NCBI GenBank assembly: GCA_022478985.1
Contig: JAKSZP010000157.1
Span: 62,001 to 126,000 of the forward strand
Origin: Massospora cicadina
Taxonomy: Eukaryota > Entomophthoromycota > Entomophthoromycetes > Entomophthorales > Entomophthoraceae
DNA length: 64,000 nt
Direction: 5' to 3'
The position numbers and the translations under genes are program-made. Position 1 is the stretch's first letter; every line of letters starts with the position of its first letter. Below the pieces are notes generated by a model. The model worked only from the letters and a program-made list of their open reading frames with translations. It was not told the origin of the DNA and ran no database searches. This document shows, piece after piece, positions 1-64,000 of the stretch.

Positions 1-131
1 TACCCAAAATCCTCGGAAATTATCACTCTAAAATTGAGTTTAACCAATATATGATTCATTTGCTAGTTGGACTTAGCCCCTAGAGAACCAGCAGATAACC
101 TAGAAAGCTAGAAAGGTGGGCAAAAATCACA
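1..131 (-). repeat. 3' LTR of GyM (fragment, cut by window edge)
   Basis: This stretch aligns with 18090-18225, the 5' end of the other GyM LTR: both carry the block AACCTAG(A/G)AAGCTAGAAAG and a following G-rich run. On the minus strand it begins TGTGATTTTTGCCC directly after a purine tract, close to TGTTGGGATTTTTGC at the start of the GyD LTR. Only the first ~131 bp of the LTR lies inside the window. Confidence 0.75.
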
Positions 132-146
132 ACTCTTCCCCCTCTT
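132..146 (-). other. Polypurine tract of GyM
   Basis: On the minus strand the 15 bases AAGAGGGGGAAGAGT sit immediately before the TG of the 3' LTR. Such a purine run primes plus-strand DNA synthesis in LTR retrotransposons. The location exactly at the LTR edge supports the boundary. Confidence 0.7.
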
Positions 147-649
147 GCCTAGATTTTCAGTGAGAATAGGATTGGTACAGGAGAATGCCGCATCAGACCA
201 GGTCAAATACTTCTTAGTTTTCAGCAGAGCACACTGATCTAACTTAACGCTGCTCAGGACAACCTTTAGCCTGCATTTCTTTCCTTTTCTTCCTTGCTAC
301 TGCATCCTCAGAGCGCAGTCCACAAGAACCACCGCTGAGCTAGTCTAGTTAGTTTATCCATAATGATGCTAGTTCTGGAAAGCCAGTTTCCCCCTGGTCA
401 GTGCATATGACCCTTTGTCATATTCAGGACCTTGGTTCAGGACCCTTGATTACCTAATCCTCCTTGTCCTTGACAGGAGGTCACTACCATTGATGTCTTT
501 CTTGCAGCAAAAATAAGAACGATTAGATATTTTTGTTTTGTTACTTTTCTCTTATTAACTTTTTTGCTAATATCACTCTTTCTTTTTTTGAAAAGCTTAT
601 TTCATAAATTAGAAATTAATTAAATTAAAATTAGAATAAATTAAAGCTT

Positions 650-1800
650 TATCAGCACTAGATTAGATAATTTTGAACATCACAAAAAGTCTGAAACCCC
701 CTCTCATCCAGCTCATATGTCAAATTCTAACTCTTGGTACCAGTAATATCTTGACAATCTTTCTGCTGAAGATTCCCATTTCTTCCAATTATTGAGCCAT
801 ACTGCTTGAAAATATCTCTTTTATAGCCCCCCTAGGATTCATATTCCAGTTGAGTGCATGTAGGTAGTCCTTCTGATGAAGTACTGGAAACAGTATCCAA
901 TCCCATTGAAACCAGAATAGCGACCATCTTGAACAAATTGCAGCCAATTCTCCCTCTTTCATAAGTTTCTGAATTGTACTTTGGCTCTCTGTTACATTAA
1001 GCTCCTTTTGTACATAATCCTACTATAATTGTCGAGCCTCTTGAAGCAATGTCATCCAATATCAGTCAGTCATTTCATGCCAGATCCAATTATCTTCCTG
1101 AGTTCCTTTTTGGCTTGGCTAATATTATAAACCAGCTGTTCTTTTGACCAAATTAACTATTGGGAATTGTGAACATTTTGAGCACCCTACATGTAATTAA
1201 GGAACCAAGTAGCTGAAGCTCTTACTGAGACTCTGAACACCCTTGATCTCTCAAGCATCCTAGATTAAGATGTTGCAGCCTAAGTCTTTCGCTTTGCAGG
1301 CCAAGTCATTTTAAGTTGGACCACAAAGCTTCTAGCCATCCTAAACTTCCATTACTTGTTCTGCTTCTGATTCCAAGAAGCTTATAGTCGTCACCTGCAG
1401 GATGCTATTCAATATTTTCATGACTACCTCATCTCTGGATTCTTTCATCAATACCTCACTCTCATGGCTCTGATTGGGGGTACTATTTGGTGACCTTCGT
1501 CCAGTATCCCTTGATCTATGCCAGCCCACAAACTAAATTTCATGACAAAGCTCATCAGCAAGCATCAAAACTAATCTTCCAGATCCTGTGCCATATTGGT
1601 ACTATTTGAGGTTACTTTCTGACTGCCTTTTCTTTTTTGTTGCTTTCCAACCTTGATCCAAAGTATTGCATTTGGCAAGTACCAACATCTCAATATCTCT
1701 TCCCCTTGTTGCGTACTCTCAGGGTTCAGCCTCTGATCAACAAACTTGGCTTCAAGTAGGTCCAGCCTTTGCAGCATTCGATCTCAAATAGTTTATGATG
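650..1800 (-). pseudogene. Coding-like stretch between integrase and 3' LTR of GyM, unknown
   Basis: On the minus strand the frames here give charged, protein-like segments (for example MLQRLDLLEAKFVDQRLN near 1777-1720, and WHEMTD followed by LLQEARQL near 1090-1030). Stops and frameshifts are frequent. No retroviral motif was recognised. The segment lies on the same strand as pol and between integrase and the 3' LTR, where some Gypsy elements carry an extra ORF. It could be an env-like or captured ORF, or a remnant of a different insertion. Bases 147-650 and 1800-2150 show nothing recognisable. Confidence 0.35.
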
Positions 1801-2149
1801 GTTTATTTACTCCTACCATTATACATTCATCAAAGCCAAGAGACAACATAAGCGGAATCATCTCAAATGAAGATAACCAATAAAAACTTATAATATATGT
1901 TTTTAGGTTTGTATTTTCTACTTCTTTTTTCATATTTTTCAATTTTTTGTTATATATTATTTTTATATGGAAAACGACCTTAACTCAGTTCAGCGGTCCA
2001 TATTTTTATTTATTACTTTCCAAAATGGTTTCCAGGTATACTCTGAACTACCAGTTTTCATGGTTCAGAGATCTTGCTAATAAAACATAACCATTTATTA
2101 TGTTTCAGTGGTCCTTTTTTATGACTTAACCAAAATTGTCAGGACATAA

Positions 2150-2498
2150 CCATCTCAATGGTCCAGTGGTCCTTTGGGAACACTCTTATTTTTTCCTGGA
2201 TCTACTGCTTTAGATACTTAGCATGGACTTTATTACTAATTCTTCCATCTATGAGGATCTTAATGGAATATGCATCCATTGCCGTCTTGGCAAAAATCTC
2301 AAATGGACCCAACCACAGTGCATCTAATTTATTTCTTCTTTAAAGGACATAAATGTAACAATAGGCTATTCTATCACCTACACAGTATTCCAATAATAAA
2401 ATTAAGTTCTTATCATCAGCCATTTGGTCTTGATCCTTTTCTTTAAGGTTGTATTGGATACTTCTGACTGCATTTCAATTAGGATATTTGATAGTCTA
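2150..2498 (-). pseudogene. Integrase C-terminal part of GyM
   Basis: On the minus strand this encodes a GPF-type integrase C-terminus: a KLDALWLGPFEIF-like segment (about 2330-2290) followed by DAYSIKI and VHAKYLK, matching the usual LGPF...YRL...VHPVFHVSLLK pattern of Gypsy integrases. It abuts the 5' end of GyA1 at 2499, and the missing N-terminal part of the same integrase resumes beyond the other end of GyA1 at 11338. A frameshift and several stops are present. Confidence 0.75.
2494..2498 (+). repeat. Possible 5-bp target-site duplication of GyA1 (degraded)
   Basis: The five bases before the 5' LTR are GTCTA and the five after the 3' LTR (11338-11342) are GTCAT. Gypsy integration normally duplicates 5 bp. 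Only three of five bases still match, so this is a weak call; the stronger proof of insertion is that the two flanks join into one integrase gene. Confidence 0.3.
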
Positions 2499-4170
2499 TG
2501 TAAGTCCAGGGGAGTGCCCCCTCTACCTAGACTGAGAGATGTTCCCATTCCCAACTAAAAAGAGTTAAAGAGAGCAGCTGTCCCTCTCGTCTCACAAGGT
2601 GATCTCATTATATGGTAGATGAGCGTTGGGTATCAGCTCTCCCAATGAAGATTCCACCACCCATCCCCACAATTGCCTCCAACGAATTAATATGGCAAAT
2701 TGAGGAAATTTGCGCTGAAATAATTGGAAGCCGCCACCCCATGGACTGAAAGGTTCTTATGAAGTCAATGGCACTGAGCCCTCAAAAACAAGGTCCAGAA
2801 GCCTTAAACCCTCTGTAATGAAGCTTTACGGGATTGCACATTATGTAAATGAGAAATCAAGTGTTAATCTTCAAAAAAACTCTCAAATGGATTGGGCCAT
2901 TGGAAAACGTTGCTGTCAGTTTGAAACCTGCTTCAAAACATCAGGGACAAACCCTATTGGGCGTGTACCTCTTAGGAATAATGTATCCAATGTCAAATCC
3001 ATGGTAAAACTCGCCATTGCCATCAGGCCATTGGGTATGTTGTCACCAATTCAAAAATACAAATTGAAAACATTGGGACAAAGCCTGATGGGCATATGCA
3101 TCCTAAATGAATGTGTCAAATGCCAAATCTTTGGTTGAACTCGCCAATGGCGTTGGGTCATTCTAGAAAATTGTCAATAGCTCAAATCCTTCCCTCAAAA
3201 ATCTGGGTTGTCATTTAATGCATCTCGCTTGACTGAACAGATGCTAAAGCGACTGGTTGTGGGTGATGTGGATATCCTAAACCCATTTCTGACCATTTAA
3301 AACACCCTATGTGGTGTGGCCTTGGAGGGATTTCCATTGCCATTAAATGAGACTCCGTCATGCTAACTGTTGGAAATGCAGTGAAATTGCAAGTCAGGCG
3401 TCTGAAGATCAAACTTAAAGCAACTTAGCCCACAGCCAATTCCTTTTGAAGTCAGTTAAGATTGATTTCATTCCCCCCTTTAATGTTTGACGTGTTAGGT
3501 CGAATCTTGAGGGCCCCAATCCTGTGCTTTACTAAGTTATTCCCCAAATTGATTATTCATTTAAGCAGTCATAAAACACTGAGAAATTACTTTCAATTTT
3601 CTCAATTTACCATTTATTTAAAATCTCACCGTGTTCCCTATATTTTTATTTATTTCACATTTTTTCTTGCCAAACTCCATATGGTCCTAACGATGTGGCC
3701 CCTCAGGCCCCATATTGGCTGGGCAATACCAGTCATGATAGTAACTATAGCCCCTACCAAAGTCAACTGGGCGTATCATGTGAGAATATTCTGGAAATTC
3801 AACACAATTGTAAGACATCTGTTAGGAGTATATCAGAGTTCTGTGCGCACATATGTCTCCACTTCAGGCGAGGATCCGCCCCCTTGCCTCCGTTTTTGTA
3901 CCAAACTCTCCTGTGGAAGGTAATAAATTGGCAAATCTGACCGCTTAACTCCCTGAAGCAAGGCTCACTGGGTCTGGAGTTGTAACAGCCTGGTTTCTTG
4001 CTGGGTTCTTTTTATGCTTGCAATTCCTTGACGCTCAATCATCACACATCTCCCCGCACAAGCCAACGTTATCCAAGTGGCAATGCCTCTGGCATTCTGG
4101 CTTGCCTTTTGGGTGCTTATGCATCTTGAATGACAGGGCAGAATAAAATTTCTCTGCCGTATCCCCAACA
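2499..4170 (+). repeat. 5' LTR of GyA1
   Basis: It begins TGTAAGTCCAGGGGAG and ends ...CCCCAACA. It aligns end to end with 9662-11337; for example both hold the blocks CAGCTGTCCCTCTCGTCTCA and TAACAGCCTGGTTTCTTGC. Length is 1672 bp against 1676 bp in the 3' copy. Short open frames inside (e.g. near 2818-3138 and 3462-3923) have no coding features and recur as shadows in the other LTR. Confidence 0.88.
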
Positions 4171-4347
4171 TAATCAACCATCCATTGTTTCTGGACATTT
4201 CCTCCCTCCTTGTAGAGATGGGCGCCACAGTGGTTACCCTTTACCAAATGAACGAGCAGTCAGTAGTTTGTATCCTGCTGTTTGTTTGGTCAGTTGCCAT
4301 TTTGTAAGCAGCGTTTTTAGGCTTAGGAAAAATTTCTTCATAGTAGC

Positions 4348-5700
4348 ATGGACCCATTGGCCGCCACTCTTCCTTCAGTTCATCCTCATTTGGGGAATCC
4401 AGGTGTCCCTTCCCAAGATATTGCTAATCAGGTCCTCAATGCCCTTGCTGAGGTGCAAATGAGACCCGCTGTTGCCTTAAATAATTCTGCTTCATTGTCC
4501 AACGCCCAGCAAGGTGTTACCCTTTTGGATGTAGTTGAAGGAGACCATTGGTGGGTATGAGTAATTCTACGTTCTGCTATTCAAACAAGTGATCCTACCT
4601 CATTTGTAACAGCAGTATCGGCAGCTTTGAAACCCCCTGTGCCATGTTTGGAACGTTTGTTCCAATTACTCTCGTTGATAACCAAAGCCCCTAGCATGGC
4701 CTCTTTAGTCGCAGCCTTCTATGAGCAAGTCCAGAGCTTGAGCTTTCTAGTGATATGATCCAAGCAATTTTCAGATCTGTGTTGTATTCTGCCTTCGTTC
4801 ACCACAAAGTTTGATCCACCCCTATGGGACAGTGGATCAAATGTGCAAAGCTGTAACTTCCATTAATGCCTCTCTCCGCCATACTCCCCACCATCCAGTT
4901 GGAAACTTTATAATTGGGTTGCCCAGCATGGACTCAGATCCTGATCCTATTGTTAAATCAGTATCGGTACTGGTTCCAGGGTCAGGCGCTGCCACCACGC
5001 CTGAGTTGAATTATCCTGGTTTATCTATTCATGAGTTAAAGAAAGTCCAGCTTGAAGAAAATGGTTCTCAACCCTTGCTCTCCCCAATTTTTCTCCCATA
5101 TGTGACAGTCAAGGCGCTGCCTGACCACCACATAGCCCCAACCCCCCTAAGGTGAGGATCACGGCTAGTAGTACCACAAATAATATAAATAAAAGCGAGG
5201 TTCTCGAGGGCAATGACCCTTGAACATGGCATTCTGTCAAATCAAATGCCTTAAAATTGATGAAACCTCGGAGCAAAGGTGACAAAGGTCGACGTAAATG
5301 GCAACTGGGCCAATCTGAGGCTGGCAACCCAAATTCTGAGGATCTAAACAAAGAGATTGGCAATGGCAAAGAGCAGCCCAGAGAATCAAGAGCTGCCAAG
5401 CCAAATAATACCAAAAGAGGAAACAAAAAGAATCACAGCATCAGGCAGCTCAGCGAATCAGGAGCTGCCAAGCCAAATCCACCACTTGTCAAAAGTATTG
5501 AGAGCCATGGTGAAGGGCAGCCCAGCAAATCAGGGGCTGCCAGGCTGAATTATCCCAAAAATGGGAATTTTGGTGATAAGGTTGACATGAGCTCTGATTC
5601 ATCCCCGTCAAATGAAAATATATGCAGAAAAGTTTCTGTAACGCCACAGGTACCCAACAAACAGTCTATAATGGGCCTAGATGGGAATATCGGAGGCTGA
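4348..5700 (+). pseudogene. gag remnant of GyA1
   Basis: An ATG at 4348 opens a 70-residue frame ending at 4560 (begins MDPLAATLPSVHPHLGNPG). The protein continues after stops near 4620-4750 and in the frame 4811-5155. A C-terminal, basic and low-complexity part (5257-5700) carries four 24-residue repeats. The position after the 5' LTR and before protease supports gag. I did not find a CCHC knuckle. The upstream leader 4171-4347 matches the GyA2 leader but has no recognisable tRNA-primer site. At least three stops or frame changes make it non-functional. Confidence 0.6.
5302..5589 (+). repeat. Four-unit 72-bp tandem repeat in GyA1 gag
   Basis: Units start at 5302, 5374, 5446 and 5518, exactly 72 bp apart, each encoding a variant of Q-x-x-x-S-x-A-(A/G)-x-(P/L)-N: QLGQSEAGNPN, QPRESRAAKPN, QLSESGAAKPN and QPSKSGAARLN. 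The 13 residues between the motifs are far less conserved. All four are in frame in the 5257-5700 reading frame, so expansion preserved the coding phase. No equivalent was noticed in GyA2. Confidence 0.85.
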
Positions 5701-5921
5701 GATTCTCAAAATAGGCTCATGAATAGCATGCCACCTGCGGACTCCATGGTGTCCAATTTCCCCATATCCCCCATTCCATAATATAAAAAACAACCAAGTG
5801 AAGGTGTCTAAGACAACTTCATCTTCTAATATATACAAATAAAAACCTCAAAATCGAAAATAAAATTTTGAAATCATTTATTAAGATCCTGACAGAAAAC
5901 CACGGATTTTGAGCGAAGAAG

Positions 5922-6164
5922 ATGGACCAATCCTCGGATTTTGACAGAGCAGTCGCCTCTCTGTATGCTCTCTCTGGGGGACAGACTGTTCTCTTCAGTG
6001 TGAGCATCATCCTTACAGTGTTCCAGGGATACCTCAATCGCTCATCAAGCCAACAAACGAAGGACCTAACCACAGCGGCCCTCTCTTGCCTATGGGCCCT
6101 CACATGGGTCCTCTTTCCCAACTGCTTTGTGGCAATGTGGAGAGACCCGTTCGTCACACCATAA
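5922..6164 (+). CDS. 80-residue hydrophobic ORF inside GyA1, unknown
   Basis: An ATG-started frame between gag and protease. The predicted product has two hydrophobic stretches (about residues 22-42, VLFSVSIILTVF, and 53-70, LSCLWALTWVLF) separated by a polar segment. This part of GyA1 (roughly 5790-6190) has no clear counterpart in GyA2, where gag runs straight to protease, and it is richer in G+C than its surroundings. It may be a small insertion or a captured host exon. The opposite strand also holds an open frame (6157-5819), so strand and coding status are uncertain. Confidence 0.25.
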   Translation: MDQSSDFDRAVASLYALSGGQTVLFSVSIILTVFQGYLNRSSSQQTKDLTTAALSCLWALTWVLFPNCFVAMWRDPFVTP

Positions 6165-6254
6165 AAAGCCCAATATTACACTTGATTTTCTTGCTATCTC
6201 TTCAGTGTCAGCAAAAGCCCATGTCTGCTAATAAAAGAATTTCGCCCGTTTTTA

Positions 6255-6500
6255 TTACCTATGAAAATTAGTATTGGAGCTAACCAGGCATCCTTTGAGG
6301 CCTTGGTGAACACTGGAGCAGCGGTTAACTTAGGCTTAGGATTGGCCCACTATCTGGATCTTGACCTGGACTTGGACCCTGCGGTAATAGTTGCTTCGTC
6401 AGCCTCACAGCCATGATATAAAGTATGACGCCCAGTACCTTTCTTGGTTCACTAATTTAGCTTTTGTAATATATTTTCCGCAATTCCAAACCAGGTGTTT
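6255..6500 (+). pseudogene. Protease remnant of GyA1
   Basis: After ISIGANQASFEALV the frame reads NTGAAVNL, the position of the retropepsin D-(T/S)-G-A motif. The catalytic Asp codon is changed to Asn (GAC to AAC is one transition). The matching stretch in GyA2 is at 36318-36620 and reads DAGAVGNL. Stops follow near 6420. The call rests on motif and on position between gag and RT. Confidence 0.65.
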
Positions 6501-6559
6501 CCAGTAATTTTGGGTGTGGGTTAATGGTGCCAGTAGCCTGTTAGAATCCACCTATTGTC

Positions 6560-8000
6560 TGGTATGTTGTCACTATCTAATGGCCAGATGGAGGGTGAGT
6601 TTCCCTTAATGGATTCTCTTACTAAAACTCAAGGCCGTGGAATGGTCACTTCCCTGGTTTTCCCTGTGGGCTCCCATTTGATTTCCCAGAAGCATCGCTG
6701 AGATATCAAAGTTTTTTTTGACTCCAAGAAGGCAGAACATCTCCCCCACATACTGAATTTGACTTAGGGTTTTGGACACTAGTGCATGTTATGAATATAA
6801 ACTGTCCATTGTACTCACATACAGTGGAGGATGAGGCTGCTCTCAATGCATGGTTGGATGTCATGCTTAAGAAAGTGTGGTTGTTCTAAAAAACATCCAT
6901 GATTGCTTCTCCCATCATCTTTGCCAAGAATGTTGACGGTTCCCTTCATCCCTGCGTGGGTTACATCCACTTTAATAAGATCACAGTATATAATCCCTAC
7001 CCATTGCCGTTGGAGCAGGCAATTGGTCAAGCGATTGCCAAATTGCGTAAGCTCTCTAAAATCGATCCTGTTAATGCCTTTAATCAGATTTGGTTGATTT
7101 AAGGTCAGGAATGGCTTACCACTATCCAAACAAAAATGGGCATCTTCCAATTTTGCTTGATGCCTTTTGTGCTAAAGAATGCACCAGCCACATTCCAAAG
7201 GATGATTGATGGTGTGATGGGTGATCTCCAGTTTACCTAGTTGGTTGCATACAACAATGATATCTTGTTACATTCTACTCTTAAACAACATGCAAAGGAT
7301 TTGGAGGCGGTAGTGGCTGCCTTACATATGGCGTGCCTGTTTGCTAAACCTTGAAATTGTGATTTTATAATGAGGAAGTTATATTCTTTTGCAATCTCAA
7401 CTTAAAAGATGGGTATGTCATTCCTCCCAAAAACTGGATATCATCCATGAGTGACAACTACCCAAAAGCAATTAAGAAGCTTCTTGGGTACTATTATTTT
7501 CTTAAAAAAATTCTCGCCTGCCCTATCCCAGTTAGCCGCCTCACTTTATCGCTCACAGGTAAGAATGTCCCATTTTGCTGGACGCCTGAGTGCCAGCAGG
7601 CATTTGATTTAATTAAAGATGTGTTCTTATTACCCCCATCTTAAAACCTGAGGACTCCTCAAAATCTTACATTGTAGTATGTGGTGCCTCATCCGTTGTG
7701 GTGGAGGCTATTTTGCTTCAGGAGTATGATGGACTGGAACATCCGGTCACCTATTTTCCCACAAGTTCTCTCCCACTAAGCAGTCCTGGGCCATCTATAA
7801 TAGGAGCTGGTAGCCATATTATGGGCTTTGACCCATTGGCGGTATATCTTACAGGGCGCTCATCATGAGTTCTCAGGGCGCATGGAATACCAAGCCCTTT
7901 TTTACTTTTGCAAGCCACAGAAGTTGGCACACTGGTAGGCTCAAACCTACTGGGATTTGTGTAGCTTCAACTTCAAGTATGAGTTTATAAAAAGAGCGTT
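6560..8000 (+). pseudogene. Reverse transcriptase and RNase H remnants of GyA1
   Basis: Recognisable RT blocks are SPIIFAKNVDGSLHPCVGY with NKITVYNPYPLP (6904-7020), NAPATFQRMIDGV (7180-7220) and AYNNDILLHS (7249-7275), where the YxDD active site reads YNND. The connection segment with WTPECQQAFDLIK lies at 7447-7644, and RNase H remnants follow to about 8000. Several stops (for example at 7100 and 7239) and frameshifts break the frame, so no enzyme can be made. Confidence 0.8.
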
Positions 8001-8279
8001 ATGTTCTGCCCAACTTCTCAAGTGTAACCCTGCACATTGTCCTTCTGACTCAGATGAGGTAATCTGGTCACAGTCATTCCTTTCACTAAAATTCCATCCT
8101 TGTGCCTCCCGTGGTTTTAGCAGTGAACTTAGCTCCTGACGCGCCCCTAATTTCTCAAGTTTTAAAACCCAAACGGCCTGTTCAGAAGGTGTGGACCTTC
8201 TGAAGCGGTTGTTCCTTCTGCTTCAAAGCATTCCTTATATTCTTTAGATAAGGGCCTCATTCAATTTTGGTCATGGGTT

Positions 8280-9330
8280 TGGGATCCCCCTTCTTCAGGC
8301 TGAAGTGTTTCAGGCTCATCACAATTACCACGCAGTTGGACATCCTGGGAATAAGAAGTATATTAACTTAATCAAGTGTACCTATAATTTGGAGGGTTTG
8401 TCAAAGGATGTTCCGGCCTGGATTGCAGACTGTGTAACTTGCATGTGGGCCAAGTTAGACTGATCAGGAAGGAATGGTCTCCTTCACCTCTTACAACAGG
8501 CAGAGGGTCTATGGACATAGGTGTCAATAAACTTTATTGTTGAACTTCCCAGTCTCAATGGGTTTACAGTGGTGATGGTAGTTTTCAATCACTTTACAAA
8601 ATTCTCCCTATTCATTCCATGCTCTTCCACTATTACTTATAAGGAAACTGCCCGTCTTTTTGTGCCATGTGATCTCTATGTTCAATTTCCCATAGGAGAT
8701 TGTCAGCAACCGTGGTCCCAGTTTATGGCACAATTATGGAATGAGCTTCTGTCAATCTTTATAAAGTATGTCCTGTCATTCCACTGCGTATCATCCCCAG
8801 TCTGATGGACAAACTGAATGGGTTAATCAGATCCTGGAATGGTACCTGTGGTGCTACAATGCAGCCACGCAGGATACCTGGTCTGATGACCTCCCCCTCG
8901 CTCAGTTTGCATATAATAATGGAACTCATGATTCCACAGGGTTTTCCTCATATGAAGCAACTGTTGGGTATAACCTTCTTTTTCAGTCAGTCTGTGCTTT
9001 CACCCAGAGGACCAGCCACCGCTGATTATCCGAGAATATTCAGGCCACACAGTCATTGGTCTGGGAGCATTTAACTAATGCTATAAGTGACCACAAACAT
9101 TTTGCAGATTAGAAGTGGCTCCCAGAACATAAAATAGTGGTAGGTCATATGTCATGCTTGACACATGTCATTTGAGAATTCAGGTGCCCTCTCAGAAGTT
9201 TGAAAGTAAGCGTTAGGGTCCCCACTTAGTTGAGGAAGATTTGGGTAATGGTGCTTTCCGTTTGAAAACGTCACTTCAGTGAAAGCAACATCCAGCCTTC
9301 CATGTATCTCAGTTGTACCCGTTCAAGGGG
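8280..9330 (+). pseudogene. Integrase remnant of GyA1
   Basis: The zinc-binding part shows H...H (HNYHAVGHPGNKK) followed by CVTCMWAKL (about 8320-8460). The catalytic core includes FIVELPSLNGFTVVMVVFNH (8524-8590) and STAYHPQSDGQTEWVNQ (8772-8830), the signature upstream of the catalytic Glu. Frame changes near 8460, 8760 and 9020 and several stops inactivate it. Confidence 0.8.
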
Positions 9331-9339
9331 GCAATCCCC

Positions 9340-9560
9340 CAGATCCAGAGCTGATTGTTATTGAGGGTGTGGAGGAGGCTGAAGTGGAAGGCATTCTGGC
9401 ATCCTGAAGATCTCGGAGTTCTGTTCAATATCTCATCGCTTGGAAGGGCTATCTAGCCTATGATAACAGTTGGGTCAAGGCCCAAGGTTGCACAAACTTC
9501 TTAGAGCTGGTCAAGGCTTTCCACGACACCCACCCAGAAGCCCCTCATCCTCCCTCAAAG
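9340..9560 (+). pseudogene. Integrase-terminal chromodomain of GyA1
   Basis: The translated frame reads EVEGILAS, a stop, then SSVQYLIAWKGYLAYDNSWV and a tail with FLELVKAFH. This is the chromodomain pattern (E-I-L-x-x-R...Y-L-(I/V)-x-W-K-G-Y...S-W) found at the end of chromovirus integrases, which directs insertion to modified chromatin. One in-frame stop interrupts it. The weaker GyA2 copy is at 39430-39660. Confidence 0.8.
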
Positions 9561-9644
9561 ATTGCTACTTTAATGGCGATCAAGCTGCCAAAGGCCCACA
9601 AAAATGTTGCACTCACTCAGTTCCCTGGTGGTGGCGCCCCCTTG

Positions 9645-9661
9645 GAAAAAGGGAAGGGTAA
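9645..9661 (+). other. Polypurine tract of GyA1
   Basis: The purine run GGAAAAAGGGAAGGGTAA stands directly before the TG of the 3' LTR. GyA2 has nearly the same run (AGAAAAGGAAAGGGTAA) in the same place, which supports both LTR boundaries. Confidence 0.75.
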
Positions 9662-11337
9662 TGTAAGTCCAAAGGAGTGTTCCCTCTACCTAGACCGGGC
9701 GATGTTTCCACTTCTCACCAAAAAGGGTCTAAAGAGGGCAGCTGTCCCTCTCGTCTCACAGGGTAATCTCACCATGTGGTAGACGAGCGTTGGGTAACAG
9801 CTCTCTCTCTGAAGATTCCATCACCTGTCTCCATGATTGCCTCAACCAAATTAAAATCACAAATTGAGGTAATTTGCGCCAAGATAATTGGAAGCCAAAA
9901 CACCATTGGCTGAAAGTATCTTATGAAGTTGATGACACCAAGTCCTCAAATTCAAGGTCTGAAAGCCTTAAAACTTTGTAATGAAGCCTGATAGGCTCGC
10001 ACATTCAGTAAAAGAGAAATCAAGTGTTGAATCTACAGCAAAACTCTAAAATGAATTGTGACATTTGAAAACTTTGCTGTCATTTTGAAACCTGCTTCAG
10101 AAACATCAGGGACAAAGCTCAACGGGCGTGTACCTCTTAGGAAGAATGTGGCCAATGTCAATTCGCTGATAAAACTCGCCATTAGCATCAGGTACAAGGG
10201 AAAATGTTGTCACCACTACAAAAATACCCTTGAAAGCATCGGGGACAAAGCCTTATTGGCATGTACCTCTTAAGATGAATGTGTCAAATGTCGAATCTTT
10301 GGTTGAACTCGCCAATGGCTTTAATTCATTGTCAAAAATCACCAATAGCTCAAAACCCTCCCCTCAAAAATCTGTATTGTCATTCATGCATTTGCTTGGC
10401 TGAACAGATGCCAAAGAGACTGGTTGCGGGTGGGTTGGATATCATGAACCTTTTTCCAACCATTTTGGACTGCCACTATGAGAGGTCGCCTTGGGAGATT
10501 CCCGTTACCCATAGGGAAAGACGCTGTCATGCTAACTGTCAGAAATGCAGTGAAACCGCAGGTCAGGCGTCTGAAGGTCAAACTGACAGTAGCTTAACCC
10601 TATGCTGATTCCTTTGAATTCAGTTCAGATGCATTTTATTCCCCCTTTAAAGTTCGCCATGTTAGGTCGAAACTTGAGGGCCCCAATCCTGTGATTTACT
10701 AAGTTATTCCCCAAAACAACCATCTATTTAAGCAGTTGTAACACACTGAGAAAATTGATGGCCAATTTTCTCAATTTAACATTCACTAAAAATCTCCCCG
10801 ATTTCCCTATATTTTGATTTATTTCAATTTCTTTCTTGCCAAACTCCCTATGGCCCTAACAATGTGGCCCCTCAGGCCCCATATTGGCTGGGCAATAGCA
10901 GTTATGATAGTAACTATAGCCCCTACCATAGTCAACTGGGAGTATCATGTGAGAAATTTCTGGAAATTCAACCCAATTGTAAGGCATCTGCCAGCAGGAT
11001 ACTGGAATCCTGTTAGAACATCTGTCTCCACTTCATGGGAGGATGTGCCCATCGCCTCCGTTTTTGTACCAAACTCTCCTGTGGAAGGTAATAGATTGTC
11101 AAATCTGTCCGCTTGAGTCCCTGAAGCAAGGCCCACTGGGTCTGGAACTGTAACAGCCTGGTTTCTTGCTGGGTTCTTTTTATGCTTGAAATTCATTGAC
11201 GCTCAATCATCACACATCTCCCCGCACAAGCCAACGTTATCCAAGTGGCAATGCCTCTGGCATTCTGGCTTGTCTTTTGGGTGCTTATGCATCCCAACTG
11301 CAGGACAGTCTAAACTTTCTCTGCCGTCTCCCTGACA
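9662..11337 (+). repeat. 3' LTR of GyA1
   Basis: It begins TGTAAGTCCAAAGGAG and ends CTCCCTGACA. It is homologous over its whole length to 2499-4170. In the first ~200 aligned bases I counted by hand roughly 25 transitions against about 6 transversions. GyM integrase sequence resumes immediately after it. Confidence 0.88.
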
Positions 11338-11342
11338 GTCAT

Positions 11343-12260
11343 ATTAAAAACTGTCAAGCGCTCATCCCTGATGTTGGTCAACCCTTAAATATAGAATTGG
11401 TGGTAATGCAGCCTTCTTTCCATGCAGCAGTTCTAATGGCATTTTTCCTGTCACCGTACGGTGATTAATGTTGTATGCAAATGTCACTAAACTGAGGTAG
11501 GTTCCTCAAATGGAAGTTTTACAGTGATCAGCTTCCTCAGCGTCATGGACAGAGTTTCATTCAATTGTTCTAACAGCCTACTCATCTCCAACCAGTAAGG
11601 TACTGACATGAATCTTAGATCCCCATTATCTTGTTAAATCTTGGGATCTTGTGGGGCGTGAAATTTGTTCCATTGTTGTTTAACAAGACTTGCGGGCTTC
11701 CATGACAATAATTACTTGATCCAGGATAAACTGTGAGGTACTTGTTGCGTCCAATACTGTCAGAGCCTTCATCTCAATACATCTAATATGATGATTATTT
11801 TGCAACTATAATGCATTTGACTCCCCACATGCTCATAGTCTTTGGTCCCATCAAGACGATGGATACTGTATGCCAGTCAAATCCAGGGCGGACCAGGTCA
11901 TATATATTTGTGTTCTTGTGTGGTTTATGCAACTGGCACTCGACACACCAAGTCAGATAATTGGCCACATTATAGATGATAGACTCCCAGTAATAATACT
12001 AATGAATGTGGTCAGTTCATTCATTAGGCCTCCATGCCTGACGACCATATGTGTGGCTTGAACTATCACTACTCATTTTGACAGTTTGGGAATAAAAATG
12101 GTTTTACGTCAATTTTAAGTACTTGTCATCCTTGGTCTCACGTTTTCTATTGCTTTTTGAAGCACACCTTGGATTTCTTGGGGCTCATTACCAATATTCC
12201 ATCAATCATTCTCTTAGACATCTCATCGGTCTGTTGGTATACCACTTGGACTATTGGTAA
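11343..12260 (-). pseudogene. Integrase core of GyM
   Basis: On the minus strand the segment near 11560-11500 reads ...LLEQLNETLSMTLRKLI, the region after the catalytic Glu. Closer to GyA1 it reads RTVTGKMPLELLHGKKAALP, the usual TG..P.EL..G..P block. The next expected residues are found only at 2498 and below, so GyA1 interrupts this gene. Stops and frame changes are common; upstream (12000-12260) similarity is weak. Confidence 0.75.
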
Positions 12261-12269
12261 TTTTGATAA

Positions 12270-12720
12270 GCTGTCCACATTTTGATGAGAAGCAACCGCT
12301 TGGTGGACTATCTCAATGTCATAAGCTTAGTGCTTCAGGGCCCATCAGGCCAGCCGTCCTTCTAGTTCTATTAGGTTATGCAACCAACTCAGGGAGGAGT
12401 GTTCTGTCACAACTTTATAGTGCATACTGTGAATGTATACATAAAACTGTTTACAGGAGTAAATTACTGCAATGCATTCATACTCAGTATTGGTGTAATT
12501 ACGTTCAGCTGCTGATAATGTTAGGCTCATGTAAGCTACCAGATGCTTGTCCCCAAGTTCATCCACTTGACAGGATGGTGTTGATCACCATTAACAAAGC
12601 ATCAATAACTACTATAAACTTCCTAAATACAATTCAGATATTTAAAATAGGTGAGTTTATAAGATACCAACTAAACTCATCAAAAAGTCATGGTTTTCAT
12701 TCCATATAAATTCTATTTTC
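12270..12720 (-). pseudogene. RNase H remnant of GyM
   Basis: A 73-residue open stretch (12566-12345) contains HLVAYMSLTLSAAERNYTNT and TEYECIAVIYSCKQFYVYIH, the Gypsy RNase H core (Y.S..L..AE.NY...E.E.LA.....). WLHNLIELEGRLA closes the domain. It lies between RT and integrase as expected. Confidence 0.8.
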
Positions 12721-12779
12721 AATTCTTTAAAAAATGGAAACAGGGCCCGGCAATTCTTTCAATATCCAGTGTATATCTT

Positions 12780-13890
12780 TGGTAATATCTGAACATTAAA
12801 GGAACACTTGGATATCTCAGACACTTTTTGCGGTGGTCATCAGCTCTATGGATTCAATCTTTGGGGTTTGCAGCTTCAGTACACTGGAGTTGTTGATGAA
12901 CCCTAGATATTTCAACTCTTTCTTGAAGAAGTGGCACTTCCTTGGCTTAATATTCAGCTTAGCCGCAGAAAGACACTTGAGGACTTCTTCCAATTGATGC
13001 AAATGGTCAGTAAAGGTCTGACTGAACACATTTCTGTTGTCAAGTACACCAGGACGCATGCCAAACTTCAAGTAATTCAAGATGCGTCCATGGACCTTTG
13101 GAACGTTGCAGGCGCATTGAAAAGACCTTGGGGCATCCTAGTCAGTTGGTATAGCCCCCGTGAAATGATGGCTTCACACTTCTCCTGGTCTTCCTTCAGC
13201 AAATTTATTTACCAATATCCCAATATTAGATCCATAACAGAGAAATACTTTGTTCTCCCAATCAATCTAGAGCATCATCAATTTTTGGTAGTGATATGAA
13301 TCCTTTTTCGTTATCTTATTCAGCCTCTGAAAGTCAATCACCACCTGATTAGAGCCATCCTTTTTCTCCACTATCAGGATAGGGCTCGCCCAGGGGCTTG
13401 ATGATGAAAAAGGAAGCCCATGCCCCACTAGTTTACTGATTTCCTCTTCCAATACCGCCTCTGCTGCCTTTAACCATCAGATTGTTCTAATATGTATTGG
13501 TAGATTTTCCCCAGTGTTAATTTTATAGATTACGTTCTTCACATATCCTAAGTTGTGATAATCCTGTGCAAAGATTTTCAGATACTTTTCAATTAGTTTA
13601 AGTATCTTCTGTCTCTCCATCAGATCAGCGAGTTGCACTTTATCAGCCAGTAGATTAATATTCTTGACAATCCCTTCTGGCAATACCATCTCAGCAAGAG
13701 TCCCAAAATCATAGAATTTTCGCAATTCCGCCATTGGGATCAGATGGAAAAATGGAAAAATCTGATTTTTCTCAATCTTCATTGGTTTTCCACTCAAATT
13801 TGCCAGAAAACTCGAATTTCTTAATGGCCTGGAATCACTATCCCAGGCGCCACCCAAGGCTCTATTATGAACTTCTTTCATGGGCTACTG
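12780..13890 (-). pseudogene. Reverse transcriptase remnant of GyM
   Basis: On the minus strand, 13881-13477 is an open 134-residue pre-RT segment; 13452-13267 carries SSSPWASPILIVEKKDGSN followed by VVIDFQRLNK, the RT fingers motif; and 13080-12817 carries LDNRNVFSQTF (decayed YxDD region) and CHFFKKELKYLGF, the thumb. Frame changes lie between these blocks. The second catalytic Asp is replaced by Asn. Confidence 0.85.
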
Positions 13891-14159
13891 ACAACTCCAT
13901 AAAATAGCTCAGATAATTCCAAAGTCAATACTGTATTGACTATTATCTGCAATGCTGGTAATATGGTACTTGACTTCTTGGTCTGTAGTAAAATTTTCAG
14001 ATTTCCAAAATTCTATCAGCATTTCTCTTCACTTTTGTACAACCAATTGGTAGAAAATTGGAATAAGGTCATTGTTGTATATCAGATTAATGAAGTTGTT
14101 CCTCCTGTTAAGCGGAGTCTCCCCATCTCTCTGATAAATTAGTGGCAGCGTTAGACCAA

Positions 14160-14490
14160 ATATGGTCATTCTATCATCCCCAAAGTTACACTAACTCCAA
14201 ATTTACTTAGAAACTCAGTCTTAATTAGAATGTCATAGTTTTGGTTGGCCAAAACTAAAGTTGGGGCGAACACCACCAGGGATCCAAATCTAAGTATTAA
14301 TATGATATACGCTCCACTGGAGATGGTTATAGTTGACCTGGCGGTTCCATATTCCTTTTTTATGCTCAAAATCGGACAAGATTTTTACTTTATTCACCAG
14401 TTTGGTTAAGACAATATTAATTGGCGCCCCATTGTCAATAATTGCTTGCACCCAGAGTCAATTGACCAGTATATCAATATATATGTATAC
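14160..14490 (-). pseudogene. Aspartic protease remnant of GyM
   Basis: On the minus strand near 14450-14400 the frame gives VQAIIDNGAPINIVLTKL, in which DNGA replaces the retropepsin D(S/T)GA. The following open stretch (14369-14166) reads ANQNYDILIKTEFLSKFGV, matching the NYDILIG..WL block near the protease C-terminus. GyH has the equivalent at 24941-24741 and GyE has DSGAPINII at 54335-54440. Confidence 0.75.
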
Positions 14491-14879
14491 CCAGAGTACT
14501 GCAAGATAATATTTAATGAGTGTATAGTGGCATTATTTGCTGAATTGATGCGTGAGTTATTTGCGCTGACAGATCAGAAAGAAAATCCTTAATCATGTTT
14601 TGGGGAATTAACAGATTAACCTCATATAATTTGACTTTGCCCAGATCATAGATTCTCACAGAATAGATCTTGTCCGCTAGTTGGTGTGCATATGGGAGAG
14701 CAACCTCCTTGATTATTTTGAGGTTGATCCATTCACTTCAGCTCTGTTTACAGCACTGACATCTAATTTGAAACTTGATAAAGCTGGCCCTGAGCATCAT
14801 CATTAATGTACAGATCACTGATGTCAATTATATCTCATTTGGGATAATGGGAGGAATGGTTTAACTGCAGCTCAAGACT

Positions 14880-17110
14880 GTTCCCATCTAGGCCGCAGGC
14901 CTTTTCCCAACACCTGTGTGGATTTGGCTTCTTTTGCCTGTATCACGTTGATCTGCTCATTAGGCTTCATGATAAAACACTGGGCAGCAAAGTGGCCCTT
15001 ACCTCTGCACTAGTGACAGCACATGCTACTCGTGTCTGTCCACTTTAACACTTCAGTTTTGTTTCCTGGCACTGATGATTAATTGATTCCTTAGCAGGTT
15101 TATCACATTAGTAGGACTTGACTTTCTGATTAGGTTTGGCTTGAAGCTTTGATTAGGGACCTCAAACGTGGCTCCTAGCATCTTCAAGTTATCCGCCATT
15201 TGTGGGGTGGTTATTTTGGTGACTAATGTGGAAGACATCATTCAATGTATATTGCAATAAGGCTGAAGAGCAGCTTGTAATGTGATTCTTGAATCAAAAT
15301 TGGTCAAGACTTTTGCTCCGACCAAAATCTGTTATTCATGATAGAATTATTTGGCGAAATTCTCTAAGGTCTTTTATTTCAGGAATTGGATCCCCATAAA
15401 TTCTTGCTTGCGCTTTAACATACTTCTGGGACTTCCAAACTACTTTATTATTGCAGCCTTGGCCTCCAAATAAGACCAGCTGTCTCCCTCTAGATGAGGT
15501 AACACCAAGAATTGGCAGTCTGTATCCAAACTGATCAGGACTATCAAAGCTTTTTGTCTATCACCATACCCAAACATAGTCATGTCAAACAATCAGGAGA
15601 AAGCAGGAGCATTGTCCCAATGAAAATTAGGTAACTTTGGCATAACTTTAAATTCCTCCAGGTTTCTCTAGCCGCCTGTCAGAATTTCAGATGACCACAT
15701 AATCCAACCTTTTAAATGATTATAATATTTGACAATTAAGTTTTAATTGTATAGGATCTGCAATAGTGGCCAAATGATGAGATTATTGTCAGGCATCATC
15801 TTCAATGATATTAGAGGACTCTGCCTATTGAATCATCATTGGGCATCATACCCAATTATATCTGAGGCTGCTGACAGATGAGAATTTTGTCGGGCATCAT
15901 CCCCAATGAAATCAAGCAATAATTTGATATTAGTATAACACCCAAAAAATTGTAGAGAATCATTCAGAGCAGAATGGATTTAAATCATCAGAAACTAACA
16001 ATACGTTTGAACGCCAGAGGAAGACTAGAATTGTCATCAGTCAAAACAATTGGTTTCAAATCACTAATACCAATTGTTTGGTCTGCCAAATGCCCAAGGA
16101 TTACGTGGCTTAGAAAACCCAAGGCAACAGTACCTGACGAGATTTGGTATCTAACACTAAGGGTCAAAACCAGTATAGGAGCACAAATAATTCTCAGTGG
16201 ACAGCTGAAAAGTTGTGTGTTGATTCTAACTATAAAAACCCCTAAACTATTCCCTAATAAAAACATTTAAACTTGATATTAACTAAGCTGTTATTACACT
16301 GGATTGTTTTAACATTACTCTTAAGAAAAGAGTGTAAAGATTGGATATCCTTAGGTTGGTTTTATTAAGTCTCCGCTTGGCTCTGTGAAAAGAGAATAGG
16401 GAAAGTGTTCACTAGCAGTATCAAAATATCTTCAAGAGGAAGAAGCACCTGTATAGCATTGGACAATTTACTCAACGTGGCTTTTGGGCAATCAACCAAA
16501 GTAATATTCTTCATACTATTATTGCCCAGTTCATATTATTAATCAACGCAAGTATCCACGAATATGTGCAGTTGAAATCTAGGGCCAGAAGCGAGCAACT
16601 AACCAAGACCAAGATTTTAACACCGCCACTCTTGGCTTGTATACCTGACTGACTAGAGGAGTAATCTCAGGATTTTCTCCAAAATGGCTGTGAATGCTGT
16701 TGGCATATTTCTAGGAGTTGTCGACTTCCCAACTGAAGCTCTTGGGGTCTTTTCTTTGGCTTTGGTCTCCGCATATGGTTTGCATTCACATTTCTGTTTC
16801 TTCAGATTAATGAAATGTTCTCTAGTTGTTCCATGTTTGAACTGAGTAAGTGTAAAAGAACGCAACTCACTTTGCATTCTATCTTCAAGAATAAAACTTC
16901 TTTAATCAAATCTTCTTTTATATTCTTCAAGTACATTATTTTTCCAATTGACTCACTTCTGAAATTGGAAACTCCTTCCTTAATCTTAGTGACTCAAATC
17001 TCTAGTGCAGCAAATCATCTATGATTGGCTGAATTAAGGGCGTTCCTGTTGATGGTTGCCAATTCCATCCATAGCTTTCTTAATTCTTCTTTATATGACA
17101 TCATGGATTG
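14880..17110 (-). pseudogene. gag remnant of GyM
   Basis: Read on the minus strand, the start near 17108 gives MSYKEELRKLWMELATI, shared in form with GyG (MFYKNELEKLWTELEAV, 63205-63255) and GyE (MPYKNNLQKL). The nucleocapsid CCHC knuckle is near 15020-14975 (CH-stop-CRGKGHFAAQC), broken by one stop. The middle is frameshifted many times; no capsid motif is certain there. In bases 14490-14880 I see only decayed gag-protease junction. Confidence 0.7.
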
Positions 17111-17129
17111 GCTTATCTTACTCAACTGC

Positions 17130-17149
17130 CCCCTGCAGTGAGCACCAAA
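17130..17149 (-). other. Primer-binding site of GyM
   Basis: On the minus strand TTTGGTGCTCACTGCAGGGG follows the LTR end ...TTTTTAACA. GyG has TTTGGTGCTCAGTACAAGG in the same position. The TGG start fits pairing to a tRNA CCA end, but I could not name the tRNA. Confidence 0.7.
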
Positions 17150-18225
17150 TGTTAAAAACTGGGTTTTTCGCTGATAGTTCCTAGTTTTTAATTGAACAGG
17201 TTCTTTTATGAGCATGATTTTCTTTGCTTGATAGATATATATGATCAATAATATAATGTCTTTATCTGTAGTTTATAGATAAATCAGATGTGGTTCAACG
17301 TAGACTTGGAATAATCCACAAAATACTGATTATGTTGAAAATTAGGGACTTCATCCCTATTCCGGATGAACTTAATCCACTATAAGTTTCAGAGGTTCCT
17401 GGCCTTAGTTTCCATAACGCAGAGTTGGCGGAATTCTATGTCAAAAGATCTGATTCTCTTATAAGGATATCTGATCCTTAATATTTATCCACACAAAAGA
17501 GTCTACAATTATTGTACTGCAACAATAATTAGTTGAAGAGAAGGTGAACTTAAGGATAATATTTGTTATTGTATTAACATGTTTTATCATACAATGCTAG
17601 GGAATTTATAGGGGAAATGCAGCACCCAACTCCTCAGTTGGCGCCTCAGCCATGAAATGAGAGCCGTTGCCATTAAATTCCCTATGATATCTCTACCATC
17701 ATTGGCCTTCTCCATTGGGATAGGCATTCCTACATTAAATATCCCAAGACTGAAAATGGAAAAGTCAGAAATCGTATCCTTAATGTTCCTGCTCAATCAC
17801 AGCAAACCAATCACATTGGACTAGCAATCTTCTTAGGTAATAAAACTCTTTGCCCATTATAGCAGGTCGCAAACCAACTGATTGCTTCATTAGTTTCAGG
17901 TGGCACTACTCGCCTAACAACTGCTGATTCAATTACCAATTAGTCGGTGATGAACTTAATTGATCCCAATTTGTACACCTAATAGGTAAATATCGATCAA
18001 CTATCAGATGTCCCAATTTCTTTGGCAACTCTGCCTGATGAGATCTTGAGCTTTTGTGCAATTGATCACCAAGGGATTAAACCCAGTTAATTACCCAAAT
18101 TTCTTGGACTTTATTAACCCAAAAATGAGGTCAACTAATAACCTATTCATTCACTTGTGGGACTTATCCCCTATTGAACCAGAAGATAACCTAGGAAGCT
18201 AGAAAGATGGGAAAATATACCAACA
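17150..18225 (-). repeat. 5' LTR of GyM
   Basis: A 1076-bp LTR starting TGTTGGTATATTTTCCC at 18225 and ending TTTTTAACA at 17150, with TGTT...AACA ends. It shares order and motifs with the LTRs at 27195-28298, 49498-50673 and 61994-63143. A conserved TATA region is at 17600-17640. The DNA beyond 18225 is GyB pol, so GyM inserted into or beside GyB. Confidence 0.82.
17600..17650 (-). promoter_or_regulatory. LTR core promoter of GyM with inverted repeat
   Basis: On the minus strand GCGCCAAC, a six-base spacer and GTTGGGTGC form a near-perfect dyad just before CCCCTATAAATTCCC, a TATA box. The same arrangement occurs in three other LTRs of the family (27801-27850, 50224-50270, 62579-62630). Transcription start was not determined. 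Confidence 0.55.
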
Positions 18226-18239
18226 CATACCCTCCAGAT

Positions 18240-19435
18240 ACCAACTGGTGATTTGAGGTCTAGATAACTTTAATGCCAAAGAGGTTTTAACCTGTCTGGG
18301 GATTTTAGATTCTTCCTATGATGGATCCATATTGATGTTGTTAGATAACCTTACTGATAAACCTAGAGCAGTGGTTCCTAACTATGTCACCACAAATGTT
18401 CACTTTCTACCAGTAGAGGCCGTTGATTATGTCTGCAGCTTTGGAAGTCTGAGGGATTTTGGCTTGGAGACGCTCCCATCAGTGGCTCTAGTCAAAGATT
18501 GTATCGGAAAGAATCTCACTGTGGAACAACAGCGCCAAGTTCAAGAATTACTAGAGGAGTACTCTGACCTTTTTTCAGACTTGACCTTCGACATCAGAAA
18601 AATGAGTGTGGCTCTACATCATGCGGAACCTGTTGGCTTTTCCCCCTTTTAGTCCTGACCTTATCAAAAGAGTAAAGGTGAATATTCTTAGGTGGCAGTA
18701 GATCTCAAACAACTACCCAGAGCTGGGCTATTGGTGCCTTCGCGTAACCCTTGGTCTCCCCCTCCTAATGGTTTAAATAGGATATCAGTCATCAGATGGT
18801 ATGTAAAACACCAACTCAAATTCTATCACTCAGAAAGTCAGTTATCCTTTTCCCTGAATTAATGTCTCTCTCCACTTTCTTGCCAGATTGCGATACTTTT
18901 CTGCAAAGGATCTTACTAGCAGATATTGGTAACTGAAGCTCGCTCAAAAAACCAAGCCAAGTGCGAGCTCATAGCTGAAAAAGGGCTATTAAAACCTATG
19001 AGGATGTCCCAAGGCCTTTGTAATGCGCCAGCCACTTTCCAATGAGCCATGGACAGGATCCTCAGGGCTTGAAGTTATTATGTGTCCTCACATACCTTGA
19101 CAATATAACCATCTTTTTGTTAATTTTCATTAGTCATGTGGAGCAACTTTAGGAAAGTATTCATCGTCTTAGGAAGGCTTTGATAAAACTTAAACCATCA
19201 AAGTGCTTTTTTTTCTAGTCAGAGATATAGTTCCTCAGACAAAAGGTGTTAAAATATGGTAAACAGTCCATTATGGATAAAGTTGACACCATAGAAAAGA
19301 TATCGCGCCCCCAGAGCCTGAGGGATATTCAGGTATTCCTTGGCATGGTGGTCTGCTATCATCAATTTATCCCTCAGTTTGCTGACCTAGCTGAACCCCT
19401 ATTTTACCTCCTGAAGAACATGCCTTTTTAATGGC
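18240..19435 (+). pseudogene. Protease end and reverse transcriptase of GyB
   Basis: The first open part (18332-18652) is a protease to RT spacer with QRQVQELLEEYSDLFSD, typical just before Gypsy RT. Later blocks are GLCNAPATFQ (about 19017-19047), a stop, then AMDRIL, and SLRDIQVFLGMVVCYHQFIP with a PLFYLLK tail (19310-19430), the connection domain. Stops and small indels between them destroy the frame; the YxDD box is not recognisable. Confidence 0.75.
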
Positions 19436-19439
19436 GGCT

Positions 19440-19905
19440 AGAATAAGAACAGGCTATAATGCGTTGAGGACCGCTCTTTGCACAAAACCCATTTTAGACC
19501 ATCCACATTTTGATCAAACTTACTTGCTATCCACAGATGTAAGTGATGTCGCTGTTAAGGACATACTAGCCCAAAACAATAAAAATCAGGTAGATCAACC
19601 CTTAGATTAATTCAGCAAGACCTTGAGCAAGGCTGAACGTAACTAAAGCATTACCAAATGAGAATGCAAGGCTGTCCTGTTAGCAATCAAATATTTTTAG
19701 CCCAATCTCTACGGCACCCAAATAACCATTATTAATGATCATTACTCACTCCAAGATTGCAGCAAATGAAGGACCCTAGATGACCAATTAACCCAGATGG
19801 TCTTTAAGGCTGCAGAGATACAAGTCACTATTCATCATTGCTCAGGAGCGATTCACCAGAATGCTGATAGTCTCTCTGAAATTCTGGCCTGGCTGCCTTA
19901 ATCCC
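19440..19905 (+). pseudogene. RNase H of GyB
   Basis: The frame shows LLSTDVSDVAVKDILAQ, then FSKTLSKAERN and KAVLLAIKYF, followed by HHCSGAIHQNADSLSE, matching the Gypsy RNase H core and its tail (H.pG..N..AD.LS). Several stops occur, including one inside the AERNY block. Confidence 0.78.
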
Positions 19906-19979
19906 TAAGGAAGACCAATTTTATAATTTTTATTGGATGATTAAAACGCTGGGAGTTGGAGACTCCCAAGGTCCAAGGT

Positions 19980-21120
19980 AAGCTCAGAAGGTGACCCAAG
20001 ACGCTCAGATCAAGGAAGGGCTTTTATATAAAAGGGTTAATAGGAAATGGCTAACTTAAATCTGCCATTGTTAATTTACTGAAGTTATCTTAGAAGGACA
20101 TGTGACTGTTGGATACATGTCATCAAAGACGACTCACGAGTGGTTAAAGACATGATGTTTCTGGGAACAAATGGAAGAAACCATCCAAGAGGTTATGGAA
20201 GCTTGTAAGACTTACCAATCCCAAGTTTAAGCCATTCCCTAATATCAGCGCTCATTCATTGCCCTGACAGGTCCTTTTAATGTTGTTAGCATAGATGTAA
20301 TAGACTCTCTTTCCATTGGGCTGCACGTCCATAAGTATTTCCTTCTAACTAGGGACCATTTGACCAAATAGGTCAAAGCGTTTTCTGTTCCAATGGCAAC
20401 TGTGAACGCCACGCTCTTTTTCTTATCAATCCATTTTCACCCAGCATGGATGCCCACATACTTTAATTTTGGACAATGGGTTAAATTTCGCCTTGAAGGT
20501 AGTTCATGAACTTAGTTCACTTTTTGGTACTAACCAGAATTTCACCACTCCGTACAGCCCATCAACCAATGAGGCAGTTGAATGTGCTAATGGAATCTTT
20601 GTCTCTATTTTACAGAAGTTGGTCGCTTCAAATACTTCTCGCTGGATCATTATCTACCCAGTGCTTTTCTTGCTTACTTAATAAGCTACCATAAAATCAT
20701 CATGATGTTTCCATTTGAAGCTCTATATGGGCTTAAAACCCCAATTACCAAGTAGCATTCAGCCATTGCTTGATACCTCCACATCTGAGAAATATGATCT
20801 AACTATGAGGGCCTTAGCTGATTAAATTGTCCACTTTAAGACCTAGCCACGCAAGCCATTTTCACCACCATAGAAATGGAGACGTCCTGATTTAATTTTG
20901 GCTGACCCTCCTTACCAATTTCTAATTATTTGACCTCTTTCATTTATACCACCATATACATAGAGGTTGGCAAAGAAAGCTTAAAGTTCTTTGGTCTGGA
21001 CAATAAATCGTCCATAAAGTGAACTCAGTGTATCCATGCTGACATCAATCAGAAGACAGTGGTGAATCAAGTACGTGATGATTTCTTCAGCCCTATTCCC
21101 CTTCTGATAGGATCTTTTTT
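19980..21120 (+). pseudogene. Integrase of GyB
   Basis: The catalytic core contains LDNGLNFALKVVHELSSLFG (20468-20527), with the second Asp in DNG, and TPYSPSTNEAVECANGI (20549-20600), the block carrying the catalytic Glu. Upstream zinc-binding residues near 20090-20230 are poorly preserved. The C-terminal part to about 21120 has SLKFFGLDNK-like sequence and no chromodomain. Stops are frequent. Confidence 0.75.
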
Positions 21121-21429
21121 TTTTAGTACTAGATGGTCCCAACTTCTGATAGGATCTTGATGGGGTCGTTGTCAGGATTTGAGATTATGAGCAAGTCAAA
21201 ATTCTTGCTCTTTTATCAAGCTTTAGAAGTTTGACTATAGATATAATTTGAAAGGACCTTACCCTGATGGAGCTGAAACTAGATTTGATCAGGAAGCATC
21301 ATATGCACAAGAATTTATATAAACACCTTCAGGAATCCTGTCCCCGCTTTCATGTATCATTAGAGACGTGGCTATACTACTGCAGTCATGAGGACAACGC
21401 AGAAAAATGAGGGTGATGACCAGGAAGAT

Positions 21430-21880
21430 GATCCATAAGACAGTTAAAGATCCTGATTGTATGGGGCCGCGAAGGTCCTTGATGCACCATGTCCCTAAAC
21501 ACCCTATAAATGTTAACTGTTTCTAACACAATAAAGTAGTTTATATTAGCCCCATCTTTTTGTTTTTTATCTCTCTGCTAATTTACAGATTTGAGTCCAT
21601 TTTTGAACCTTGTCGTCAGTCAAGAGAACAGTTACGCTGAGAGCCTGATTGATAAGATTGCCCTTGGCAGAATTCTAAAGAGGTTAGGATTTTGTAGGTG
21701 TCTTATCTACACTATCAAAAGGTACTTCCAAATATGCGCTATCTTTCTGGTCTTTCTATACATATGGTTTCATAATACCAGATAAATTTCAAAACTTTTT
21801 TAAGTAGTAGTAGATCTGGAATTCTGTTATCACATGCTCTAACTTTGACTTTTGAACCAGAACGTTTAGTAAGCAGTACT
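21430..21880. other. Gap between GyB and GyH, nothing identified
   Basis: I see no LTR ends, purine tract or coding motif here. A 64-residue plus-strand frame (21591-21785) ends in a hydrophobic run (FQICAIFLVFLYIW) but has no other support. The two flanking elements converge here, so both have probably lost their 3' ends. Confidence 0.4.
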
Positions 21881-22850
21881 TTGTAACTGAATTAAAGTTT
21901 GTGTAAGCTTATCAAGGTATCTACTAGGACTCATACTCTCTTCTTAACATATGAATATAAAAGCGGGGCAACGCAGGCTTTTAATGTAGTAAAGCAAACG
22001 GGAGTGTCCCATATCTAAATTATATGCAATATTATAAGTAAAATATGGAAGAAGGCAGAAAATGGTCTCAAAAGGATTCTTTGCCTGTAACTAACTTATG
22101 TAGTATCCCACTTGGGTACTGTTCACCCGTTTAATGGTATCATTGGTCTATGGGTGATAGGGCTTAGAAAGGACCCCTCAAGAAACAATTAGCTTGCTAA
22201 TTTTAGAAATCATTTAGACGTATATTTAGTCCCATATCCATCAGCAGAAAATTAGTGCAACCATGCCAATGAATAGCGGCTTTGAGATTAAATCTTGGCA
22301 AAGTCATGTCCACTAAGTTCCTGACTGCCTTGTCTTCCACCAAATTAGCTTGGTGATCAATGGTTATGATGATATTAAAATTGACCAGAAGTATTGGTCA
22401 TGGGCCCCACACTGTCCATAAGACAGTGTGCCAGACAAAATAGGGCTTTCTTAATTGATAAAGAAGTGGCTTTGCAGTAAGGAGCTTCTGCTTGGCATTT
22501 TTGCCAGCAGTTAGAAGTCTCACGATATCATATGACATATAATCCCAATAATAACGGTATCAAAATAATCAAACGTTTTCTTATAGCTACTTAGGCTCAT
22601 TGCCTTATGAGCAGCGATAATCAAATCCATACATTCAGTAGGACTGCGAACAAAAAAGGCTATTCATCAATCACCATATACAAGTTTCTATCTTCCACAA
22701 AAGTATCTTTTTCTGACTTTGTCCAGCGTTCGTTGAAAATCAATAGCCACATTACCATATTGCTGAGTAATCTTTTTGGTAAATAATTTATCGGACTTAT
22801 CAGCCAGTAGGGCTAAAGTAGGCAACTTGGAGAGTCCGTATGTATCATGA
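21880..22850 (-). pseudogene. Integrase of GyH
   Basis: On the minus strand the core reads GVLSKPYHP, a stop, then TNDTIKRVNSTQVGYYIS, the block surrounding the catalytic Glu (here a Lys codon). It continues with PYFTYNIAYNLDMGHSRLLY, the N.a.h.stG..P block. Upstream parts up to 22850 contain ILSGTLSYGQCG-like and LITKLIWWK-like segments and an RNase H tail. Stops are common. Confidence 0.72.
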
Positions 22851-22859
22851 TGTTTGACA

Positions 22860-23350
22860 CTGGATCAGCGTTGAATTTCAAAGTCATATGCTTGTAATTC
22901 ATGGACCATTGGGCCAACTGTACTTCAAGCTCTCTTAGGCTCTGCAACCAGCGCAAAGAAGCATGGTTGGTTGACACAGTAAAATGCACGCCATGGATAT
23001 AAAAAAGAAATTTTTAACAAGCATAAATGACAGCTAGACACTCTTTTTCTGGAACAGTATTTTTTTTGTTCAAGTATCTAGTGTTTAACTACAGTAAGCA
23101 ACGGGTTGTTATTCCCACTCATTATCTAGCTAAGTTATTCCTCTTATGGCGGTAAGGGATGCATCCATCTATACAAAGAGCACTTTATTAACTTTTGGTG
23201 CATTGTTACATGTGCTTGGGTTAGGAAAAGCCAAAATTGATCAAAATCAAGGTGATGGTCTTCTAACCATTCAAGTTGAACCCAGGTCTTGAGAAGGTGA
23301 AATAATGGCTCACCTATCATGCTAGAAATCTTCTCCAACTGGCAAGAATA
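22860..23350 (-). pseudogene. RNase H and connection domain of GyH
   Basis: A 64-residue open stretch (23338-23144) reads MIGEPLFHLLKTWVQLEWLE and continues into an RNase H start. Further residues to about 22860 include YCSRKRVSSCHLC and a short AFYCVNQPCFFALV, the W/F..T.H.sL block of RNase H with shifts. Placement between RT and integrase supports the call; sequence alone is weak. Confidence 0.6.
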
Positions 23351-23399
23351 GTCAATTATCTCCCAAAATACCTAAATATTAATTTAACTACTAAATAAT

Positions 23400-24210
23400 G
23401 ACTTTTTTAGCTTTCTGAACCTTAGTGGGTTGATGCTTTAAGCCTTGTTTATCAATGACAAACCCCAGAAACTCAAGTTTTTTAAAAAAAATAAACTTAT
23501 AAGATTTGATTTTCAAGGTGGTTTGGTCAACCAATGGAAAGCCTCCACTAGATGCTGAAAATGGTCCTTAAATTTTCTGGAAAAACCATTTATAATACTA
23601 AATAAAAATTCACAAAGGAATTTCAATCACCCAGTATGCTATCCATAGCATGCTGGAATGTCACAGGGGCGTTACGCAGCCCTTGCGGTATAATATTGAG
23701 TTGTTATAGACTATGGCCGTGATCATAGCGCACTTCTCCTGTTCCTCCTTCAACAGCTCAATCTGCTAATATAAAAAGATTAAATCCATAGCAGAAAAGT
23801 ATTGTGCGCCGCTCAAGCAGTCTAATGCATCATTAATATGAGGTAAAGGGCAGGAATTATTCTAGGTAATGTTGCTGAGTTTTTGGTAATCTATTATCAC
23901 ACGATTCAACCCATCTTTCTTCTTGATAACCAAAACTGGGGCGTTCCAAGGACTCTTGAAAGGCACAAACATCCCCTGCTTTAAAAGTGGTTAATTCTTG
24001 GTTAACAACTTCATCTGCCGCCTTGAACCACCAATTAGAATAAAGGTGAATCAGCAGATGATTATTAGTATAGATCTGTTGCAACACATTGTGTGTACAC
24101 CTATAAATTGTAGTCATCTTTTGCAAAAATAATACTCTACTTATCAAATAAAGCCAGTGATTGTTCCTTTTTAGTCCGTCAACCCTGAAAGGCGTTCTCA
24201 AGATATAAGC
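23400..24210 (-). pseudogene. Reverse transcriptase of GyH
   Basis: On the minus strand near 23985-23880 the frame gives [20 protein letters not shown] followed by [14 protein letters not shown], a clear RT fingers block. The 24201-23857 frame covers the preceding region ([17 protein letters not shown]). The thumb near 23500-23420 is decayed. Frameshifts separate the blocks. Confidence 0.8.
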
Positions 24211-24639
24211 AATAATACTGCTTGACGCTCATCGTCCTAAAGCCTAAGTTCCTCCAGAGTAGTCTAAACTTATGTTTATCTAAAACCTACTAACCTGAAA
24301 ATAATGAACAAAAGCTACTATTTGATGTCGCTTAACTTCTAAAATAGGATTTAGGCTGCTACAAACACCTAAATACACCATGATCTGGTATAATAAATTT
24401 GTGAGCAGTGACCAGTTCTAACTAAAATCACTCAAATGGTGCAACTATCTCCCCATATAAACCTTAAGGAATGGTTAAAATAATTTCTGTTCCCATTATA
24501 ACTTGATAACCGCCTTAATGGCTAAGTTACAGTTAGTGCATATGGGAATACCCTTTGATTCTATAATCTATGTCTGTAACTTCTAGATACAGCCACATAG
24601 TTGCTGATAATTAATTGGTACTATACCATTATTGTATAT

Positions 24640-24990
24640 AATGTAACAAACCCCTGATTGGGTCCTGTGGGGCTGCATCCTTCTGGTTATAAAATAGTAA
24701 TGGAGGTTATTCCAGTAATTTCAACATACTCTCCTCAAAATCATCTTTGACCCCATATCTTCTCAAAAAATGTCCTAATTAAAAAGTCGTGATTCTGATT
24801 AGGAAACATAATAGCTTGCGCTGAAATTACTAAGGAGCCAAATCTCAGCAGTAACGAGATGCATGCTTCTTCTGAAGTTGTGGTCTGGGGGCTAGCAGTC
24901 CCATAGATTTTATGGTAATCTATTTCTGGTTCAAGCCCCAATTTTTACATCAGTTAAGTGGACACAATAATAATTGGTACCCCACTGTCT
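24640..24990 (-). pseudogene. Protease of GyH
   Basis: The open stretch 24941-24741 contains LLRFGSLVISAQAI followed by MFPNQNHDFLIRTFFEK, close to the GyM protease C-terminal part. The D(S/T)GA site just upstream (about 25000-24970) is decayed to a SHLHYYRQWGT-like frame. It lies between gag and RT. Confidence 0.65.
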
Positions 24991-25399
24991 ATAATAGCAT
25001 GGACTTTGAGATTATTATAGATACTTTAATATAAGTATACTCAGAAATAAAAGTATAAGTAGGATTTATTGTAAGGATATCCAATTAGTCTGCTTGATCT
25101 ATAAATATTCTGAAGTTCTTCACATAACTGAGGACTGGACTCTTCCAAGGCCTCAATAGGTATGGCCACTTATACCCAGTCAGCTTAAGAGTCTCAATAG
25201 AATGAGCGGGAAACTCATATCGTTCTAACTGTTGTAATATGGCTTCAAGACTAATTCTTCCACTGACTCAGTTGCCCATTTTGCTTGTGAGTGGGTGGCT
25301 ACCACTACACTATTTTTTGTTGACACCAGAACAGGCAAAGGCGGCACAGCTAATTACCTATTCTTCTCATTGGAGATAGTTTTGGCAATTTACTCTTAC

Positions 25400-27040
25400 C
25401 CAGGATTTTATTATAAGAGGTGAATGTAGAAGATATCAATAATACTCTGACCTGTCCTTTACCACTTCGTCATCATTCACAGAATTCACATCATGAACCT
25501 GATGTTTAGCGCTTAACTTAGGGCAACATTTGACATAATAAACCATTTTTTTCTGTAGCTACAATAATTTGATTAACAACATACTTATCCATATGAGGGC
25601 ATATGGTGGAGTTAAACCTTTTGGGGGAAAGGCCTGGGGCAGCGGTTTGTAAGCTCTTGATAACTCCTATTGGGTGCCCCAAAAATGATGGCGCAATGCA
25701 GGAGATAATACACAAAATGGGTGATATCGTTTAACTTCATTCAAGATGGGAATCATTACCTAATAAAAATCTTGATAAGGCTTATAAGCATGCGGAGAGT
25801 GATTTGCATGGCAAAATAATTGATCACGTTAGCCTTGGCTAGCATCTGTGCTTCCAGATAAAGCGCTCTGAAAAAATTCTTCATAGTTTGATTTTTTTTC
25901 AAAAAAGATGTTAAGGAACTCTTTCTTATGGGCGGTCATCCATTCCGCCCCACCAAATTTTTTAATGAGAAGGCCCATGGTATTGCGGTAGGTAACACAA
26001 AATTTTTGTATTTTTAGAATACCCAACTCCTGCCTTTCATTGTCCAGCGAGTTCACTATGGTCACCAACTTATTATTCTCAGGTTCCCTCAACATGCTAA
26101 TATCAAAGAGTACAATAAATTGTGTCTTGGCCTTTTTATCAAACTTTAATTTGTTGATTAGGTTGACATGAACTTCAGATTTATACTGGTAGGAATGATG
26201 TCCCTGAGCCACACCTAAATAACTTCCCACGTGGCAGAGATGAGATGTAGGCACAAATCAGCCTTGACTAACAACATCCTGAGTAGAAGCGCTTACAGGA
26301 TCTGACGTATTATTATTAGCAGGGTAGTATGCATTTTTAGATAAGTGTTCATAGTTAATTATGTCAGATTTCTCAGGGTAGTGTCACCAGCATATCTGGA
26401 TGAGCTGATGCCTTAACGCCCAGAGATGAGGTAAAAATAATAGGTACCTCCAGTATATCACACGGCTCATCACCTTCAATATTTCCTTATGACAGAAAAG
26501 GTTCAGGATTTTCACTGATAATATCAGCGGCTTGACCACCAGGTTGACTAATAAAAATATTTCACATATTAGCAACACGTTGGCGCTCCACCTGTATAAG
26601 GACTTTTATATTAAATACTTATTGGGTAGCAGAAAAAGGTTTCGCTTTCATGTTTATATTTTCAATCACTAGGGACCAGACCTTTTTTGCCCTGGGTTTT
26701 ACTTAAAGTTGCAGCTCTTCCATAATTTAATATAAGTCTTTATCAGAGTGAGCTGCTCCTGTCATATCTATATTTAAACCAATAAGGCAGTATTGATGTG
26801 TTTTAGTAATTTTAGAAAACTCTTTCACTTAAGGTTATAGCCAAGTATAATATCTAAAAGTTGGCCAACGTGGTCATTTAAAGCCACTTGTACTTGTCAA
26901 CACCATCATATTCGATTTGTGTTGGATGCTGAGGCGACCTCTTCACTTCCAACCATTTGTACTACTTCCACTGGAGGAAAACCTTCAATGAAGTCCACTA
27001 GATCTTAACTAATTAAACTGAACTACAGGGAACTGATGTT
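25400..27040 (-). pseudogene. gag remnant of GyH
   Basis: The longest open piece, 26254-25829 (141 residues), has a charged capsid-like composition (LINKLKFDKKAKTQF, then GLLIKKFGGAEWMT). Pieces at 26578-26384 and 25715-25518 flank it in other frames. I found no intact CCHC knuckle. The start next to the primer-binding site at 27045 and the stop before protease support gag. Confidence 0.55.
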
Positions 27041-27044
27041 AGCA

Positions 27045-27065
27045 CCCTGTAGTGAGCATAACACT
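27045..27065 (-). other. Primer-binding site of GyH
   Basis: On the minus strand AGTGTTATGCTCACTACAGG follows an LTR end ...TTTCAACA. It resembles the GyM site TTTGGTGCTCACTGCAGGGG with several substitutions. Confidence 0.5.
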
Positions 27066-27194
27066 TGTTGAAATCTGCACTTGGACATCAGGTTTTGGAT
27101 GCACATGTTACTAAAATCAAGATAATAAGGCACAGGTTGAGGACAGTAGCCTTAATAATCACTTGCAGACTAAAATCATCTTGAAAAGAGGTAT
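27066..27194 (-). repeat. Remnant of GyH 5' LTR
   Basis: These 129 bp lie between the GyH primer site and the first base of the GyD LTR, and end in AACA on the minus strand like other LTRs of this group. The rest of the LTR is absent here, as expected if GyD inserted into it. Sequence similarity to other LTR 3' ends is weak. Confidence 0.45.
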
Positions 27195-28298
27195 TGTTGG
27201 GATTTTTGCAACTAGCCAGCATCCTAGAAAACCTGCTGGATCTCTATAGGATAAGTTCAACTAGCAAATGAATCAAATATTAGTTGACCTCAATTTTAGG
27301 TTAATAATTTCTGAGGACTTTGAGTAATTTGCTGGGTCTGGATTCATTGGGGATCAATCTGTGCAAATGCTTAAGATCTCTTTAGGCAGAGTTGCCAACG
27401 AAATTGGGGCATCTGATAGTTGGTCGCTGATTAACTTTCAGGTGTACCAATTGGGATCAGTTGAATTTCATTACCAAATGGGATGAGTTGGGTTTCATTG
27501 CCAACTGATTGGGAATTTAATTAGCAGTTGTGAGGCGAGTGATGTCACCTACAACTAGAAAATCAATCAGCTGGTGCATGATATGCTATAATGGTTAAAG
27601 AGTCCTATTACCTAAGCAGGTCGCTAGCCAGATGTGATTGGTTCACTGTAATTGAGTGAGAACACTAAAGACATGTTTTCTGGCTCTTTCCATTTTAGGT
27701 TTGTGGGATGTCCAATGGAAATTCTTACCCAATGAAGAAGACCTTCGCTTGTAGAGAAGTCATAAGGAAACTAATGGCAATGGCTGTCGTTTAATGGCTG
27801 AGGCGCCAACCAAGGAGTTGGGCGCTGAATTCCCCCTATTAATTCCCCAGTAGCTCTTTTTTTAAAAGCAGCTTTGGTCAGTTTGCAAAGAATCATATAT
27901 TTATTCTATTCATCTTCAATTAATTTGTTGTGGTATACAATAATTGTGAACTCTTTTGTGCATATAAAGAGTAAGAATCAGATATCCTTAGATGTGAAGC
28001 AGACCTTTAGTGCAAATCTTCGCTGACTCAGAATTATAAGAACTAAGGCTAGAACTCCTGATCTGAGAGTGAATTAAGTTTAACATGAATAGGGAAGAAG
28101 TCCCTAAGTGTCAAATCAGTATTTCGTGGATTATTCCAAGTTTAGAGTTTGACCAACTACTGGTTTAATTATTCACATACAAATATTTGTTGGCATACTA
28201 TTATCCCTCATATATAACTATCAAAAAACATGAATCATGTTCATACTGTACATGTGCAGTTAACTTTTGAGAATTATCAGTTGAGCCAGAGTTTAGCA
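27195..28298 (+). repeat. LTR of GyD (5' LTR)
   Basis: It starts TGTTGGGATTTTTGCAAC and ends GAGTTTAGCA, 1104 bp. In reverse it matches the GyM LTR block by block (for example GTTGACCTCAATTTTAGG and the GGCGCCAAC...GTTGGGCGC promoter region). A primer-site-like sequence follows. It is therefore a 5' LTR of a plus-strand element, or a solo LTR flanked by chance sequence. Confidence 0.78.
27801..27850 (+). promoter_or_regulatory. LTR core promoter of GyD with inverted repeat
   Basis: GCGCCAAC, spacer CAAGGA and GTTGGGCGC form a dyad directly before AATTCCCCCTATTAATTCC, where the TATA box of the family reads TATTAA. It is the best-preserved copy of the dyad. Confidence 0.5.
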
Positions 28299-28318
28299 TA
28301 TGTTGCTCACAAAAGGGG
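28299..28318 (+). other. Primer-binding site of GyD
   Basis: TATGTTGCTCACAAAAGGGG follows the LTR end ...TTTAGCA and keeps the GCTCAC core of the GyM site. Between 28319 and 28700 I see no gag; the DNA is very AT-rich with repeated ATTCAATTTT-like words. Confidence 0.45.
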
Positions 28319-28710
28319 TACTAGAGTAGCCACCAGTTCCCAATTTTAACAGGTATCTTTATTAGATTTTAGAGAAGAGCGCAATGTTTTATCAGGCACT
28401 TCACTCTGCTTGATTGCTCACTATGATGTCCTGTCAGGATTGGGATCCTGAACAATTTCTCAGTTCTTTTGAACAGAGTGTCATTTCCTAATTTTTTAGA
28501 TATTCAATTTTAATTAATTCAATTTTGATTAATTTTTTAATTCACTTTATTTGATTCAATTTGATTCAAAATGGAACATTTTTTCAATTTGAATTTAATT
28601 ATCATCATCATCCATTTTCAGGAATTTGCTTTAATTATAGTCGCATTGAGGGTCTTCCTATGCACTTTTGGGGTCATATGGTCTCTAAAACTGAAGTGCA
28701 TTGTGCAGTA

Positions 28711-28816
28711 CCCTCAATGCATCAATTTATTGTCTTACATCCCTAATCAATTGAGGTAATCTACCCTCAATACAACATTTTATTATCTTATATCCCTAAT
28801 CAATTGAGGTAATCTA
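28711..28816 (+). repeat. Two-copy 53-bp tandem repeat
   Basis: Units 28711-28763 and 28764-28816 share CCCTCAAT at the start and ATCCCTAATCAATTGAGGTA in the second half, and differ at a handful of positions. A partial third unit (CACTCAATTCTT) follows. It lies just upstream of a TATA box and the 70-residue ORF at 28921. Confidence 0.8.
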
Positions 28817-28832
28817 CACTCAATTCTTATAG

Positions 28833-28840
28833 TATAAATA
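28833..28840 (+). promoter_or_regulatory. TATA box upstream of the 28921 ORF
   Basis: TATAAATA stands about 80 bp before the ATG at 28921, a normal distance for a fungal TATA promoter with a short leader. In this AT-rich DNA such a match can occur by chance. Confidence 0.3.
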
Positions 28841-28920
28841 ACCAGGCTAGCTAAGAGTAATCTTAAGCTAGCATAAAGGATTTTAATAAAATTTGATCTT
28901 TATTATCTTTTATATTAGTT

Positions 28921-29133
28921 ATGATTATTTGGAACCTAGTACTTTTATTGCAGTTCTTCCTATCCAGTGTGCTGGTAAATATTGTGATGCCAACTGCCCA
29001 GGCCCACTTGCCACCTCCAAACCAGAACCCATTATTGAACTTTTTATTGAATAATTTGCCAAAGGGAGAACCTTTCACCAAGACTTTAAACATTCCACCT
29101 TTCATGTACCACTATGCACCCCTTTGCTTCTAG
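28921..29133 (+). CDS. Candidate small secreted protein, 70 residues
   Basis: The ATG-started product begins with a strongly hydrophobic N-terminus (MIIWNLVLLLQFFLSSVLVN) and a likely cleavage region ending TAQA after residue 28. A short proline- and asparagine-rich mature part follows (HLPPPNQNPLLNFLLNN). This is the layout of a secreted peptide. A TATA box and a tandem repeat lie upstream. It resembles nothing I recognise, has one cysteine in the mature part, and sits within retrotransposon debris. The TAG at 29131 is preceded by a pyrimidine run, so a downstream exon cannot be excluded. It may be fortuitous. Confidence 0.3.
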   Translation: MIIWNLVLLLQFFLSSVLVNIVMPTAQAHLPPPNQNPLLNFLLNNLPKGEPFTKTLNIPPFMYHYAPLCF

Positions 29134-29140
29134 GGTATAT

Positions 29141-30470
29141 AGTGGTGTACATGATTCTCAATCTTTTCAGAAATCATATAGGACGTTACTCTCTTCTTGC
29201 TCACCTTACACAGGTCCTCATGGTGGAAGTACCAGTGACCACAAACCTACCTGGATTTAATTAAAGGCCTTTTTACTCCATATCATAATGAAAGTCACCC
29301 TCAATCTGGTGCCTTACATGTCCTTCTTCAGCTAGGTTTCTTCTTACAGTGTAGGAAAAGGATCCCTTTACAATTAGAGTTTATCTAAGTTATACTCCTT
29401 TCACTTGAGTTCCTATTGGTAAATTTTATGTATACTAAGCAGCACTTAAAGGTAGTGCTTCAAAGTAATAATCTAGATTGGGCTAAGAGAGCAAATCAAG
29501 GCTCAACATATTTCCATTGTAGTTGCAATCAACCAATCGCATTCTATGATCTGGCAGATGGCCCTATTAAAAATATAAGCCCTTTTACTGAGTATCTTAC
29601 GCCAGCGTGGGGACAAGGTAATAGTTATAAATATAGATAAATTGGAGAGGATATACACTGAGGCCAGGAGCTCAAAATGATTCGAAATTAAGTTAGGGAA
29701 TTTTCATCCATGGGATTATGGGAGATCTGCCATATATATATATATATAAATCTACGACGCCTAGGCAAAAGCACCTAAAGTAAACTAATGCAACTTTGGC
29801 CACTTCCTACAAAGTCAAGGGCCGCGTTCTCAAGATTCCTTATGCCATCAAAATCCTGTTTTTAATTATTAGTTAAAAATAATAATCAAGTGAATACTGC
29901 ATTAAATGATGGTTGGGCAAACTAATTGTAATACAGTCATTCACAAGTTTTGAAATAAGTATCAACCAAAGAAATTAAGAAGCTGTTAAATGGAATCCTT
30001 AAGCTGTAGAGAAGCCTATGGTTTTTCAGTACTAAAAGTAAAGTAGAAAGATGGAATTCATCATTCTTTATAAATTATTGCAACCTATATAACAAAAAAA
30101 GAACCAGCCATCTTTTTTGGATTAATGATGCGCTTGAATTTTTTGTAAGGTACTAAATGTTTTTGGCTATGATCTTATCTATAATAACAGGCAGATAGAG
30201 TTGCCTAGAAATTGAGTAAGAGAAGTAAGCGTAAATCACCTCTGGGTCTTCTTTTAACTTACTTAAACGTCCCAAGGGTTGTAACCCTCATTGTTGTTTT
30301 AAAAAATTGTTGAACTCTATCCTTGGAGATCTAAATATGCCCTTTGTACTTGTATATCCAATTGACATAACCAGGATCTTTATAAACTCTTATAAATAAT
30401 TATTTTCTTTTGGTAAAGTGTTCTTCCAGATAGTCTATTATAACTTAAAAAATAAGGCCCTTGAAATTCA
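29141..30470 (+). other. Unassigned GyD internal stretch
   Basis: No domain could be assigned with confidence. A 74-residue plus-strand frame (29416-29640) has no recognised motif and a non-ATG start is possible. A dinucleotide AT repeat lies at 29732-29748. By position this should hold gag, protease and the first half of RT of GyD, but too decayed to recognise. Confidence 0.35.
29732..29748. repeat. AT microsatellite
   Basis: An uninterrupted run of alternating A and T (TATATATATATATATA) within AT-rich DNA. Confidence 0.85.
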
Positions 30471-30479
30471 ACTTCTTCA

Positions 30480-30970
30480 AGGATTAGTGAGGATACATTG
30501 GTTGTGAGATGACAAAGACCTGAGACACCAGCCAGTTAATGTTGAAGCCATCAAAAAGAAAATTTTCTAATAAATCTGACATAAAAGTTCTCCTAGGAAA
30601 GGTCTTTTCTCTATGTGAGGTTCATACTGACTTCAACTGTATAGATGAACCACTTTTTTGATTTTGAAGGAGGATGCGCTGTTTACTTGGACTAAGAAGT
30701 TCCAAAATCCCTTTAACACCTTAATTGGCGCTAGTCAACGCATTAGTGTTACAGTAACGAAATTTTTTAGAAAATCATATTACATACTGATGCATCCCTT
30801 TATTTCATAGAGCGGTGCTTTTTCAATGGGATGACAATGTTAGCAAAAATTTAGCCATTAACTGTAGCTAGGGTTTATATTGTCATAAACTTAGATACAC
30901 CGCCATCAAATAAATGTGATTGTCCTTATATAAACTTATAAACAATTTTGAATGTATTTTTACAAATAAA
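30480..30970 (+). pseudogene. RT connection and RNase H start of GyD
   Basis: Fragments in adjacent frames match the RT-RNase H junction: PVNVEAIKKKIF, LKEDALFTWTKKFQNPFNTL (about 30664-30723, the F.Wt...q..F..L block) and ILHTDASLYF (about 30775-30805, the RNase H start with its catalytic Asp). The frames change between them. Confidence 0.55.
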
Positions 30971-30984
30971 ATTTTATGTTATTT

Positions 30985-31224
30985 TTAACCACGTATAATG
31001 TCACTTGCTCCAAACACTAATAAAACTGGAAGGGCAGCTATCGCGTTAAGCCTATAAATTTCAGGCAAACAACTTTGACATAGTCCACGAGTAGAGCAAT
31101 TACCATAGTGTGGATTATTTGCATGGTTACCAACAGTATTCGTAACATTGTATCTCGCTGACATCATGTATGAGAGCTGATCAGTGGCTATTATCTGATG
31201 AAACACTACAAGTGATACAAACAT
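30985..31224 (-). CDS. Unclassified 79-residue ORF
   Basis: An ATG-started minus-strand frame with an in-frame stop upstream. The product has a short hydrophobic N-terminus, three close cysteines in the middle (NCSTRGLCQSC) and a hydrophobic C-terminus (AIAALPVLLVFGASDIIRG). No family was recognised. It lies opposite the region where GyD RNase H should continue, so it may be a chance frame. Confidence 0.18.
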   Translation of the reverse strand: MFVSLVVFHQIIATDQLSYMMSARYNVTNTVGNHANNPHYGNCSTRGLCQSCLPEIYRLNAIAALPVLLVFGASDIIRG

Positions 31225-31341
31225 TGAATGAGATGAACTTTTTTATTTTTGAAGAATGGTGAACTATCCAATAAATAAAGTGGAGCTAACTAAATTTTAC
31301 TTATGTTTTCAGATCAATGAAACACCATAAATAACGCTCAC

Positions 31342-31359
31342 AAGGTGGTAGAACATGGA
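31342..31359 (+). repeat. Target-site duplication of HALF-1 (left copy)
   Basis: AAGGTGGTAGAACATGGA, 18 bp, is repeated exactly at 33239-33256, immediately after the element's 3' end. Confidence 0.95.
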
Positions 31360-31371
31360 CTTCTCTTTAAC

Positions 31372-31393
31372 CGCTCAAAGTCACTTTTGAGCG
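31372..31393 (+). other. 5' stem-loop of HALF-1
   Basis: CGCTCAAA, loop GTCACT and TTTGAGCG form a perfect 8-bp stem 12 nt from the 5' end of the element. The LINE has a stem of equal length in the same position (48969-48950, minus strand) with four compensated base pairs. Confidence 0.8.
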
Positions 31394-31446
31394 ATTTTAA
31401 ATTTAAGTTTATTTATCCACAGCCATCTGCCCAAACCTATTCTTTG

Positions 31447-33139
31447 ATGTCCTTGGCTCTGCCGCCTGCCACCCCAGTGTGGGGCAGCAGTGCACCCCCA
31501 CCTAGCGTTTTCCGCCCTGCAGGAAAGCGCGTTTGGACAGGTTCAAACAGCCCGCCCACTGCTTCCAACCGTTTTGTCCCCCCACGAGACCTAGCACTCC
31601 ACCTGGCGCGCATCCACCCTTCTCGCCCCCATCCTCTCGCCCTCCCTCGCTCTGCTATTCGCTATTGCCTCAGAGTGGACTATGGACGTTTGTTCCCATA
31701 TGCCAATAAGGCAATTATTGACCTAGCCACTACAGCCTTTGCGCCAGCTGGCTTTATAGACTTACGCCCTTTTAAGGGCTACTTTGACGTTGGGTTCCAA
31801 TCTGAGGAGGATGCTGAAGCGGCAGCACAAACTCCTCTAATTTATAAAAAAACCCCCATTCCCACAACCCGTACTCGCCTCCCTTCAGACACCACGCTAG
31901 TGGTATCCTTTGCAAATCTTCCATCCCAGGTTTTGTATGACCAGTTGGTCGTGGGGCTCATGGCTTATGGCACTCAGCCCAACCTCATCTTTGCCATTCC
32001 TTCTGGTGCAGAACGCCTTGCTGCTCCTCGTGCAACAGCCACCATCATACCACACCACCCTACCATAGCCCAACAAATCCCACCCCGCGCTAGTGTGGCT
32101 GCAGCACCTGATCATTTCTTTTGGGCTCGGGTCGATAATGGTAGGCAGATTTGTTCCCTCTGCTTTGGCCTCGACCATGCAAAAGAGCGTGCCCTAAGGC
32201 CAAATCTGCTGATGCAGCTTCTGAGCCCCCCTCTGGAGGTTCAGTATGGGGCGCTTTGCTGCCCCCTCCCACCCTCAATCTCGTTCAGTGGGCCCACATG
32301 GAAAATCAGCCCCACCCAAAACCTCCATCCTCACTCTCCCACCTAAATCTACGCCAGCCAATCAGAGCAATGCTTGGACCAACATTAGTACCCAAGCAGC
32401 TGCCCATTCGCCCAATTCTACCCACTCAAATTTAAATGCCACTATTCCAGTGAACCAAAATCCATGGGATCTATTGGCTGAAACTGACGAATCAGGTAAT
32501 ATCCTTATTAGTAAGCATACAGGTCAACCTCTCTGCCATGGCGATTATGGTCAGGCAGAATTTTTCCTCCCCGACTTTGATGAAACCCCTACCCCTCGCC
32601 ATTCTGCTCCTCTACCCAATACAACCCCCTTCCAAAGTGACCACCAGCTCGCCTTAGCTGCGGTGGCCTCTCCTCATTGCCCAAAACTACGCACCGCGGT
32701 GGCCCAGTCAGTGGCTCAGCTCCAGCATGGCCTGCCCACCATCTTCTTCCCCCCTGACTTCCCTGAATCTCCCTGCAGTGACATCTCAAAATTATTTGAT
32801 GATGCTGAAATTGCTGTTATGAATGTCGCAACACTTGCTTCATTCAACCCCTCAGCCAAAATCACCCGCCACAGTATCTCCCTTTTCACCCAACTTCCTG
32901 AAGCCCGCAAAGAAGCTGAAGTTCTCCTTGCAGCTTTTGTTGAGACACTTTCCCGTCATTATCTTGATGCAGAAGTGGAAAACTCCTACTACGCTGACCT
33001 CAGCCCCCACTATGCAGATGCCCCAACACCCTGGCTCTCTGCTCTGATCCAGTACTGCAACCAACACCCCTTGATTGAGGCGGGTCTTTCTGAAAACCAA
33101 CCCCCCGACCCCTCCTCACCCTCTGCCATGGTGGGTTAA
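31447..33139 (+). pseudogene. ORF1-type RNA-binding protein of HALF-1, frameshifted
   Basis: The ATG at 31447 opens a frame that would give about 560 residues if two frame changes (near 32180 and 32290-32350) are allowed for. The N-terminal motif PPATPVWGSSAPPPSVF is followed by a globular part with YGRLFPYANKAIIDLA and GYFDVGFQSEEDAEAAA, equivalent to SWLDLGFESKIAADEAA in the LINE ORF1. Then comes FFWARVDNGRQICSLCFGLD, a CCHC knuckle lacking its last Cys. The C-terminal ~290 residues (32246-33139) include a helical segment (LFDDAEIAVMNVATLA, then EAEVLLAAFVETLSRHY) absent from the LINE ORF1. Likely role: RNA binding and RNP formation. This is the best-preserved coding sequence of the plus strand. 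Confidence 0.75.
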
Positions 33140-33202
33140 GCAGTTTCTGCTTCCCACCTGGTTAGTAGTTTGTTTTGCCATTTTGAGTGTTGTGATCGGT
33201 AC

Positions 33203-33236
33203 TGTCCATCCCCTGGTCGGCGTACCTCAAATAAAT
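33203..33236 (+). other. 3' tail of HALF-1 shared with the LINE
   Basis: TGTCCATCCCCTGGTCGGCG followed by TACCTCAAATAAAT. The LINE tail (43748-43714, minus) reads TGTCCGTCCCATGGTCGGCC followed by TTCCCCGCAATAAAT: about 28 of 35 aligned columns are identical. A matching 3' end is what a stringent LINE RT recognises. Confidence 0.82.
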
Positions 33237-33259
33237 CGAAGGTGGTAGAACATGGATTT

Positions 33260-34049
33260 TTAGAAGATAATGTAATAATTGAAGCCTTAGTACTACATTA
33301 AATTCATGAATATACCGTTTAAAATTTTATTTCAAGTTGCCACTAGTGGCAAATAGTACCTCAAACCATAAGAATACAGCTTACCGCTTGGTAAAAGCCC
33401 TCATTTTCATGGAACACTTTGTATATGGATGTAATAGGCCCTCTGCCTGCCAGCACTGGAATTTCTAAGTAAAACATAGTGTTCATAGACTACCTGATGA
33501 AGTGGATTGAAGCAAGAGTTGTTAATGACTTAGTTGCAATGACCGCTGCTAAATTTATCATTGAATGCATAATCCAGTGTCATGGTTTCCCTCAGTTCAT
33601 CCTCACAGTCAACAAAAATTAGCTTCACTTCCCATTTTCTACCTAAGCTGAATGAATTGATGTTGTTCTGCGGATAATTAACGAGACCATATCACTCAAG
33701 TTTATTAGAACCAATGAGAAAGTCATGGTACCCTTATGAACACACTTATAAGAATATGACAGACTGGCCTTTGGATCGGAGTTCACTTTTGCCCATCGCT
33801 GTTTTTACATGCAACATTAGTTACCATTTTGCAATTGTAAAGGGCCCATATCACCCCTTATATGTAAGCCCAGACTTACCTCCATTATATACTTGTGGAA
33901 AACCCTCTGGTGTGGAATCACAGCACTATCTTTTTTAATAACTTCTACGTTGATAAGGCTTCAAAATGAAGCCTACTCAACCAGCTTGGCGAAAATGGTT
34001 GGATAATGATACTTATCTTTAATAATAAACTAATGTCCTGTCACATTAC
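33260..34049 (+). pseudogene. Integrase remnant of GyD
   Basis: The core begins WNTLYMDVIGPLPASTG (about 33411-33462) with the first catalytic Asp. It continues FIDYLMKWIEARVVNDLVAM and IIQCHGFPQFIL, then loses the DNGxxF motif to decay. After a stop, LLPIAVFTCNISYHFAIVKG resembles the A.faYN.s.h block. It is bounded on the left by HALF-1 and on the right by GyA2 at 34050. Confidence 0.7.
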
Positions 34050-35329
34050 TGTAAGTCTGGGGGGAGCGTCCCCTGGGCTTGGAATGAGAGGCGTTTCCGT
34101 TTCAAACCAAGAAAGAACCAAAAAAGGCGACCATCCCCCTCATCTCTCAGGGGACCTCGCCCATGTGGTTGAAGAGTAGTGGGGTATGGCCTACCCCTTA
34201 AAGGTCCCTCCTCCAATCTGTATCCCAACAACTAAAAAATTGTTTCAGTGAAGTTAGTTGCTTTGCGCTGAAGTTTCAGTGGAGAGGGACTGACACAGAA
34301 AAAATGAAGTAAGTCCCTTCCAGACTCTGGGTTCAGGTTCTGCTCGATTTACAGAGTTGTATGAACCCTTCCCTCCTATGCAGGGGCCCAGTTCCACTGA
34401 AATTTGGAAAATTTTCAATTGAACCAAGGAAACCAGTGGCAGTTAAGATGGGTGGCTCTAATCCTTTCGCAGCAGCTGGGACTGTCCCTACGTGGAATGG
34501 CCCTGGGAGGTTCCCACCACTCATCAAGTAAGACACCACTTCTAGGACAAGTGCAATCACAATAAAAACGTGATTTGGGCATCAGAGGATGAATTGACTT
34601 CAATTCATTCCTCCGCTGACATTGCATCATAAAATTTAAATAACTCCCTTTAAAGTTTCATCATTCTAAGTCCAAAAATTATGCCCTCACGCCCATGCAT
34701 GCCACCTTATTCCCTAAGTGACCGAGTATATAAATCAATAATCCCCAAAAGGTATGATTGTTGGTCACTTCTTTTCTTATTTTTTAAAGAAAATTTCCCA
34801 CTGAATAAATTAGTTTGATGGAAATTTTTCCTGTTATTAGCCACAAAGCTAACCCAAAGATGATTTTTGGGTTGCATAATGACTGGCTCTTGTGGCCATC
34901 ATTACACAATGTTGCCTACTGTTGTACGTTGGGTATACATACCCATGGCATCTTAGACATTTCCCTCTGTATGAAGCTTTTTGATGACAGGATCTGTTAC
35001 CCTTGTTGGAGGCTTTACCTACCCACTGGGTGAGATTTTGTAATCTTGCCATCTGCCCTCTCTCCAACAACCCTGTGGCAAAACTCCGTCCCATTGTTTA
35101 AGCGCAACAAGTTTCTGCCTTCAAATCCACTGGCTCTGTATCAATAAAAACCTGGCTTTGTGCCAGTGTGTTTTTAAAATCATCTCAAGTCTCATTTGTG
35201 GTTCACTCACCTTCTGACTCATCTTTAAGTCATCTGAGCAGCAGTCCCTTGTCATTTTTGCTTACCTTCTGGGTGCTCATGTACCTGAATGGCAGGCCAT
35301 TTTAAAGCTCATTTGCCACTTTCATGACA
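34050..35329 (+). repeat. 5' LTR of GyA2
   Basis: It begins TGTAAGTCTGGGGGGAG and ends TTTCATGACA, 1280 bp, against 1283 bp for the 3' copy. Internal sequence begins TAATCAACTGAGC, the same leader start as GyA1 (TAATCAACCATCC). Confidence 0.88.
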
Positions 35330-35429
35330 TAATCAACTGAGCATTGGCACCTGCCATTTCTGCTCTCCTCTTTGAGGTGGCACCGCAGTGGTTTCTATCT
35401 ATCAAAATGAACTTGCAGTCAGTGAATTG

Positions 35430-36260
35430 CCTCCTGCTTTTTTTGGTCTTTATCAAGTTTTTAAGAATCTCCTGGATGTTGTTGGGAGAGTTTTTCACTA
35501 ATGGCCCATCTTAAAACTCCCACTTCAGTAGTAAACCACAACCATGTGTTAGGTACATCTGCTCCACCTATCATGGTTTCTATCTAGGTGCTTGGCGCCC
35601 TAATCAAGCTCAGTTGCAGTTCTCAATTATTTTTTAAGCTCTGCTTCTATGATTGATGCCCAACAGAGAATGGCCCTCTTGGATGCAATTGAAGGCAATG
35701 CCCAATGATGGTTGTGGGGCCTTTTGCATGCAGCCATTCAGACTGGGGCTCGACCCCTTTAATCTCATAAGTATCTTAAGCATTGAAGGCGCTGGTGCTG
35801 CATTCTGATTGTTTACTCCAATTGTTTTATATGGGCACTGAATCTTCCAACTTAGCTTCCTTTACGGCATCTTTCCTTAAGCAAGCCCCCGCCCTTGGCT
35901 TACCACTGGGCATTATTCAAGCAATATCTGAGCTGCGTTGGATTTGGCGTCTGCTAAACATGTCATTTGGGCCACCCTGGTGGAGAAGGTGGACCAGATG
36001 CTTATGGCGGAAACCTCAATCAGAGTGACACTCTGTTGGATCCCCCATTCAGCAGATAGTCATCCATAATAGGATTTGGTGCTAAAGAGATGATTTCTGA
36101 TCTCAACCCTATTGCAGTATCCGCTTTGGTCCTGAAGGGTGTGGTGGCTCCTACAGCTGACCAAGTAACTCCAAATCCAGTTGTCCCCAGTTGATGGGCA
36201 CGCAGCCTGAGGCGTCTTTGGGTCAACCCCTTGGTCTAGATGACTTCCCTCTTACAAAGC
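35430..36260 (+). pseudogene. gag remnant of GyA2
   Basis: Fragments in shifting frames, for example 35783-36028 with SFLKQAPALGLPLGIIQAIS, correspond in position to the GyA1 gag. No CCHC knuckle was found. The leader 35330-35430 matches that of GyA1. Multiple stops. Confidence 0.5.
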
Positions 36261-36317
36261 CTGTACATCCACCTGATATAATCATTTTCTCTACCCTGTC
36301 AGCAGAATCATGCACCA

Positions 36318-36620
36318 TTGTCAATAAACAGAATTATAATTATTTCTATTGCCAATGGAAATTCGGATAGGGGTGAAGTGAATATACTTGAGGACCTGGC
36401 AGACGCGGGTGCAGTGGGTAACTTAATGAGTTTGAAGCTGTACCAGCAGCTGAAATTGGACATGGACCTAGGCCTGGCGGTGATGGTTGCATCATTGAAT
36501 GCTCAGCCATCCTTTGTTGTGTGGCGCCCAGTGCCTTTCTCAGTCCATCTATTAAACTTCTGTGTTCACTTTTCAGTGATGCCTGACTTTGTGTTCTTGG
36601 TCATATTGGGTGTGGGATGA
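36318..36620 (+). pseudogene. Protease remnant of GyA2
   Basis: A 100-residue frame containing LEDLADAGAVGNLMSLKLYQ, where DAGA takes the place of the retropepsin D(S/T)GA. It then runs with VVWRPVPFSVHLLN and a hydrophobic end. The catalytic Asp is retained. GyA1 has the equivalent at 6255-6500. Confidence 0.7.
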
Positions 36621-36899
36621 TGTGGTATCACCAGCAAGTGAAAATCCATTTGGATTCAAAAAAATTGCCTTTTTATATTGCCCAGATAGATGGCGAGTTT
36701 CCTCTGCTCAATACTCTTTCCAAGGCCTGGTAAGTGGCTCCATCACAGCTCTTTTCCCCTGTGGGTTTTCCGCCAGATCTTTCTCCAGAGTTGATGGCCT
36801 ACCAAAATATTTTTGATTTGGACAAAGCGAACCATCTTCCACTGCAAACCAAGTTTGACTTGTCCTTTTGCATAATGGTGTGTGGTTAACATTAATTGC

Positions 36900-38090
36900 C
36901 CACTGTACTAAAACATTTTGGAGGATAACGAGGCATTGGACACATGGTTGAATGATATACTCAAGAAGGGTTGGGTAATTGAGATACGTCCCCCTTTGCC
37001 TCGCCCATGGTCTTAAAAAAGCCAATGGGATGGTGCATTCCTGCATGGACTATGGGCACCTTCTTAATATCATCGTGCATGATCCCTACCCCATTTCTCG
37101 GAGCAAACCATCAAGCATGTAATTATAAAAGTCTCAAGTGCTATCAAAGCTCAAGCATATAAATGCCAATTAACCAAATTTGAGTGGCTGAGGGCCAGTA
37201 ATGGCTGACCGCTATTTAAACAAAAATGTATATTTCAGCTTCAGGTAATGCCTTTTGGGCTTAAAAATGCCCTGCAACGTTTCAACGGATGATTGATAGT
37301 GTGCTGGGTGCCGTCAGATTCACCTGCATGGTGGCATATGAAGTTAATATTATAGTCTATTCACCTATGCCCAATCAGCATGAGAAGTATTTGTATGCAT
37401 TACTGGCCGTTCTGCATAAAGTGGTTCTTTTTGGTAAGCCATCCAGATGTGAATTCTATTAGGAAGAAGTTATTTTCTTGATTAACAGTTCTAAAAGACG
37501 GATATGTTGTACCACACAGTTAACTTGAAGCCATATGTGAAAGGCACGCCCTCATGACCCAGAAGCTTTAAGGAGCTTTCTTGGTACCAAATCTCCCTTT
37601 AAAAATTCTCCCCCACACTCTCACATATGGACGCGCTGCTGCACCCCTTGAGGGTGAAAATGCTTTTTATTCAGGACTCCTGAATGCAACAGGCCTTTGA
37701 CTCAATTAAGGAGTTGTTTGTATCGCCATCTCCTTAAACATGCAGACCCCACTAAACCATATAACATAGCATTCAATGTGTCTTCCGCCGTAGTGGGGAT
37801 ATTCTGCTTCAAGAGCATGATGGTTTAAAACACTATGTCACCTTTTTCTTCCTAAAGTCCAATTCTACTGAACAGCCTTGGCCATCTATGGCAAAAATGT
37901 TGGCCACTGTGGTGTGGGCCCTGACTAACTGTCGGTACCTTTTTCAGGGTGCTCAACATGAGGTAACCTTATGATTGTATCACCAAGCTCTCCTGTACTT
38001 TTTGCAAGCTGCAGAAGTTGGTGCACCTATAAGCGCAGAAATACTGTGATTTATGCAGCTTCAACTTCAAGTACAAGTCATGAAGGGAGC
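36900..38090 (+). pseudogene. Reverse transcriptase and RNase H of GyA2
   Basis: Blocks recognised are MPFGLKNALQRF (about 37250-37280), AYEVNIIVYSPMPNQHEKYL (37337-37395), where the YxDD box reads YEVN, and a connection segment near 37590-37730. RNase H remnants follow to about 38090. Many stops and frame changes; no active site remains. Confidence 0.75.
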
Positions 38091-38339
38091 ATTGAATGTG
38101 ATCCCCAACGTTCTGAGTTGTAACCAGGTGCTCTGTCCGGTGGAGGCAGATAGAGAGACCTTATCACAGTGATACCACTGACTCAAAATTTAGCTATTGC
38201 TCCTCCTGCAATTTGAGTGGCAGATGTGGGTTCAGACGCACCCCTGGCTTTAAGGGTCCTAGAGGCCCAAACAGCTCATGTGGAAGGGTTGAAGTTGTTG
38301 GAGCAGTTAGCTTCCTAATGCACAAGCACTTGCTCTAAT

Positions 38340-39330
38340 CTTTTGGTTAAGGGGCTTATCCAACTTAGGTCAAACTTTTAAGTGCCTCCCCTCCTCCATG
38401 ACGAAGTCATCCTTGCGCAACATGACCACCCTGAAGTGGAGCATCCAGGCAATAAAAGGTGTCTTGACCTAATCAAGAGGACAAATAACTGTCCAGGCAT
38501 GTCAAAGGATATTCTGGCATGGATCACAAATTGTGTTACATGCATGTGAGTTAAGCTGGACAGGTCATTAAATAACAGTCTCTTCCGCCCTCTGCATTAG
38601 GTAGAGGGACCATGGACTTCTGTGTCAGTAGATTTTATTGTTGAGCTTCCAAGCTAAATGGATTTACAGCCGTCATTGTAGTCAAAGATCACTTCACCAA
38701 ATGTGCCCTCTTCATACCCTGTTCCTCAGCCATCACCTCTGAGTAGATGGCCAGACTGTTCTTGAAGCATGTGTTTTCTATGTTTGGCTGCCACAGGAAA
38801 TCATCTGTGATAACGGCGCTCAATTTATGGCTTGATTCTGGAATGAACTTCTGGCGATTTAAAATAATACCATAAAATTTGACTGTGTACCATACCACAA
38901 TCAGATGGCCAAACTGAGCATGTAAATCAAATTCTAGAGCTATATCCAAGCGTTATGACGCGGCAGCTCAGAACACTTGGGCGGACAATCTTCCGCTCAA
39001 CCAGTTTGCATATAACAATGGAAACCACGCTTCCATTGGCTTATCCCTTATATCCATTTTAAGTTATAACCCTTCATTTTTAGTAGGACCGTGCCTTCAT
39101 CTGAGAGGTGCTGGCTGCAGCCACCCATGCACAGTAAATCCGCGCCACACAGTATTTGATCTATGAACACTTAACCAAGACTATTATGACTATAAGCAGT
39201 TTGCCAACTAGAAGCGTCTTCTGACGAACAATAATAATGTGGGGTCACATGTTATGCTGGAGATGCGCCACATGAAGATCAGGTGTCCTTTCAAAAATTT
39301 TGAGCAAAGTTTCAGGCCTCATTTAGTAGA
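38340..39330 (+). pseudogene. Integrase of GyA2
   Basis: The zinc-binding part shows HPGNKRCLDLIKRTNNCPGM and ITNCVTCM (38445-38550). The core starts SVDFIVELPS (38624-38652), a stop follows, and QSDGQTEHVNQILELYPS (about 38900-38950) contains the catalytic Glu region. The order and spacing equal those of GyA1. Confidence 0.78.
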
Positions 39331-39429
39331 AGACTGACCTGAGGAATGTTGTGTTTTGATTGAAGTTGCTGGTCTATTGAAAGCAACACCCTTTATTCCA
39401 TATGTTGCAGTCGCCCCATTCAAGGGGCC

Positions 39430-39660
39430 AGTTCCTCTGGAGCCTGAACCAATCATTATTGAGGGGTCAGAAAAGGCCGAAGTTTATGCTATCTTTGCTT
39501 TCATTGATCATGGCGATCAGTTCAATATTTAGTCACATGTAAAGATTACCCTGCCTATGAGAACAGCTAGTTGGTGCTTGGGACTGAGAAAACTGTTCTT
39601 TGTTAGTCAAAACGTTCCACAATTTCCACAAAGAGGCTTCACACATTTACTAAAAAGTCA
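39430..39660 (+). pseudogene. Chromodomain remnant of GyA2
   Basis: The frame yields IIIEGSEKAEVYAI and then VQYLVTCKDYPAYENS with a stop after it, the degraded form of VQYLIAWKGYLAYDNSWV in GyA1. Two key Trp positions are changed (one to Cys, one to stop). Confidence 0.7.
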
Positions 39661-39744
39661 CAGCGCTAATGGTGATCAAGCTCCTAAAAGCTCACAAGAA
39701 CTTTGCCTGTACCCAGTCTCCTGGCAGTGGTGCTCCCGCTCTTA

Positions 39745-39760
39745 GAAAAGGAAAGGGTAA
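39745..39760 (+). other. Polypurine tract of GyA2
   Basis: AGAAAAGGAAAGGGTAA lies directly before the TG of the 3' LTR, matching GyA1. Confidence 0.72.
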
Positions 39761-41043
39761 TGTAAGTCTGGGGGAGAGCCCCCCTGCTCTTGGACTGGGA
39801 GGCGTTTCCATTTTAAGCCAAGAAATATCTGAAGAGACCGGCCATCCCCTCATCACACAGGTGACCTCGCCCCTGTGGTTGATGTGCGGTGGGTTACGGC
39901 CTACACCTTAAAGGTCCCTCCGCCCATCACCATCTTGATAATTAACAAATTGTTGCAGCACATCAAGTTGGTTTGTGTTGAAGTCGCAGTGGAGAGGGAC
40001 TATGTGGGAAAATTGAAAGAAAGTTCTTCTGGTGCCAGATTTGGGTTTCAGCAGATCTATAGAGGTAAATAAAACCTTCCCTCTTGTGCAGGGCCAGTTC
40101 TACTGAAGTTTAGAAAAATTGCAAAATGAACTGAGGAAACTGAGGGCGGTTAGGATAATTGGCTTGAATCCTTTTTCAACCAGTTGTGACTGTCCCTACG
40201 TGGAATGGCCCTGGGAGGACCTTTTCACTCGTCAAGTGATATGGCGCCATTCAAGCAGATGCAATTTTGATAAAAATGTGATTCAGGCGTCAGAGGATGA
40301 ATCACTTCAACCAAGTCTTCATCCAATGTGGCCTCATAAGTTAAAATATTTACCTCTATATTCCTGTCATTCTAGGTCAGAAAATCGAGGCCCCTAGCCC
40401 ATGCACGCCACTTTTTTCCCTAAGAATCAAAGTTAATAAGCAATCATACACTAAAGGTATGCTTGTCAGTCAATTTCTTCGCTTATTTTAAAATAAAAAT
40501 CTCCTACTGAATAAATTAGTTTGCTGGAAAATTTCTCAGATACTAGACACAAAGCCAACCCAGGTATGTTCTTTGGGTTGTGCAACAATTGGGCCCTCGT
40601 GACTATCATTACAACAATGTTGCCTACTGTTATGCACTGGGTATACTATACCCTGATATTCTTAAACATTTACCTCTGGCTGAATCTATTTGACGTCAGA
40701 TTCTGTCACCCTTGTTGGAGGCTTTACCTCCCCACTGGGTGAGATTTTGCAATCTCGCCATCCACCCTTTTGCTTACAGCCCTGTGGTGGAACTCCATCC
40801 TGTTGTTGAAGCGCAAAAAGTTTCTGCCCCCAAATACAACGTCTCTGTGGTAATACCAACCTGTCTGTGTGCTGGTGTGTTTCTTACAATCATCTTAAGT
40901 TACTATTTATGGTTCACCCACCTTATGACCCATCATCAAGTTGTCCAAGCAGCAGTACCCTTGGCCTATTGACTTATCTTATGGGTGCTCACGCTCCTCA
41001 CCTGATAGGGCAGTTTAAAATCTCATTTTCAGTTTTCATGACA
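39761..41043 (+). repeat. 3' LTR of GyA2
   Basis: It begins TGTAAGTCTGGGGGAGAG and ends TTTTCATGACA, and aligns over its length with 34050-35329 (e.g. the block TGTCCCTACGTGGAATGGCC in both). Confidence 0.88.
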
Positions 41044-41240
41044 ATGGCATAATTGTGGGAGCAGATTGAAGTAACAAGGCTGAAAGTACCAGAGCTAAGG
41101 ACACCCTGTTGGCCACCCTCTCTGAAATGAAGCATACCCTAGACCAACTATGGGTAAGGTCCAAGCATGCTTTGGTTGGATCTAGGGATTCTCGTGATAG
41201 GCCAGACAGTGTTACATCAACGATGCTCAAGTTTATTAGC
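41044..41240 (+). pseudogene. Coding-like fragment after GyA2, possibly gag
   Basis: A plus-strand frame gives STRAKDTLLATLSEMKHTLD and QLWVRSKHALVGSRDSRDRP, a charged coiled-coil-like stretch of the kind seen at the N-terminus of chromovirus Gag. No other evidence exists, and it does not match the GyA1 or GyA2 gag start. It could equally be part of GyD displaced by GyA2. Confidence 0.25.
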
Positions 41241-41362
41241 TATCTAATTAATAAAGATTTGTCATTATATTTAGTTGGATAATAAATCTTTTGAGTACTA
41301 TCTGTTAAGTTTACACAAAACCAAAGTTAAACTTCGACTAATAACATGAGTTTGTGATGACT

Positions 41363-41425
41363 TGAGGTACTGTGATACAATTGATGGTAAGCTGATATTA
41401 TTGATTAATTTGGTGCAGTACCTCA
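41363..41425. repeat. 9-bp inverted repeat
   Basis: GAGGTACTG at 41363-41371 and its exact complement CAGTACCTC at 41417-41425, separated by 45 bp. Function unknown; it may mark a decayed small transposon or be chance. The rest of 41240-41600 shows nothing. Confidence 0.4.
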
Positions 41426-41601
41426 TCGAATGTACATTGCCCTATCTCCCCCATATTCCTTATACTCCTTTCCAGTAGGCCAAAATCCTTGTTAATCAAC
41501 TTTTCTCAATAACATTAGATTAACTAGATCAAAACTATATTTGTTTGACTTTGTAAAACTTCCTTAGTGAAATCTTGATGCATCTAAATCATCTTATCTT
41601 A

Positions 41602-41973
41602 CTAAAATCCCTCTTTTCCTTTATAAAAGTAGGTTGTTCCTTTCAGGTATGGGTGCGCTTTTCTCATTACATCTCCTGGAACAGAAGAGTTACAGACGTT
41701 CATCTCAAAATAAGTTGCCATAATATGTGGTAAGAAGTCATGGGTTGTGTTCCAATAGACATAGCTTTGAATAAAAGAAAATTTATAAGCATATGAACTG
41801 CAACATTTAAATAAAAACAAATGCTGATGCGCATATGATATTAACCTTTCAGGTGGATGTATTGCAATAGGGTCCATACTAAGTTTTTTGTCCATATAAG
41901 CACAATTGGAAGATAAATGAATAGAAAAAAATGCAAGAAAAGAAAAATTAGTAGTAGCCAGAATAAGTATCAA
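41602..41973 (-). pseudogene. Candidate secreted protein relic, about 123 residues
   Basis: The frame is open on the minus strand for 123 codons plus a few upstream. The N-terminal part KKRYLILILATTNFSFLAFF, followed by SIHLSSNCA, looks like a signal peptide. The mature part is polar with four Cys and ends YLKGTTYFYKGKEGF. There is no ATG at the natural start: the codon at 41973 is TTG and a stop lies a few codons upstream. So either the first exon is elsewhere or the start has been lost. It matches no transposon domain I know. A small secreted protein of a plant-associated fungus is one possibility; chance is another. Confidence 0.28.
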
Positions 41974-41999
41974 GTAGCGTTTTTTTAATTTAGTTTAGT

Positions 42000-43691
42000 T
42001 TACAAGAAGCGATTTCATTTTGCTCTTTTTGTTGGCGTACTCCACTTTCCTTGTTATTAATGGCTCTGGTGGATATTTCTGACTGGCTCGCTTACCATAA
42101 AATCTTTGAGTTCTGGTTCATGGTTGCTCTCTAAATAAGAATAACTTGGCAAATTTAGGCTAAGATCATTGGCTTATGGTGAGTACCATGAATGAAGTAT
42201 TATGGAGATTGGAGTATCATGTACTCTTAGCATAAGGCAGGGAGGAGGCAAAGCTTCTAGACAATGTTAAATCAGAACATGGTTTTGTGCGACTATGAGT
42301 AGGCACATCCAAAACTGCTGACAGTTGCAGGAGATGTGGGAGTATGTAACAATTTGAAAGAAAATATTGGACACAATATGTTGAGCATTATGCCCCTGTT
42401 TTCAAAAAGAAGGATGCTTCAGTGACTAAACAAACTACTGGTTAATAATCCATGCTTGAATAATCTTAATGAAGAGGCATAGTGGTGGAGTAAACTGCCT
42501 GGCAGATTCTCTCAACTGTTTAATAAAGGGAATCGCTTGTGTAACTTAGTCCTTTGGAGGGAAAATAGGCATAGTTTGCTAATGAGGAACATCATTGGTA
42601 AATATTTTACTGGAATATTATAACTAGGGCGTGGAAGGCGGCGGATATCCCTGCACGCACAAGATTTAGCTTATTATCTTAAAAAGTTAATTTCATAAAA
42701 AATAACGCTGGACCACCTCAAAAATCACATGACGATTTTTACATCACCCAGTGCATGAAACATAGAAGCTGGTACATGGAACTTTAAGAAGAAAAAGATC
42801 AGAAGGTAAGGAAATTGGTTTTTATTAGTTATCTTTATAAAATGGAGATCACTGCTTTACTGAACAAAAACCCTGCCAGTAATCTTCACCCTTTTGTAAC
42901 TGTGCCAAAATATTTTTGGAATGGATCTTACAAGGTTTTACATATGACTTAATCTCAGGGAGGGTCCCTCCTATGAAAAGGTGTCATGGGCATCCTATTG
43001 GCATGTTATGTGCTTTATTAAAATTTGGGAAGTCTAATAGCAGAGAAGGATTTAAGTTCCGTGTTTTTTTATCCTGAAAGTGGTTTAGATTAAGATTATG
43101 GTTGGGGTGACAACTATGTTAATAAAGATCTTAACATTGTGGTTAAAATGGAGTAAGAGTAGCGTCACTGAAAAATTTATTGCCAGTCAAGGGTGAATTT
43201 GTGTCAGAGTTATAGTTAGACGGAGCAATAAGATTATTCACTAAGTGGATTTGTATTGATGATCCATCATTGAGATCTAGTATTAATATAGTACAGAGCA
43301 GGGTTGGAGCAATGAAAAATTTGTATCCAAAGTGATAATTAATATAATGAGTAAGAATACAAATGGGAGGGACTTGGCACAAGTTAAATGGCCAATTTAT
43401 AACAATCAATGGTAGATATAATTGTCAGTTCTAGCAGAGAATTAAAAATCCAGTGAAATGTTATGCAAACACTGGGCCTTAAGAACCCTATGCTAATAAA
43501 GTGAATAAATAGGTGTGTCTGGGTTTGCAATAGCTGAAAAGTATAAATCTTCTAGCCTACTAGTAGAAATTATTTTAAAATCATATAAAGGAGCATCAAT
43601 TAGTAAATAAACATATCCTGAATATATAAAAAATTGAGGAATAAATTTGTGGTTAAAAGTTGGAAGGCTTCGGTCTCAAAATTTTTCATTA
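42000..43691. other. Unclassified stretch left of the LINE
   Basis: Plus-strand frames give coherent short pieces: SKTADSCRRCG with ERKYWTQYVEHYAP (42310-42400), ITALLNKNPASNLHPFV with KYFWNGSYKVLHM (42848-42950), and WICIDDPSLRSSI (43246-43284). The second resembles the LINE segment before the zinc domain, but the order of pieces does not fit an ORF2, so I leave it unnamed. The minus-strand frame 43409-43143 has no ATG start. No LTRs or repeats. Confidence 0.3.
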
Positions 43692-43707
43692 ATAATCTTC
43701 ATTTAAA
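43692..43707 (+). repeat. Target-site duplication of the LINE (left copy)
   Basis: ATAATCTTCATTTAAA, 16 bp, is repeated exactly at 48984-48999 beyond the 5' end of the LINE. Confidence 0.93.
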
Positions 43708-43713
43708 TTTTAA

Positions 43714-43748
43714 ATTTATTGCGGGGAAGGCCGACCATGGGACGGACA
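43714..43748 (-). other. 3' tail of the LINE shared with HALF elements
   Basis: On the minus strand TGTCCGTCCCATGGTCGGCC then TTCCCCGCAATAAAT. See HALF-1 33203-33236. An upstream CACCTGGT block is also common to both 3' UTRs. Confidence 0.8.
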
Positions 43749-43882
43749 CTTCCAAATATGACTCAGACGAGACAAAACTCAGTACCAGGTGAGGCACCCC
43801 AGAGAAGCGATGCTATCTCTTGTTGCCAGCGGGAACGCCACTTATGGGAAGGGGGAGGGAACGTGTGTAGGGGGCGTAGCCA

Positions 43883-46800
43883 CTATTGAGCACGTGTGGA
43901 GGAAGGGGTCTGATTTGATGAACCAGACTGGGAACCAGGAGGAGACCAGCTGCCGGCGACGTGGTGGGAGATAACCAAACATCCATGCTTGAAAGTGATC
44001 CACCAAATGAGACTGGAATCTGTGGACAGCTTCAGGGAGGGTGGGGATGGATCCGGCGATGGCATCCAAGACAATCGTGTGGATAGTCCACATGGCGATT
44101 GCAACCACCAGAGCACGAAGGGAGGGTGGGAGGGGGAGGCCATTGATGAAGCAAACATATCTCTTGACAGACTGAAGGGATGTGTTTGATCCTGGCCTAG
44201 CAGACGTTGGACTTCGCGCCATACTACTTTAGAGGTGGTGCACTTCTCCAGGCGGTGAAACAGCGTTCCATACTGGCCACACACGACACAGGATGAGTGT
44301 AAAGCATTAGAGCGCTCAGCTGTACGATACACCCGCCTCAGGCAGCGCCACACATGGGAGCGGACTTGAGGCTGCAACAGAGGATGGTGTGCGTATTTCC
44401 AGATAGTCTTTTGGGTCTCAGTGGAATAAGGGATGTCCATCATGTCCAGGTAGTCCACCCTGGATAGGACTTGGGGTCGAATGGGGATCACGCCATCATG
44501 GATGGGTAGCCCCTGTACCTCTTGTGTGAACTGAGGAGAGGGGCGGCCCCTTCGGGTTGTATGTCCACTAATACAAATTCTCCACTCTGCGCTTCGCATG
44601 GAGAGTAGGATTTGTTTGTAGTGGGTTTTGGTCCCGTGAGGACCTGTGGCTGATGTGTGTGATGCGAGGTATTTCATCAGGGAGTGGGGGTTTGATGGAT
44701 TGTTGAGGCCCAAGGCTCGGGAGAAGTTGGAGCAGGCCGCGCGGGACCAGTGTTGGGATGGGAGTGTAGGAGCAGTGACGGCCGCAATCCAGGTGCCTAG
44801 GATCTTGGCGGCATGGGCTTTGAAGTCAAGTAGGCCCATGCCACCATGATGATGAGGGCCAAACATGACCTCTAGCCATACTGGTGGAGGGCGGCCTGAC
44901 CAAAGCCAACCTTGTAGCAAAGCATACAGGGATTTGTATAAAGCTTGGGGAGAAGGGGATGGCGTGGGCTCCAAACCAGACTTTAGATAGGAGCATAGAG
45001 TTGGCAAGAAAAACCCTGCCAGTGAGGGTAGTAGGGTGGGCTCTGAGAGAGGCGATTCGCTTCGTCACATTGTCCAGTATATGGCCCTCCATTACTGCTG
45101 ACGCGTATCCTCCTGCCTCCAACCACACGCCCAGATGGCGTACCGGTCCTATGGTAGGTCGCGGCACAAAGGGGAGCACCAGTGGAGCGGTGTGTTTTGA
45201 GTTAGTAAGGCGTGGACTTGGGCGAGCAGCTGGGCTGGGTTGGGAACTACTTGTTGGGGCCCAGCAGTTCTGAAACCGACCAAGGAGGATGATTTCGGTT
45301 TTGGAGGCGTTCAGTGCCACGTTGCTTACCCGGGAATATTCCTGGATGAGGGCTTCAAGCGCGCGTGCATCTTTATTATTAGACACCCCCACCACGCAAT
45401 CATCTGCAAATGCCATCATCTTGACTGGGGTTTGGCCTGGCACATGGACCCCAGTGAGTTGGGCATTCACATTTCGCAGTGGTGGGTCAAGGCTGAAGTT
45501 GTATAAGAGTGGGCTCATGGGGTCCCCTTGTCGCAGGCCCCTTTGAGGATGGACTACTTCCATTAGGAAACCTGGGCCGCGCATAGCCATTGTTGCAGAT
45601 TCCATGAGCAGCATCACCCAGTTAATGAAGCGGGGAGGTAGGCGGAATTGTTGGAGGCAGGCCCTAAGGTATTCCCAGTTTACTCTATCATAGGCCTTTT
45701 GTTGGTCCAAGAATACAAGTGCCCCAGAGGCTGTGGACTGACACACATTAGCCACAGAGTGCACGTTATCCCAAATCGACCTTCTGGGGATAAAACTGAA
45801 TTGTTCTGGAGAGATGGTGGCAGATGCTACAGTCCCTAAATGGTTAGCCATGATTTTTGTTAAAATTTTGGTGTCTGTGTTTGTTAGAGAAATGGGGCGC
45901 CAGTTGGCTAAGTCTAGCCTATCCCCTTTCTTGAAGAGTGTGACTGTAAAAGCCTCATGTCCTCCTGGTAGGAGGCGCGTTTCCAACAGGCTTTGGTTGA
46001 GTGAGGCTAGCAGCAATGGGGATATGTATTTAAAATATTTTTTGTAGAACTCATATGGAATGCCATCTGGGCCTGGGCATTTTTGGTTTGGCGCACCGCG
46101 AATGGTAGTCCATAATTTGTTCAGAGTAAATAAATTTATTATTTCTGGGTATCGGAAAATGGTGCGGATATGAGCTCTGTCAAGAAATTCTGCCATTTCA
46201 GCCGGCTGAATTGGTTTGGCTTGGTATAACTTGGAGTAATATCTTTGCATTTTGATTGCCACTTTGGCCGAGTGTCCACGATAGAATTATCCGATCTTTG
46301 CACCTGTGTGCAGGCCACAATCTGGCGTGGTGCAAAATTTTTTTTGAAGAAGTATGCGGTGCACTTGTCACCTTTAGTGATGCATGTGGCCCTGTATTGG
46401 ACACAAACCCGATGTTTGTGTTGCCTTTCAAGTGCGTTGAGGTGGGCTGCTGCCTCTGCCCACTTCTGGCCCCATGCAGGGCTATATCCTGAGGCTGGAA
46501 TATTGGACTCCAAGTGGGCCAATTCCACCAGCACATGCGATATAACTGCCGATGTGGCTCATGAGCGTCTGGATGAGAGATGGCGATAGTGGCGGATGGT
46601 ATCTTTTTTGAAAGTTGCCCATGTGGAAATGGGGTCCATGCAAAACGGTGCAACAAACAATTTTGCCAAAGTTGCCTCTTCCACCCATGTGGAAAATCCT
46701 GGCGATGCAAGCTCTGGGGGGCGGATTTTGCACCAATGTGGGGCCTTTGCAACTGTGATGGGTAAGTGGTATGTTATTGAGACCAGTCAGTGGTCGGAGA

Positions 46801-47475
46801 ATTCCATTTTCATTGTTTTGAAGTGGGAGATGTGGGGTTGGAATTTCGCCAGCGCTAGAATAAGGTCAATGTGGGTCATGGACCTTAATTGGCCGTTGTG
46901 GATGTGGGGACGCATCATGTTTTCGAGCAGTGGGGCATGTCATGGCAGCGCATCCATTAACCCAAGGGTGGCTTTTAGAACACGTAGTTCTACGTGACCC
47001 TGTGGGGCGTGGGGTGAGGGCAGCCACCGGTCTATTGGTGAGGTTAGCCAACAGTTCATGTCACCAATTAGGAAAGAATCAGGGGGTAGCGGGAGGGATT
47101 TGACCGACGAGAAAAATTCCTGATGCTCTTGTGCACCGTTTGGGGCATAAATGTTGACAATTGTGTGTGCAACATCAGCCCATGAGAAAGTGACAACGAG
47201 CACTCGGGCATTTAGGAATGTTTCTGAAGATGTAAATTTGAAAAAATTGTTTTTCTGAATTAGCACCCCATAGTGCTTCAACCAAAAGGATAGGGATGGT
47301 AGGAGCATTGTTTTCCAAGCATCCTCATAACCTCGTGGACAGTGGGTTTCCTGGATGGCCAGGATATCCATAGGTAAATTATTTTGTAAAAAACTCAGTT
47401 TCCTAGCCCAGGATGGGGAGGCCTTGAGTCCAGCGATATTCAGTGTCCCTAGAGTGAAGGTTTCCCCCTTCGCAA
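43883..47475 (-). pseudogene. LINE ORF2: endonuclease, reverse transcriptase, zinc domain
   Basis: The start follows a stop near 47477 and reads FTLGTLNIAGLKAS. The APE endonuclease has ILAIQETHC, VNIYAPNG and FLIGDMNCW (47371-46940). A stop at 46940 and frame changes occur up to 46534. The RT (46262-44826, 478 residues, uninterrupted) has CPGPDGIPYEFYKKYF, LANWRPISLTNTD, FIPRRSIWDN, GALVFLDQQKAYDRVNW, GLRQGDPMSPLLYNFSLD and MMAFADDCVVGV, so all three catalytic Asp residues are present. After a further shift the frame 45007-43883 ends with CVVCGQYGTLFHRLEKC, a zf-RVT type finger. It nicks the target and copies the RNA at the nick. Confidence 0.93.
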
Positions 47476-47616
47476 TTTAGGTGCAAGGGGGTGGGCCCCC
47501 TGGCCCACCAGCCTCTTCCAGGTCCCCACGGGCTTTCACAGCAGCGCGGGTATTAGCAGCAACGCTATCATGGTTTTTGTTAATTTTTGCGGAAAGAGTC
47601 ACGTTAGCTTTGGCCT

Positions 47617-48895
47617 TCACTTTTTGTTTTCCCGACGTCGGACGAATTTTTTGTGGTGCGGATAAGTTCGGTGCACCGTCAAGTGGGGCAATAAAATTTT
47701 TTCGGTTGGGATAGGTCCCAAGTCAGTTTCAACTGGGGCTTGGGTGCAGCAATTGGGTGAGATCAAATCTCCCATCGGATCCTTGGATTGAGTGGCCCGT
47801 TCAGCTTGGGCCTCCCAATCTGATTGGGTGATGGATTCCCAAGTTGCTTCCGCTGCAAAGGTCTCCATGTCCTCCTGGCATTGTGAGTGTGGGATGGTGG
47901 TGGTGACCTTGGCCGCTTCCTTGGCCGCGGTCCTATGGGCCTGCTTGGCCTTCTTCTGCTCCTGTGGGGAGATGGGCTTTACCAATAGGTAGCAGCCTTG
48001 TGCTCCCCACGGGAAAGCCTCTTTGGTGCTTACAGTTGGTTTGTAGTGCGCCTCTCCACTGGCCATGGCTGCCGAGGGGTGCTCTTGGAATGTAACGCCC
48101 TCTTTAATGGGGCACACATGTGCCTTATGGCCAAACGCGTCACAGTGGGTGCAAATGGGGGGCGCGCTGTCCACGGTTACCCAGAATGGGTGGGTGGTGT
48201 GCCCTGCAATGTCAATAAAGGTGGAGTGCGGGATCTGGGTTAGGTCCTTCGCAATCTCCTCAGTTGGGGTCAGAACTGCAATGGCTTTGCCGGTGCACAG
48301 GTGTGGCATCAGCGTGAAACATTGCATTTCAAAAGATTGTATTTCACTGTATATGGTGAGACCATCTTTCAGGTGTTGCTCCAAAAGGTCACATTTTACC
48401 ATAGTAGGCAAAAAGTCAAATGTGAGGAAAATTTGGTTTGATTTTGTCCATCTGGTGCATTTAGTTTTGACGACCCATTGCTCTTTGGGGAGGTTGACCA
48501 CTATGCGCACCGCTGCAGCCTCGTCTGCTGCTATTTTGCTTTCAAAACCTAGGTCCAGCCAACTGCACGACATGGAGTGAGGTGCAACGTACACCGCGGT
48601 CAGGAAAATTTTGTGTACATCTTCACAAAATTTTTCCCATAGGGCTAATTTTTGGATGTCCAGATACACACGGACTCCGAATTCCACCGACGAAAGTGGC
48701 TGGGAATGTGGCGTATTGATGTACTGGTTGCATCATGCTTGCCACGCGAGTATCTCCGGGGAAATTGTGACCGCCAGTTTTTTTAGATTTTTTTCTATTC
48801 CGCCGGATTCTCCGGGGCGTTTTGAACGTTAGAGGCCGCGGGCCTTCCGCCTGCTCCTCTTGCCTTGCTTGCCCAACTGCTCCCAGACATGGGCG
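47617..48895 (-). pseudogene. LINE ORF1: RNA-binding protein with CCHC knuckle
   Basis: The uninterrupted part 48687-47617 gives 356 residues; its first codon is GTG, and the true N-terminus lies upstream (a possible ATG near 48890, MSGSSWASKARGAGG) with a stop and frame changes between. The globular part includes SWLDLGFESKIAADEAA and QIFLTFDFLPTMV; the knuckle is CTHCDAFGHKAHVC (C-x2-C-x4-H-x4-C); the tail is basic (KKFVRRRENKK). It corresponds to the N-terminal and central parts of the HALF protein, but its C-terminal ~165 residues do not. Confidence 0.82.
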
Positions 48896-48949
48896 CAGAC
48901 TAATCCCTCAATGAGATTATCAAACTAGATTTAGTCTTGAATTGAATGG

Positions 48950-48969
48950 GTTGCAAAAGTGTTTGCAAC
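48950..48969 (-). other. 5' stem-loop of the LINE
   Basis: On the minus strand GTTGCAAA, loop CACT and TTTGCAAC form a perfect 8-bp stem 14 nt from the 5' end. Compare HALF-1 31372-31393. Confidence 0.8.
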
Positions 48970-48983
48970 GAGAAAGAAAAGTC

Positions 48984-48999
48984 ATAATCTTCATTTAAA
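48984..48999 (+). repeat. Target-site duplication of the LINE (right copy)
   Basis: Exact copy of 43692-43707. The sequence to its right (49000-49497) continues the pre-insertion DNA. It is AT-rich without any feature I recognise. Confidence 0.93.
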
Positions 49000-49497
49000 G
49001 ATATGTAGCATACTTCTATTTATATTAGTAAAATTAACTTTACTATTGATAATTTCTGTCTTTGTGCGTTATTTATGAGGTACAACAATCTTCATATAGC
49101 TTTTTGTTGTATTCTTTGACTTATCTCAATCCTACTATCCGCCTGTACCTTAGTTAAGCAAGCAATCAGTATACTTTAATTTGATGGCTGATAAGTGAAG
49201 TACTTCCACTATAAGATAGCTAAGTACTTATCATACAATATAAGATCACAGGCGCAATTTCTAACAGCCAATGTCACAATGCTCTTTTGCCTATAGAATG
49301 AAACTTTTATGAAGATAAGCTGAAAAGCAAAAATTTTATTACTAAGCAAAAAAGTGGTATATCTAAAGTACCAGGAAGAATCAGCTTATGATATAGATAA
49401 GATCAATCTTTGTGTGAGCTAGTGTTTAAATCAGGTGCCTATAATTGAAATCCAATAAAGTGATCTTAATCAACTTCCACTTCATTGACCACAAATA

Positions 49498-50673
49498 TGT
49501 TGTGACTGGGAGAGATAGGTCTTAAATAGGGCTGCAATTCCGTATTAATACAATGACAAGTCAGTAAAGAAAATCTCTTATTCTGGTTCTGGTAGGTTGC
49601 TTTGTAAGCAGTTTGTTATTAAGTGGAATGCTCACATAATTCAGCATTAATAAATTATGAGTACATATATGTCTGATCTGATGGGGTTCACTTTGTAATA
49701 TGTATCTATGGCGGACGTTGGAGTTGTCACTGTTTGATAACTATTGTTTGGGCTTTGTTAGTCTATAGAACACAAATCTGTTTTGGGACTCAATTTTATA
49801 GATCATTAAAGTTCTGTTGAGGATGATTCACTGACAATATTTGTGAGGAGTTTCATTGTTAGTTTAATTATCAACAATAAAAAACTTTTGTATGTGGATT
49901 TATTGAGGGTTTATCACTGATATATGAGGGGTTTTCAGGGTTACTAAAGTGTTGACAATGCTTTTCAAGGCAGCAACTTGAAATTTAGCCTGATATATGC
50001 TACCTTCTTTGATGAATAAATGGTCACATTACCTAAGCAGGTAGCTAGATTGTAAAAATCTTTTGGGGTTGGATAAATGTGTTGGTAAAAGCTATTTTAG
50101 AATTTAAACTAGAAAGGGTTGCAATCTTGATGGCAGTAGAACTGAATAAGAAGATGATGCTTACATCGTTTGAAATGAGTCTTTATGGTTATATTTGTTG
50201 TCAAAGGATGCCATACCCATTGTGGTGCCAACCAAAGAGTTGGGCACCTAATTCCCTATATAAACCATTATTTTATGTAACAAAGACAGACAATAAGGTA
50301 CTAAATTAGATAGTAATACAATTTTTATTGTGCTCTTGTAAAAGAGTTGGATAAATAGTTTCTCTTATCTAATCTGTTTTGTGCTATAGAACTCTTATGT
50401 AAAAATTTGAAGGGCCAATTTCCCTTGTCCAATTTTTTTATCTAGTACTCTTGTGTAAGAGTTGAAGAAATAGTTTGTCTTGTCCACATTGTTTTCAAGT
50501 TACCAGAATAAAGGTTTTCAGTAACATCCTATAGTAGAATACCTAAGTGAGATTAATACTATTGGGTATTAAAACTTAATTGAATGATTGTCTTCATATA
50601 ACTATCACCATGCTTTTTTACTATAAGGCTTAAACTAAAAAAACTTGTTCAATTAAAGTTAGAAAAGTTTACA
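49498..50673 (+). repeat. 5' LTR of GyE
   Basis: The end (...AAAGTTTACA at 50673) and the internal order match the GyM/GyD/GyG LTRs, including a TGATAACTATTGTTTGGGC-like block and the promoter dyad at 50224-50270. The start at 49498 (TGTTGTGACTGGGAGAG) is inferred from length and from the TGTTG beginning; it could be off by tens of bases. Confidence 0.6.
50224..50270 (+). promoter_or_regulatory. LTR core promoter of GyE with inverted repeat
   Basis: GTGCCAAC, spacer CAAAGA and GTTGGGCAC, followed by TTCCCTATATAAACC. The outer pair is changed from C-G (GyD) to T-A on both arms, so the dyad is kept. Confidence 0.55.
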
Positions 50674-50678
50674 TTTAA

Positions 50679-50695
50679 TGCTAACTACAGTGGTA
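50679..50695 (+). repeat. Target-site duplication of HALF-3 within the GyE primer site
   Basis: TGCTAACTACAGTGGTA here and TGCTCACTACAATGGTA at 52598-52614 differ at two of 17 positions. The duplicated bases are the primer-binding site itself, which should occur once per element. Confidence 0.72.
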
Positions 50696-52597
50696 TCTCT
50701 CTTTCACTGAAATAGCTTAATTGAAGCCAAATTCAGATTTTTCTAAAATACAAAAAAGAACGAATGATCAAGCCAAAGATTACTGATTTGATGCCATTGA
50801 CGCCTGCTGCCCCAGCTTGGGGTGGTGGTGCGCCGCCATCTGGCGTCTTTCAGCCACCGCTGAAGTGCGCCTGGGCTGGCTCTGCTAGCCTTCCTAATGC
50901 TACCAGGCGTAGTGTCACCCCTCATGACCTGACTCATCACCTTGCAAGTTCCCAGGTGGCTCTCTGGAGCCTGAGGTGCTCCCACAAAGCAATTTGCATT
51001 TCAGTCTCCAGGTCAAATATGGGAACCTTTCCCATATGCAAGCGCAGCCATCATTGAGATGGCCACAGCAGTGGTTAAACCCGCTGGATATATTGATTTC
51101 CGCCCCTTTAAGGGGTATTTTGACCTCAATTTCTGTTCTGAGGCTGATGAAAATGCAGCATCTAAGCTGCAATTAATTTATAAAAAAATCCCCCTCTCAA
51201 CCGTTAATTCCCCAGATCCTTAATGGGGCCACTTTGGTAGTCCAGTTTGCTGGGTTGCTTTCCCAACTTTCCCCCAAACGCCTCCGCCATGAGCTCATGT
51301 AGGGTTTGGCCATTATTGGCACAGCCCCCGTGTTGTAATTCGTGGTTTTAAATGGAGTGGATCGTTTGGCAGGGCTGTGCACCTTTGTGACAATCTGCCC
51401 ATTTCATCGTGACACCCACCTCACGATTCCCCCTCACATGGTGACCAGATCCTCCCCTGGTCACCCATTCTAGGCGTATGTTGAGAATGGCTGCGCCATT
51501 TTCCCTTTGTGCTTCAAGTTTAATCACTCAAAGCACAAGTGCCCTATGGCTTCCACCTCCTCTGCTTCCACTATTCCTTTCTCCAGCATCAGGCTGGCAG
51601 CCAGTTTGGCTCAATCTTTCAAATGAGGCTCAATACTCCCACCCCCAACCTCAGCAATTCTGGTGTCACTTCCAAGGTGACAGCCAATCAAAATTTAAAA
51701 TTTTTTAAAAAATCTAACAATTTGACCAGATTACAGAATTCTGAGTTAATGGCTGACTCAGTTCCAACTTAGCTGCCATGGTCAATGGCACTTGGCTAAT
51801 CAGCTTCTGTCACTGCCCAAATTCTGGTGGCTGGCCCAGTGCTGGCTGAATCCAATCCATTTGAGGCTCTCAAATGGATCAACGAGGATAAATGGCTGTA
51901 CCATGTCAAGAAAGATTTCTCTTTAAGGTATTTTTATGTTGATCCTCCCAGACTGTGACCCACCATTTTTCCCATAAAACGGTTTTAAACTTACATAAAT
52001 ATTAATAAAATGGAATTTGAGGCTGCAGCTGCCGCTTCCAACACCCTACTTCACCAGCAACTTCATGGGGCGATGGAGCCCCTTGTTGAGGGTATTTCTA
52101 TCCACAAATTTACCATGATTTTGAGGAAGATGCAAAATATGAAATTGAGGAGCTCGCTACTGGTGAGCTGCGCTTGCATTGACGCTGCAAAAACTTCTCT
52201 ATTTAACCATAATTATCCCAAAACCTGCCAGCGCATCAATTTTTCACTTGTGTGCCGGCTCTCATCACTTTTGCTGAGCATCAACTTGCTCAATACATTG
52301 AGGCGATGAACACTGATGGCATTATAAATTAAGGAAACCCACAATTATACCTCCTTATGCCCCATGTCACTGATGCTCCCACCACGATGCTGTCCACCAT
52401 GGTCTGTCAGCTAAAGCAGGCGCCAGACAAAAGTTTCCTTAAAGCTTCCTCGCCTTCTGATATGGCTTCCTAGGCTGTTAGCTGAGGTGCCATATTAGGA
52501 ATTTTTAATTTCTAATAATCCCTTTATTTGGCCCATTTGCAAATAAAGATGCGTTGAGGCTCCCCCTTTTGGATTGGGCACCACTAGTGCTAAAATA
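50696..52597 (+). mobile_element. HALF-3: ORF1-only non-LTR retroposon (about 1.9 kb), decayed
   Basis: The 95-nt leader begins CTCTCTTTCACTG, like HALF-2. The 3' end (TCCCCCTTTTGGATTGGGC, ACC, then AAAATA) is a worn version of the family tail. The length is 1902 bp between imperfect 17-bp repeats. The 5' stem-loop is no longer recognisable. It is the most degenerate of the three copies. Confidence 0.75.
50791..52480 (+). pseudogene. ORF1-type protein of HALF-3, broken
   Basis: From the ATG at 50791 the frame reads MPLTPAAPAWGGGAPPSGVF, parallel to HALF-1. Then frames alternate: RPFKGYFDLNFC-type sequence near 51100, and a knuckle IFPLCFKFNHSKHKC near 51493-51537 with its first Cys changed to Phe. 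The C-terminal domain is represented by EFEAAAAASNTLLHQQLHG (from 52013) and MPHVTDAPTTMLSTMV (about 52360-52405). Confidence 0.68.
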
Positions 52598-52614
52598 TGC
52601 TCACTACAATGGTA

Positions 52615-54120
52615 ATTAAGTTTTCAGGATAAAATAGCACTATAAAGTTATCCACAATATGCCTTATAAAAACAACCTTCAGAAGCTATAGAATTAACTG
52701 AAGACAGTGAATAAAAATACTATGAATCTAGCATCAAAATCTCATCGGAGTACCTTGGAAGAAAAATTATAAAAAGCCAAAGAAGGATTGGACAGGATGA
52801 GAAGATCAATAATTATCTATACATAAAAGTCAACTCCTTAAAGAGAAGAAGGCTGAAGTAATCAATAAACAAATTTTTCCTGTAAGGATGCGTGGGAAGC
52901 AGACAAACAACTATTTCATTGCTAGAACAATGTAACGCAAATTATAAATGGTTACAAGACCTTGAAAACATAAGTGAAACTACACTCAGATGGAGGATGT
53001 ATTTGCAATGTTGATATGAGTAAATTTCTTTTGATAAATTTATAGCCTCCCTAGAAGTATGCTTGGGGCTTATGCAACAATCTTGGAGATGAAACCCATG
53101 ATGTACCAGTAGTTGATAGGGTTATTGGTCAAACACATCCTGTCACAATAAGGACTGAAAAATTTGGGATAATTCAAAACTACCTGTTTTTCACCAGAAT
53201 AACACCTGGCCTTCTTCCACTTTCTAAAATGTTGACTTTGGATATACTGATTGTCAGAAAGTGGTTCAGTCATATTTTTATAGGCACCATATGTAAAAAG
53301 TCTAATGTTTCCCTATCTAGTGGGGTTATTTATATGTATGAAAATGCCAAGGAGGCAAAATATGAATGAGTGTGGTAGCCTTTAACAGATGTCTAGTTGC
53401 AAACAGAAGTTCGTGGGTACATAGTTTTGAAGGATGAGACATTGGCCGCTTTTGCAACCATTAATATCAGAAAGCTCAAATCCTAACTTAAGCAAATGCT
53501 ATGTCAGACTTTGATTCTTTTTTGCCATGCAGATGTCATTATAGCCCTACAGAGATCTGCATCAAGTCATTGTTTTAGCGCTTGTAGCCAAAACTTCCAA
53601 TTTGCAAATGGTGGTGTATCTCAAGATGTTAAGTTCAGCATTTGAAGCAGCTGAGTGAAACATGAAAACCAATCCCATAAGATAATCAGATTATTAGGAA
53701 GTTTAACATGTTAAAGAAGATTATAGAGCCAAGTAGCAATGAAACCCCCTCCCCAAAAAGGGCTAATTTGGACATGTAAAGCCCAGATCCGCTGTCATAG
53801 ATGTGGTGTAGCTGGACATGTCGCCGCACAATGTTGGGTCAAGAAACCCAAAGAGCAATTAAATTTGGTCCAGAATATATGGAAAATTTGTTTAGAATTT
53901 TTGAAAAGAGTTGGCATTTTAAATGTGGAATTATCTAGTACTGCAATTAATTCTTCTCTCACTGATATCCTTAAAGATGATTTGGATAACTCAGATTTAT
54001 TTTTCAATGAAGATACACCTGATCTGCTATATCAAATTGTAAATTCTGGATGCAAATTCACTTACTAGAGCAAAGACGATGTTTATCAACCCAGAGATTA
54101 TGATAGAGGTCGCTTATCCT
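52615..54120 (+). pseudogene. gag remnant of GyE
   Basis: Just after HALF-3 the frame reads MPYKNNLQKL, a stop, LKTVNKN and STLEEKL, parallel to the GyG Gag start. The nucleocapsid knuckle CHRCGVAGHVAAQC (about 53790-53832) is intact (C-x2-C-x4-H-x4-C). The open frame 53739-54068 holds it and an acidic tail (LKDDLDNSDLFFNEDTPDLL). The middle (52900-53700) has many stops. Confidence 0.78.
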
Positions 54121-54334
54121 TGTGCTCATAATCTAATGTAAAAAGCCAAGAACTTCAAATTACGCTGAACAATTGCTTAAAATAATTGCTTATTGATGTG
54201 AAAAAAACTATCCTTACTAGTGTGATCAATGAGATCTTTAATTCCGTTCGCTCAATTACTTTCATATTTTAGACTCAATTTCAGATGTCAAAATTCAATT
54301 AGCAATTACTTTATTACAATAATCTGAGTGCTTA

Positions 54335-54700
54335 TATGCAGATACTTATTACTGAAGGAGAAAAAGTAAAAGAAATAATTGATAGTGGTGCACCTATCAA
54401 TATCATTTTGACCAATTGGTATTAAAAGTAAGAAATCTTTGGATTTAAAAAAAGTAAAGATTATATTGGGCATCTGAGCCAAATACTAAAATATCCATTG
54501 GGGCATATAGTACATTGCCCCTTCAAGTCAGATTGCTAGTTATCAGCGATGCCATAATGTTGTAAAATTAGAATTACGACTGTCTCATCATGACTAATTC
54601 CTGAGAAAATATGGTGGCAAATGAGATAAAGAAAACCTCAACTATTTTGGGGAAAACGCTGCCTTAGTATGTCACCAATAAGGGGAAACACATGAATGAA
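54335..54700 (+). pseudogene. Protease remnant of GyE
   Basis: QILITEGEKVKEIIDSGAPI (about 54338-54397) is a clear retropepsin active-site segment with DSGA kept. Frame changes follow. The gene is cut at 54697-54713 by HALF-2 and its remainder should lie after 56649, where 56650-57050 shows only decayed sequence. Confidence 0.75.
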
Positions 54701-54713
54701 GAAGAATATTTTG
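54697..54713 (+). repeat. Target-site duplication of HALF-2 (left copy)
   Basis: TGAAGAAGAATATTTTG, 17 bp, is repeated exactly at 56633-56649. The first two bases may belong to the element end, so the duplication is 15-17 bp. Confidence 0.92.
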
Positions 54714-56634
54714 GAACTCTCTTTCCTCTTGGCGTAGCTTTCTGAGCAAATTATACAGAAAACAAAGAAAGTAAATTCAATCGCTTGCCTTAGTTTTGCT
54801 CTGATGTCCTCAGATTCTCCGCCAGCTCCCCCAGTGTGGGGCAGCAGCAAAACTCCCCCCTCCATTTTCTGTCTGACAGGGAAACGTGCTTGGACTGGAT
54901 CTCCCAGTCATAACAAACCCCTGGGACAATTCGTTCCTCCCAAGGTTTTTAACGGTCACTTCACTCATACCCAAGTGGTATCTTGTTGGCCCCTGGTGCT
55001 CCCCCAAAGCAACATGCGTTTTGGTTTTAGGGTCAACTATGGGAAACTTTTTCCTTACCATGGCCAAGCCATTATTGAAATGGCTCAGGCGGTGATGACT
55101 CCTTCTGGCTTTATAAATTTCTGCCCCTATAAGGGGTATTTCAATCTCAGCTTCACCTGTGAAGCTGATGCTACCACTGCGGCAATTGTGCCCCTTGTAT
55201 TCCAGGGTACCCTCTCCTCACAATTTGGACCTGGCTCCCAGAGGATACCACTTTAGTGGTCCAGTTTACTGGTTTTCCCATCCTCCTCCCCCTGAGCTGC
55301 TCCACCAGGAGCTGATAGACAGTTTGGCAGCCTATAGCTCCAACCCCATCTTATAATTTGTGGTCCCAAATGGGGCCACACGCCTCGCTGGGCCTCAGGC
55401 ATATGCCACAATCAGACCTGAATTTTTAAAATTGCCTTGTAGATTCCCCCTCGCGTCATCATTCCTTATGACCCTGACCATCTGTTCTGGGCCCGCGTCA
55501 AGGGCGGATGGACGATCTGTCCACCATGTTTTGGGTTGGACCACTCAAAATGCAAGTGCCCTCCTTAGCTGCTTCTGATGGCTCAGACCTTTTTGTCAGC
55601 TGGCTTCCATCCACCGCCCACCCCGCGCCAGCTCTGGTATGGGGTACAATCCTGCCCTCCCCTCCCCCAAAGCCTGTTGCTGCAGCTGCACCTGCAGCCA
55701 CCAATAAGCCTCTTCCTCGCCCCAGTGCCACACACAATCCCTCCAATCAAGCACCAGATCGGACCCCAGTCTGACCCCATGCTTCCTCCAACAAATTAAC
55801 CAAACCTCATTCATATACTAATCCCCCAATTCAATACAACCAGAACCCATAGGAGTTATTAGAAATTGACAAATCAGGTAATCTCATTTAAGGACCATCT
55901 CTGCAAATTGAGAGGTTTGTTAATGCATAATGGGACGCCAAATTCCCCCTCTTTTATATGCCCCTCAGTCAAATGCCAAAATCATTTTGCAGTGACCACC
56001 AGCTTGCAGTCAAAGCAGCTGCCACGCCATATTGTCATCCCCTTCAAAAATCTGCTACCAAATTAGTGGCGATGCTCATAGGATGTATTCCCCCTTCCGT
56101 TATCCCCTCAACCCTCACTCCACAAAGTAAGATTACAGTGAAGCAAATGCACAAAAATGTCAATAATGCTACCCAGATTTGGTAACTGTAGCATGGAGCC
56201 CTAAAGCTAAGATTAGCCGAACTAATATTGCTACATTCATTAAACTTCCTGACGCCCACTTTAAAGCTGTAAAGGGTTTTAGCCAAATATATTAGCGCCA
56301 TTTTCTTAGTTGGCAATTTCCATGAGATACCAATCAATAGTGATATCAAACCACATTCCGTGATGCCTTGACGCCCTTGCTCTCCACCTTGACATGTGCC
56401 CTACTCAGGGATGAGGAGGCTGCTGCTGAAGATGAGCCCCCCAATCCCCCTTTCCCTTCCGCCATAGTTGGATAAGAGGTTTGCCGCTTCCCACCTGGTT
56501 GGCTGTTTTCGTTTGGTGTATATCATTCAATCTGTTCATTTTGGGAATTTTGTTTGAATCGTTTAATTACGTTAGTTTTTATTTTTTAGTTTTTGTAATG
56601 TCCATCCCCTGGTTGGCTTACCTCAAATAAATTG
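54714..56634 (+). mobile_element. HALF-2: ORF1-only non-LTR retroposon (about 1.92 kb)
   Basis: Between exact direct repeats. The leader (90 nt) begins GAACTCTCTTTCCTC, and the 3' end is TGTCCATCCCCTGGTTGGCT followed by TACCTCAAATAAATTG, nearly identical to HALF-1. It carries one ORF1-like coding region and nothing else. It is inserted in the GyE protease-RT region in the same orientation. Confidence 0.87.
54804..56475 (+). pseudogene. ORF1-type protein of HALF-2, broken
   Basis: The ATG at 54804 begins MSSDSPPAPPVWGSSKTPPS and the frame stays open to 55256 (YGKLFPYHGQAIIEMAQAVM; CPYKGYFNLSF). Later frames show LFWARVKGGWTICPPCFGLD followed by HSKCKC (about 55486-55557), a complete C-x2-C-x4-H-x4-C knuckle. 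The C-terminal domain is frameshifted but ends PFPSAIVG, like SPSAMVG in HALF-1. The 3' UTR is longer than in HALF-1 (about 160 nt). Confidence 0.75.
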
Positions 56635-57059
56635 AAGAAGAATATTTTGTGAGTCTAACTTACTATTACGGCTTAATTACAAATTAAATTAAAGTTAGGT
56701 GGGAGGAAATTTAAGAGATGTGATGCATACTCTCAAGAATTGTGGTTTCCACTGAGGGCAAAAACTTCAACTATCATTCCATTGGGAACAAATTTAGTGG
56801 TTACATGGGGGTAACTCTATAAAAGTCATGCAGCTATTGTATGTGGTGATTTTCAACCCATGGAAGAAGTCAAGGTTGAAGCCTTGGGTAGCTCTGGGGA
56901 TAATAATTCCAAACCTTGAAAAAAATTCAAGGTTTGCTGGCCAATATGAGTGATTATCTGATAAAGGTGGCTAATAACAAGTTATCACGCTTTATATTAT
57001 ATCAATGTCACTAAAATCAGAATTTTTATAATTTTGGGACGTTATCTGAGTGTGGATTG

Positions 57060-57960
57060 ATGGAGACGTTGATAAAGATATCTGTGTACTGGTGGATTGA
57101 GATCAACTTGCTGGATCATCAGAACAGCATCAGGATTAAGCACTCCGATTAAAATAAAATGCTATGTGATATCTGCTCAGGACATACACAACTTAGGATG
57201 CGCTAAAAATTTTATCTAAAATGTAAAATTAGGGAATATCTGCCAAGATATATGCTACTGGTCTGACAATATTAAACTGCTGAGGCAGTAGTTACTAAGT
57301 AATTCATTACATTGGTTTAGCTTGGCTCTCATGCCATCCTTGAGCCCTGGGCCAACCAATCTTATTAGTAAAAAAGGATGTATTAAAATCAAGTGGTGAA
57401 TATTATTGCAATCAAACAAAGTCGCTATGAAGGATTTATATTTCCTTCCGCAGATAGACATTGCACTCAATTATATAGGAGATTCCATATTCTTTAAAGC
57501 CATAGATCTGATCTTAAGGTATTGGCAGATGAACTTGCCAAAAGATAGTTAGGATAAGTGTGCAAAAATTACCGCACAAGTTTTATGCCAGCCAAAGAAA
57601 AATGTCACAATGATTATTAATACGCCAGCTACCTTTCAAAGAGAAATAAATTCATACTAAGTCTTTGAAGTTGTCCTGCGTTTTAGTATATCTGGATAAT
57701 ATCAACGTCTTTAGCAAGATATTTAAAAATCACCTTTAACATCTGGAGGAATTGTTAAAGCGCCTGGTGACAGCAAACTTTGAAAATTAAGCTAATAAAG
57801 TATTTATCAAAAAAGAGTTTGAATATTTGAGAGTTTGTGATTAGTTTTGATGGATTACAACCTCAACTTCAGCTATACTGACTATCAAACTCATGTCAGC
57901 CTCAGATAGTGTTTAAGGTATTAAAGTATTCCTCAAGATCGTTGGCTACTATTGTATAAC
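57060..57960 (+). pseudogene. Reverse transcriptase of GyE
   Basis: MKDLYFLPQIDIALNYIGDS with IFFKAIDLILRYWQMNLPKD (about 57427-57549) is the RT palm block including the first catalytic Asp. Then NTPATFQREIN, YLDNINVFSKIF (57690-57725, YxDD changed to YLDN) and KVFIKKEFEYLRV of the thumb. Stops and frame changes separate them. The preceding 56650-57060 is undefined. Confidence 0.8.
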
Positions 57961-58079
57961 ATTAAAGACTTTTCTAGAACAGACAAACCATTATTCTATC
58001 TATTGAAGGATCCAAAAATTGTATAAAATGAAGAGGCCCAAGATTTATCCAATGAATTAATTTAATACCTTATAACCAG

Positions 58080-58480
58080 TCCCTTTTTGTAGTATCCATA
58101 TTTTTAATTAGGCTATTATAATTCAGTCAAATGCCTCAATAACTGTTATTGGTGCCGTTTTAATCCAAGTTGATGATGTTAGGGATGAGCATCCAGTGGT
58201 TTATGTGAGCTGGACATTAGTGCATGCTGAAGAGTATTACACAAGATGGAGTGTATATGCCTTATGGTGACATATGACTTTATACAATTTTTAATTGTAT
58301 ACACATGGGACATACTTGAAGGTTGTGACCAACCACTCTTCCTACGCTGATTGCATAATATAAAGAAACAGAGGGGCGCTGTCTAAATGAGCTTTGAAGT
58401 TACAAGTCTATGATTTCAAAGTGTTCACATGGTGGGAGCAGCCATCAGAATGTTGATGGATTATCAAGGTTACCTGCTGT
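58080..58480 (+). pseudogene. RNase H of GyE
   Basis: QSNASITVIGAVLIQVDD, HPVVYVSWTLVHAEEYYTRW, SVYALW and VVTNHSSYADCII reproduce the Gypsy RNase H order (DAS..g.gAvL.Q; Y.S..L..AE.nY; tDH.sL). The first Asp is Asn. Stops are present. Confidence 0.78.
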
Positions 58481-58589
58481 TCAAGACAATTATCAGTAAG
58501 CGGATAAAATATTCCAACAAATGATCAAAATAAATGAGATAAACCCCAAGAGATTCAAAATGGACTAAAAAAGAAATATGAACACAGAA

Positions 58590-59300
58590 ATGAAGAATAG
58601 ACAACTCTATAATTTTAATTAATGGAAAGAAAAATATATTTTATAAACCATCAGAAATTTTTACAATAATTTAAGATGCGCACAAGTTTGTAGGACATGG
58701 TGGCCTGAGAAAAAAGCTTGATTACCTTTGCCATTATTACTGAATCAAAAACTATGGTGAGGCAGACTATATATCCTGATGTGTGGAATGTCAATTCCAC
58801 ATGCCTCACAAGAATGTGTCGTGGTATCAGCTAGTGCAACTAGGTTTGCATAGCTCATGGTGTCAATCAATATGTTGGGACCATTGAGCGTTAGTACTGA
58901 GGGATTGAAGCACATAATTGTTGCAATTGACCATTTGATAAAATGGGTTAAAGTCAAAGCTAAGGGTTAAGTAGATGCAATAAGCACTGCGATATTCATC
59001 CTGGACCAAGTAGCACACTAGCACAGAAGTCCTCGGTGTTACCCAGTGACAATGGAACCAATTTCAGCTCCTGTGTGATACCATGATTAAACAAACTAAT
59101 GGTGATCAGGGGAGTGGTATTTGTTCCATAGTGATCTGAAATGAATGGAAAAGTAGAAAGAGTCAATGTTGACTCATGGCTTTGTGCTCTCTTGGCAAAA
59201 ATCCACGGGTAAATGATTATCTACTCGGAGGTGCCAGGCAGGACAACTTAAATTTGGGACTTAACCTTCTCTAGAGGTACAGAGGTTCCTAACAGTTCTC
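58590..59300 (+). pseudogene. Integrase of GyE
   Basis: The zinc-binding region reads DAHKFVGHGGLRKKLDYLCH and CVECQFH (58671-58800), the H2C2 finger. The core contains SDNGTNFSSCVIP (about 59048-59085) with the second catalytic Asp. The C-terminal part is lost after about 59300; the 59415-59633 frame (MRNMMIDKRIPRVMVKEYSG) is unassigned. Confidence 0.72.
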
Positions 59301-61993
59301 AGAGGTCTGGCGATATTTCTGTCCTAGAGATTTGGACTTTCAACTAAAAATAGATATTTGATTGTAAAATGTACCCTATTAAGAAAAGATAAGTACTAAA
59401 ATTACTAAAGGAAAATGAGGAATATGATGATTGATAAGCGAATACCAAGGGTAATGGTAAAAGAATATTCAGGGTTGCAGGAGGATATGGTACAATTTAG
59501 GTTCAGAGTTGAAGTAGATCAGTATTACTTTTTGAAGGCTGGACTAAGATCAAATAATAGTAACATAGTTAAGTGGTTTCCATTATATGTTATTAGGAAG
59601 CCAATAGGTGATAAGACATATTATTTGGCATAAGGTGGTTAATGGGCGAGTAGAGGAGCTAAAATATTGAATAAATTATTTGGCATAATATCAGGATGAA
59701 TAGTAACTCAGATCAGGCATTCTTCCCTAAATCATTAGCGGTGGAGCACAAGTGGGGCGATTTATCTAGAGTTTGTTGGGTCATAATGTTGGCGTTATTA
59801 TTAAAAATTTATATAGTGCCTAAAGATATAAGAAAAATGAGTTTCTGGGCATTAGGCTTAATAAAACATTGGTAGATAAGTTATAACGAATAATATTAGG
59901 CTTTAACTCAATCATATAAAAACTAGTAGTCATAAGTGATGTCAATAGTAAAAATAGTAAAGTCAACATCTATTAGAGTAAATAGTATATCATAACACTA
60001 AAGTTGAGTCTTCACTTAAATTAAGGCAAAGTCCAACATACCATCTCCTAGCCTTGATTATGGTAACAATGATTTCTACAAGGTTGGTCAATCTTGTTAA
60101 GGTCTAAAGCTACTAGAGTTGGGCTAGATATGATGATCCAAGTTAGTCAGGTTAGGTGTCGGCCTGGAAAAAGGATTTGGGGTTCAGTCTCATAATCTAT
60201 AGGCAGTTAGGTGGGACAGATTATCCAATATTTTCATCCAAAGGAAACTTGATCTTAAAGAGGCAGGGATTCCAAAGTTTAGTTAGGTCACTCAGCTTAA
60301 GAATGACAACCTTAGTTCCAGCATCAGGATGGAATATCTGAGTGTGAGGATAAAAGGTAGTCAATTTAGTTTTAGTTTCAAAATAGCTTTTGGCATTGAG
60401 AGTCTCAAAGTGGTATAAGTTCTTATCAAGATAGTCAGTAGCACCAGCTTGAGTTGAGGTAGACAGATGGCAGAGGAGCGTAGGCTTATTCAGACATTTC
60501 TGGCAGACAGGAGCAATGATGAAGTAGAGAGGGGCAAAAGTGAAACTGATATAAGAGCTGCATAAAACAGCTGTATGGATATCTTCAACCAAACCTGTAA
60601 TTGAAACCAATTGTGGCTCCAGGGATAAAGGAAGTAACCTTACGCAAAGCTTAACCTTGTCATTCTCCTTTAGAACCTCAAGGGTGAGTTTGTGAGCAAT
60701 TGGAAAAGGCAACCTTTAGCTGGGTGGTTCATCTTGACAACTGTGCTAATTTAGTAGATAGAGGTTTGTGATGACTATGGGTAGATAATTTATCTTGGGA
60801 GGCTCAAGTTAAAAGTTTGACATAATGGTAAGGACTGGAGATCTGGCGCAGCTTTAATTGAAATTAGAAAGGCAATCAGGTGGAAACTTGATAAATATGC
60901 TATGTTCATATTGAGAAAAATTTGAATCCTTTCTACTGGTAGTTAGACCTAAAAAATTAATTAAAATAGAAATTTTAAATTTTTAATAGAGTTAAAAGGG
61001 TACAAATAGGTTTTGAATGCTTTAATTTGTTGTCAGAGCAGCGAGTAGCTTTGACGCTAAGATATGATGAGGGCTCTGATTTATTCAAGTTAATACTTTT
61101 ACCTGTACAATAACAAGAAGCGTCCTCACCAGGAAAAGGAGAGAGCATCAAGGGACTTGTTTTGGCTGTTCTGATTTCATCTGTGTAAAGAAGTGAGAAG
61201 TGTTAGTGTGGAAAGACATAAGGGATCTAAGGAAATTAGTTTAGCTGTTTCAATTCTGTCATGAGAACAGCAAGTAACATTAGAACAGGTAAGCAGGGTG
61301 ACTGCGGAGGCATCTTGTTCAGCATGACAAATTTAATCAGGAGGAGTCTTCAGTTTGGGCACAGAATTTAGCTCAACTTCTCCAATAGCAGTCTTTTGAG
61401 ATTTTGCTCATTTCAAACTTGGAGAGCCCTTGCGCTTATCCTCAGGCTCCTTTAATTCTGCTTGTTCATTTCTCAGGTCATTTGCTTCAGTCACAGAGTT
61501 ACTTGGCTCAGCTAGAAAATGAATTTGGAAAGTTTACAATAACCATAACAGAGGAGAACAATTTTAGCGCTAAAACATTTGGTTTAGATGGCTGTTTGAG
61601 TAGCTGTGAGCCTTGGCATCAGGAAACAAAGTGGAGAGACAATCAAATGTTTTGTCTGTTCCGTTTAGCTCATTGAGAGGATTCAGTTCATCCACAAAAT
61701 TAAACTTGAGATTTACTTGGACTGTGGTGTTGGTAACATCTGATTAGTCATCTGTAGCAAGTACAGATTCTTTTCAGAGATCTTCAAGGGAAATGGAGAG
61801 GGCGTCAAAATTTTTTTTTTGGTTTAGCTGAGATAAAACCTTTTTTTAAAACTTTCCCAGGGTTTTCTGAGATAGGTGAGAAGATTTGGCGGCGCTCTCT
61901 CAGGAGTTGCTCCAGCATTAGAGTAAAAAGATCATAATTCATACATCAAAAAACATATATATTCCTTCCTATGCCGCTATGTAATTTTCAAAT
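59300..61993 (-). other. Unclassified stretch with antisense coding-like frames
   Basis: The clearest frames are on the minus strand, opposite to GyE pol. 60712-60221 is open for 163 codons from a true ATG (MPFPIAHKLTLEVLKENDKV; ICLP-like CQKCLNKPTLLC; YPHTQIFHPDAGTKV). Upstream on the same strand (61960-60800) are acidic, serine-rich pieces such as NFDALSISLEDL and NQNSQNKSLDALSFSW, which share the word (S/N)..DALS.S. No family was recognised. It may be a decayed host gene or an independent insertion. The plus-strand frame 61404-61676 has no support. 59640-59950 shows nothing. Confidence 0.3.
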
Positions 61994-63143
61994 TGTTAAG
62001 ATAAAATATGCCCACATTACCCAACCTGTTTTGATTATAATAAATCTGCTTATCCGCTAGGGGCAAGGCCCTCTAGTGGATGTTGGTGTTATCATTGCAT
62101 ATGATAACTAGTGTTTGGAAAAATATTTCTAGAGTATATTTCTTAATCTGCAAAATTTTGATCAGAAATATTGCTAATGCAACGTTGGGATGATTTCTGA
62201 TAATATACAAGCTACTAGGCTATAAATTTCTTTGTGAAAATTTTTAACTTTCATGATATGATTAGTTTTTTGCCAATTGACTATATGATTTATGAGTTGC
62301 TATGAAATTGACGACGCCTCTGATAAGCAACTTGCTAGTTAACCTTTTTATTACACCTGCTGTTTATAGTAAAAGTCCTACTATCTAAGAAGGTTGCAAC
62401 CTAATAAGGGTGACACGCTGATTTTGAGCAAAGGTGTTGAGGCACGTACTTTAATTTAACCCTGAAGAGGTTTCATTTATGCTTGGTGGTGGAAATCTGA
62501 CTAACTGATAAGGAATAACACCGTTGGGTGTGACTATGGAGGTTAGATATATCAGTGACAGCAGCCGATTTTAATTGAGGTGCCAAAAGAAGAGTTGGGC
62601 ATCAAATTCCCCTAAAAATTCCTGAGAATTTTATTAAGTAAAGCAGCTTTTTATCCAGCTCCAGTTAAGAATAACGCAAATACTTTAATAATTAGACTGT
62701 CATACATTTAGTGTATATTTTACTCTTGGGACTATAGTGTAAGGATAGGGAATCCATTGTCTATTCTATTGCTGTCAAAATCTCTGAGGACTTTACAATA
62801 AGAGAGATAATAAGAACCTCTGAACCTATTAGTATGCTAAGTTCCACCAGAAGGAAGATTTAGAGAGAGAAATTCATTAACATTCCAGAAGACCTTTGGT
62901 ATTATAAGTACAAGCACCAGTTTAGCGTTGGACCTAGTAATCAACTTAACTGTGAGAAATTCAACTAGAATAATAGTCTTCATACTATTAATACCCTATT
63001 CATTAATTTCTACTAAAAATTTATACAACGCTAATATCAAAAACCTTTTCAGTTAAGTGGAGAGCAATAAAAAGAGAGCCACACATCCAGATGTCTACTT
63101 TTGGTACTCATTGCTTTGAGTAGCTAGCGCTTTAGAGTTAAAG
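61994..63143 (+). repeat. 5' LTR of GyG
   Basis: It begins TGTTAAGATAAAATATGCCC and ends GAGTTAAAG, 1150 bp, followed directly by the primer site. It shares the family motifs, including the promoter region at 62579-62630. No purine tract precedes it, so it is not evidently the 3' LTR of GyE. Confidence 0.72.
62579..62630 (+). promoter_or_regulatory. LTR core promoter of GyG with partial inverted repeat
   Basis: GTGCCAA, spacer and GTTGGGCAT precede AATTCCCCTAAAAATTCC. One arm has lost the C; the TATA box is changed to TAAAAA. It is the least preserved of the four copies. Confidence 0.4.
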
Positions 63144-63162
63144 TTTGGTGCTCAGTACAAGG
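63144..63162 (+). other. Primer-binding site of GyG
   Basis: TTTGGTGCTCAGTACAAGG follows the LTR, identical to the GyM site over its first 11 bases. Confidence 0.7.
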
Positions 63163-64000
63163 GTAAATGAGTCTTATAGGAGAAATAATAGAAACTTTTC
63201 AACTATGTTTTATAAGAATGAACTTGAGAAGCTTTGGACGGAACTAGAAGCTGTTAAAAAATGCGCTAAACTTGGCATCCAGGCTGATTTTATTACTTTG
63301 GAGGAACAGGTGATGAGAGCTGAGGAAGATTTTTGAGCAAGTTAAAAAAGTAGATAATTATTTTTTGGGAAGATCACCTTCATGAAAATAAAAAAATAAA
63401 ATAAGATAAATTAAGGCTGGTTAAACTTGAGACAAATGTATCTCACTTATTTTTTAGCCTGTGCTGGTTTTGAATCTGTTTCAATCAAAGCCCACCCCAA
63501 AGTGGAGCAGGAACCACTTTGCTACGCTATCACTCCGCCCTCCTTAAAAATAAATGATACCATTTTAATCAATGAAATTTTATTACAGAAAATAGAATGG
63601 GAAGCGGATAGAGAACAATTACAGTGGATTTATAAGATATTGTACAAATGTAAAAGCTCTTGAAACCTGAAAATCACAAGTGTGATTGCACCAAAATGGA
63701 GGCAAACAAGCCAACAATAATGTTTGAAAATCTATTAGGAAGGTACAACCACCAAGATTATTTTCCTGGATCATTTGCCGCAATTTTGAAGATGACTCCT
63801 GAAGTTACAATTATTAACAGTCAGGTTTCTGGGCAAGAATCCCCTGCAGTAAAGCAAAGGAGGAATTCTGGAATATACTGCAATTACCTAAGCTCTACCA
63901 CTTTTCTTTCTCATTGCAATAACATATTTTAGAAGATTTGATTCAAGACTGGTAAATTTGATAATCTCTACAAGGAGATAAGTGTGCACCCAATGTTGGG
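63145..64000 (+). pseudogene. gag start of GyG (continues beyond window)
   Basis: The frame 63145-63336 gives RRNNRNFSTMFYKNELEKLW and EELEAV-like sequence then FITLEEQVMRAEEDF, the family Gag N-terminus. The likely start Met is in STMFYK (about 63205), since the first codon of the longer frame is not ATG. After a stop at 63334, capsid-like frames follow (PLCYAITPPSLKINDTILIN; FENLLGRYNHQDYFPGSF). At least two frame changes occur. This is the best-preserved Gag start of the family. Confidence 0.68.

What the first reader, a model, noticed from the sequence alone, without database searches (positions are those of the whole stretch)
31360..33238. A family of ORF1-only (half-LINE) retroposons, three full-length copies
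HALF-1 (31360-33238), HALF-3 (50696-52597) and HALF-2 (54714-56634) have the same length (1.88-1.92 kb), leader length (87, 95 and 90 nt), start of the protein (PVWGSS-type), CCHC knuckle, unique C-terminal domain and 3' end, and each is flanked by a 15-18 bp target-site duplication. None contains endonuclease or RT. Established parallel: mammalian HAL1 elements (L1 derivatives with only ORF1) and RT-less Drosophila HeT-A. A fungal-type genome carrying such a family as a distinct, full-length lineage is, to my knowledge, not a standard annotation category. That the three copies decayed to different degrees implies repeated mobilisation over time.
Basis: partly seen in the sequence, partly recalled or inferred. 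Interest (0 to 1): 0.88.

Follow-up and report, generated by a model that had tools for sequence, protein, structure and literature searches.

The report
Half-LINE jumping genes in a fungus
A giant-genome fungus that infects cicadas carries many copies of a jumping gene that keeps only the first gene of a LINE retrotransposon, and the copies are probably moved by separate, complete LINEs whose RNA ends they resemble.

Summary
HALF-1 and HALF-2 are full-length, duplication-flanked elements of about 1.9 kb with only an ORF1-type protein. HALF-3 is related, with an imperfect duplication, but its 3' end is not demonstrably the same. The host is Massospora cicadina. In its assembly, 38 of the 40 scored HALF-1 matches (best only, window copy included) run end to end; 37 of 38 have target duplications (mispaired flanks 0 of 200). 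None of 20 read with 1.5-kb flanks continues into EN/RT. Complete LINEs of two families carry a different, distantly homologous ORF1 in the 34 copies that could be judged (29 LINE-A, 5 LINE-B). HALF-1, HALF-2 and both LINEs share a pyrimidine-rich start and a 3'-terminal motif that can form one hairpin with compensated stems; HALF-2 has the LINE-B stem. In two loci a HALF and a LINE share one 18-bp target, present three times. The N-terminal part of ORF1 diverged under protein-level constraint. Best reading: an old, protein-coding half-LINE lineage mobilised in trans by LINE EN/RT; HAL1-like in function, but not by descent from either LINE family seen. Mobilisation itself is inferred.

The parts
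31342..31359 (+). left target-site duplication of HALF-1
   Evidence: 18 of 18 identical to 33239-33256
31360..33238 (+). HALF-1, ORF1-only retroposon, full length
   Evidence: 38 of 40 scored genomic matches, itself included, share these ends; TSD
31372..31393 (+). 5' hairpin starting at nt 13 of HALF-1, after a pyrimidine-rich start
   Evidence: 9-bp stem, 4-nt loop; LINE-A has an 8-bp one at the same place; none by this test in the window copies of HALF-2 and HALF-3
31447..33139 (+). ORF1 of HALF-1, frame broken between about 32180 and 32270; CCHC knuckle about 32152-32193
   Evidence: one of 20 sister copies has an uninterrupted frame, 568 aa from first Met
33140..33238 (+). 3' UTR of HALF-1, 99 nt, no poly(A)
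   Evidence: similar to HALF-2 and LINE-A 3' UTRs, 0 of 1000 shuffles each
33198..33226 (+). possible 3'-terminal hairpin of HALF-1 (one mismatch)
   Evidence: the minimum-energy fold of this tail is a different one
33239..33256 (+). right target-site duplication of HALF-1
50696..52597 (+). HALF-3, heavily decayed related element; 3' end not shown to be shared
   Evidence: protein similarity; TSD 16 of 18; 3' UTR not significant
54714..56634 (+). HALF-2, decayed copy of an older HALF subfamily
   Evidence: 28 of 40 scored genomic matches, itself included, span it; TSD 17 of 17
56594..56622 (+). 3'-terminal hairpin of HALF-2 (LINE-B stem type)
43700..48981 (-). LINE-A, complete element: ORF1 47617-48732, EN 46940-47476, RT 44826-46286, C-terminal part 43883-45064 with a zf-RVT match below Pfam's cut-off; candidate helper type
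   Evidence: TSD TTTAAATGAAGATTAT
43725..43753 (-). 3'-terminal hairpin of LINE-A
   Evidence: tail pattern in 12301 genomic places, backward control 0

Best explanation
HALF elements are an old, protein-coding, RT-less retroposon lineage. Inferred cycle: the RNA makes its own ORF1p (N-terminal domain, CCHC knuckle, own C-terminal part), which packages the RNA; LINE-encoded EN/RT recognises the 3'-terminal hairpin that HALF RNA shares with LINE RNA and copies the RNA at an EN nick by target-primed reverse transcription, leaving duplications of mostly 15-18 bp and no poly(A). Shown: anatomy, common ends, duplications, many copies (thousands of unverified word-match candidates), a shared 3' motif that can pair with compensated changes, shared target use in two loci, constraint on the N-terminal part of ORF1. 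Inferred: that ORF2p acts in trans, that ORF1p is needed in cis, and which LINE serves which HALF (HALF-2 with LINE-B by stem type).
For: Same ends in 38 of 40 scored matches. TSDs in 37 of 38, mispaired flanks 0 of 200. HALF-2-type copies: duplication score 10 or more in 8 of 10, mispaired maximum 9 in 90 pairs. 3' UTRs of H1-H2, H1-LINE, H2-LINE similar, 0 of 1000 shuffles each. 3' hairpin on 28 tails: 90.6% of cells paired (shuffled 81.5), 31 double-changed cells (16.0), 0 of 500 each; slid versions pair 21-49%. Stem core GUAA/UUAC in 9 of 10 HALF-2 copies and in the LINE-B tails. Two of 38 HALF-1-type copies are TSD-HALF-TSD-LINE-TSD at one target. Codon positions H1 vs H2, N part: 40/30/67% mismatches, p 2e-9; H1 vs H3 41/34/65%, p 1e-6. 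A 587-aa single-frame relative from an unnamed source has the same end motif SPSAM.
Against: No experiment shows trans-mobilisation. On 28 tails the two covariation measures least inflated by relatedness are not above shuffles (pairs changed on both sides 4, shuffles reach it 429 of 500; further pair types 9, 186 of 500), and the structure was derived from these tails. Tail folds are no more stable than shuffles (z -1.17, 0.40, -1.27, -0.19), and HALF-1's minimum-energy fold is another one. The C-terminal part shows no significant codon bias (p 0.16, 0.11). HALF-3's tail does not match. 5' leaders are not similar overall, and the 5' stem of 12 HALF-2-type leaders pairs no better than shuffled partners (55 of 72 cells; 1489 of 2000). 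No LINE with the exact HALF-1 stem was identified.
Confidence: 0.78

Rival explanations
1. HALFs are internal deletions of an as yet unseen LINE that has the HALF-type ORF1 (a further family).
For: HALF-type and LINE ORF1s are homologous (P0008 vs LINE-A ORF1 25% over 151 aa, E 1e-11; vs LINE-B about 30%). Only the best candidates were scored, so another family could be missed.
Against: HALF-1 and HALF-2, only 55% identical, share the sequence after the stop codon (0 of 1000 shuffles), which fits one ORF1-only ancestor before their split. The LINE copies that could be judged have a LINE-type ORF1 (29 of 30 LINE-A, 5 of 6 LINE-B).
Confidence: 0.13
2. HALFs are retrocopies of a domesticated host gene with an ORF1-like protein (L1TD1-like), not a mobile lineage.
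For: Constraint on the N-terminal part and an open 587-aa relative would also fit a host gene.
Against: HALF-1 and HALF-2 carry LINE-like 3' UTRs and show no poly(A) in the junctions printed. There are at least two subfamilies of different age with 6547 and 14641 first-look candidates.
Confidence: 0.04
3. HALF ORF1p has been co-opted as an effector family, as with powdery-mildew EKA genes from LINE ORF1.
For: Precedent in Blumeria (passages of PMC4641428).
Against: EKA genes are described there as truncated ORF1 copies of the LINE itself; HALFs are complete units with their own ends. Singleton changes in 20 young copies are even over codon positions (53/59/54), as expected of dead copies. Expression was not examined.
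Confidence: 0.03

Closest known systems
HAL1 (half-L1) of mammals
   Same: non-autonomous L1 derivative that encodes only ORF1p (passages of PMC5753468)
   Different: HAL1s arose several times from L1 (same passage). HALF ORF1 is only about 25-30% identical to the ORF1s of the two LINE families seen, has its own C-terminal part, its ORF1-only form seems to predate the HALF-1/HALF-2 split, it lacks poly(A), and it sits in a fungus.
Stringent-type LINE/SINE pairs (eel UnaL2 and its SINE; maize L1 with ZmSINE2/3)
   Same: autonomous and non-autonomous elements share a 3' stem-loop with variable stem (passages of PMC3747384; abstract and outline of PMC4176376)
   Different: HALF is long and protein-coding; the hairpin evidence here is weaker than in those cases; the host is a fungus.
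SIDEs such as Persaeus with Zenon
   Same: internally deleted non-LTR derivatives with a partner LINE (passages of PMC6740152)
   Different: HALF keeps an ORF1 of diverged ancestry with constraint on its N-terminal part.
EKA/AVRk1-AVRa10 families of Blumeria
   Same: large fungal sequence family from LINE ORF1 (passages of PMC4641428)
   Different: EKA are truncated ORF1s of I-superfamily LINEs; HALF is a separate element with its own termini.
TR-GAG LTR elements (recalled; search listing only)
   Same: gag-only non-autonomous retroelement logic
   Different: LTR elements, not target-primed.

Membership tests
HAL1-like half-LINE (by function) | encodes an ORF1-type protein, no EN/RT | tested here: met
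   1 of 20 sister copies has an uninterrupted frame, 568 aa from first Met
HAL1-like half-LINE (by function) | retroposed copies with fixed ends and target duplications | tested here: met
   38 of 40 same ends; duplications in 37 of 38
HAL1 proper (by descent) | ORF1 closely derived from the resident LINE's ORF1 | tested here: not met
   25% to LINE-A, about 30% to LINE-B; further LINE families untested
HAL1 proper (by descent) | poly(A) 3' end (recalled) | tested here: not met
   ends AATAAAT(C) with optional short repeats
Stringent-type LINE partner | 3' stem-loop shared with the LINE, with compensatory changes | tested here: inconclusive
   shared tail sequence clear for HALF-1, HALF-2, LINE-A; compensated pairs in 3 of 11 and two of five measures within shuffles; no excess stability; HALF-3 not similar
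Stringent-type LINE partner | ORF2p of the partner recognises the tail | not testable with these tools
   needs a binding or retrotransposition assay
SINE | short, noncoding, Pol III promoter | tested here: not met
   1.9 kb and coding; Pol III boxes not scanned
L1-clade LINE (the helper) | RT phylogeny inside L1 | not tested
   zf-RVT match below cut-off; named hits include plant LINE-1; M. cicadina reported with 6.3% L1 LINEs (passage of PMC11105155); no tree built

The most novel reading that the evidence does not exclude
HALF is a long-lived hyperparasite lineage of LINEs that evolved its own ORF1p, with a new C-terminal part, to load LINE ORF2p onto its own RNA, and that switches helpers by changing the stem of its 3' hairpin (HALF-2 to LINE-B, HALF-1 to another), so hairpin stems record a chase between LINEs and their parasites.
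Probability: 0.3. Interest if true: 0.8.

Novelty: new variant of a known kind. Interest (0 to 1): 0.62.

Why it matters
Known LINE followers are mostly noncoding (SINEs, SIDEs) or recent derivatives (HAL1). A protein-coding follower that seems old asks directly what ORF1p must do in cis when ORF2p comes in trans. This genome offers many copies, two candidate helper families with distinct hairpin stems, and natural side-by-side insertions at one target, so tail recognition and target choice can be tested. It may also help explain an unusually large fungal genome.

Tried and rejected
AlphaFold models of the ORF1 protein were too poor to use (mean pLDDT 42.7; 56.6), so no fold search was made. 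Scans of bacterial/archaeal genome contigs and of viral contigs, one peptide pattern each, gave no confirmed relative. PDB by sequence: none for P0008. Pfam: no family up to E 0.1 for the HALF-1 frames, nothing near its cut-off for P0008 or P0003. Overall 5' leader similarity is not significant. The shared-variant codon test inside the young copies had 13 shared sites, too few (8/2/3). Processed pseudogenes, simple LINE truncation and chance were set aside for the reasons given in the rivals. Searches for half-LINEs in print (open-licence PMC papers; one search listed 20 of 680, one search listed 12 of 83) showed none in a fungus among the listed papers.

Full report
What is in the window. HALF-1 (31360-33238), HALF-2 (54714-56634) and HALF-3 (50696-52597) are there. 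HALF-1 has an exact 18-bp target duplication, HALF-2 an exact 17-bp one, HALF-3 one with 16 of 18 matches. They are related as proteins, but whole-element nucleotide identity is 55% (H1-H2) and 48% (H1-H3, H2-H3), so they are separate subfamilies. The EN and RT of the window's LINE match nothing else in the window; Pfam, run on the HALF-1 frames only, finds no family. On the minus strand at 43700-48981 lies a complete LINE (LINE-A) with ORF1, EN, RT and a C-terminal part with a zf-RVT match below Pfam's cut-off, and with its own duplication.

Where it is from. Protein relatives of HALF-1 fall in 17 clusters; 16 are named hypothetical proteins of Massospora cicadina. The seventeenth (P0008, 587 aa in one frame on a 1857-bp contig) has no named source, so whether it is another species or another Massospora subfamily is open. 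The assembly behind the window has 1,469,884,898 bases, close to the published 1.488 Gb (passages of PMC9584336). A survey reports 6.3% L1 LINEs in this fungus and effectively no DNA transposons (passage of PMC11105155).

Genome-wide test. With HALF-1 as query the first look gave 6547 candidates, of which the best 40 were scored; 38 of 40, window copy included, run from query position 18 or less to 1877 or more, at 95-98% identity besides the window copy. Being the best matches, they overstate full length and youth. Flanks of all 38 were read (20 loci, stretches for 18): 37 of 38 have a duplication by a score that 0 of 200 mispaired flanks reach, 25 of the 37 being 15-18 nt as scored. In the 20 with 1.5-kb flanks, LINE pieces occur beside three (L002, L011, L014). 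In L011 and L014 the HALF's own duplication lies between; in L002 the LINE pieces lie apart from the HALF, which I take as separate insertions. The 20 copies differ by 1.7% on average (1.0-2.4), and 1 of 20 has an uninterrupted frame of 597 codons, 568 from the first Met. With HALF-2 as query there were 14641 candidates; 28 of 40 scored matches, window copy included, span 26 or less to 1907 or more, and all but the window copy are 74-85% identical to it, so this looks like an older burst. Of 10 HALF-2-type copies read, 8 have a duplication score of 10 or more and 6 of 12 or more (maximum 9 in 90 mispaired pairs). The same search with HALF-3 did not complete.

Do LINEs carry this ORF1? LINE-A RT gave 113117 first-look candidates, 88 scored. 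Of 30 loci fetched (window LINE included), 29 show the end of a LINE-type ORF1, EN and RT; one lacks the upstream part. These loci hold only the last part of ORF1; one further LINE-A read in full (L051) has the whole LINE-type ORF1. A second family, LINE-B, found beside a HALF in L011, gave 5076 candidates. Of six stretches fetched, five have a LINE-type ORF1 (34-42% identical to that of LINE-A) with EN and RT; the sixth (L091) has no ORF1 or EN match. The HALF-type ORF1 is a distant homologue: P0008 vs LINE-A ORF1 25% over 151 aa, E 1e-11; vs LINE-B about 30%.

Shared ends. LINE-A, LINE-B, HALF-1 and HALF-2 begin with a pyrimidine-rich stretch with TCTTT, and so does HALF-3. In HALF-1 and LINE-A a 9- or 8-bp hairpin starts at nt 13; hairpins of 8 bp or more in that range occur at 1.8% of window positions, and the window copies of HALF-2 and HALF-3 have none. 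LINE-B has at best a weak one. Twelve HALF-2-type leaders can pair at that place in 55 of 72 cells, no better than shuffled partners (1489 of 2000). Leader sequences are not similar overall. The 3' UTRs of HALF-1, HALF-2 and LINE-A are (0 of 1000 shuffles for each pair); HALF-3's is not. HALF-1, HALF-2 and LINE-A end in AATAAAT-like sequence, LINE-B in AGTTAAATAAAA-like sequence, without a longer poly(A) in the printed junctions.

The 3' hairpin. The last 50 nt can form one hairpin in HALF-1, HALF-2, LINE-A and LINE-B. On the three window tails 3 of 11 pairs are changed on both sides (36 of 500 shuffles reach that; cells changed on both sides 14 of 500). I then chose 27 of the 64 distinct tails plus the window HALF-2 tail; two of them (L032, L077) are not assigned to an element. 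90.6% of cells pair and 31 cells are changed on both sides against 16.0, 0 of 500; slid versions pair 21-49%. But the number of pairs changed on both sides (4) and of further pair types (9) is within shuffles (429 and 186 of 500), the structure was derived from these tails, tail folds are not unusually stable, and HALF-1's minimum-energy fold is another one. So a shared 3' motif is firm, the hairpin likely but not proven. Stem types: GGAAG/CUUCC in LINE-A, GGUAC/GUACC in HALF-1, a GUAA/UUAC core in LINE-B and in 9 of 10 HALF-2 copies. The LINE-A-type tail pattern occurs 12301 times with up to 1 mismatch, its backward control 0 times. Short terminal repeats in some HALFs (L002, L003, L006) and some LINE-A copies fit template slippage.

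Shared target use. In L014/L051 the order is TSD, HALF, TSD, complete LINE-A, TSD, with the same 18 bp (third copy 17 of 18). In L011 a HALF and a 5'-truncated LINE-B share one target in three copies (third copy 15 of 18). That is 2 of 38 HALF-1-type copies. One of 30 LINE-A loci is followed after about 17 nt by another LINE-A start. Two insertions at one nick are what a common endonuclease preference would give; the order of events is not determined.

Selection. Between HALF-1 and HALF-2 the N-terminal part differs at 40/30/67% of codon positions 1/2/3 (p 2e-9), between HALF-1 and HALF-3 at 41/34/65% (p 1e-6). The C-terminal part trends the same way without significance (p 0.16, 0.11). In the 20 young copies singleton changes are even (53/59/54), as in dead copies. 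So constraint acted in the mobile lineages, at least on the N-terminal part. P0008's C-terminal part is also similar to HALF-1's (26% over 240 aa, E 5e-15 without composition correction in a proline-rich sequence).

Mechanism and standing. The best reading is an RT-less, ORF1p-coding follower of LINEs that recruits LINE ORF2p by the 3' end, as stringent-type SINEs do (passages of PMC3747384; abstract of PMC4176376), while its ORF1p stayed under selection. It works like HAL1 but is not a derivative of either LINE family seen here. Trans-mobilisation itself is inferred.

Noticed in passing
L014/L051 and L011: HALF and LINE inserted side by side at the same target, with three copies of the duplication (2 of 38 HALF-1-type copies).
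   Followed up: yes
L033: A LINE-A 3' end is followed after about 17 nt by another LINE-A 5' end, again suggesting re-use of a target site (1 of 30 loci).
   Followed up: partly
L088:453-5898: A LINE-B copy appears inserted in the leader of a HALF-2-type element.
   Followed up: partly
L021-L050: Premature stops in LINE-A RT frames are mostly TGA; decay of CGA codons would be one cause.
   Followed up: no
window 9408-9779 and 12820-13137: Chromodomain (plus strand) and RT (minus strand) remnants, probably of Ty3 LTR elements (the Ty3 label is recalled).
   Followed up: no
window 2498-4165 and 9661-11332; 34047-35329 and 39758-41043; 7073-9801 and 37162-39900; 17130-18231 and 27190-28318: Four pairs of long diverged repeats, the last inverted; not assigned to families.
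   Followed up: no
window 53727-54065: Weak CCHC zinc knuckle, below Pfam's cut-off, in a short open frame between HALF-3 and HALF-2.
   Followed up: no
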